NCBI RefSeq assembly: GCF_026130545.1
Contig: NZ_JAMOIM010000046.1
Span: 1-36,186 of the forward strand
Reading direction: 5' to 3'
Length of the DNA stretch: 36,186 nt
Source of the DNA: Lichenifustis flavocetrariae
Lineage (GTDB): Bacteria > Pseudomonadota > Alphaproteobacteria > Rhizobiales > Beijerinckiaceae
Position numbers and translations under genes: made by a program. Positions 1 to 36,186 of the stretch are shown in pieces. Each line of letters starts with the position of its first letter. Position 1 is the stretch's first letter. Under the pieces are notes generated by a model. That model did no database searches and was not told the DNA's origin. It saw only the letters and a list, made by a program, of their open reading frames with translations.

Positions 1-1
1 G

Positions 2-24
2 GAAATCAAATCGAAATCCCAAAA
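2..24 (-). promoter_or_regulatory. Promoter-like element, left copy
   Basis: This AT-rich element is nearly identical to one at 1043-1066, which lies directly upstream of the minus-strand gene at 277-1011. Read on the minus strand, both contain GGGATTTC followed a few bases later by GATTTCC. The left copy would sit upstream of a minus-strand gene starting beyond the window edge, so the two genes may share a regulator. The repeat is seen directly; its regulatory role is inferred. Confidence 0.4.
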
Positions 25-211
25 GAACTGAGTGACTTGAGAGAAATGCCAATCACCGCCGCAGCAGCAGTGACGCGTCCCGTGTCATCCGCTTTCGCTC
101 TGGCGCGAAGGCCCGACGGGGCATTGATCGGTGGAGCGCAACGGTGGGCCGCGCGACGGCAGGGTTGTTCCGAGACACGGTCCGGGTTGCGAGCTCACGC
201 GCCCCCGATCT

Positions 212-239
212 CCGGGAGCGGGATTTCTCCCGCTCCGGG
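212..239. terminator. Hairpin after the 277-1011 gene
   Basis: A GC-rich stem (GGAGCGGGA at 215-223, TCCCGCTCC at 228-236, loop TTTC) extends outward past a mismatch. It lies about 40 bp downstream of the stop of the minus-strand gene. No U-tract follows, so it is only a candidate terminator. Confidence 0.4.
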
Positions 240-276
240 ACCGGCAGGTGCTCAATCCCAGCTGGCGTAGGTTGCC

Positions 277-1011
277 TTACGTCCCGCTTCGAGGTGCGTT
301 GACGCCTTGCAGCCACAGGTGCCGAAGGCTGCCATCGGCCAAGTCGTGCGCCAGAGCCGATGTGGTGATCGCCGTCAGGATGGGATGCCCCGGGCGGCCA
401 TCAAGGCGGAAGTACCGGTGCCCGGTCAGCTTCGCGAGTTGGGTGACGAGCCGAGACGCGACTTCAGGATCCATCATCCAGTCCCGGTGTTGCTCCAGCA
501 CCGCCTGGGCCAGTGACGCGACATCCGGCATGGGGTCGAAGTCCATTGCATCCGGGCTGTCCCGCAGGACGAACTCGGTCGACGTGGACTGATGGATCGC
601 AACCGCGAAGCCCCAGGCCGCCGGTCCGGTGACCGCGTGTAAGCCAACCCGCGACAAGACGACCTTCGAGGATCTGCCCCAAGGGTAGAGACCTTCCCGA
701 AGGCAGATGTCGTACCAGGCCTCGACCGCCCTCCCCAATGCGATGCGCATCTCGGGCGTCGCACGTTCCAACTTGTCGACCAGCGTACCGACATCGAGAT
801 ACCAGCGGCGCACCATCGACTGAAGAAGGCTGCTCGCGCGAAGCCTCCGGCGGAACATCTCTCCGAAGATCATCACCTCCGTCGGAGGAGATCCCGCCAC
901 GGCGATCGCGATGACTTCGATCTCGTCAGGTGTGAAGAGTTGACGGATGTCCGCTAGGAGATCGTTGTTCAGTGCAGGCGTTGGCGAGAGCGTATGCTTA
1001 TTGTTGACCAT
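277..1011 (-). CDS. Hypothetical protein, 244 aa
   Basis: I do not recognise this protein. It reads as a soluble cytoplasmic protein with no signal peptide or membrane segment. It has a mixed-charge helical first half (residues about 15-110) and a GHRYFRLDGRPGH segment near residues 208-220. The ATG at 1011 follows an AAGGA-type ribosome site, and the AT-rich promoter-like element at 1043-1066 lies just upstream. A GC-rich hairpin follows the stop. Codon use is normal for the window and the frame is intact, so it is probably a real gene. It sits left of a dead integrase and the CRISPR locus; nothing in the sequence ties it functionally to either. Confidence 0.6.
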   Translation of the reverse strand: MVNNKHTLSPTPALNNDLLADIRQLFTPDEIEVIAIAVAGSPPTEVMIFGEMFRRRLRASSLLQSMVRRWYLDVGTLVDKLERATPEMRIALGRAVEAWYDICLREGLYPWGRSSKVVLSRVGLHAVTGPAAWGFAVAIHQSTSTEFVLRDSPDAMDFDPMPDVASLAQAVLEQHRDWMMDPEVASRLVTQLAKLTGHRYFRLDGRPGHPILTAITTSALAHDLADGSLRHLWLQGVNAPRSGT

Positions 1012-1042
1012 GACGTGTTATCCTTGTTGAACTTGAGAAGGG

Positions 1043-1066
1043 GGAAATCAAAATTGAAATCCCAAA
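1043..1066 (-). promoter_or_regulatory. Promoter-like element, right copy
   Basis: This is the second copy of the element at 2-24, about 21 of 24 positions identical. It lies 30-55 bp upstream of the ATG at 1011 on the minus strand, the right distance for a promoter or operator. It contains spaced GATTTC direct repeats. The duplication upstream of two same-strand genes is visible only in part, because the second gene would be off the left edge. Confidence 0.4.
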
Positions 1067-1755
1067 TCGATCCCAAGCTCTTGGGGAGATCTCGCGACGG
1101 ATCCGGCTGACGGATCTGCAGCTCATCACGGGCCAGTCCGAAGTCGCACGACGTACGTGCGGGGCTGCACGGCCCTTCAACAAAAGATGATCTCACCGAG
1201 TGAGGCTATCGACGGCCGGAACCGGCCAGAATCGAGTGCTGTCTGGTCATCGTCATTGATCGCGGCGAGAGATCGTCAGCCGAGTTCGGGTGATACCTGC
1301 CGACAGGCCGACTCGGGGTGCCTCATGGGCGCCCTGATGAGGAGTTTCATGCAAATGCGAGGTCGAGGTAGTGCGAGCTTGCGGATGGCACTGCGCTGGA
1401 CACCGAAACCCTTGCCGATCGGGAAGGCAGCACATGCAGCGCGCACATGATGCTAAACATCGCCATCCTGTCGGCCGAGACCGTCAAGACGACCGTCGCC
1501 GGCACATCGCCGAGCGGATACATTTTGTCGGCTTGAACAAAGTACCAGCGGTTTGATAGTGGCGGGCTGATCAGCGACTACGCGGCAGTCGATTTTCTGG
1601 CGGTACGCGTTGCCAGCTGATGGCCGATCACGAACATTCGGTGCCAACCGTGGATCCAATTGCAACTTTCTACTAAACTCGGGGGGTCGCGGCGCCGGTT
1701 GGCCGCCCCAGTTTTCATCAGTAGTAAGTCTGCTTGGACTGCACCAGACGGCCGA
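1067..1755. other. Stretch with no recognisable gene
   Basis: All open frames here are short and show no family motif on either strand. The right part continues the decayed integrase region, and sequence downstream of position 1740 no longer resembles that family. It is best described as degraded intergenic DNA. Confidence 0.5.
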
Positions 1756-2010
1756 ATGATGGCCCGCCAGCGTGACCCAATCGTCCACCAGTCGGCGGTA
1801 CTGCCGCGTCGTGACATGGCCGCCGACATGGCTTCGGCTCGGGACAGCCAGTCGCCCGAGCGTAGAACGCGTTTCTTCAACCACACCACGAGCGCTTCGC
1901 GTATCGGGTCGGTCAGCTCGAAGCGAACGGGGCGGCGGTCTTCTGTTGGACGACGGTCGTTCGAAGTCGGACAGAGTCAACCAGGTGGAATCGAGGTAGT
2001 ACCCGAGCCT
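1756..2010 (-). pseudogene. Tyrosine recombinase (integrase) remnant
   Basis: Three minus-strand frames carry pieces of a phage-type integrase C-terminal domain in the right order. They are a TTVVQQK-like piece, then RRPVRFELTDPIREAL (about 1880-1940), then SHVGGHVTTRQYRRLVDDW (about 1775-1835). At least two frameshifts separate them. The expected next block, with the H-x-L-R-R and catalytic tyrosine motifs (GTHSLRRTK...LLGH), is missing after the AVW at about 1745. The gene is therefore dead and truncated. Assignment to the integrase family is from memory of these conserved blocks. Its position immediately before the CRISPR locus suggests the locus lies next to an old integration site. Confidence 0.65.
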
Positions 2011-2028
2011 TGAACAATGGGTGAGCTC

Positions 2029-2050
2029 GTAACTTACGTTACAAAGTAAC
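2029..2050. promoter_or_regulatory. Tandem dyad operator upstream of cas3
   Basis: Three alternating half-sites are packed together: GTAAC (2029-2033), GTTAC (2038-2042) and GTAAC (2046-2050). They form two overlapping palindromes, GTAAC-N4-GTTAC and GTTAC-N3-GTAAC. They lie about 145 bp upstream of the cas3 ATG. GTTACTTTG, the reverse complement of 2042-2050 with its flank, recurs at 4537-4545 just after cas3, at the site proposed below as a guide target. This fits a transcription-factor site for cas genes, but the factor is unknown. Confidence 0.45.
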
Positions 2051-2193
2051 TATTTTTGTCTGCGCTTTTGCTTGGGTGAGAGGCTTCCAGATACGTTTTT
2101 GTCGGCTATGTGTCGGTCCATCCTTGCATTTTTTTGCGCCAGAGCCTCGGTAATATTGCAACGCCAGTTGCTCTCCAGGAAAGTGCAACGATC

Positions 2194-4524
2194 ATGACTG
2201 CGGTGTTCGCCCATTCGGTACCGCATCTCCCGCAGACATGCTGGGAGACTCTGGCCGAGCATGCGGTAGCCGTGGCTGAAAGTAGTGAGATGCGAGCCAG
2301 TCCAATCGGTGTCGCGCCCCTAGCGCGCGCTGCCGGCATGTTGCATGACATCGGGAAATGTTCGACCGCGTTTCGGACCTACATCGAGAGCGACACCGGA
2401 CAAGGCCCGGACCACTCGACTGCAGGTGCGGTCGAGGCGCTGCGCCTCTATCCAGGCCCGATCGGACGCATGCTAGCCTTTGTGATCGCGGGCCACCATG
2501 CCGGGCTCGCGGATGGGCCGGATCTCGGAATCCGGCTTGAAAAGAATCTGCCGACCTATGCGGGCTGGGAAGCCGAAGTGGGTCCGCTGCCGCCGGCAGG
2601 GGTTTGCGGCGCGCGCCTGCGCGGATCGAGCCCGCACCGCGGCTTCTCGCTCGCCTTCCTCATCCGCATGCTGTTCTCGTGCCTCGTCGACGCCGATTTC
2701 GTCGAGACGGAGAGGTTCTACGCGAAGGTGGCCGGGCAGCACGTCGAGCGCGAAGGCTTCACGCCGCTTCCCGTGCTCCACGAGCGGCTGCAGCGCTTCA
2801 TGGCCGCCATGCGGGCGAGCGCCGAGGCGACCGCGGTCAACACCCTTCGTGCCACCATCCTCGACCACGCTATCGGCAAGGCCCCGCTTGCCCCCGGCCT
2901 TTTCACCCTTACGGTCCCGACCGGAGGCGGCAAGACCCTAGTATCGCTTTCCTTCGCACTGGAGCATGCGCGCCGCCACGAGCTACGGCGCGTCATCTAC
3001 GTCATCCCGTTTACATCGGTGATCGAGCAGGTCGCGAGCGTTTTCCGCAGCGCTCTCGCGCTCGAACCGGGCGGGGAGAACCAGGACGACATCCTCGAGC
3101 ACCATGCGAACTTCGACTGGGAGGCAGCGACCCGCCTCGCCGTCGAAGACGGTCGTGGCAGCGACCCGGCCGACCGGCTGCGCCGCGGCGCCGAGAACTG
3201 GGAGGCGCCCGTCGTCGTGACCACAGCCGTGCAGTTCTTCGAGAGCCTCTTCGCCAACCGAACGAGCCGCTGCCGCAAGCTGCATAACCTCGCGAAAAGC
3301 GTCATCGTGCTCGACGAGGCCCAGACCCTGCCGCTGCCCCTGCTGCGCCCCTGCCTGGCGGCTCTCGATGAACTCCAGCGCAATTACGGGGCAAGCGTGG
3401 TCCTCTGCACCGCGACCCAACCAGCCCTGCGGGTGCAGGACGGGTTCGACAAAGCCAAGCCAGGCCACGTCTCCAGCGCGCTAAACATCCCGTCAGACCG
3501 AGAACTCGCGCCCGATCCGGAAGGCCTTGCGGCGCGCCTGAAGCGCGTTGCGATCGAGCGGCTCGAACAACCGATCACCGACGCCGAAATCGCAGCCCGC
3601 TTCGCGGCGCAGGTGCAGATGCTCTGCATCGTCAATTCACGCGGTCACGCCCAGGCGCTGTTCGGCGCCATCCGCGAGCTACCGGGGGCCATGCACCTAT
3701 CCACCCTCATGTGCCCGGCCCATCGCCGCATCGTGCTAGCCGAGGCACGGCGGCGCCTTAAGGCCGGAGCGCCCGTCCGCATCGTCTCGACCTCGCTTAT
3801 CGAGGCAGGCGTCGACATCGATCTGCCGGAGGTCTGGCGTGCCGCGGCCGGCCTCGATTCAATCGCGCAGGCGGCCGGGCGCTGCAACCGCGAGGGCAAG
3901 CGCAAAGAGCTCGGGCGCGTGGTGGTGTTCGAACCGGCCGAAGCGGTCCTGTCGCCGGAGTTCGAACACGCTTGGCAGGCGGCCCGCGCCGTTCTCCGCG
4001 GGAGCGGCGACCCGCTCGCCCCTGCCGCCATACGGTCCTATTTCGGCGAGGTCTATTGGCAAAAAGGGCCCGAGGCGCTCGACGCCGCCCGCCTCGAGGG
4101 CGAGACCTATCCGATCCTGCAAAAGATCGCCGAGCGCGCACCGCAAAATGGAGAGAAGGACCCGCTGCTCGCCTTTCCCTTCGCCTCCATCGGGCAGGCG
4201 TTTCGCGTGATCGAGGAGGTGATGGAGCCGGTGATCGTCCCCTGGCGGGCCGCGCCGGGCGATGACACGTGCGAAACCATCCTGCGGCGCGTCGCAGCCA
4301 TGGACAAGCCGCTTGGCCCGGACCTGCGGAGGCTGCAACGCTATGTCGTCGCCATCCCGCGCAAGGTCCGGTCAGAATGGCTGGCCCTCGGCGTGCTTCG
4401 GCCGGTCCATCCGGCGCTCGGCGACGCGCTGCTCCGTTTCGAGGGATTGGAACACTACGACGAGGACACCGGCGTTCGCCTGAGGGCGCCGCTGGAGCGG
4501 GGGGTTTGGAGCAACGTCTTGTAA
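2194..4524 (+). CDS. cas3: CRISPR-associated helicase/nuclease Cas3, type I-C
   Basis: Cas3 unwinds and degrades the target strand after Cascade forms an R-loop. The 776-aa protein has an N-terminal HD nuclease domain and a C-terminal superfamily 2 helicase. HD residues seen are LHDIGK (about 50-55), DH (about 73-74) and GHH (about 100-102). Helicase motifs are PTGGGKT (242-248), DEAQ (374-377), and the late STSLIEAGVDID and QAAGRCNREG motifs. I chose the ATG at 2194 because AGGAAAG lies about 10 bp upstream and the protein then begins MTAVFAHS, as family members do. The open frame extends back to 2110 with a GTG. The gene is intact and same-strand with the other cas genes, but a 322-bp gap separates it from cas5c, which is unusual for type I-C operons. 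Confidence 0.96.
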   Translation: MTAVFAHSVPHLPQTCWETLAEHAVAVAESSEMRASPIGVAPLARAAGMLHDIGKCSTAFRTYIESDTGQGPDHSTAGAVEALRLYPGPIGRMLAFVIAGHHAGLADGPDLGIRLEKNLPTYAGWEAEVGPLPPAGVCGARLRGSSPHRGFSLAFLIRMLFSCLVDADFVETERFYAKVAGQHVEREGFTPLPVLHERLQRFMAAMRASAEATAVNTLRATILDHAIGKAPLAPGLFTLTVPTGGGKTLVSLSFALEHARRHELRRVIYVIPFTSVIEQVASVFRSALALEPGGENQDDILEHHANFDWEAATRLAVEDGRGSDPADRLRRGAENWEAPVVVTTAVQFFESLFANRTSRCRKLHNLAKSVIVLDEAQTLPLPLLRPCLAALDELQRNYGASVVLCTATQPALRVQDGFDKAKPGHVSSALNIPSDRELAPDPEGLAARLKRVAIERLEQPITDAEIAARFAAQVQMLCIVNSRGHAQALFGAIRELPGAMHLSTLMCPAHRRIVLAEARRRLKAGAPVRIVSTSLIEAGVDIDLPEVWRAAAGLDSIAQAAGRCNREGKRKELGRVVVFEPAEAVLSPEFEHAWQAARAVLRGSGDPLAPAAIRSYFGEVYWQKGPEALDAARLEGETYPILQKIAERAPQNGEKDPLLAFPFASIGQAFRVIEEVMEPVIVPWRAAPGDDTCETILRRVAAMDKPLGPDLRRLQRYVVAIPRKVRSEWLALGVLRPVHPALGDALLRFEGLEHYDEDTGVRLRAPLERGVWSNVL

Positions 4525-4547
4525 ATTCACTGCATCGTTACTTTGAG
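4519..4547 (+). promoter_or_regulatory. Candidate guide target and possible promoter
   Basis: TTC at 4526-4528, the usual type I-C PAM, is followed at 4529 by ACTGCATCGTTAC. This matches the bases directly after the orphan CRISPR repeat (4722 onward) at 11 of the first 13 positions. The same stretch could hold a weak sigma-70-type promoter, with TTGTAA at 4519-4524 and TTTGAG at 4542-4547, 17 bp apart, so a bound Cascade would cover it. GTTACTTTG (4537-4545) is shared in inverted form with the cas3 upstream dyad. The matches are seen; the function is inferred. Confidence 0.45.
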
Positions 4548-4612
4548 CCTAGATGCGACAGCGTTCACAGGAAGCCTTTGCCGCTCCAGATTGGCATCGT
4601 GGAGGAACTGCG

Positions 4613-4738
4613 ATGTCACGACGCCTGCCAAGGATTACCGTTACGGTCGATGCCGATGGAAAGGTGGTTTTGATCATTGAACCCATAATAGGTCGCTTCT
4701 CAATTGGGCGCGGATCGAAACACTGCAGCGTTGCGTGA
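4613..4738 (+). CDS. Small hypothetical ORF between cas3 and cas5c, 41 aa
   Basis: An ATG at 4613 follows a good ribosome site (TGGAGGA at 4600-4606). The predicted product is basic at the start and has a beta-prone core, ITVTVDADGKVVLIIEP. Its last 15 codons run through the orphan CRISPR repeat and into the guide-like bases. I do not recognise it. It may be a real small protein, a leader peptide whose translation affects the RNA below it, or a chance frame. The good ribosome site and protein-like core favour translation; the overlap with the repeat argues that at least the 3' end is constrained as RNA. Confidence 0.35.
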   Translation: MSRRLPRITVTVDADGKVVLIIEPIIGRFSIGRGSKHCSVA

Positions 4739-4755
4739 GGCTAGCCTGACAGGAG
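4692..4755 (+). ncRNA. Orphan CRISPR repeat plus guide: candidate Cas-regulating RNA
   Basis: Positions 4692-4721 are a degenerate copy of the array repeat. The first five bases (GTCGC) and the last sixteen (GGGCGCGGATCGAAAC) are identical to it, while the middle, which forms the stem, has diverged and is one base shorter. The following bases, from 4722, match a site 193 bp upstream (4529) at positions 1-6, 8-11, 13 and 15, and that site carries a 5' TTC. A strong hairpin at 4753-4785 follows and no second repeat is seen. Known Cas-regulating RNAs (CreR) and CreA antitoxins have this design: a lone repeat with a short seed match to a cas or toxin promoter. The weakened stem could impair Cas5c processing. 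A leftover repeat from an old array is the main alternative. Confidence 0.55.
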
Positions 4756-4785
4756 TACCCCTGATTCCAATCATCCGGGGTACTC
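4753..4785 (+). terminator. Strong hairpin between orphan repeat and cas5c
   Basis: GAGTACCCCTGATT (4753-4766) pairs with AATCA (4769-4773) and GGGGTACTC (4777-4785), leaving a TCC bulge and a two-base loop, 14 base pairs in all. It begins about 30 nt after the orphan repeat, where a guide RNA would end. No U-run follows, so it may be a terminator, a 3' stabiliser for the small RNA, or a leader structure of cas5c. Confidence 0.55.
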
Positions 4786-4876
4786 TCTTCCGGTGATCAA
4801 GTTCTCCTGTGTGTAACTCTATTGAACTGCTTCGATTTTGTAGTCTTTGAATAGAGTATTCCTGGGAGGGCTTTGC

Positions 4877-5551
4877 ATGAGCTATGGCATCCGCCTGCGG
4901 GTCTGGGGCGAGCGCGCCTGTTTTACGCGCCCGGAGATGAAAGTTGAAAGGGTCTCATATGACATGATGACCCCCTCGGCCGCCCGGGGCATCCTCGAAG
5001 CCATCCTGTGGAAGCCGCAGATGCGCTGGGTGGTGGACCGCATCCACGTGCTCAACCCAATTCGCTTCCAGTCCTTTCGTCGCAACGAGGTCGGGGCGAA
5101 GGCTTCGGCCACGATGGCCGAGCGCGCCATGCGGGCCGGCACGACCGCGGGGCTCGGCCTCGTCGTGGAGGACAACCGCCAACAGCGTGCCACGACGATG
5201 CTGGTCGACGTAGACTACGTGATCGAGGCGCATTTTGCGCTGACCGACAAGGCCGGGCCGGCCGACAGCGCCGCCAAATACATCAGCATCTTCAATCGCC
5301 GCGCCGAAACCGGCCAATGCTTCCACCGGCCCTGCCTCGGCACGCGCGAGTTCACGGCGGATTTCGCGATACTGGCGCCCGAGGCCGCGCTGCCGCCCTC
5401 GCGGCTGCCGGCGGACCAGCGCGGCCGTGACTTCGGCTGGATGCTGCACGACATCGCCTGGCCCGAGCGCACCTCCCGCTTCTTTCACGCCCGCCTCGAC
5501 GACGGCGTGCTCGACGTGCAGCGCTGCCTCGCGGAAGGCACGGTCGCATGA
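4877..5551 (+). CDS. cas5c: Type I-C Cascade subunit and crRNA endonuclease Cas5c
   Basis: In type I-C, which lacks Cas6, Cas5c cleaves pre-crRNA at the repeat stem base and stays bound to the 5' handle. The 224-aa protein begins MSYGIRLRVWGERACFTRPE and carries the family blocks RVSYDMMTPSAARGILEAI and NPIRFQSFRRNE. I chose the ATG at 4877 because GGGAGGG lies just upstream and homologues start with this short beta strand; the frame extends ten codons further to a TTG at 4847. The stop overlaps the cas8c ATG by four bases (ATGA), so the two are translationally coupled. It is the first gene of the effector operon. Confidence 0.95.
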   Translation: MSYGIRLRVWGERACFTRPEMKVERVSYDMMTPSAARGILEAILWKPQMRWVVDRIHVLNPIRFQSFRRNEVGAKASATMAERAMRAGTTAGLGLVVEDNRQQRATTMLVDVDYVIEAHFALTDKAGPADSAAKYISIFNRRAETGQCFHRPCLGTREFTADFAILAPEAALPPSRLPADQRGRDFGWMLHDIAWPERTSRFFHARLDDGVLDVQRCLAEGTVA

Positions 5552-7371
5552 CCATTCTCCAGTCGCTCGACGGCTATTATGGGCGCATGGCGGCGCGCGG
5601 CGAGGCCGAGCGGCCCGGCTTCTCGCGCGAGAAGATCAGCTTCGTAGTCGTGCTCTCGGGGGACGGCACGCCGCTCGACGTGCTCGACATTCGCGCGCCC
5701 AGCGGCAAGAAGCTGCAGCCGGTGCTGCGCGAAGTGCCGGCCGCCGTGAAGCGAGCTTCCAATATCCTGGCGAACCGCTTTTGGGACAAGACCGCATACG
5801 TTCTTGGTCGCACCGCCGGACCCGATCATCGCACTTCGCGAGAGCACGCCGCTTTCAAGGCGCTCCATCGCGACCTTCTCGCAGGCGCCACCGACGAGGG
5901 TCTTGTGGCGCTGCTGCGGTTCCTTGGGCAGTGGCAGCCCTCCGCTTTCGATGCGGCCCCCTTCCGTTCTGAGATGCTTGACGCCAATATCGTGTTCCGG
6001 CTTGAAGGCGAGCCCGGCTTCGTCCACGAGCGCGAGGCGGCCCGCACCCTTCTCGCGGCAGCCGACACCACGAGCAGGGCGGAGGGCGAGATCTGCCTCG
6101 TCACGGGCACGCGCGGCGCCGTCCAGCGCCTGCATCCGAGCATCAAGGGTGTCCAGGGCGCGCAAAGCTCCGGGGCAGCGCTCGTGTCCTTCAACCGCGA
6201 CGCCTTCACGTCCCTCGGCAAGGAGCAGGGTGCGAATGCGCCGACCTCGGAAACGGCCGCCTTTCAGTATGGCGCTGCACTGAACCGCATGCTCGACCGC
6301 AGCAGCCGCAACCGCCTGTCCCGGCCCATCGGCGACGCCACGGTCGCGTTCTGGGCCGACACGTCGGCGACCGTGAGCGAGGAAGCGGCAGTCGCGGCCG
6401 AAGCCCTGTTCTTTGAAATCGTCGAACCGCAGCCGACCGACGACGATGCCCAGGAAACCGCAAAACTCGGCGACGCTCTCTCCAAGGTCGCGGCCGGCCG
6501 GCCGCAAGAGGCCCGACCGGCCCTGCGGCCGGGCACGCGCTTCCACGTGCTCGGCCTGTCGCCGAATGCCGCGCGCCTGTCGGTCCGTTATTGGCTCGAC
6601 GACACGTTCGAGGCCTTCGCGCAGCGGCTGCTCGACCATCAACGGGACTTGTGCCTCGAGCCGCCACCAAAGGGCTGGGGCCGCAAGACGCCGTCGGTCA
6701 GCCGCCTGCTCGCCAAGACCATGGCCCTGCAGGAGAAGTTCGATAACATCCCGCCACTGCTCGCCGGCGAGGTGATGCGCGCCGTGCTCGGCGGTACTCG
6801 CTATCCGCGCACCTGGCTCGGGGCCGCCCTGATCCGCCTGCGGGCCGGCGACGACCCGTCCACCGGCTGGCACGCGGCCGCGATCCGCGCCGTGCTTGAA
6901 CGCGACCGGCGCCGCAGCCCCGATGCCGAACGCACCCAGGAGATTCCCGTGAGCCTCGCCAAGGACTTCGATGACCCCGCCTACCAGCTCGGCCGGCTCT
7001 TCGCCGCGCTCGAGACCGCGCAGCGCCTCGCGCTCGGCCGCGTCAACGCGACGATCCGCGACCGCTACTTCGGCGCCGCCTCGGCGACGCCCGCCATCGT
7101 CTTCCCACTGCTGCTGCGCGGCGTGCAGAACCACATCGGCAAGCTGCGCAAGGACCATAAGGACGGGTGGATCGAGCGCGAGATCGGCGAGATCGTCGAC
7201 CGCCTGCCAGCTGCGCTGCCGCGCAGCCTGAAGCTCGAGGCGCAGGGGCGCTTCGCCATCGGCTTCTATCACCAGCGGCAGGCGCAGTTCGCCAAGCGGC
7301 CGGACGTCGCCGCGACGCTCGATACTCAGGACATCGAGCCCGAGGAAGGGGAAACGAATGACAACGTCTGA
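5548..7371 (+). CDS. cas8c: Type I-C Cascade large subunit Cas8c (Csd1)
   Basis: Cas8c recognises the PAM and starts R-loop formation. The 607-aa length is typical. Family features seen include [12 protein letters not shown] near residue 30, [15 protein letters not shown] near residue 70, GEICLVTG near residue 185, and the helical C-terminal part with [12 protein letters not shown] and [11 protein letters not shown]. The last third also encodes Cas11c from an internal start (separate entry). The ATG overlaps the cas5c stop, and the 3' end overlaps cas7c by 14 bp. A long open frame on the opposite strand is a GC-rich shadow. Confidence 0.93.
6949..7371 (+). CDS. cas11c: Internally translated small subunit Cas11c
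   Basis: Type I-C systems make their small subunit from an internal start within cas8c; it lines the Cascade belly and stabilises the R-loop. An in-frame GTG at 6949 has an ideal ribosome site, AGGAG at 6938-6942, six bases upstream. The predicted 140-aa product starts [20 protein letters not shown]. This agrees with described Cas11c proteins, which begin just before the GRLFA...LE block. The frame and stop are those of cas8c. Standard gene callers miss such genes. The site is seen directly; use of it is inferred from the family. Confidence 0.8.
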
Positions 7372-8305
7372 GACAAGCGGCGTCACGCGGCGTCACGAGT
7401 TCGTCTTGTTCTTCGACGTCAGCAACGGCAACCCGAACGGCGACCCAGACGCAGGCAACCTGCCACGGCTCGATCCCGAGACAAACCAGGGGCTCGTCTC
7501 CGATGTCGCGCTCAAGCGCAAGATCCGCAACTACGTGGCGCTGGCCCGCCCCGACGCAAAGGGCCATGAAATCTACATGCGCGAGGGCGCGACCCTCAAC
7601 CTCGAACACAAACGCGGCTGGACGGCCGTGATGCCCGAGGTGACGAAGCCCGAGGAGATGAAGCGGCTGCCCAAAGAGGAGGCGAAGGCGCGCGAGCTGA
7701 CGCGCTGGATGTGCGCCAATTTTTGGGACATCCGCACCTTTGGGGCCGTGATGACCACGGGCGTCAACGCGGGCCAGGTGCGCGGCCCCGTGCAACTCGC
7801 CTTCGGCCGCTCGGTCGAGCCTGTGCTGCCGCTGGAAATCTCCATCACGCGCATGGCGGCCACCACGGAGGCCGACGCCGAGGCCAAGGGTGGTCGCACA
7901 ATGGGGCGCAAGCACATCGTGCCCTACGGTCTTTATCGCGCCCACGGCTTCGTCTCCGCGCCGCTTGCCTCGCATCCGACCAAGGGCACGGGCTTCTCCG
8001 ACGCTGATTTGGCGCTGCTGTTCGAGGCGCTGACAGCCATGTTCGACCACGACCGTTCGGCGGCGCGGGGCGAGATGGCCACGCGCGCGCTCGTGGTGTT
8101 CAGGCACACGACCGCGCTGGGCAATGCGGCGGCGCAGGATCTCTTCAAGCGCGTCGATGTCCACCGGGCCCATCAGGGCCGGCAGCATCCGATCGGGGCC
8201 ACGGAAACGGACAACTGGCCGCCGGCGCGCAGTTTCGATGACTATGTCGTGCGGCTCGACGGCGCCCCCTTGCGGCAGCTCGTCACCACCATCGACGTGG
8301 GCTGA
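7358..8305 (+). CDS. cas7c: Type I-C Cascade backbone subunit Cas7c (Csd2)
   Basis: Cas7c forms the helical backbone along the crRNA spacer. The 315-aa protein has the diagnostic start block [20 protein letters not shown] (about residues 19-38), followed by [16 protein letters not shown] and the thumb-region block [14 protein letters not shown]. The [20 protein letters not shown] block follows at about residues 145-165. The ATG at 7358 has GAGGAAGGGG upstream and overlaps the end of cas8c by 14 bp. The stop is one base before the cas4 ATG. The gene is intact. Confidence 0.96.
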
Positions 8306-8306
8306 T

Positions 8307-9980
8307 ATGGCATCGGCGGTTCTCGAGCCCGCCGCCGAGGACGCCCTCATCCCGCTCTAGGCGCTGCAGCACCACCTGTTCTGCCCGCGGCAATGCGCGC
8401 TGATCCACATCGAGCAGCTCTGGGCTGAGGATGCGGCGACCGCGGAAGGGCGGGTACTGCACGAGACGGTGGATGCTGGCGGGCGCGAGAGTCGGCCGGC
8501 CGTGACTTTGGCGCGGGGCCTCGCGCTCCGCTCGCTTGCTCTCGGCGTCACGGGCAAGGCCGATGCGGTGGAGTTCCGCGGAAAGCCGCCGCGGCCCTTT
8601 CCGGTCGAGTACAAGCGGGGCAAGCCCAAGGCGCATCGGGCCGACGAGGTTCAGCTCTGCGCTCAGGCGATCTGCCTTGAAGAAATGTTCGGCACAGCGG
8701 TTCCGGAGGGGGCGCTGTTTTACGGCGAGCCGCGCCGGCGCACCGCTGTGATCTTCGACGCGGCGTTGCGAGCGTTGACGGCCGACGTCGCGGTCGCTAC
8801 CCGGGCCACCCTGGCGAGCCGCACCACCCCGTCGCCGAAGCGCATGCCCGCCTGCCGCCGCTGCTCGCTTGAAACCCTCTGCCAGCCAGCCCGGTTAGAA
8901 AAGCCGCCGGCCGTGGCTCGCTGGCCAGGTGGAGAGCTGATGCGCCGGTTGCGCAACACCGTCTATGTCACCAGCGAGGGCGCCTGGCTGCGCAAGGACG
9001 GTGCCAATCTGGTGGTCGAGGTGGAGGGCGCCGAGCGCGGCCGCGTGCCGCTGCACATGCTGGAGGGCGTCGTCACCTTTGGGCGTCCCGGGGCCTCGCC
9101 GGCCCTGATGGTGGCCTGCGCCGAGAACGGCATCGCCCTGTCGTTCCTCGACCCGAATGGCCGCTTCCTGGCGCGCGTGGAAGGGCCTCGCACCGGCAAC
9201 GTGCTGCTGCGCCGCGCCCAGTTTGCAGCGGCGGGCGATTCAGCGCGCAGCGCTGTGATCGTGCGCGGCATCGTGGCTGCCAAGGCCGCGAACCAGCGGA
9301 CCGTATTGCGCCGGGCCATGCGCGACCATTCCGACAGCCTGCAGCCGGACGCCCTGGCGATGCTCGCGGCCGCCGAGGCCCGCCTCACAGACATCATACG
9401 CCGGACCTTGAAGGTGACCGACGTCGATGGCCTACGCGGTATCGAGGGCGAGGCTGCCGCCACCTACTTCGCCGTCTTTCCCGTTCTGATCCGCCTCGAC
9501 GATCTCGCGTTTCGCTTCGGCGGGCGCTCACGCCGGCCGCCGCTCGACCGGATCAACGCGCTGCTCTCCTTCCTCTATGCCATGCTCGGCCACGACTGCC
9601 GCGCGGCGCTCGAATCCCACGGTCTCGACCCTCAAGTCGGGTTCCTGCATGCCGACAAGCCAGGACGTGCGAGCCTCGCGCTCGACCTCATGGAAGAACT
9701 GCGACCCGTTCTGGCCGACCGGCTTGCGCTCAGCCTGGTCAATCGCCGTCAGCTCGCGGCCGACGATTTCGTGATGGAGGTAACCGGTGGCGTCCGCCTG
9801 ACCGACGAGGCGCGCGGCCGGGTCCTTGTGGCCTGGCAGGAGCGCAAGCGCGACGAGTTGCGTCACCCGTTTCTCGACGAGGCGATGCCCTTCGGCCTTG
9901 TGGCCCATGCGCAGGCCCAGATGCTCGCCCGCCACCTTCGCGGCGACCTCGACGGCTATCCCGCCTTCGTCTGGAAATGA
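8307..9980 (+). pseudogene. cas4-cas1: Cas4-Cas1 fused reading frame with amber codon 18
   Basis: Cas4 trims prespacers and checks the PAM; Cas1 integrates them. One frame encodes both. Codon 18 (8358-8360) is TAG, where homologues have Ser in LIPLSALQHxxFCPRQC, so TCG to TAG by one base is likely. Beyond it, the Cas4 domain keeps FCPRQC, the nuclease block PVEYKRGK...QLCAQA, and the C-terminal cysteines CRRCSLETLC. There is no stop before Cas1. If translation restarts at the ATG at 8469, Cas4 loses its first 54 residues, including the first iron-sulfur cysteine. The Cas1 part is intact (separate entry). I-C loci usually keep cas4 and cas1 separate; fusions are typical of type I-G. The nonsense codon could be real, a sequencing error or read through. 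Confidence 0.85.
8940..9980 (+). CDS. cas1: CRISPR integrase Cas1, likely internal start
   Basis: The Cas1 part can be translated alone from an ATG at 8940, giving 346 aa, the usual length for this subtype. It starts MRRLRNTVYVTSEGAWLRKD, as free-standing I-C Cas1 proteins do, and AGGTGGAGAG lies just upstream. A TGA in another frame overlaps the ATG, as at ordinary cas4/cas1 junctions, so the fusion may result from a small indel in the cas4 tail. Metal-binding residues of Cas1 are in place: Glu in RGIEGEAAATYF, His in GFLHADKPGRASLALDLMEE, and the Asp/Glu cluster after it. This probably leaves Cas1 functional despite the cas4 amber codon. Confidence 0.85.
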   Translation: MRRLRNTVYVTSEGAWLRKDGANLVVEVEGAERGRVPLHMLEGVVTFGRPGASPALMVACAENGIALSFLDPNGRFLARVEGPRTGNVLLRRAQFAAAGDSARSAVIVRGIVAAKAANQRTVLRRAMRDHSDSLQPDALAMLAAAEARLTDIIRRTLKVTDVDGLRGIEGEAAATYFAVFPVLIRLDDLAFRFGGRSRRPPLDRINALLSFLYAMLGHDCRAALESHGLDPQVGFLHADKPGRASLALDLMEELRPVLADRLALSLVNRRQLAADDFVMEVTGGVRLTDEARGRVLVAWQERKRDELRHPFLDEAMPFGLVAHAQAQMLARHLRGDLDGYPAFVWK

Positions 9981-9983
9981 CCC

Positions 9984-10274
9984 TTGCTGATGCTTGTCGC
10001 CTATGACGTGAACACCGAAAGCCCGACCTGCCGGACGCGTCTACGCCGCGTTGCCCGCGCCTGCCTCGACTTCGGCCAGCGCGTGCAAAATTCCGTTTTC
10101 GAATGCGAAGTGGGGCCGGCGCAATGGACGGCTTTGCGGGCGCGGCTCATCGGCCTTATCGACCCGGATCGAGACAGCCTCCGCTTCTATCGCCTCGGCG
10201 CCGATGGCCGCCGCCGCGTCGAGCATGTCGGCGCAAAACCATCCCTAAACCTCGACGGACCGCTTGTCTTTTAG
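9984..10274 (+). CDS. cas2: CRISPR adaptation protein Cas2
   Basis: Cas2 is the dimeric core of the Cas1-Cas2 integrase. The 96-aa product has the ferredoxin-like first strand MLVAYDVNTE with its conserved Asp, then RLRRVARACLDFGQRVQNSVFECE and DSLRFYRLG. The start is either the TTG at 9984 or, more in line with homologues, the ATG at 9990. It starts directly after the cas1 stop. It is the last cas gene; the leader and the array follow. Confidence 0.95.
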   Translation: MLMLVAYDVNTESPTCRTRLRRVARACLDFGQRVQNSVFECEVGPAQWTALRARLIGLIDPDRDSLRFYRLGADGRRRVEHVGAKPSLNLDGPLVF

Positions 10275-10455
10275 CTCCGCGCGAACCACAAGCGCCCATG
10301 CAGTCCGTCGATGCTTCGCGAAACCCTTAAATGTCTCGTCTCGTTTAGCAATTCGTGGGCAGACTTAAATATTTCTGCCAAGAGACGGTATGGGGCGCCG
10401 TGTTCGCGCAATGAAAGTAGAATTCGTCGGGCAATCAATCTGATATACCCACCCG
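10275..10455 (+). promoter_or_regulatory. CRISPR leader
   Basis: The 181 bp between the cas2 stop and the first repeat are more AT-rich than the flanking genes and hold no credible ORF. By position and by repeat orientation (repeats end in GAAAC), this is the leader, carrying the array promoter and the signals for spacer integration. I could not pick a convincing -35/-10 pair by eye. Confidence 0.7.
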
Positions 10456-10744
10456 GTCGCCCCTTCACGGGGGCGCGGATCGAAACAGCACCTCCCGTGC
10501 CGTGACGGTCGAGGTCGGCTGGTCGCCCCTTCACGGGGGCGCGGATCGAAACATCTACGCCGACAGCAATGTGGATGAGACAGCGTGTCGCCCCTTCACG
10601 GGGCGCGGATCGAAACTCATGCACATCGGCAAGCTGCTTGCGCAGCGTCGTCGCCCCTTCACGGGGGCGCGGATCGAAACGTGAGTGCCGTTGCTCGGCG
10701 CCCTTGCTCGGATGTCGCCCCTTCATGGGGGCGCGGATCGAAAC
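10456..10744 (+). CRISPR. Type I-C CRISPR array, 5 repeats and 4 spacers
   Basis: Repeats lie at 10456-10486, 10522-10552, 10587-10616, 10650-10680 and 10714-10744. The consensus is 31 bp, starts GTCGCCCCTTCAC and ends GGATCGAAAC. It has a CGCCCC/GGGGCG stem as expected for Cas5c processing. Repeat 3 lacks one G in the stem (30 bp). Repeat 5 has a C to T change in the loop, as terminal repeats often do. The spacers are 35, 34, 33 and 33 bp. The array runs in the cas direction and ends 168 bp before the stop of the convergent relaxase gene. I saw no spacer match within the window. It is short for a system with a full effector set. Confidence 0.98.
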
Positions 10745-10912
10745 AATCTGTCGAGCGAGAAATGGAACGAGCGGCTCACCAAGCCGAAACTCAACGCACA
10801 CATCTCAAAGCCCAACGGCAACTTCAATGCCAATCCGGGCCCGACGGTTTTATCTTAGTCGGCACAGCTCCTCCCTTCTTCTCTTCCGCGGCAGGCGACT
10901 GAGAGCAATACT

Positions 10913-13900
10913 TCAATCGATCCCGCGACCACCTCTCCCTGCGCTGAACTCCGTCACCACCCTGCCGAGCTCATGCCAATTGGCATGCCTGGCTGTTGCA
11001 AGCGCTTGACGCCACACATTGTTGATGTCGGCGCCCGCCACGGATCGAGGCCGGCGATGATTGAACTGGCGTTGGCATGAGTTATGAGCCTCCTTCCACA
11101 AGCGGCTACCATCGACTTCGGCGAGCCTGCACAGGGGCTTTGCAACGTCGTGCCATGGAAAGTTTTTAGCGATCAGAACGAGGGCGACGTCGGCAACAAG
11201 GCGCAAGCGTGCGGTATGATCCAGGCTCTCGGCTTGGTTCCCGGCATCCTCGCCGTTGATCGGCTCTGGATTTTGGCGCTCGCCTGACGGGCCCTCCTGC
11301 GCCGGTCGCTCACCGTCACCAGAACGTTCCGGATGGTCCTGACGCGGATTGCGCTCCTCTCGTAACACAGGCCCCGCAGTTGTCTGCGGCGCCACATCCT
11401 TTCCTTTGGCAACTAAGCGCAGTTCCGCCTTCAGCGATCGCAGGTCCGCCGATTTTTGCACGGCGGCGTTGTACAGGTCTGCTAGCTGTCGATTTGCTTC
11501 TCTCTTTTCCCGGTTGACGAGCGGGCGGATTACCGCAAGCTCGACCGTAAGGGACAAAATGCGAAGGATTAGGTCATGGCGGCCGACCCTCCGCACACGC
11601 CGGCGAACCTCAGCTAAAATCCGAAGCCGCGCGGTCCGCCGCTCAGTCACCTCTTCGGCGCGCAGGCGGCGCTCAAGCCAGAGGGCTTTAAGGTCTTGTT
11701 CGATCTGGCTCATCGCCTCGCGGCGAAGCCTGCGATACAACCTTGCTTCGGCCTTCGCTTCTGTCTGCCGCACTCGAATAACAAAATTGGGAATGCTCAG
11801 GAACCTCTTCGCTGCTTCCTCTGAGAAGGCATGACTGACCGTGACCGAAATCCGTTTCTTTCGATCGCGCGGGTCACCCGGAGCCGCGCAGGCGTCCAAC
11901 ACACGCTCGACTTCTGCCCTGTCATGCCCTGCGGCTCGAAGCCTGCATGCAACCGCGCGCTCAAGGCCGGCGTCTGTTTTCCAAGGCTTCCCTGTGCGTT
12001 GCGCGAGTAGTTCGAGATCCGACTTATGGGCCTCGAATCGAGCCTGTCGCAGGCTGAATTCAGTTTCGGGGTCGTCGGGCTGCATTGGCCGCGCGACATC
12101 GGGTTTCAGCACCCCTTGCGACTCGCTCACCGTGATGGCTCGCACCACACGGGGACCGCAAGTGGTGTCAGGCTGCTGACCCTCGCTGGGATGTCTGGTG
12201 TCACTCGCCGTACCGGCGCTGGGATCCACGTCTATCGCCCCGCCACTCTGAGCCGATTGTGCAACAACGTCGCCTTTGCGAATGCCAGGGTTACCCCGTT
12301 GCTGGGGATCCCGCTTCCGCCGCCGGTCGCGCCGAGCTTCGTTGTCCTCCATCTTCCACTTGTTATCGAGACTTCGCAGGGATGCCGACCAGTCAGCCGT
12401 TTGTTGCGATGTGCTCCTCTGGCGAACATTCGCCGTCGTCAGGACAGCTTCGAAAATCTCTACCTCAACTCCGACGATGGTGGCGACCTCGGCAATTCGC
12501 ACCTTAGACAAGCGGCGGCGGCGATCGAAAATCTGAGCCAGCGTGATCGCGTGCTCGACCTCTGGCGCAAACGTGGAGTGTTGACGACGACGATCGGTGT
12601 CGTGTTCCCGATCGGGCGGCACGAGAGTCTTTGAGGTCGCAGCGACACTTGACGTCCCAGGGATGGTTTTGGGCGCCGATTTTCGGCGATCGGTCGCGGT
12701 GTGAGTTGTTGGGAGCGACTCTGTTTCCGCTCTTTGTCGGGCCAGGACCTGTGCCAGGGCATCGATCTGTGACTGATTGAAGCCAAAGTCCGCTGCACCA
12801 GTTTCGACCTTCCCCGGGAGAAGGCCCAGGGCTTGCGCAAGCCCGTGAGCACGCTCGCCAACAGCCTGCAGAAAGGCCTCACGCCTGTGTTGGGCCACTG
12901 CGGGACTATGCCCGTGTTCAGAACTGCTATCGCCACCCGCTCGTTGAGTTCCGCCGCCTGATGCACACTCGAGCTCTTCGCTCGGAGAGCGGTCTCGCTG
13001 GTCGACAGATGGCAAACCGGTAAATCCATCGATAATTGTGCGGTTGCTTTCTGGCTCTGCCAAAACATCGTCAGATGGGACCGGCCGCACCGCGCGCTCG
13101 CCGAGTTCGTGCGCTCGCCGGGTCCGCCATGTTGCCGTTCCGCGGCGCCGTTCGAGCTCGATGTCTGCACGAGGCACATTGCTGACGGGCCGGATCGCGA
13201 GCCCGCGTCGGGCGAAGCTTCGATGATCGACCTCGTGATCGCCGCTCATTTCACGGTTCAGCTGAGCCCACTCCGCCCGCATCCACTCGCATGTCGGGCC
13301 GATTTGCCGACCGCCAACGTCGATGCCGTTTCCGTCAGCTTTTTTTGAAACGGCATCGAGTTTCCGTTGTTTCTTGCCGATGCGGCCGTTCACAACCGTT
13401 CGCGTGCCCAGCCAGATGTGCACATGGTCAGGCCGACCATCTACGATATGAACGCGGCCTTCGGCCGTTACCTGCAACTGATCTGACAATCTCGTCACAA
13501 AGTCGGTCAGCATCTTAGCCGACTGCTCGTGCGTAATCCCCCACCGCAAGGAGCCGATGCAGTGGACTGCAACCCGCGGCAAGCGTCCTCCATAGCGCCG
13601 GTATGAGCGATCTGGCTTCCGCTCCCTTGCGTCCAACGCCCTTGCCATCTGTGCGCCGGTCTCGACATCCAGGCCTCTCTTGCAGAGCACATGGGCCCCG
13701 AGGTCCGCTTCAGCCTTCTTTCGGCCGCTACGATTCAAATACTCGGAAAGCCTCTCGGCGTCAGCAGGACCGAGGTGCGATGACAGCAAGGCGTGGGTCG
13801 CCATGGAAAGGTCACGGGTCTCGATTGCGCCGCCATTGATATAATTCGCGACCGCGAGGGACGTTATTCGCCCGGGATCGCAGCCGATCCAGGTTAAATT

Positions 13901-13993
13901 GAAATGGAAAAAGCCGGTTCGGCTTCGCGCTGCACCGGATGGTCCGCCCTGCGGATCAGCCGGTGGTGAAGCGACCCGCGCAGCCGTTCTCAC
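10913..13993 (-). CDS. mobA: MOBQ-type (MobA/MobL) relaxase
   Basis: Relaxases nick oriT and pilot the strand in conjugation. The 1026-aa protein has the MobA/MobL N-terminal fold: GFFHFNLTWIGCDPGRITSL with a likely catalytic tyrosine in ANYINGG (about residue 51), the three-histidine metal motif HIVDGRPDHVHI (about 182-193), and DHRSFARRGL (about 256-265). A long variable region follows, then a helical, charged C-terminal part (about 690-900) rich in Arg, Lys and Glu. The start is a GTG at 13993, the only start codon before the conserved fold; it adds about 26 residues. The frame is intact. It converges on the CRISPR array. Family membership is secure; plasmid versus integrated element cannot be told here. 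Confidence 0.82.
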   Translation of the reverse strand: MRTAARVASPPADPQGGPSGAARSRTGFFHFNLTWIGCDPGRITSLAVANYINGGAIETRDLSMATHALLSSHLGPADAERLSEYLNRSGRKKAEADLGAHVLCKRGLDVETGAQMARALDARERKPDRSYRRYGGRLPRVAVHCIGSLRWGITHEQSAKMLTDFVTRLSDQLQVTAEGRVHIVDGRPDHVHIWLGTRTVVNGRIGKKQRKLDAVSKKADGNGIDVGGRQIGPTCEWMRAEWAQLNREMSGDHEVDHRSFARRGLAIRPVSNVPRADIELERRRGTATWRTRRAHELGERAVRPVPSDDVLAEPESNRTIIDGFTGLPSVDQRDRSPSEELECASGGGTQRAGGDSSSEHGHSPAVAQHRREAFLQAVGERAHGLAQALGLLPGKVETGAADFGFNQSQIDALAQVLARQRAETESLPTTHTATDRRKSAPKTIPGTSSVAATSKTLVPPDREHDTDRRRQHSTFAPEVEHAITLAQIFDRRRRLSKVRIAEVATIVGVEVEIFEAVLTTANVRQRSTSQQTADWSASLRSLDNKWKMEDNEARRDRRRKRDPQQRGNPGIRKGDVVAQSAQSGGAIDVDPSAGTASDTRHPSEGQQPDTTCGPRVVRAITVSESQGVLKPDVARPMQPDDPETEFSLRQARFEAHKSDLELLAQRTGKPWKTDAGLERAVACRLRAAGHDRAEVERVLDACAAPGDPRDRKKRISVTVSHAFSEEAAKRFLSIPNFVIRVRQTEAKAEARLYRRLRREAMSQIEQDLKALWLERRLRAEEVTERRTARLRILAEVRRRVRRVGRHDLILRILSLTVELAVIRPLVNREKREANRQLADLYNAAVQKSADLRSLKAELRLVAKGKDVAPQTTAGPVLREERNPRQDHPERSGDGERPAQEGPSGERQNPEPINGEDAGNQAESLDHTARLRLVADVALVLIAKNFPWHDVAKPLCRLAEVDGSRLWKEAHNSCQRQFNHRRPRSVAGADINNVWRQALATARHANWHELGRVVTEFSAGRGGRGID

Positions 13994-14324
13994 GGCAATT
14001 TTTCGTTAAAAAAATTGCTTAAGCGGGCCATTTGAGTTGGCAGCGAGGATTCAAAGTGAGTTTTCACGATGCGATTTTTGCAATGCCGCTGGCTAAAATC
14101 AAGACCGTAGAGGTCATCGACTCCGCTATATGCAACAGGCGCTGCACGAATCACTGCGCGCCGGGCTCATTGCATGTCAACAAGAAATGTCCTCAACGGC
14201 TAATCTGTATCGTTTTTTCACGCTTTGCTTTTCGCGAATCGTGATTACCCTAGAGCTACGTCACAGGTGAATCGCAGGCGATATCTGTGGTCATGCAAGA
14301 ACCATCACCTGCACAGGAGAGAAT
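13994..14324. other. Dyad-rich intergenic region, candidate oriT
   Basis: The 331-bp region between the relaxase and the divergent small genes is AT-richer than its surroundings. At 13995-14018, GCAATTTTT and AAAAATTGC form a perfect 9-bp inverted repeat next to the relaxase start, followed by TTAAGCGGGCC. At 14262-14289 CACAG-N4-ATCG-CAGG-CGAT-N2-CTGTG forms a dyad. A third pair, CAGGTGA (14264-14270) and TCACCTG (14305-14311), brackets it. MOBQ oriTs typically lie beside the relaxase gene and have an inverted repeat next to the nick site, so this is the best place to look. No exact nick consensus was recognised. Confidence 0.4.
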
Positions 14325-14765
14325 ATGAATAAAGGCAGTAAACACCGGCGTATCGAGCTTGAGCGCCGCGATGCGGCAGCCATGGCTATAGGTCACGCCG
14401 TTCTCGCCTGTCGTGAAAAAACGCAGACATCCTTGTGCTGGTCAGTGCTTGGAGAGACCCTAAATGAAGCTACTCGGTCTGACGTTCTTCTAGCTATGGC
14501 CGATCAAAAAATTCCGCCTGGTCCATTTCAGGAAGAGTACGATCGCGAGCTGGCTACCGAGCGGGATCGGATAAAAAAGGCGCAGGATAACGCGAAGCTT
14601 GCCCGCGCGGCTTCCCAGAAGATGAAGTCCTTTATACAACACGAGGCCAAGTTTTTCAGCTGGTTGGCAAACCAACCGGGCCCTGCAAGCACCTCATCGG
14701 TGGTGCCCAGCGATGCTTCGACGCAGAAGAACGACGGAGTTACAGAGCAGGCTGATCATGAATAA
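14325..14765 (+). CDS. Hypothetical protein, 146 aa
   Basis: I do not recognise this protein. It is soluble, with a basic N-terminus (MNKGSKHRRIELERRD) and a long charged helical stretch (about residues 62-105) that could form a coiled coil, then a disordered Ser/Thr-rich tail. The ATG at 14325 has a good AGGAGA site. Its stop overlaps the start of the next gene by eight bases, so the two are co-expressed. Lying divergent to a relaxase across the candidate oriT, it could be a mobilisation accessory protein, but no MobC or ribbon-helix-helix motif was seen. Confidence 0.6.
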   Translation: MNKGSKHRRIELERRDAAAMAIGHAVLACREKTQTSLCWSVLGETLNEATRSDVLLAMADQKIPPGPFQEEYDRELATERDRIKKAQDNAKLARAASQKMKSFIQHEAKFFSWLANQPGPASTSSVVPSDASTQKNDGVTEQADHE

Positions 14766-15102
14766 CCTAGAACTAGGCCTCAGCCCTGCCGAGGCGGTCT
14801 CGCTGACCATCAAATTGACGGAATCAATCTATGGAGCCCACGTCCATAATGGGAAGGCGACGATCCCGCTTGCTTACGCGCTGGATATGGCAGCATCCAT
14901 TGTCGGTGCGGCCCAATCCGAAAAAATTGCTCGGTGGATCTCAGATGCCATGGGCGACCCGGATGCTGCAGTAGCAATGCTGGGTAGAAACCGGCAGAAG
15001 TTCAACCTTGAGGTCGATCAAGAGCAGAGCGAAAAAATCATCCGATTGGCCGCGGCAATGGATCGTGATCAAAATCGCACCGACAGTGGGAACTCGAAAT
15101 GA
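14758..15102 (+). CDS. Hypothetical protein, 114 aa
   Basis: Unrecognised. The product starts MNNLELGLSPAEAVSLTIKL and reads as a small, mainly helical, soluble protein (AYALDMAASIVGAA, then EKIARWISDAMGD and EKIIRLAAAMDRD). The ATG at 14758 overlaps the preceding stop; the frame extends upstream to 14713, but that part reads out of frame through the previous gene. A perfect 11-bp hairpin follows the stop directly. The tight coupling to the preceding gene suggests a shared task, possibly with the relaxase module. Confidence 0.6.
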   Translation: MNNLELGLSPAEAVSLTIKLTESIYGAHVHNGKATIPLAYALDMAASIVGAAQSEKIARWISDAMGDPDAAVAMLGRNRQKFNLEVDQEQSEKIIRLAAAMDRDQNRTDSGNSK

Positions 15103-15106
15103 CCGG

Positions 15107-15133
15107 AGACCGGATCGGCACACGATCCGGTCT
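15107..15133. terminator. Perfect hairpin, bidirectional terminator candidate
   Basis: AGACCGGATCG (15107-15117) and CGATCCGGTCT (15123-15133) pair perfectly around a five-base loop. It lies between the end of the small-gene pair and the end of the convergent truncated gene, as a shared terminator would. There is no long T-run on either side. Confidence 0.6.
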
Positions 15134-15144
15134 GCAGATCGGCG

Positions 15145-15459
15145 TCACAGCGCCGATCCGGAAGCACTGCGCGCCAGTAGCAGCGCAAGCGGGACGAACG
15201 TGGCAACACGCCGTCCGCTAAGGGACCAGGCGACGACGACGATGAATGCCGCGACCGGCAGCAGCACGAAGGCACTGCCGGGCGGTCGCATGTCAGGATT
15301 GCGAAGCACTCCCATGAGGCCAAGAGTTCCGACGTAGAGGAGCCAAGCCGACAGCTCGGCGGTGACCCATCCTCCCGCTCGCGCAGGAAGGAAGCGCAAC
15401 GTGCAGGCGCAGACCACTGCGCCGACGACCAGCACGTAGGCCAGGAACGACGCTGCCAT
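15145..15459 (-). pseudogene. Truncated membrane protein
   Basis: The 104-aa product starts MAASFLAYVLVVGAVVC and has three or four hydrophobic segments (about residues 3-22, 33-50, 62-78 and 86-98). It ends abruptly with ARSASGSAL just inside the last one. Membrane proteins with this opening are, as far as I recall, longer, so the C-terminus has probably been lost at the junction with the mobility module. The frame extends upstream to 15537 with an unconvincing Arg/Gly-rich start, so I prefer the ATG at 15459. It may mark the right edge of the inserted CRISPR/mobilisation segment. Function unknown. Confidence 0.5.
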
Positions 15460-15726
15460 CACGCGGCCGATCCCGCCGTGAGCGGAGCCGACCCGGCGTG
15501 GGCCTCGGACGCCTGCGCAGCGTGGGCGGCCTTCCAATCATCGTCACCATCACTGTTCTCCCACGGCCGATATGGCACTGGGAGATCAGCGCTTGCGGAT
15601 AGGACGAGTTGGCCGAAAGCGGAATGTCCGCTCAGTGAGTGAACACGAGCGCTCGCAGACAGTCATAGGATGTAGGTTGTCGCGCGTCCCAGCATGCAGC
15701 AATCCGCTGCCATGGTCGAAGCCGGA

Positions 15727-16290
15727 CTATGCGGGGAGGAGACCAGCAGCGCGATAGCTATCGATCAGGCCGTCGTACACTGCGACATTCGACCGGCTTC
15801 GCGCAATAAGTTGAGCACCGGCGACTGCAGCGAAGATGGCGCTAGCTCGGCTTTGACTGTCCTCAGCACTGACAACGGCCGATGCCACCAATTCCTTGCT
15901 GAGCCACGCCACATTGACGTCGGTAAAGGCCTGAACCTCTTTCTGCACCGGTTCTGGCAGATCGTCGTATTCGGCAGCCATGAAGCTGCACAGGCACATG
16001 CGATTGTTGTTCTCGAGGGATGTCCGAAAGATCCCTGGATATTGGCGGATGCGGCGAGCTGGGTCGGGCGTTTCGGCGGATAAGGCCTCGAGACCGGTCG
16101 CCGTATCCTCCCAGTAGCGTCTTGCGACTGCGGCGCCCAGGTCGGCCTTGCTCGGGAAGTGGTGGTAGATGCTTGCAGCCTTGATGCCGACCTCTGCAGC
16201 CAGCTCCCGGAAGTTCAGCCCTCCGTAGCCATGCGCCTGCGCAGTGCGACGGGCAGCCGCAAGAATGGCTTCCTTCGCGTTCGTGCTCAT
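15727..16290 (-). CDS. TetR-family transcriptional regulator
   Basis: The 187-aa protein has the TetR DNA-binding domain: AKEAILAAARRTAQAHGYGG, then the helix-turn-helix ELAAEVGIKAASIYHHFPSK (about residues 27-46). A helical ligand-binding domain follows. I chose the ATG at 16290 because the domain then starts in the usual place; the frame runs on to 16377 through the promoter. It is divergent from the amidase gene at 16396, with a dyad between them, so it likely represses the amidases and itself. The inducer is unknown, perhaps an amide substrate. Confidence 0.88.
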   Translation of the reverse strand: MSTNAKEAILAAARRTAQAHGYGGLNFRELAAEVGIKAASIYHHFPSKADLGAAVARRYWEDTATGLEALSAETPDPARRIRQYPGIFRTSLENNNRMCLCSFMAAEYDDLPEPVQKEVQAFTDVNVAWLSKELVASAVVSAEDSQSRASAIFAAVAGAQLIARSRSNVAVYDGLIDSYRAAGLLPA

Positions 16291-16331
16291 CCTGATCTCC
16301 GCCTCGATCCGGTCGCCTACCAACCGATAGA

Positions 16332-16373
16332 TAGCCATTGACAAGCAAAATTGAAAGCGCTCTTGTAAGGCTA
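16332..16373. promoter_or_regulatory. Dyad operator between tetR and amidase
   Basis: TAGCC-N4-ACAAG (16332-16345) is mirrored by CTTGT-N2-GGCTA (16362-16373). The arms are 16 bp apart, in the 105-bp gap shared by the divergent tetR and amidase genes. This is the expected place for a TetR operator controlling both. The symmetry is seen; binding is inferred. Confidence 0.5.
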
Positions 16374-16395
16374 CCAACTGGCAGGCAGGTACCTT

Positions 16396-17805
16396 ATGAA
16401 CGCTGCAGTCATTTACGCGGACGCCACCGAACTAGCGGCGCTGATCCGCACCCGGCAGATCTCACCAGTCGAGGTCATGAAAGCGCATCTCGACCGCATC
16501 GAAGCTGTCGACCCCAAGGTCAACGCGATCGTCACTTTGGCAGGCGGCGCGATGGAAGCCGCGGCAAAGGCCGAGGCAGCGGTTCTGGCAGGTGAACCAC
16601 TTGGCCCGCTGCACGGAGTGCCCTTCACGGCAAAGGATTCGATCGACACCGCCGGGGTCGCGACCCAGCGGGGTTCGCCGATCTTCAAGGGGCGCATGCC
16701 CGGCACAGACGCCACCAGCGTCGCGCGCCTGAAGGGCGCCGGGGCGATCCTGCTCGCCAAGACGAACCTGCCGGAATTCTCCTACTGGATCGAAAGCGAC
16801 AACCTGCTCTCCGGTCGAACGAACAACCCGTGGAACCTGGAGCGCACGCCGGGCGGGTCGAGCGGCGGCGAATCCGCCGCGATCGCGGCAGGCATGTCGC
16901 CACTCGGCCTCGGCACCGATCTTGCGATCTCGTTGCGCGGGCCGGCGGCCCAGACGGGCATCACCTCGCTCAAGGCAAAGCATGGCCGCGTGCCGATGAC
17001 GGGCATCTGGCCGCGGGCCCCGCGTCGCTTCTGGCATGTCGGTCCGATGGCGCGAAGCGTCCGCGACCTCGCGCTCGCCTATTCCATCCTGGCCGGGCCG
17101 GACGGGATGGATGCCTTCGCGACCAGCACCGTCCTCTACGATGCCGGTGTCGGTCCTTCCCTCGATCGGCCGCTGCGCGTGGGATGGCTCGTGGAGCCTG
17201 GCTTCGGGCCAATCGATCCCAAGGTTGCTGCGATTGTTCAGGCGGCGGCCGAGGCGCTCATGAGCGCGGGTTGCGCCGTGGAGCCGGTCCGCATTCCGGC
17301 GCTCGAGCAGGATCTCGCGCTCGACGTGTTCAATCGCCTTCACGTGATGGAGATGCAGCCTGCCTTTGCAGAGGCAACGGCCGGTCGCCGCGATGACGAG
17401 CTCTACATGATGGCCAAGACCATGCTGGCCTTACCCGACACGTCTATGAAGGACTATGTCGACGCCGAGCAGGCGGCCGAGCGGCTGAGGGACGGTTTCG
17501 CCGACTATTTCCAGCGCTACGACGCGCTGCTCACCCCCGTTCAGCCGATCCCGGCCCAGAAGCATGGCGTCTCGGCCTTCGTCATCCACGGCCAGACGGT
17601 GGATGCCACCTATCTGCAAGGCTCGACGGTTCCCCTCAACGTGACCGGTTTGCCTGGCCTGACGATCAGGTTCGGCACCAGCGGTGACGGCATGCCGATC
17701 GGCGTGCAGCTTGTCTCCAGCTGGCAGGCTGAATCGACGCTTTTGCACCTCGCCTCTCTGCTGGAGGCGGCGAGCCCCGTGCGCGACCTACACCCGAACC
17801 TCTAG
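16396..17805 (+). CDS. Amidase signature-family hydrolase, first copy
   Basis: Amidase-signature enzymes hydrolyse C-N bonds of amides with a Ser-cisSer-Lys triad. The 469-aa protein has the lysine in TAKDSIDTAG (about residue 78), the Gly/Ser signature TPGGSSGGESAAIAAGMSP (about 152-170) with the cis-serine, and the nucleophile segment GTDLAISLRGPAA. In most family members that segment reads D-T-G-G-S; here it reads D-L-A-I-S, keeping the serine. There is no signal peptide, so it is cytoplasmic. The ATG at 16396 is close to an AGGCAGG site. It is the first of two tandem paralogues. The natural substrate cannot be told; Glu-tRNA amidotransferase is unlikely given the position and variant motif. 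Confidence 0.88.
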   Translation: MNAAVIYADATELAALIRTRQISPVEVMKAHLDRIEAVDPKVNAIVTLAGGAMEAAAKAEAAVLAGEPLGPLHGVPFTAKDSIDTAGVATQRGSPIFKGRMPGTDATSVARLKGAGAILLAKTNLPEFSYWIESDNLLSGRTNNPWNLERTPGGSSGGESAAIAAGMSPLGLGTDLAISLRGPAAQTGITSLKAKHGRVPMTGIWPRAPRRFWHVGPMARSVRDLALAYSILAGPDGMDAFATSTVLYDAGVGPSLDRPLRVGWLVEPGFGPIDPKVAAIVQAAAEALMSAGCAVEPVRIPALEQDLALDVFNRLHVMEMQPAFAEATAGRRDDELYMMAKTMLALPDTSMKDYVDAEQAAERLRDGFADYFQRYDALLTPVQPIPAQKHGVSAFVIHGQTVDATYLQGSTVPLNVTGLPGLTIRFGTSGDGMPIGVQLVSSWQAESTLLHLASLLEAASPVRDLHPNL

Positions 17806-17912
17806 CTCGCAACTGTCGAGCCATCGAAGCGCGAGGAACGCAAGGATCGCTTCCTGCACCTGGCGCCCTGTCGCAGACCTCCAAGCCCCAACACCCCAAA
17901 GAGAGCACGATC

Positions 17913-19334
17913 ATGACCGACGCAACACTCAGCCGAGCGGACCCAATTCATTATCAAGATGCGACGACGCTCGCGGCGCTGATCCGTAAGAAGGAGGTAT
18001 CATCCCGGGAGGTCGTGCAAGCACATCTCGACCGCATCGCCGCGGTGAACCCGAAGATCAATGCCGTCGTCACGCTTATGGCTGAGGATGCGCTGAGGGC
18101 AGCCGACGCGGCCGACAAAGCCGTCGCTCAAGGCGCCGTGCTCGGTCCCCTGCATGGCGTTCCCTTCTCGATCAAGGATGCCCTCGACACGGCGGGCGTG
18201 CCGACCCAGCGTGGCTCGAAGCTGTTCGCCGGCCGGATCCCGACCGCCGATGCCACCGCCGTTGCCCGCTTCAAGGCAGCGGGTGGCATCGCACTGATGA
18301 AGAGCAACCTGCCCGAGTTCTCGGCCTGGACGGAGACCGACAACCTCGTCACCGGTCGTACCAACAATCCATGGAACCTTGACCGCACGCCCGGTGGATC
18401 GTCGGGCGGCGAGTCCGCCGCGATCGCCGCCGGCATGTCGCCGATCGGCATCGGAAGCGACGTCGCGATCTCGGTGCGTGGTCCAGCCGCCTTCACCGGC
18501 ATCGCAGCCCTCAAGGCGACGCAGGGGCGCGTTCCTTTCACGGGCCACTATCCCGCGGTCACCAAGCGCTGGTGGCATGTCGGCGCGATGGCGCGCAGCG
18601 TCGGCGATGTGGCGCTGGGCTATTCGATCCTGAAGGGGCCCGACGGCATCGACGGTTACGCGGTCCATCCTCGTGAAGCGGACGCCGGGGCCGATCACAT
18701 TCCCGGCCGGCTTCGCATCGGCTGGGTCGCGGAGGCCGCCTTCGGCCCTGTCGATCCCGAGATCGCCGCCGCCGTTGCCTCGGCCGCCGCCCGCCTTGCC
18801 GATCTTGGCCACGACGTCGAGCCCGTGGACCTGCCGTTCCTCGGCAATCCACTCGGGGCGCTGATGACCCTCGTCTTCGGCGAGATCGTTCCTACGATCA
18901 AGGCTTTGGCTGCGGGTCGCGAAGGCGATCTCCACGCGATCGGGGCGGGGATCGTCGCCACGCCAGACCCGACCTTCGCCGCTTACTTGGAAGCCGAGGC
19001 GCAGGGCGAAGCGCTGCGGTCTGCCTTCGCCGGCTTCTTCGAGCGGTATGATGTGCTGCTGACGCCGGTCAACCCGATGACAGCCACGCCGCACGGGGCG
19101 CAGGAGCTTGTCGTCGACGGCAAGACGGTGCCGTGGACCCACGTCATGGCGGCGACGTCGCCCTTCAATCTGACCGGCCTACCGGCGCTTTCGGTGCCTT
19201 ACGCTTTCAGCTCGGAGCACCTACCCATCGGCATCCAGCTCGTCGGCAAGTGGCTGGACGAGGCGACGCTGCTGCGACTCGGCGCGATGCTCGATCGCAA
19301 AGGTGGCTTGGACGAACGCCGACCCGCATTGTGA
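17913..19334 (+). CDS. Amidase signature-family hydrolase, second copy
   Basis: The 473-aa paralogue of the preceding gene shares its layout and much of its sequence. Examples are NNPWNLDRTPGGSSGGES and GVPTQRGSKLFAGR. The triad lysine is in SIKDALDTAG, and the variant nucleophile segment reads GSDVAISVRGPAA. The ATG at 17913 lies 107 bp after the first amidase stop, with AGAGAGCACG upstream. Tandem duplication followed by divergence suggests two related amide substrates under one TetR regulator. No signal peptide is present. Confidence 0.88.
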   Translation: MTDATLSRADPIHYQDATTLAALIRKKEVSSREVVQAHLDRIAAVNPKINAVVTLMAEDALRAADAADKAVAQGAVLGPLHGVPFSIKDALDTAGVPTQRGSKLFAGRIPTADATAVARFKAAGGIALMKSNLPEFSAWTETDNLVTGRTNNPWNLDRTPGGSSGGESAAIAAGMSPIGIGSDVAISVRGPAAFTGIAALKATQGRVPFTGHYPAVTKRWWHVGAMARSVGDVALGYSILKGPDGIDGYAVHPREADAGADHIPGRLRIGWVAEAAFGPVDPEIAAAVASAAARLADLGHDVEPVDLPFLGNPLGALMTLVFGEIVPTIKALAAGREGDLHAIGAGIVATPDPTFAAYLEAEAQGEALRSAFAGFFERYDVLLTPVNPMTATPHGAQELVVDGKTVPWTHVMAATSPFNLTGLPALSVPYAFSSEHLPIGIQLVGKWLDEATLLRLGAMLDRKGGLDERRPAL

Positions 19335-19508
19335 TGGCGGGGAGCCGTAAGGATGTCCCTTTTCACCAAAAGGCTCGATGCGTCGCTCTCCCCGGCTGCT
19401 CTATGCTGCAAATGGCCGAAACCGGAATGGCAGCTTCGGGCAAGCGGATCATGCGAGCGGACACACTCAATCGATGCGATGGGTGTGTCGCCTCCGATCG
19501 AAGCGTGA

Positions 19509-20555
19509 TCAGGCCGTCTCGCCGGGCACGATTTCGAAGCCTGTATTGATCGTCTCAGGTGTGCCGTTGCGTTCGGGTCGCAACAGGATCTGCTCGACCG
19601 CGATCTTGCCGATGCGGAACCGATTGGATCGCACCGTCGACAGCGGCTTCGGAAGAGCCTGCCCGACATCGAGTCCGTTGAACCCGAACAGCGCCAGGTC
19701 GCGTTTCAAGACAATGCCTTCGGCAATGCAGTGAAAGACGCCGCCGACCGCCATGTCGTCGTTGGAGAAGACAACGACATCGGGATGCTTCGCACCCTGT
19801 AGGAGCGTCGCCAGGGCCTCGCGCCCGGCCTGCGTCGAACTGGGCCCACCATGGAGGCGCTGGTCGACCAGCTCGAGGCCCGCCTCCTCCAGGGCCTGCA
19901 CGAGACCGTCCCACCGGAGGCGCGCGCGCCTGTCCGTCGTCCAGTCGTGCCCCACGTAACCGAAGCGGCGATAACCCCGCCCGATGAGGTGCCGGCCCGT
20001 CGCCAGACCGGCCGCGCGATGGGACATGCCCACGGCGAGGTCGATGGGCTCCGAGTCGATGTCCATCAGTTCCACCACCCGGATGCGGCTCTGTTTGAGG
20101 CGGCGGCGTGTGATGTCGGTATGGTCGAAGCCCACGATGATTATTGCGGCGGGCTTCCAGGCCAGCAGCGAGGTGACCAGCTTTTCCTCGGCATCCGCCT
20201 TGTAGTCCGTGATGCCGACGACCGGCCGGAAGCCCGACGGTTCGAGGCCGGCGTCGATGCCCCGCAGCACGTCCGCAAACACGATGTTCGAGAGCGACGG
20301 GATGACCACGCCGATGAGGTTGGAGGTGGCCGAGGCCAGGGTGCCGGCGATCTGGTTGCGCACGTAGCCGGTCTGGTCAACCGCGTCGAGCACGCGGCGG
20401 CGGGTGGTCTCGGAGATTGGACCAACGTTTCTTAAGATGCGCGATACCGTGATTTCGCTCACGTCGGCGGCACGCGCCACGTCCGCAAGGGTCAAGGCGG
20501 CGGGCGTCTCTGCCACGCGGCGTTGTTTCCTCACCTTGTTCTTCTCCGGCCCCAT
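19509..20555 (-). CDS. LacI-family transcriptional regulator
   Basis: The 348-aa protein has a LacI helix-turn-helix (LTLADVARAADVSEITVSRI, about residues 21-40) with the hinge after it, then a periplasmic-binding-protein-like sensor domain (NLIGVVIPSLSNIVFADVL onward). The family likely senses a sugar or sugar acid. I chose the ATG at 20555 (MGPEKNKVRKQ); the frame continues to 20693 through the promoter region and its operators. It is divergent from ltnD, and two operator-like palindromes lie between them, so it most likely controls the sugar-acid cluster. Confidence 0.92.
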   Translation of the reverse strand: MGPEKNKVRKQRRVAETPAALTLADVARAADVSEITVSRILRNVGPISETTRRRVLDAVDQTGYVRNQIAGTLASATSNLIGVVIPSLSNIVFADVLRGIDAGLEPSGFRPVVGITDYKADAEEKLVTSLLAWKPAAIIIVGFDHTDITRRRLKQSRIRVVELMDIDSEPIDLAVGMSHRAAGLATGRHLIGRGYRRFGYVGHDWTTDRRARLRWDGLVQALEEAGLELVDQRLHGGPSSTQAGREALATLLQGAKHPDVVVFSNDDMAVGGVFHCIAEGIVLKRDLALFGFNGLDVGQALPKPLSTVRSNRFRIGKIAVEQILLRPERNGTPETINTGFEIVPGETA

Positions 20556-20634
20556 GGATGTCCCGTCGATGTTCTGACCGGGACTATGCACCAGTTCGCG
20601 TCTAGTCGGGCGGCACAATTTATTTGCGACAAAA

Positions 20635-20650
20635 TGACAGCGGTAACATT
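20635..20650. promoter_or_regulatory. LacI-type operator, distal copy
   Basis: ATGACAGCGGTAACAT is an imperfect palindrome resembling the neighbouring perfect one (ATGACAGCGCTGTCAT). The centres are 22 bp apart, close to two helical turns, so two dimers would bind the same face. It lies in the lacI/ltnD divergent promoter. Confidence 0.6.
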
Positions 20651-20656
20651 CGTGCA

Positions 20657-20672
20657 TGACAGCGCTGTCATT
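20657..20672. promoter_or_regulatory. LacI-type operator, perfect palindrome
   Basis: ATGACAGCGCTGTCAT is a perfect 16-bp palindrome with the central CG typical of LacI-family sites. It is 51 bp upstream of the ltnD ATG and about 100 bp from the lacI start. It is the most likely operator for this cluster. Confidence 0.7.
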
Positions 20673-20722
20673 ATATGTTGTATCGTGCAGCAAGGCCGAA
20701 TGGCCATGAGGGGTGGGCGGAA

Positions 20723-21652
20723 ATGAAACCGGCGGAAACGAGCCAGATTGCCGTGATCGGCCTTGGGTCCATGGGTCTCGGCGTCGCGAGCACGCTGCTT
20801 CGTGCCGGCCGCACCGTTTCGGGTTACGATCCGGTGCCGGAGGCCTGCGCGAAATTCGAGGAGGCTGGCGGACGGCTCGCGACAGATCCCGCCGCGGCCA
20901 GCCGGGATGCGTCAGTCGTTGTCATCGTCGTCGTCACCGCGGCCCAGACGGAGGCAGTGCTCTTCGGCACAGACAGCCATGAGGGTGCCGTCGCGACCAT
21001 GCGGAGGGGCGGCGTCGTGCTCTCCTCCGCCACGATGGCGCCCGACGACGTCCGGCGACTGGCGGAACGTTGCGAGGCCGCCGGTGTCGATTATCTCGAT
21101 GCGCCGATGAGCGGCGGTATGGCGCGGGCGGCCAGCGGCGAGTTGACCGTCATGGCGTCCGGCAGCCCTGCCGCCTTCGCGCTTGCCGATCCGATCCTCG
21201 CGATCATGGCGACCACAGTCTACCGACTCGGCGACAAGCCAGGGATCGGCGCATCGTTCAAGATGGTCAACCAATTGCTGGCCGGGGTTCATATCGCGGC
21301 GGCATGCGAGGCCATCACCTTCGCAAAGCGTCTAGGGCTCGACATAAACAAGGTGTTCGAGGTCATCACGGCCTCGGCCGGCAATTCCTGGATGTTTGAA
21401 AACCGTGTCCCGCATGTGCTCAAGGGCGATTATTCTCCCGCCAGCGCTGTGGACATTTTCGTCAAAGATCTCGGCATCGTGGCCAACATGGGGCTCGCGG
21501 CGAAATTCCCGACGCCGGTCGCGGCCAGTGCCTTGCAGCTTTTCCTGATGACATCGGCGGCCGGCATGGGGCGCGACGACGACGCCTCGGTGGCGCGCCT
21601 CTTCGCCCAGATGACCGGGCTCGACCTTCCGGGCGGCGCCAAAGCCAAGTGA
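20723..21652 (+). CDS. ltnD: L-threonate dehydrogenase (NAD), LtnD-like
   Basis: LtnD oxidises L-threonate at C2 to 2-oxo-tetronate. The 309-aa protein has the 6-phosphogluconate-dehydrogenase-like layout: the Rossmann motif IAVIGLGSMGLGVASTL at the start, the substrate loop DAPMSGGMARAASGELTVM (about residues 125-143), and the catalytic lysine in GASFKMVNQLLAG (about residue 176). The ATG at 20723 follows GGGTGGGCGG; the frame extends back to 20675. It is the first gene of the cluster. Together with otnK and the otnI/otnC remnants downstream this makes the L-threonate assignment likely; a related beta-hydroxyacid substrate cannot be excluded. Confidence 0.85.
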   Translation: MKPAETSQIAVIGLGSMGLGVASTLLRAGRTVSGYDPVPEACAKFEEAGGRLATDPAAASRDASVVVIVVVTAAQTEAVLFGTDSHEGAVATMRRGGVVLSSATMAPDDVRRLAERCEAAGVDYLDAPMSGGMARAASGELTVMASGSPAAFALADPILAIMATTVYRLGDKPGIGASFKMVNQLLAGVHIAAACEAITFAKRLGLDINKVFEVITASAGNSWMFENRVPHVLKGDYSPASAVDIFVKDLGIVANMGLAAKFPTPVAASALQLFLMTSAAGMGRDDDASVARLFAQMTGLDLPGGAKAK

Positions 21653-21700
21653 AAAAAGAACCGTCGACCACCCTGGGCGGCGGCGGCACGAGGGAGGATC

Positions 21701-22708
21701 ATGATCGTGCGCGACAGTCCGGCAACGGCCGTCCTACGCCCCCGTCACACAGCCGTCGGCGGCCGTGTGTCGGCCCTGCTGCAGGTGCGCGAGCTCAACG
21801 TGCTCACGGCCTTGCTCGTCGTCGTGGCGCTCATCAGCTTCTCGACGCCTTACTTCCTGACGACCGACAACCTGATGGGGGTGTTCCGCTCCTTCTCGCT
21901 GATCGCCATCATGTCGATCGGCATGGTGATGGTGATCATCACCGGCGGCATCGACCTGTCGGTCGGCTCCGTCATGGGGCTCTCGTCGCTCGTCACGGCC
22001 CTCGGCTTTCAATCGGGCCTGCCGACGGCCGTATGCATCCTCGGCGGGCTCGCCACGGGGCTGTTGTTCGGCCTGTTCAACGGCGTGCTCATCACCGTGA
22101 TCCGCCTGCCGCCCTTCATCGCCACGCTCGGGTCACTCAGCATCGGCCGCGGGCTCATGTATATCATCACCCATGGCGTGCCGCTGACTCCGGACACACC
22201 CGACGTCTTCGCGGAGATTGGACAGGGCTATGTCGGGCTGGTGCCCGTGCCCGTCGTCATCATGCTGGCCATGACGATTGTGTTCTCAGTCGTCATGCGC
22301 AAGACGCGATTCGGCCGCCACGTCTATGCGACCGGTGGAAACGAGATGGCGGCGCGGTTGAGCGGCGTTAAGACGGGCCGGGTCAAGCTGCTGGTCTACA
22401 TGCTGTCCGGTCTCATCGCCGGGCTTGCCGGCATCGTCAGCTTCTCCCGCTATCTCTCGGCGGAACCGGCCTCGGGCTTCGGTGCCGAACTCGACGTGAT
22501 CGCGGCGGCGGCTATCGGCGGCGCGAGCCTCGCGGGCGGCGTCGGCAGCGTCGAGGGCGCGATCATCGGGGCGGCGCTCGCCGGCATCATCGCCAACGGC
22601 GTCGTGCTCATGAACATCAACACTTACGCCCAGCAAGCCATTACGGGCGCGGTCATCTTGATCGCGGTCAGCTTGGATGTCTGGCGGAGTCGCAGCAAGG
22701 GAGCCTGA
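21701..22708 (+). CDS. Ribose-type ABC importer permease
   Basis: The 335-aa protein resembles RbsC permeases with about eight to ten membrane helices. Family blocks seen are VIITGGIDLSVGSVMGLSSL, PPFIATLGSLSIGRGLMYI, the cytoplasmic loop YATGGNEMAARLSGV, and GGASLAGGVGSVEGAIIGA. The first 30 residues are cytoplasmic. The ATG at 21701 follows a GGAGG site. It pairs with the binding protein and ATPase downstream to form a carbohydrate importer; the neighbours suggest a four-carbon sugar acid or polyol as substrate. Confidence 0.92.
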   Translation: MIVRDSPATAVLRPRHTAVGGRVSALLQVRELNVLTALLVVVALISFSTPYFLTTDNLMGVFRSFSLIAIMSIGMVMVIITGGIDLSVGSVMGLSSLVTALGFQSGLPTAVCILGGLATGLLFGLFNGVLITVIRLPPFIATLGSLSIGRGLMYIITHGVPLTPDTPDVFAEIGQGYVGLVPVPVVIMLAMTIVFSVVMRKTRFGRHVYATGGNEMAARLSGVKTGRVKLLVYMLSGLIAGLAGIVSFSRYLSAEPASGFGAELDVIAAAAIGGASLAGGVGSVEGAIIGAALAGIIANGVVLMNINTYAQQAITGAVILIAVSLDVWRSRSKGA

Positions 22709-22787
22709 GCCAACCGAGGGATAATCAGCCCAGGGCCTGCGAGCCCCCCATCGCGATCAATAGAAATCCGGGACAAGGAAACGTATC

Positions 22788-23732
22788 ATGAAGACACTTA
22801 CACAGATTTCGCTCATCGCCCTACTCTCCGCCCTGCCGCTGGGCGCCACGACCGCCGCCTTCGCCAAAGATGCCAAGGACATTGTGATCGCGGTAATCCC
22901 GAAGGTCGCCGTCCCGTTCTTCGACGACTGCAACACCGGTGCGGCCACTGCCGCCAAGACTGACGGTGTGCAGTATCAATGGGTCGTGCCGCAGAACACG
23001 CAAGGCTCGACGCAGGTCAAGATCCTCGAGGATCTGATCAGCAAGAAGGTCGATGGCATCGCCATCTCGGTCAATGAACCGAAGTCGGTCGAGGCGATCA
23101 TCAAGAAAGCCATGGCGAGCGGTATCAAGGTGCTGACCTTCGACAGCGACTCGCCAAAGAGCGGCCGCAGCATGTATATCGGCACCAGCAACGGCGCTGC
23201 TGGCCAGACCATGGGCGAATCCATGGCCAAGGCGATCGATGGCAAAGGCGAGGTGGCGATCGTCACCGGTCAGCTCGGCGCGGTGAACCTCAACGAGCGT
23301 ATTGCCGGCATCAAGAAGGCGCTGGCCAAGTATCCCGACATCAAGCTCGTCGCCACTGAGGGCACCGAGGACGATCTCGCCAAGGCGGTCTCAGTCGACG
23401 AAGCGCTGTTCCGCGGTCATCCGAACCTGAAGGGCATCTTTGGCGTCAGCCAGGTAGGCGGGCCCTCCGTCGCCAAGGTCCTGGCCACCAAGGAGTTTGG
23501 TGCCAAGAAAGACACCGTCAAGGTGTTCGCCTTCGACGACCTCCCCGACACCGTCAAGGGCGTCAAGGAGGGCTTCATCCAAGGCATCATGGTCCAGCGT
23601 CCTGTCACCATGGGTAAGTTGTCGGTCGACCACCTGTTGGCGCAGATCAACGGCACGGAGACGACCTCGGCCGATGTCGACACCGGTGTGACGGTCGTCG
23701 ATGCCTCGAACCTCAACGGCTACACCAAGTAG
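22788..23732 (+). CDS. Sugar-binding periplasmic protein of ABC importer
   Basis: The 314-aa protein has a signal peptide (MKTLTQISLIALLSALPLG, cleavage probably after AFA at about residue 26). It has a two-lobed RbsB-type fold: DIVIAVIPKVAVPFFDDC, LISKKVDGIAISVNEPKSVE, and GIKVLTFDSDSPKSGR. It delivers the substrate to the permease. A strong hairpin just after the stop probably protects its message, as binding proteins are needed in excess. The substrate is inferred only from the neighbours. Confidence 0.92.
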   Translation: MKTLTQISLIALLSALPLGATTAAFAKDAKDIVIAVIPKVAVPFFDDCNTGAATAAKTDGVQYQWVVPQNTQGSTQVKILEDLISKKVDGIAISVNEPKSVEAIIKKAMASGIKVLTFDSDSPKSGRSMYIGTSNGAAGQTMGESMAKAIDGKGEVAIVTGQLGAVNLNERIAGIKKALAKYPDIKLVATEGTEDDLAKAVSVDEALFRGHPNLKGIFGVSQVGGPSVAKVLATKEFGAKKDTVKVFAFDDLPDTVKGVKEGFIQGIMVQRPVTMGKLSVDHLLAQINGTETTSADVDTGVTVVDASNLNGYTK

Positions 23733-23747
23733 TCGCGATCTCGCAAA

Positions 23748-23777
23748 ACCGGGGGAAGCGGCAGCGCTTCCCCCGGT
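23748..23777 (+). terminator. Strong hairpin after binding-protein gene
   Basis: A perfect 13-bp stem, ACCGGGGGAAGCG with CGCTTCCCCCGGT, has a GCAG loop and ends 23 bp before the ATPase start. It has no T-run. In an operon this is more likely a 3' stabiliser or partial terminator that lets the binding protein be made in excess of the ATPase. Confidence 0.65.
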
Positions 23778-23800
23778 CCTCGTGCCGAGGCCTTCAGCCC

Positions 23801-25303
23801 ATGTCGCTCTTTCTCGAAATGCGTGACGTGTCCAAGACCTTTCCAGGGGTCCGGGCGCTGAACAAAGTCGACCTCGAGGTCCGGCTTGGCGAGGTCCATG
23901 CCCTCGCGGGCGAGAACGGCGCCGGCAAGAGCACTCTCATGAAGATCATGACGGGCGTCTACACGGCCGATCCGGGAGGCCGCATCCTGATCGAGGGCGA
24001 GCCCATCGTGATCCGCGATGCCGTGCACGCCCGCGCGCTCGGCATCAGCATCATCTACCAGGAGCTCTCGATGGTGGAGAACCTGACGGTCGCTGAGAAC
24101 ATTTTTCTAGCCCGGGAGCCGTTGCGGGCCAGCGGGTTCCTCGACAAGGCCCGCATGAACCGTGAGGCAGCCGAGGTGCTGGCCACCCTGCAAATGGATG
24201 TGTCGCCCGTGACGCCGGTCGCCCAACTCAGCATGGGCCAGAAGCAGATGATCGAGATCGCCAAGGCGATCTCCTACCGATCAAAGATCATCATCATGGA
24301 CGAGCCGACCGCTTCGCTCAGCCACCATGAGGCCGTAACCCTGATGGGGCAGATCCGCCGGTTACGCCAACAGGGCATCGGCATCGTCTACATCACGCAC
24401 CGGCTCGACGAGATTTTCGAAATCGCCGACCGGGTGACTATCCTGCGCGACGGCAGCACCGTCGATTCGCTGCCAATCGCGGAGGTCACGCGCGACATCC
24501 TGGTCCGCAAGATGGTGGACCGCGAGTTGAGCCAGCTTTACGGCAAGCACGTCTGCCACGCGACGAGCGAGGTGCTGCTCGACGTGAAGGGGCTAACGCT
24601 CGACCAGCCCCGGCCGCACCAAGCCAAGGTGAAGAACATCGATTTCAGCCTGTACAGGGGCGAGGTGCTGGGCTTCTTTGGGCTCATCGGCGCTGGCCGG
24701 ACCGAGATCATGGAAATGATTTTCGGCATGCGCGCCTCGACCGGCACCATCGCGATAGACGGGAGACAGGTCGCGATCCACGAACCCTCAGACGCCATTG
24801 CGCACGGCATCGGCTTCGTCACCGAGGACCGTAAGGGACAGGGACTGGTGCTCGGCATGAACGTGCGCGAGAACTTCAGCCTTACCCACCTCGAAGCCTA
24901 TTCCCCCAATTTCTTCGTGAATCGGCAAAAGGAGACGGCGCGGTGCCGCGACTTCGTCAAGTCGCTCGGCATCAAAACGCCCTCGACCGAGCAACGGGTG
25001 GTCAACCTGAGCGGCGGCAATCAGCAGAAGATCGTCATCGCCAAATGGGTCGCCCGCTCGCCGAAGATCCTCATCGTGGACGAGCCGACGCGCGGCATCG
25101 ACATTGGGGCCAAGGCCGAGGTGCACGCGTTGCTGGCGCGCCTCGCCAGCGACGGCATGGGCATTATCGTCATCTCGTCCGACCTGCCCGAAGTACTGGC
25201 GGTGAGCGACCGGGTGATCGTCATCAAGGATGGCCGGATCAGCCAGACCTTCGAGCGGGCGCAGGCTTCGCAGGAAACCATCATGGAAGCGGCGACCGCC
25301 TAA
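23801..25303 (+). CDS. Ribose-type ABC importer ATPase, double domain
   Basis: The 500-aa protein has two fused ABC domains, as in RbsA. The first has Walker A GENGAGKSTLMKI, signature LSMGQKQM and Walker B IIIMDEPTASLS. The second has the degenerate Walker A GLIGAGRTEIME usual for this family, signature LSGGNQQKIVIAK and Walker B ILIVDEPTRGIDIG. It powers the importer encoded just upstream. The ATG at 23801 has a weak ribosome site, in line with low ATPase need. Confidence 0.94.
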   Translation: MSLFLEMRDVSKTFPGVRALNKVDLEVRLGEVHALAGENGAGKSTLMKIMTGVYTADPGGRILIEGEPIVIRDAVHARALGISIIYQELSMVENLTVAENIFLAREPLRASGFLDKARMNREAAEVLATLQMDVSPVTPVAQLSMGQKQMIEIAKAISYRSKIIIMDEPTASLSHHEAVTLMGQIRRLRQQGIGIVYITHRLDEIFEIADRVTILRDGSTVDSLPIAEVTRDILVRKMVDRELSQLYGKHVCHATSEVLLDVKGLTLDQPRPHQAKVKNIDFSLYRGEVLGFFGLIGAGRTEIMEMIFGMRASTGTIAIDGRQVAIHEPSDAIAHGIGFVTEDRKGQGLVLGMNVRENFSLTHLEAYSPNFFVNRQKETARCRDFVKSLGIKTPSTEQRVVNLSGGNQQKIVIAKWVARSPKILIVDEPTRGIDIGAKAEVHALLARLASDGMGIIVISSDLPEVLAVSDRVIVIKDGRISQTFERAQASQETIMEAATA

Positions 25304-25331
25304 GGCCGCAGCTCAATCAAGGAGATCTCAA

Positions 25332-26249
25332 ATGAAGAAGAATATCATCTTCACGGGTGGCAGCGGCAAGGCCGGCCAACACGTCGTGCATTACCTCGTC
25401 GAACACGGCTACAATGTGTTGAACCTCGACACCAAGCCGCTCGCCCATTCCAAAGTCCGTACGCTGATCACGGACATCACCGACAGCGGGCAAGTGTTCA
25501 ACGCGCTCACCAGCACGCTGGAACTGCATGAATTCGCGCCCTCGCTGCGCGCGCCAAAGATCGACGCGATCGTGCATTTCGCTGCCATCCCGCGCATCAT
25601 GCTGGTGCCCGACAACGAGGTGTTCCGCATCAACACGATGGGCACCTACAACATCATTGAGGCGGCCGAAAAGCTCGGCATCCGCAAGACCATCATCGCC
25701 TCGTCGGAGACCACCTATGGCCTGGTCTTCGCCAACGAGCCGCGCGATCCGGCCTATTTCCCGCTCGATGAGCAGTATCCGGTCGATCCGATGGACAGCT
25801 ACGCGCTGTCGAAGATCTGTAACGAGCGGACCGCGCACGGCTTTCAACAGCGCACCGGGTCCGACATCTACGCGATCCGCATCGGCAACGTCATAGAGCC
25901 GCACGAATACGCCGACTTTCCCAAGTTCTTTGCCGACCCCGGGTTCCGCAAACGCATCGCGTGGAGCTACATCGACGCGCGCGACCTGGGCGAGATCATC
26001 CGGCTCGGCATCGAGACCGACGGGCTCGGCTTTCAAATCTTTAACGCGGCGCAAAACGACTGCTCGTCCGATCTGCCCACAGCTGAGCTGTTGAAGCGCT
26101 TCTACCCCAACGTACCGGTGCGCGGCGAACTCGGCGAATACGAGTCGCTGCTGTCCAACCGCAAGACCCGCGAGATGCTTGGCTTCGAGGAGAAGCACAA
26201 CTGGCGCAGCGCTTTGGCCGCGAACCGGGCCCCGGGAACCCGTGCATGA
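25332..26249 (+). CDS. NAD-dependent epimerase/dehydratase family protein
   Basis: The 305-aa protein is an extended short-chain dehydrogenase: nucleotide motif FTGGSGKAGQHVVHYL at the start, AIVHFAAIP, IIASSETTYG, and the active-site YxxxK in DSYALSK (about residues 158-164). In erythronate/threonate clusters an enzyme of this superfamily, DenD, oxidises D-erythronate at C2, so that is one possibility, but the sequence is not close enough to name it. A uronate-dehydrogenase-like role is another. The ATG at 25332 has AAGGAGAT upstream. Its stop overlaps the next ATG by four bases. Confidence 0.82.
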   Translation: MKKNIIFTGGSGKAGQHVVHYLVEHGYNVLNLDTKPLAHSKVRTLITDITDSGQVFNALTSTLELHEFAPSLRAPKIDAIVHFAAIPRIMLVPDNEVFRINTMGTYNIIEAAEKLGIRKTIIASSETTYGLVFANEPRDPAYFPLDEQYPVDPMDSYALSKICNERTAHGFQQRTGSDIYAIRIGNVIEPHEYADFPKFFADPGFRKRIAWSYIDARDLGEIIRLGIETDGLGFQIFNAAQNDCSSDLPTAELLKRFYPNVPVRGELGEYESLLSNRKTREMLGFEEKHNWRSALAANRAPGTRA

Positions 26250-27142
26250 GCAAGGAAAAAATCGGCTTCATCGGCGTCGGCCTGATGGGCCATGGCATGG
26301 CCAAGAACATCGTCGAGAAGGGCTGGCCTTTGACCGTGCTGGCCCGCAGCAAGCGCGAGGCGATCGATGACCTCAAGGGGCGTGGCGCCCATGAGGCAGC
26401 GACCCCGCGCGCGGTGGCCGAGGTCTCCGACGTGGTTCTGCTCTGCGTCACCGGTTCGCCGCAGGTCGAGGAGGTGATCCTCGGCGAACATGGTCTCGCC
26501 TCGGCCGGCAAGCCGCTGCTCGTCATCGACTGCTCGACGGCCGAGCCCGCCTCGACCACGCGGCTCGCGGCCCTGCTGGCCCCCAAGGAAATCACGCTCA
26601 TCGACGCGCCGCTCGGCCGCACGCCGAAGGACGCCTGGGAGGGCTCGCTCGACGTAATGGTGGCGGGCGAAGACGCCGTCTTGGCCCGCGCCCGGCCCAT
26701 TCTTGAGGCCTTTGCGGGTCGCGTGATCCCCACTGGGCCGGTCGGCACCGCTCACACGATGAAGCTTCTGAACAACTTCCTGTCCATGGGCTATGCGGCG
26801 CTTTATTCGGAGGCCTTGATGATCGGCGCCAAGGCGGGGCTGACCACGACGGTATTCGACAGCGTCATCCAGGGCGGCCGAATGGACTGCCCCTTCTACC
26901 AGACGTTCCGCCAATACGTCATTGAGCGGGACCGCAACGCCCACAAGTTCACCATCGCCAACGCCCACAAGGACGTGACCTACCTGGCCGGCTTCGCCCA
27001 GGCGCTCGGGGTCGCCAATCCGGTCGGCGCGGCGGTGCGCAACAGTTTCGCCGTCGCGGTTGGGACCGGCCACGGCGGCGACTACGTGCCGATGCTGTCG
27101 GACATCGTCGCGGAACTGAACGGCACGTCGCTCACGCCCTGA
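26246..27142 (+). CDS. Beta-hydroxyacid dehydrogenase, 6PGDH family
   Basis: The 298-aa protein is a second member of the 3-hydroxyisobutyrate/6-phosphogluconate dehydrogenase family in this cluster. It has IGFIGVGLMGHGMAKNI at the start, the substrate loop DAPLGRTPKDAWEGSLDVM, and the catalytic lysine in GTAHTMKLLNNF. The loop differs from the usual S-G-G, so the substrate differs from LtnD. It is coupled to the preceding gene by an ATGA overlap. It probably acts on another hydroxy-acid taken up by the same importer, or on tartronate semialdehyde-like products. Confidence 0.85.
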   Translation: MSKEKIGFIGVGLMGHGMAKNIVEKGWPLTVLARSKREAIDDLKGRGAHEAATPRAVAEVSDVVLLCVTGSPQVEEVILGEHGLASAGKPLLVIDCSTAEPASTTRLAALLAPKEITLIDAPLGRTPKDAWEGSLDVMVAGEDAVLARARPILEAFAGRVIPTGPVGTAHTMKLLNNFLSMGYAALYSEALMIGAKAGLTTTVFDSVIQGGRMDCPFYQTFRQYVIERDRNAHKFTIANAHKDVTYLAGFAQALGVANPVGAAVRNSFAVAVGTGHGGDYVPMLSDIVAELNGTSLTP

Positions 27143-27192
27143 TCGGCCGAGCGATCGAAGACAGAACCAACGACGAAACGGGAGGACCATTC

Positions 27193-28251
27193 ATGCGACC
27201 TATGACATTGACCTTACTTGCCGCGACCCTGGTCACGGCAAGCCTCCAGGCGGCCTCGGCAGCCGATACCGCAATGACGCCCCTGCAGGTGCCGGCCAAG
27301 ACGCTGCAGGTGCCCACCGCCGACATCAGCCCGGAGATGCAGAAGTTCATCGCCGCGCCGCTCAACCCCGGCTGGACCTTCCATCCGAAGACCGGCGAGG
27401 AATGGCGCGCCATGGCGGACAAGATCGCCGCGGGCGTGGTGCCGGGGCTGCCGGCCATGCAGGAGCGCATGCACGTCAAGGTCGAGTCCAGCACGATCGA
27501 CGGCGTGCGGGTCAACATTGTGACCCCGGATGACATCCCGGAGCAGAACCGCGACAAGGTGATCGTGCATGTGCACGGCGGCTGCTACGTCTATTTCCCG
27601 GGCGCGTCCGGCACTACGGAAGCCATCATGATGGCCGGCTTCGGCCATTACAAGGTGATCGCGGTCGACTATCGGATGCCGCCCGAAGCCTATTTCCCCG
27701 CCGCGCTCGACGATGCCATGACGGTCTACAAGTCAGTACTGAAGACCACCGCGCCGAAGAACGTCGGCATCATCGGCACCTCGGCCGGCGGCGCGCTAAC
27801 CCTCGAGATGGTCGTGAAGGCCAAGCAGGACGGCCTACCGATGCCAGGCGCCATCGCGCCCGGCACGCCCATGTCCGATGTCACCAAGACCGGCGATTCC
27901 TTCTACACGAATGAGTTCGTCGACAACGTGTTGGTGTCGCCCACCGGCTTCTGCGACGATGCCGCCGCCTTCTACGCCCATGGACACGACATGAAAGATC
28001 CCCTTCTCTCGCCGGTCTATGCCGACATGACGGGCTTTCCGCCCGCGATCCTGACCACCGGCACGCGCGACCAGCTGCTCAGCAACACCGTGCGGGTGCA
28101 CCGCAAGCTGCGCCGGGCCGGCGTCGTGGCCGATCTCAACGTGTACGAGGGCGAGTCGCACGCCCAGTACCAGTTCGACGACCGCGTGCCCGAGACCAAG
28201 GAAGCCTTCGGCGAGATAGCGGCGTTCTTCGGCAGCTACCTCGGCAAGTAG
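27193..28251 (+). CDS. Secreted alpha/beta hydrolase, HSL-type
   Basis: The 352-aa protein has a signal peptide (cleavage near SAA, residues 21-24) and the hormone-sensitive-lipase layout. The oxyanion block is HVHGGCYVYFPG, the nucleophile is in GIIGTSAGGAL, an acid lies near TTGTRDQLL, and the catalytic histidine is in GESHAQYQ. Such enzymes hydrolyse esters or lactones. In this cluster it may open a sugar lactone or release an esterified sugar acid in the periplasm before uptake; that is inference. The ATG at 27193 has GGGAGGA upstream. Confidence 0.82.
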   Translation: MRPMTLTLLAATLVTASLQAASAADTAMTPLQVPAKTLQVPTADISPEMQKFIAAPLNPGWTFHPKTGEEWRAMADKIAAGVVPGLPAMQERMHVKVESSTIDGVRVNIVTPDDIPEQNRDKVIVHVHGGCYVYFPGASGTTEAIMMAGFGHYKVIAVDYRMPPEAYFPAALDDAMTVYKSVLKTTAPKNVGIIGTSAGGALTLEMVVKAKQDGLPMPGAIAPGTPMSDVTKTGDSFYTNEFVDNVLVSPTGFCDDAAAFYAHGHDMKDPLLSPVYADMTGFPPAILTTGTRDQLLSNTVRVHRKLRRAGVVADLNVYEGESHAQYQFDDRVPETKEAFGEIAAFFGSYLGK

Positions 28252-28275
28252 CTGTCGCTCAAGAGAGTAACCCTC

Positions 28276-28955
28276 ATGCTGCGCTTTTCCGCCAACCTCG
28301 GCTCCCTGTGGCCCGACCGGCCCCTGCCCGACAGGATCGACGCGGCGGCGGCGTGGTTCCGGGCCATCGGGCTGCACTGGCCTAATGACGTGTTGGCCGA
28401 GCAGGTACGTGCCCGCTGCGAGGCGAATGGGCTGGCGCTGCTCGGCCTCAACTCGGTCCGCGGCGATGTTGCCGTGGGCGAGAACGGGCTTGCGCACTCG
28501 CCGGGCGCAAGGACGAGTTCCAGCCAGCTGTCGAGCAGTCCCTGGCCTTTTACTAGGCGTCCGGCGGCACCGCCGGTAATTGCACGGCGGGCATGGTTCC
28601 GCCGGGCGATCGGGCGTCCGCGCGCGACGTCTTCGTGCGCAACCTCAAGGTCGCCTCGGCCGACGCGGAGCGGGCCGGGCTCACGCTACTGCCTGAGCCG
28701 CTGTTCGACTGCTACCACGTGGGCCGGGTCGGCAGCGACGTGATCGCAAGGCTCGAAGGTCTACTGGCGATCGTCCGCCCCGTGCAGATCGCCGCCATGC
28801 CGAGCCGCGCCGAATCTGACCGGGGCGACCTCGACTACCGGGCGGTGTTCGCCGCCATCGGGCGCCTGACCTATTCGGGCTGGACCAGTTGCGAGTACAA
28901 GGCGGCGGAACCGACCGCCGATGCCCTGACATGCACCAGGGCGCTCGATGGCTAA
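28276..28955 (+). pseudogene. otnI: 2-oxo-tetronate isomerase OtnI, broken
   Basis: OtnI converts 2-oxo- to 3-oxo-tetronate. The frame begins well (MLRFSANLGSLWPDRPLPDR...ANGLALLGLN) but a one-base loss at about 28503 shifts it. In the next frame (RKDEFQPAVEQSLAFY) a TAG follows at 28554-28556. That frame then continues to the end with ARDVFVRNLKVASADAERAG, LLPEPL, DVIARLEGLLAIVRPVQIA and WTSCEYK. About 30 residues expected between PEPL and CYHVG are absent. So there is a frameshift, a nonsense codon and a deletion, which is too much damage for a sequencing error alone. Confidence 0.85.
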
Positions 28956-29003
28956 TTGTCGGCCACGCGATCATCATCTCACCCCGAATAGCGGAGATCC
29001 CCC

Positions 29004-29972
29004 TTGTCCCGTATCGCCATCGTCGGCTGTGGTGTCGTCGGCTCATCCTGGGCGCTGGTGTTCCTTCGCGCGGGCTTCGAGGTCGTGCTGTTTGATGCCG
29101 CCCCGGCCGCGCGTGAGAACGCCGCCGCCTTCGTCCGCGCAGCGCTGGCCGATCTACGGGACCAGAGCATGGCTGGCCCCGATCCGGTCGAGCAGACCAT
29201 CGGCCGACTGTCACTGGCGGGAAGTCTGGAAGAGGCGATCGCCGGGGCCACCTATGTGCAGGAAAGCGCGCCCGAGCGCGTCGAGATCAAACGCGAGCTG
29301 TATCGGACGCTCGACCGGTTGGTGCCTCCCAATGTGGTAATCGGTAGTTCCACCTCGGGTCTGCCCGCCTCGTCTTTCACCGAGGGGCTCGCGACCGCGC
29401 GCCGCTGTCTCGTCGTCCACCCGATCAACCCGCCACACCTGATCCCGCTGGTTGAGATCGTCCCCTCGCCCTGGACGGGCGCGAGCGTGATGGAGGAGGT
29501 CACGACCCTCATGCGCCGCATCGGCCAGTCACCGATCCGCCTGACTCGCGAGATCAACGGCTTCGTCGTGAACCGGCTGCAGAGCGCGATGCTAGGCGAA
29601 GCCTTTCGGCTGGTCGAGGACGGCATCTGCACCGCCGCCGAGGTCGACGCGGCGGTATCCAACGGGCTCGGGCTGCGCTGGTTTTTCATGGGACCGTTTG
29701 AGACCATCGACCTCAACGCCCCGACCGGCATCGCCGAATACTGCCGCAACCTCGGCCCGATGTATCAGGGACTGGCAAAGGAGCAGGCTGACCCGCGTGC
29801 CTGGAGCGCGTCGCTGGTCGGCGCAGTGGAAGCGGAGCGGCGGCAGGCGACGCCCGCAGAAGGGCTGGCCCTGCGGCGATCGTGGCGCGACCGCTGCCTC
29901 GCCGCCTTTGTCGCGGCCAAACGCCGGGTGCTAGCGGAGGCTGCGGCGACACCAACCGAAAAGGACGCATGA
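29004..29972 (+). CDS. 3-hydroxyacyl-CoA-dehydrogenase-like enzyme
   Basis: The 322-aa protein resembles L-gulonate 3-dehydrogenase (lambda-crystallin) and related NAD enzymes. It has IAIVGCGVVGSSWALVFLR at the start, VQESAPERVEIKRELY (about 86-101), IGSSTSGLPAS, the active-site histidine in VVHPINPPHLIPL (about residue 140), and EINGFVVNRLQSAMLGEA. The enzymes it resembles oxidise a hydroxyl at C3. In this cluster it could make 3-oxo-tetronate directly from a C4 acid and so bypass OtnI; this is inference. The start is a TTG at 29004 with CGGAGAT upstream. Its stop overlaps the otnK ATG. Confidence 0.82.
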   Translation: MSRIAIVGCGVVGSSWALVFLRAGFEVVLFDAAPAARENAAAFVRAALADLRDQSMAGPDPVEQTIGRLSLAGSLEEAIAGATYVQESAPERVEIKRELYRTLDRLVPPNVVIGSSTSGLPASSFTEGLATARRCLVVHPINPPHLIPLVEIVPSPWTGASVMEEVTTLMRRIGQSPIRLTREINGFVVNRLQSAMLGEAFRLVEDGICTAAEVDAAVSNGLGLRWFFMGPFETIDLNAPTGIAEYCRNLGPMYQGLAKEQADPRAWSASLVGAVEAERRQATPAEGLALRRSWRDRCLAAFVAAKRRVLAEAAATPTEKDA

Positions 29973-31237
29973 TGCTGCTCGGATGTATCGCCGATGACCT
30001 GACGGGCGCGACCGACCTGTCGCTGATGCTCACCAAGGAGGGGCTTCGCACCGTGCAGTCGACCGGCGTGCCGGGTCGTGACCTCAACCTCGATGGGGTT
30101 GACGCCCTGGTGATCGCGCTGAAGTCACGCTCCATCCAAGCCGGCGAGGCGGTGACACAGTCGATCGAGGCCGCCCATGCGCTGCAGGCGCTCGGGGCGC
30201 AGCGGCTGCTCTTCAAATACTGCTCGACCTTTGACTCGACGGACAAGGGCAACATCGGGCCGGTAACCGAGGCCCTGCTCGACTTGGTCGGCGGCGAGAC
30301 AATCGCCTGCCCGGCCTTCCCGCAAGCTGGGCGGACGATCTATGCGGGCCAATTGTTCGTCAACGGCGTACCGCTCAGCGAGAGCCCGATGAAGGATCAT
30401 CCGCTGAACCCGATGCACGACAGCGACCTGCGCCGCGTGCTCGGCCGCCAGACCAGCCTGCCGGTGGGCCTCGTCGGCTATGAGGACGTCGAAGCTGGGC
30501 CCGAGGGCGTGCGGTCTGCCTTGGCCCGCGAGAAGGCGGCGGGCTGCCGCATCGCGATTATCGACGTGCTGACGGACCGCCACCTGCGCGACATCGGCGC
30601 CGCCACCGCCCACCTGTCGCTCATTACTGGCGGGTCCGGCATCGCCATGGGCCTGCCGGCCGCCTATTTGGCAGCGGGGCTGATCGAGCGCCTGACGCCG
30701 CCGCGGCGCGTGATGGCCGCGCCGGTGGGACGCGCCGCCATCCTGGCGGGCTCCTGCTCGGCCGCCACGCGTCAGCAGGTGGCCACCGCCATTGCCGCCG
30801 GGCTGCCGACTTTCCAGCTCGACACAGCACGTCTCGCCGAAGTCAGCCAATCGGTGGCCGACGTACTCAGCTGGGTCGACCGGCAGACCGGCGTGGAGCC
30901 GATCCTGATCTATTCAAGCGCCGATCCCGATCTGGTCCGCGAGACGCAGGCCCGCCTCGGGCGCGATGCGGCTGGCCGTATGATCGAGGAGATGCTGGCC
31001 GGTACGGCGCGCGGGCTGCTCGAGCGCGGCTTCACGCGCTTGCTGGTGGCAGGCGGCGAGACCTCGGGCGCCGTCGTGCAGGGCCTCGGCGCGCGATCGT
31101 TGTCGATCGGCCCTGAGATCGACCCTGGCGTGCCGTGGACCCGAACCCTCGACGGACCTGACATGGCGCTGGCGCTGAAGTCCGGCAACTTTGGGACGAC
31201 GGACTTCTTCCTTAAGGCGTGGGCGCAGCTCTCGTGA
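29969..31237 (+). CDS. otnK: 3-oxo-tetronate 4-kinase OtnK (DUF1537)
   Basis: OtnK phosphorylates 3-oxo-tetronate at O4. The 422-aa protein has the four-carbon acid sugar kinase N-terminal domain (LLGCIADDLTGATDLSLML, then FKYCSTFDST and FPQAGRTIYAG). Its C-terminal nucleotide-binding domain has ILAGSCSAATRQQV, LLVAGGETSGAVVQGL and ALALKSGNFGTTDFF. All are diagnostic for this family. The ATG at 29969 overlaps the preceding stop (ATGA); a second ATG follows at 29972, and the frame extends back to 29882. It is intact, while its upstream and downstream pathway partners here are broken. Confidence 0.93.
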   Translation: MMLLGCIADDLTGATDLSLMLTKEGLRTVQSTGVPGRDLNLDGVDALVIALKSRSIQAGEAVTQSIEAAHALQALGAQRLLFKYCSTFDSTDKGNIGPVTEALLDLVGGETIACPAFPQAGRTIYAGQLFVNGVPLSESPMKDHPLNPMHDSDLRRVLGRQTSLPVGLVGYEDVEAGPEGVRSALAREKAAGCRIAIIDVLTDRHLRDIGAATAHLSLITGGSGIAMGLPAAYLAAGLIERLTPPRRVMAAPVGRAAILAGSCSAATRQQVATAIAAGLPTFQLDTARLAEVSQSVADVLSWVDRQTGVEPILIYSSADPDLVRETQARLGRDAAGRMIEEMLAGTARGLLERGFTRLLVAGGETSGAVVQGLGARSLSIGPEIDPGVPWTRTLDGPDMALALKSGNFGTTDFFLKAWAQLS

Positions 31238-31866
31238 GCGACGCCGTCCTGCGCGAGCGCATCTGCGCGGCGGACGCATCGCTGTTCCGCCGAGGCCTCA
31301 CCTTCGGGTCGACCGGCAAAATGTCGGTGCGCACCCGGACGGCGGCTGGCTGATGACGCTCACCAACGCCTCGATGGGCGAGCTAGACCCGGCCCGGCTG
31401 TCGCGGCTCGACGCCGCCGGAGCGCTGACCGGAGGCAACGAGCCCATTAAAGAGGCCTTCCTCGACCGGGTGATGTACGCGCGGCGAACTGATGCCCAGG
31501 CCGTGGTCCATCTGCATTCGACCCATTCGGTCGAGGTCTCCTGCCTACGGGGGCTCGACCGCTGCAACTGCCTGCCGCCGCTGACCGCCTATTACGTGAT
31601 GCGGGTCGGCCTGCCGGTGGTGCCCTACTGCCCACCGGACGACGAGAGCCTGGCCCTCGAGTTGGACAAGCTCGCCGGCGCACACCATGCCGTGCTTCTG
31701 GCAATCACGAACCTGTCGTGGCTGACACCAGCCTCGACAACGCGATGTACGCCACCGAGGATCTTGAAGAGACGGCGCGGCTGTTTCTGCTGCTGCGCAA
31801 CCAGCCCATTAATCCGCTGACGCCCTCCAGGTCGAGGACCTGCGCGCGCGCCTGCAACTCTGGTGA
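31234..31866 (+). pseudogene. otnC: 3-oxo-tetronate-4-phosphate decarboxylase OtnC, broken
   Basis: OtnC, a class II aldolase-fold enzyme, decarboxylates 3-oxo-tetronate 4-phosphate to dihydroxyacetone phosphate. A GTG at 31234 overlaps the otnK stop and reads SDAVLRERICAADASLFRRG. A one-base loss near 31340 shifts to a frame with NASMGELDPARLSRLD, VVHLHSTHSVEVSCL (metal-binding histidines) and CLPPLTAYYVMRVG. A second shift near 31707 leads to LDNAMYATEDLEETARLF. A third near 31830 restores the original end, QVEDLRARLQLW, with the TGA at 31864-31866. Three apparent one-base losses make the gene inactive unless the sequence has errors. Confidence 0.85.
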
Positions 31867-31914
31867 GGGCGGCCCCGTCCGCGCCTGCCAGCCTCAAACC
31901 CGTGAGATCATGAC

Positions 31915-32970
31915 ATGAAATATCGCACGCTCGGCCGTAGTGGCCTCAAAGTATCGGTGCTGACCATGGGCACCTTCACGTTCGGTGGCAAAGGCAATTT
32001 CGCCATGGTCGGCACACAGGGCGTCGAGGAGGCTCGCCGGCTGATCGACGTCTGCGTCGCGGGCGGTGTGAACCTATTCGACACGTCGAACATGTATTCA
32101 GACGGCCGCTCCGAGGAAATCCTTGGCGAGGCGCTCGTCGGTCGCCGGCAGGACGTGTTGATCTCCTCCAAGGCTCGGATGCGGATTGGCGACGGTCCCA
32201 ACGACGAGGGCGTCTCGCGTTATCACCTCATCCGTGAATGCGAGAAGAGCCTGAAGCGGCTTAAGACCGATGTCATCGACATCTACTTCATGCACGAATG
32301 GGACGGCACGACACCGCTCGAAGAAATGCTGGAAGCGCTTGACTCGCTCGTGAAGCAGGGCAAGATCCGCTACATCGGCTGTTCCAATTACTCCGGCTGG
32401 CATGTCATGAAGGCGCTCGGCGTCAGCGACATGGAGCGCCGTCAACGCTTCGTTACCCAGCAGATCCACTACACGCTCGAGGCGCGCGAAGCGGAATACG
32501 AACTGCTTCCGATCTCGGTCGATCAGGGCCTCGGCGTGCTGGTGTGGAGCCCGTTGGCGGCCGGTCTCCTGTCAGGCAAGCACCGCCGCAATCAGGCGGC
32601 ACCTGCCGAGTCCCGACAGTTCGCCGGTTGGACAGAGCCGCCGATCCGCGACGCTGAAAAGCTTTGGAGCATCGTCGATGTCCTGGTGGAGATTGGTAAG
32701 ACGCGCGGCGTGTCGGCCGCACAGATCGCGCTGGCTTGGCTGCTTCAGCGCCCTGCGGTTAGCTCTCTCGTGGTGGGGGGTCGCAACGCTGCGCAGTTTG
32801 AGGACAATCTCGCCGCGGTCGATCTCGCGTTAACACCCGAAGAGATCCGGCGCCTCGACGAGGTCAGTGCCATCCCGATGATCTACCCCTACTGGCACCA
32901 ACACAATTTTGCGCGGGATCGTTTCGGCGCAGCCGACTATGCTCTTCATGGTTCGGTGCCGGACGCGTGA
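31915..32970 (+). CDS. Aldo/keto reductase
   Basis: The 351-aa NADP(H) oxidoreductase has the AKR beta/alpha-barrel signature: MKYRTLGRSGLKVSVLTMGT at the start, Asp and Tyr of the tetrad in FDTSNMYSDGRSE, Lys in LISSKAR, His in FMHEWDG, and the cofactor-binding C-terminal block SSLVVGGRNAAQFEDNL. It may reduce a sugar or aldehyde intermediate of this cluster. The ATG at 31915 lies inside the last part of the otnC remnant's shifted frame. The gene is intact and ends the cluster. Confidence 0.92.
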   Translation: MKYRTLGRSGLKVSVLTMGTFTFGGKGNFAMVGTQGVEEARRLIDVCVAGGVNLFDTSNMYSDGRSEEILGEALVGRRQDVLISSKARMRIGDGPNDEGVSRYHLIRECEKSLKRLKTDVIDIYFMHEWDGTTPLEEMLEALDSLVKQGKIRYIGCSNYSGWHVMKALGVSDMERRQRFVTQQIHYTLEAREAEYELLPISVDQGLGVLVWSPLAAGLLSGKHRRNQAAPAESRQFAGWTEPPIRDAEKLWSIVDVLVEIGKTRGVSAAQIALAWLLQRPAVSSLVVGGRNAAQFEDNLAAVDLALTPEEIRRLDEVSAIPMIYPYWHQHNFARDRFGAADYALHGSVPDA

Positions 32971-33348
32971 GCACAGCCAGGATCCATCCACGCTGGATCG
33001 CAAACGGGTAAGCTTGTGCTAGCAAACCTGCGGAGCTTGTCCAGCCGGGGTCAGAGGCCCTGCACATCTGAACGACTGTCCGCTCTTCGGATTTCACGGA
33101 GGTGGACTGAACGACCGACCTGGGCGCACTGCAGGCTGGCTGCTCTTCGCCGGCTGTTGGCCGAAAGGGGAATGACCGGTCCCCGGCAAGGTGTGAGCTA
33201 TTGCGGACATTCGACTCGTCCCGAGGCCGGCCCGCCTCCTATGCACTGACACCGCCGTCGCGGGCGGCGGACCGTTGATCAAGGCATCGGCTACAAAGCG
33301 GTCTGCGCCTTGGACACTTGGATCAGACCGATCATGGCGAGCGAGCGC
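32971..33348. other. Intergenic stretch with no recognisable gene
   Basis: The open frames here on both strands are short, Arg/Pro-rich and without motifs. I see no RNA gene or clear terminator. It separates the catabolic cluster from the IS-rich end. Confidence 0.55.
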
Positions 33349-33615
33349 TCAGCCCGCCAACGTGAGACTGGTCAGGGCGGCTTGCACCGCCGACGAGCTG
33401 GTGGTCGCCGCTGTGCCGGTCGAAGTCACACCGTTAGCGGATGCCGCTGCGTAGTTGCCGTCCTTCTGCTTAACAAGCCCGAGCTTCTGAGCGTCTGTCT
33501 GATCGTCCGCCACCGACGCAGCCGTGTACTCTCTGCCCGCGGTCTTCTGGAGCGTTTTGACAGTCGTGGCGGCTGTGACGGTCGAGGTGAGGGAGGGTGT
33601 GGTGGCAGTTATCAT
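33349..33615 (-). CDS. Small Ala/Thr/Ser-rich hypothetical protein, 88 aa
   Basis: The product starts MITATTPSLTSTVTAATTVK and is dominated by Ala, Thr and Ser, with a central charged block (DDQTDAQKLGLVKQKDGNY) and the tail SSSAVQAALTSLTLAG. There is no signal peptide or membrane segment. I chose the ATG at 33615 because AAGGAAAAG lies a few bases upstream; the frame extends to 33711. I do not recognise a family. The low-complexity composition is unlike the neighbouring GC-rich shadow frames, and the ribosome site supports it being real. Confidence 0.55.
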   Translation of the reverse strand: MITATTPSLTSTVTAATTVKTLQKTAGREYTAASVADDQTDAQKLGLVKQKDGNYAAASANGVTSTGTAATTSSSAVQAALTSLTLAG

Positions 33616-33840
33616 GGGACTTTTCCTTTTAGCGACCTTCGAAATCTCGGGTTGAAAAGCCTCCCCAAACGCCTCAGTACACAACTGTTGGATGGCGCCG
33701 TCCCTGCCCAAGACACGGTCTGCAGAGGGCCGATCGCGGCGCGTGCGGCCGCACGCCCTGTGTCTCGGCGCAGGTCCGTTAAGGAGGAGGTACGCATTCG
33801 GCCAGCACCGCGGGCCTGGGGTTTTCTGGGCACGGCGGGA

Positions 33841-34104
33841 TCAGGCCGCCTTGGGGAGGGCTTCGGCGGTTCGGGCTGCCTTCCAGTTCCACGGCAGCAT
33901 CTCGTCGATTTGCTTGGCGGGGTGATCGGGCAGCTTGGCAAGAACCCAGGCAAGCCAAGCCTGAGGATCGACGTCGTTGAGCTTGGCTGTCTCGATCAAG
34001 GTGTAGATGGCCGCCGGCCGATGACCTCCGGCATCCGACCCGCAGAAGGTCCAATTGCGTCTTCCGATGGCGATGCCTCTCAAGGCGCGCTCCGCCGCAT
34101 TGTT
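33841..34104 (-). pseudogene. tnpC: IS66 transposase TnpC, C-terminal piece
   Basis: The piece reads NNAAERALRGIAIGRRNWTF, then AAIYTLIETAKLNDVDPQAWLAWVL and ends at LPWNW...PKAA. This is the conserved end of IS66 TnpC, including the last acidic catalytic residue in NNAAER. The preceding codons (C-L-S) are found at 35573-35581, on the far side of the IS110 insertion, so the two pieces join without loss. Confidence 0.9.
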
Positions 34105-34342
34105 AAAGGGCATGCTGCTTTCGGCGCCTCGGCTCGGTGGCGCGGACCGCTCCCTCAGGAGTAGTCTGCTTTGGCCGGGATAGGGGCGTCGGGAGCACGA
34201 AACGGTGGCAGGCCGTCCTTAGCATGAGCTGCGAGCTCGCGTTGTTACTTGGCCGCCCCTACGACTTGCCCGGCTGCGCTGCGAGCGCGGATCCGTAGAT
34301 GTCGTGCAAGCCACTGGCTCCTAAAAAACTGGAGAACATGGC
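34105..34342 (+). ncRNA. IS110 left end, candidate bridge RNA region
   Basis: IS110-group elements transcribe a structured bridge RNA from the noncoding end before the transposase gene; two loops guide the enzyme to target and donor. This left end has palindromic segments, for example GCGAGCTCGC at 34231-34240. Directly after, GCGTTGTT at 34239-34246 matches the left target GCATTGTT (34097-34104) at seven of eight bases, as a target-binding guide would. I could not fold the RNA by eye, and the second guide was not found. Confidence 0.45.
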
Positions 34343-35545
34343 ATGAAGATCATTGGCATGGACATCCACCGGTCTTTCGCTCAGGTCGCTATTCTTGAGG
34401 ACGGGAAGATCACGAAACAGGTGCGGGTCGAACTCACACACGAACCGCTCGTCGCCTTCGCCAAGACGCTCAGCCTCGAAGACGAGGTTGTGATTGAGGT
34501 GACGGGCAACAGTGCCGCCGTCGAACGCCTCATGCGCCCGCACGTGAAGCGCGTCGTCGTCGCCAATCCGAGGCTGGTGCGCGCGATCGCCTATGCCCGC
34601 GTCAAGACCGACAAGATCGACGCCGCGACCCTGGCGAAGTTGCACGCGGCCGGCTTCGTACCGGAGGTCTGGGTCGCCGACGAGGACACCTACAACCGCC
34701 GACGCCAGGCGGCCGAGCGGGCGGGCGTGCTGGCTCAGTTGGTCCGCATCAAGGGACGCATGAAGGCCATCCTCCATGCCAACCTGATCCCTCCCTATAA
34801 GGGACATCTCTTCGGCAAGGCGGGGCAACGATGGCTCGATGGTCTGCCGCTCCCTGACGAGGAGCGCGGGATGCTGCGACGCCTGATGACGGAGATGGAG
34901 CGCGTGGCCGCTCAGTTGGCGGAGATCGACAAGACGCTGGCCCAGCAGACCCTCGCCGACCAGCGTGCCATCAAACTGATGACGATCCCCGGTATCGGTT
35001 CCGTCGTGGCCTCGGTGGTGCTGGCCTCCATCGGCGACATCGCGCGCTTCCCATCCGCGGACAAGCTCAGCAGCTACTTTGGTCTGACGCCGAGGATCCG
35101 GCAATCAGGAGATCGTCCGGCGCGCCACGGTCGCATCTCCAAGCAGGGCAACGCCGATGCCCGCAAGATGCTGGTCGAGGCGGCTTGGTCGGCCAAGACG
35201 GCGCCGGGACCGCTGCGGGCCTTTTTCAATCGCGTGCAGAAGAAGCGTGGAGGAGCTGCCGCGGCGGTCGCGACGGCGCGCAAGCTCGCCGTGATGATCT
35301 GGCACGTCCTGTCGAGCGGTAAGGAGTACGCCTACGCCCGCCCGTCGTTCACGGCGATGAAGCTGCGCAAGGTGGAGCTGACCGCGGGCGCGCCGAGGGC
35401 TTATGGCAAGGCGGGCTCGGCTCGAGACTACTGGATCAAAGAGATCAGGGATCGAGAAGCCGGATATATCGCGCGGGCCGAGCAGGCCTACGAGCGCATG
35501 GTCGCTGTCTGGAAGCCGAAGCCGGAAAAAACTGCAGTCGGGTGA
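34343..35545 (+). CDS. IS110-family transposase
   Basis: The 400-aa recombinase has the RuvC-like DEDD domain first: Asp in IIGMDIHRSFAQVAIL, Glu in VVIEVTGNS, and two Asp in VKTDKIDAATLA. The second domain (transposase_20) has MTIPGIGSVVASVVLASIGD, FPSADKLSSYFGLTPR and the nucleophile serine in HGRISKQGNADARKML. Both catalytic parts are complete, so the element could still be active. The ATG at 34343 follows GGAGAAC. Confidence 0.95.
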   Translation: MKIIGMDIHRSFAQVAILEDGKITKQVRVELTHEPLVAFAKTLSLEDEVVIEVTGNSAAVERLMRPHVKRVVVANPRLVRAIAYARVKTDKIDAATLAKLHAAGFVPEVWVADEDTYNRRRQAAERAGVLAQLVRIKGRMKAILHANLIPPYKGHLFGKAGQRWLDGLPLPDEERGMLRRLMTEMERVAAQLAEIDKTLAQQTLADQRAIKLMTIPGIGSVVASVVLASIGDIARFPSADKLSSYFGLTPRIRQSGDRPARHGRISKQGNADARKMLVEAAWSAKTAPGPLRAFFNRVQKKRGGAAAAVATARKLAVMIWHVLSSGKEYAYARPSFTAMKLRKVELTAGAPRAYGKAGSARDYWIKEIRDREAGYIARAEQAYERMVAVWKPKPEKTAVG

Positions 35546-35572
35546 CGATTGGGGCTTCTCAACACCATCCGT

Positions 35573-36186
35573 GCTCAGGCAGATGCGGCCGTCGTCGAGG
35601 AAGCGCGTGAAAGCCGGCCAGTGGTTCAGGCTGTAGTTGATGGCTTTGGCGGTTTCGCTTTTGGCCGAGAGAAGCGCCCGCTTGTCGCGCAGGAAGGTCT
35701 CCAACGCTGTGACGAGCGGCTTCGAGGAAGCCTGGCGCACCGCGACACGCTCAGCCGGCGTCTTACCGAGGATCGTCCGTTCGATGGCGAAAATCTCGTC
35801 GATGCGGCGCACCGCCTCGATGGCGATCGGCGCCTTGCTGAGTTTGGCGAGGTCGAAGAGCTTGCGGCGCCCATGGGACCAGCACGCCGCCTCGATGATC
35901 GGTCGCGGTTTCCATCCGGGCGCGTAGAGGTCGTTGTAACCCGCGAAGGCGTCCGCCTGCATGATGCCGCCATAGCCGGCGAGGTGTGCGCGCGGATGGT
36001 CACCGTGCCGGCTTCGGGACTAGTGGAAGATGGCGGCCGGCGGGTTGGTACCGCCGAACGGCCGGTCATCCCGGAGATAGGTCCAGAGCCGGCCGGTGAC
36101 GGTCTTGAGCTTCGCCAGCACCGGCACCGTCGTATCATCGGCATGGATGCGCTCGGCCGCCAGCACGTGCCGGCGCAACGCCTGGA
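35573..36186 (-). pseudogene. tnpC: IS66 transposase TnpC, middle piece with nonsense codon
   Basis: Reading in from the window edge, this piece has QALRRHVLAAERIHADDTTV (catalytic Asp region), TGRLWTYLRDDRPFGG, then GYGGIMQADAFAGYNDLY and ACWSHGRRKLFDL. It ends with NHWPAFTRFLDDGRICLS at the IS110 junction. An in-frame TAG (36020-36022 on the plus strand as CTA) falls in IFH-stop-SRSR, where homologues have Tyr or Phe. The copy is therefore doubly dead, by nonsense codon and by insertion. The N-terminal part lies outside the window. Confidence 0.88.

Follow-up and report, generated by a model that had tools for sequence, protein, structure and literature searches.

Introduction

In CreTA modules, a CRISPR-repressed toxin is combined with a guide-RNA antitoxin, CreA. 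For CreA of Halobacterium hubeiense, which depends on a TTC protospacer-adjacent motif (PAM), the passages of PMC8501985 that deal with the guide place its 6th and 12th bases outside the target pairing, and a change at any of positions 1–5 or 7–11 abolished repression. The degeneration of the repeat in CreTA is the subject of PMC9458426. Regulators of a second kind, termed CreR, are published for types I-B, I-E, and V-A (PMC13131331). The same review names CreTA and type I-C once each, and its passage on CreTA is not on type I-C. Within the literature that we covered, to which the first CreTA and CreR papers do not belong, no publication on CreTA or CreA in type I-C was found, which does not prove that such a module is unpublished.

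Here, we describe the region between cas3 and cas5c in a type I-C locus of the alphaproteobacterium Lichenifustis flavocetrariae. The window, i.e., the whole stretch of DNA analyzed, comprises 36,186 nt. We consider it rather probable that it carries a CreTA-like module of a type I-C locus, that is, a CRISPR-repressed toxin together with a guide-RNA antitoxin.

Results

Layout of the Type I-C Locus

The window contains a complete type I-C set, consisting of cas3, cas5c, cas8c, cas7c, a cas4–cas1 fusion, and cas2, followed by an array of five repeats (Table 1). No cas6 was found among the genes identified in the window. In type I-C systems, Cas5c is the crRNA-processing subunit. Directly past the array, a reading frame at 10913–13993 (−) matches MobA/MobL relaxases and, weakly and below the cut-off, the C-terminal part of RepB primases. 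Since a relaxase-type protein adjoins the array, the CRISPR locus may sit on a plasmid or mobile element. Elsewhere in the window, two amidase paralogues stand in tandem (16396–17805 and 17913–19334, both +; DNA partly 72–74% identical), and a match to an IS66-family transposase is found at 35105–35962 (−), close to the contig end.

Table 1. Features of the cas3–cas5c region and of the surrounding type I-C locus in the window.
Feature	Position	Strand	Basis
cas3 (type I-C)	2110..4524	+	PADLOC Cas3c, 7e-207
TTC, PAM of the target site	4526..4528	+	sequence
Target site, part facing guide positions 1–17	4529..4545	+	match at 1–6, 8–11, 13, 15
GGAGGA, likely ribosome-binding site of the mini-ORF	4601..4606	+	sequence; 6 nt before ATG
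Mini-ORF, 41 codons, creT candidate	4613..4738	+	ORF reading; start 84 nt from target edge
Orphan degenerate repeat (psi-R) GTCGCTTCTCAATTGGGCGCGGATCGAAAC; presumed 5' handle 4711–4721	4692..4721	+	comparison with array repeats
Spacer-like guide (psi-S), creA candidate, 31 nt	4722..4752	+	match to target site
Strong hairpin closing the guide gene, 12–13 pairs, no U-run	4752..4785	+	folding, z −3.7
Possible cas5c leader	4791..4876	+	4791–4849 alignable to part of the L035 spacer
cas5c	4877..5551	+	PADLOC Cas5c, 6.5e-69
cas8c	5548..7371	+	PADLOC
cas7c	7358..8305	+	PADLOC
cas4–cas1 fusion	8469..9980	+	PADLOC
cas2	9984..10274	+	PADLOC
CRISPR array, five repeats	10455..10745	+	sequence

An Orphan Repeat and Guide Match a TTC-Flanked Site in the Same Gap

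The region between cas3 and cas5c holds an ectopic degenerate repeat outside the array, in which the crRNA 5' handle is kept whole and the stem is degenerate. The initial annotation of this DNA had stated that the orphan repeat retains the last 16 bases of the array repeat, including the handle, and that its stem is weakened. Both statements hold: a common suffix of 16 bases is seen on direct reading, and the orphan stem amounts to −6.2 kcal/mol compared to −13.7 kcal/mol for the array repeat. In the 7.5-Mb genome, GGCGCGGATCGAAAC with zero mismatches occurs only at 4707–4721 and in the five array repeats. The letters also confirmed the proposed match of the guide to a site beside TTC (4526–4528) at positions 1–6, 8–11, 13, and 15; positions 19–20 match in addition, which gives 17 of 36 positions in total, ungapped. 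Seed pairing (1–5 and 7–11) thus covers nine of ten positions next to a TTC PAM, with a mismatch at position 7, and pairing at positions 13–17 covers two of five.

To score PAM-adjacent sites of a gap, matches at positions 1–5 and 7–11 were counted fully and those at 13–17 with half weight (maximum 12.5), which yields 10.0 for guide and site in the window. Shuffled guides reached this score at p = 0.0013 and p = 0.0006 in two runs. Random 24-mers from the window, drawn with 4400–4900 skipped, did so in 22 of 20,000 draws, or in 15 of 20,000 with TTC sites only. A single copy of the PAM-plus-seed pattern TTCACTGCNNCGTT exists in the genome, the one at 4526; as a reversed control pattern is equally frequent (also once), the placement is unusual, not the uniqueness. 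The earlier observation of an orphan repeat with a guide/site match is confirmed as real.

A 3' end in the form of a second repeat or a terminator could be expected in such a gene; the window has a strong hairpin without a U-run at 4752–4785, directly behind the 31-nt guide. This hairpin had been reported before and is real (z −3.7), with 12–13 pairs rather than the 14 initially counted. Terminator-like sites after the guide numbered zero, and no canonical terminator was found there. An Rfam search of 4400–4950 with E up to 1 and a tRNA scan of the window gave no match. Among the related loci described below, a strong hairpin (z −2.0 or lower) follows the guide in 23 of the 24 hits with enough sequence, L130 being the exception; two further hits were left out of this count, as their tails were too short.

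Guide and Site Change Together in Related Loci

Joint change of the guide and the TTC site in related type I-C loci had been named as a check on the initial reading. We collected cas5c loci (numbered L) from the best 80 of 97 relatives in genome contigs and from family, order, and class genomes (matches in 30 of 397, 35 of 397, and 14 of 385 genomes, respectively, with the window's own genome counted each time), complemented by five more stretches and by plasmids (5 of 46 records with a match). In total, 162 loci were obtained, of which 158 were distinct; 157 cas3–cas5c gaps were measurable, 76 of them with a length of 100 nt or more. Two of these 76 (L004 and L033) lie on one contig, and others may be related. 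A search of further families revealed no new locus.

Repeat-like candidates, 37 altogether, were found in 36 of the 76 gaps, and 40 gaps had none. A site in the same gap with a score of at least 9.5 was present for 26 of the 37 candidates (window included), compared to 12 of 1,295 mismatched pairs of guide and gap from different loci. At a score of at least 10, the numbers were 25 of 37 and 4 of 1,295, and at a score of at least 10.5, a cut-off that the window with its 10.0 does not reach, they were 23 of 37 and 0 of 1,295. Guide and site hence covary, and since the guide sequences differ between loci, a shared ancestral duplication is no explanation for the match. Some variants of the repeat pattern were added after sequences had been viewed; they brought in L152 and L153, the latter matched by eye first. 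Without L151–L153, 24 of 34 candidates have a site in their own gap. The 11 candidates without a site at the threshold include L047 and L132, both with plausible mini-ORFs.

Over the 26 hits, the scored positions match in 92–100% (1–5), 85–100% (7–11), and 58–92% (13–17) of the cases; as these positions entered the score, the hits are partly selected for matching there. The unscored positions match in 23% (position 6), 8% (position 12), 23% (position 18), and 15–38% (positions 19–24). Positions 6, 12, and 18 are free in I-C guides, as in published CreA. The PAM of the 26 matched sites, window included, is TTC in 24 and TTT in 2 cases, with four PAMs allowed. A mismatch somewhere in the seed also occurs in 9 of the 25 other hits, at position 7 in L148 and L123. 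Of the 25 other hits, 11 have TTGAC starting 0–9 nt past the PAM complement, which is a raw count with no chance control.

In the gaps from Firmicutes and Desulfobulbus (L080, L085, L087, L095, L096, L101, and L107), the orphan-repeat guides match a TTC or TTT site in the same gap; L095 and L101 have no listed mini-ORF, and in L080 and L087 the site adjoins a near-consensus promoter of the TTGACA...TATAAT type, as judged by eye. These orphan repeats may represent CreR-type regulators in type I-C. In L041, a unit about 100–180 nt before cas5c has an altered repeat handle, a mini-ORF broken by an in-frame stop, and no matching site that we could find, so that this copy seems decayed.

A Mini-ORF Lies between Target Site and Orphan Repeat

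The initial annotation did not mention a mini-ORF that is placed between the target site and the orphan repeat. Seen from the target, its ATG at 4613 is the nearest downstream start with a strong ribosome-binding site, and a second in-frame ATG lies upstream at 4553. The frame runs through the orphan repeat and stops at guide position 17, so that it includes 17 nt of the guide. Besides the window mini-ORF (4613–4738), those of L027, L028, and L032 continue across the orphan repeat and into the guide or beyond it, which means that the guide gene is also an open reading frame in these four cases. By its place and its ribosome-binding site, the window mini-ORF is a candidate for the toxin gene creT.

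The mini-ORF gave no Pfam, PADLOC, or NCBIfam match, so that no KilA-N domain is recognized. No consensus promoter was found over the target; a box beside it, TTTACA, is directed away from the mini-ORF. In 9 of 13 loci, the mini-ORF is on the PAM side of the site; in the other four (the window, L032, L040, and L123), the PAM side faces the opposite way. Two successive rare ATA codons are located at 4685–4690 (codons 25–26); ATA accounts for 7 of 6,321 codons in 16 window ORFs. Such a pair was also seen in L039, and the other five of seven aligned mini-ORFs lack it. Sequestration of a tRNA, as by the AUA pair of H. hubeiense, is a lead only, as the codons do not stand near the start.

Spacing is shared among relatives. 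In 13 of the 18 hits from alphaproteobacteria, a mini-ORF with a ribosome-binding site starts 60–96 nt from the edge of the target, compared to 2.8 expected from random anchors, the tested range of 50–110 nt having been chosen after the distances had been seen. The mini-ORFs of L034, L036, L039, L040, and L123 encode peptides of one family, each of them scoring above all of 1,000 shuffles with a model built from the others (leave-one-out). These peptides have 26–28 residues, a basic start, and an end of E-x-E-W-E-P-P or similar (FRIRIG...EVEWEPP). In L040 and L123, guide gene and mini-ORF are on the strand opposite to cas5c. The L032 mini-ORF is not clearly related to this family (138 of 1,000 shuffles as good). 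When seven mini-ORFs were aligned, the window and L032 included, the reading frame scored 676, a value attained by 0 of 500 residue shuffles; the two other forward frames scored 357 and 321, and the three antisense frames 444, 504, and 318.

Membership of the window mini-ORF in the family is unproven: a six-sequence HMM gave −2.7, with 1,869 of 2,000 shuffles at least as good, and pairwise alignments gave p values of 0.03–0.80. As the window peptide is not recognizably of the family, its case rests on position, ribosome-binding site, and layout. A search with a peptide HMM produced 13 matches at E 0.05 or better over 298 genomes of the bacterial family. Two were strong, from YIM 77505 (G036) and 65-9 (G059), and both lie in cas3–cas5c gaps; the remaining ones were the window, which had been part of the training set, and ten weak matches, mostly within longer frames.

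Other small frames were seen in further gaps. Upstream of the orphan repeat, L121, L136, L132, and L047 have mini-ORFs for short hydrophobic peptides, and two of the four (L121 and L136) show a clear guide/site match. The gaps of L016, L018, L022, L024, L131, and L170 contain a similar small ORF (83 codons in L018, 58 open in L024) that is GIY-YIG-like by eye only; for the L018 protein, Pfam and NCBIfam gave no match, and the matches in the PDB were insignificant. L024 has a guide on the minus strand that matches a TTC site beside TTGACA, upstream of the small ORF, at positions 1–11, as if this small gene were Cascade-repressed.

The Sequence before cas5c

The stretch between the hairpin and cas5c was compared with spacers of relatives. 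Positions 4791–4849 align with positions 8–68 of the 131-nt cas3–cas5c spacer of L035, a locus without the module whose Cas5c is 76% identical. Block shuffles gave p = 0.0002 for the tail and p = 0.0052 for the whole gap, and 1 of 300 in a separate run; L035 is the best among the loci compared, and the p values are uncorrected for that choice. None of 12 other relatives tested aligns clearly with 4791–4849, the nearest being L007 (p 0.054). This could hint at an insertion of the module between cas3 and an older cas5c leader; as the alignment is partial and the best of a set, the insertion idea is a hint and not a result.

Discussion

Repeat, guide, site, PAM, hairpin, and a mini-ORF with a ribosome-binding site can all be read in the window, and covariation of guide and site in the relatives. 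From this arrangement, we infer transcription, processing, binding, repression, and toxicity as follows. The orphan repeat and guide (creA) would give a crRNA-like RNA with a normal 5' handle and a hairpin 3' end, which Cas5c would process and Cascade would load. Pairing through the seed only at 4529–4545, beside TTC, would let Cascade bind without cutting, with an R-loop reaching to about 4562, and bound Cascade would block transcription through 4526–4562. The blocked transcript would hold the mini-ORF at 4613, the creT candidate, as well as creA itself. As long as Cascade is intact, the mini-ORF would stay off; upon loss or inhibition of Cascade, it would be switched on, and the cell would be harmed or arrested. 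The reading as a CreTA-like module is favored by the covariation of guide and site, by TTC in 24 of 26 sites, by the mini-ORF spacing (13 of 18, compared to 2.8), by the peptide family in five relatives, by the hairpin in 23 of 24 hits, and by the agreement in layout with published CreTA modules of types I-B, I-E, and I-F. Against it stand the mismatch at position 7, the pairing of two of five at 13–17, the lack of a consensus promoter, the weak repeat stem, the PAM side that faces away, and a window peptide not detectably related to the family.

Which unit is regulated bears directly on an alternative that we regard as unlikely, yet worth weighing, i.e., an autorepressor of the CreR type. Cascade would then repress a promoter feeding cas5c–cas8c–cas7 together with the guide gene, and the mini-ORF would be incidental or a leader peptide. 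CreR is published for other CRISPR types, and several I-C relatives resemble it: the target site of L023 lies 15–32 nt before cas5c, and no qualifying mini-ORF is found on the strand of cas5c in L152 and L153, both of which contain a site and a guide gene. From the end of the guide-gene hairpin it is about 20 nt to cas5c in L036 and L136, so that repression could reach cas5c there; in L040 and L123, the site has the mini-ORF unit on one side and cas5c on the other and could control both. In the window, however, 348 nt separate the site from cas5c, with the mini-ORF, the guide gene, and the hairpin in between; the L035 alignment hints at a cas5c leader that predates the module, and 13 of the 18 hits from alphaproteobacteria have a mini-ORF with comparable spacing to the site. 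The initial annotation had proposed a Cas-regulating guide RNA that would control the cas5c–cas2 operon and possibly its own transcription. The design it described, a crRNA-like guide to a partly matching PAM site, stands and is strengthened by the covariation. Control of cas5c–cas2 as the regulated unit is less supported, with the site 348 nt off and only 84 nt from a mini-ORF with a ribosome-binding site. Since read-through past the hairpin is possible, CreR-type control of the cas genes stays among the candidates for the window.

It is improbable that the element is a decaying relic, i.e., a former CreTA or CreR unit that has lost its function. The same weaknesses that count against a CreTA-like module (mismatch at 7, poor 13–17 pairing, weak repeat stem, no recognizable promoter) would fit such decay, and L041 illustrates that these units may decay. 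Yet the PAM, nine of ten seed positions, the whole handle, the ribosome-binding site, and a strong hairpin are all present in the window, and a seed mismatch is shared by 9 of the 25 other hits. Chance, in the form of a stray array repeat beside a fortuitous match of 10–12 bases, is hardly credible. A lone degenerate repeat near an array can arise by recombination, the orphan repeat being a possible product, and judged by the reversed control, a PAM-plus-seed pattern is expected about once per genome. Against this, p is about 0.001 for the window alone, and the same design recurs with other sequences in the same place in 25 other loci.

Beyond the CreTA-like module itself, a wider interpretation can be drawn up that we consider quite improbable as it stands. 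The cas3–cas5c gap of type I-C would be a cassette site at which the RNA-guided switch is kept and small toxins of unrelated types replace each other: the basic peptides of the form FRIRIG...EVEWEPP, hydrophobic ones, and perhaps others. As the window mini-ORF ends at guide position 17, toxin and antitoxin RNA would have nucleotides in common. Translation by ribosomes would then be in competition with processing by Cas5c and loading into Cascade, and escape from repression would also destroy the repressor RNA, which would make a bistable switch. The mechanism as such is already known; the more novel part lies in the peptide family and in toxins that seem to be exchanged at a single cassette site.

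If the reading as a CreTA-like module is true, type I-C Cascade would be guarded by RNA-guided toxin–antitoxin units like types I-B, I-E, and I-F, and deleting or inhibiting it could be costly to the host. Pairs of guide and site are not rare in type I-C, with 26 supported among the 76 gaps of at least 100 nt from 157 measured loci. With the comparative rule (positions 1–5, 7–11, and 13–17 paired; 6, 12, and 18 free; TTC; mini-ORF at 60–96 nt), such modules can be found in raw sequence.

Among the described systems, CrePA is similar in that Cascade with a crRNA-like RNA represses a protein toxin; according to the cited part of PMC12737573, CreP typically has a KilA-N domain, whereas Pfam, PADLOC, and NCBIfam gave no match for the window mini-ORF. 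CreR of types I-B, I-E, and V-A likewise relies on a crRNA-like RNA that is partly complementary to its target and represses within its own cas locus. As far as the cited passages go, it is directed at a cas promoter and generally has no toxin gene coupled to it, in contrast to the mini-ORF between site and guide gene in the window (PMC13131331, PMC12737573). The CreTA of Acinetobacter (type I-F) occupies the cas3–csy1 gap and, downstream of the target, contains a mini-ORF equipped with a ribosome-binding site, but it differs by two repeats, a CC PAM, a 33-bp mini-ORF that acts as RNA, and a divergent orientation (PMC10097628).

The CreTA of Citrobacter rodentium (type I-E) also lies between cas3 and the first Cascade gene, in the cas3–casA gap, with a short ORF that has a ribosome-binding site and a target beside a PAM (PMC12055562). 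Its target is in a promoter region; its guide gene is on the strand opposite to the ORF; and its toxin must be translated, with toxicity known from experiment, compared to a candidate toxin gene in the window (PMC12055562). The archaeal modules of Haloarcula hispanica and H. hubeiense belong to type I-B and are processed by Cas6, in contrast to type I-C here. In H. hubeiense, an RNA serves as the toxin; its mini-ORF has six codons, and rare codons stand near the start, compared to 41 codons with ATA at 25–26 in the window, and repression was lost upon changes at position 7, where the window guide has its seed mismatch (PMC8501985). In the passages of PMC8501985 on their layout, both archaeal modules resemble the window in the ectopic degenerate repeat, the seed pairing, the TTC, and the tandem order of toxin unit and guide gene, and the H. 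hispanica module shares with it the one-repeat form without a second repeat.
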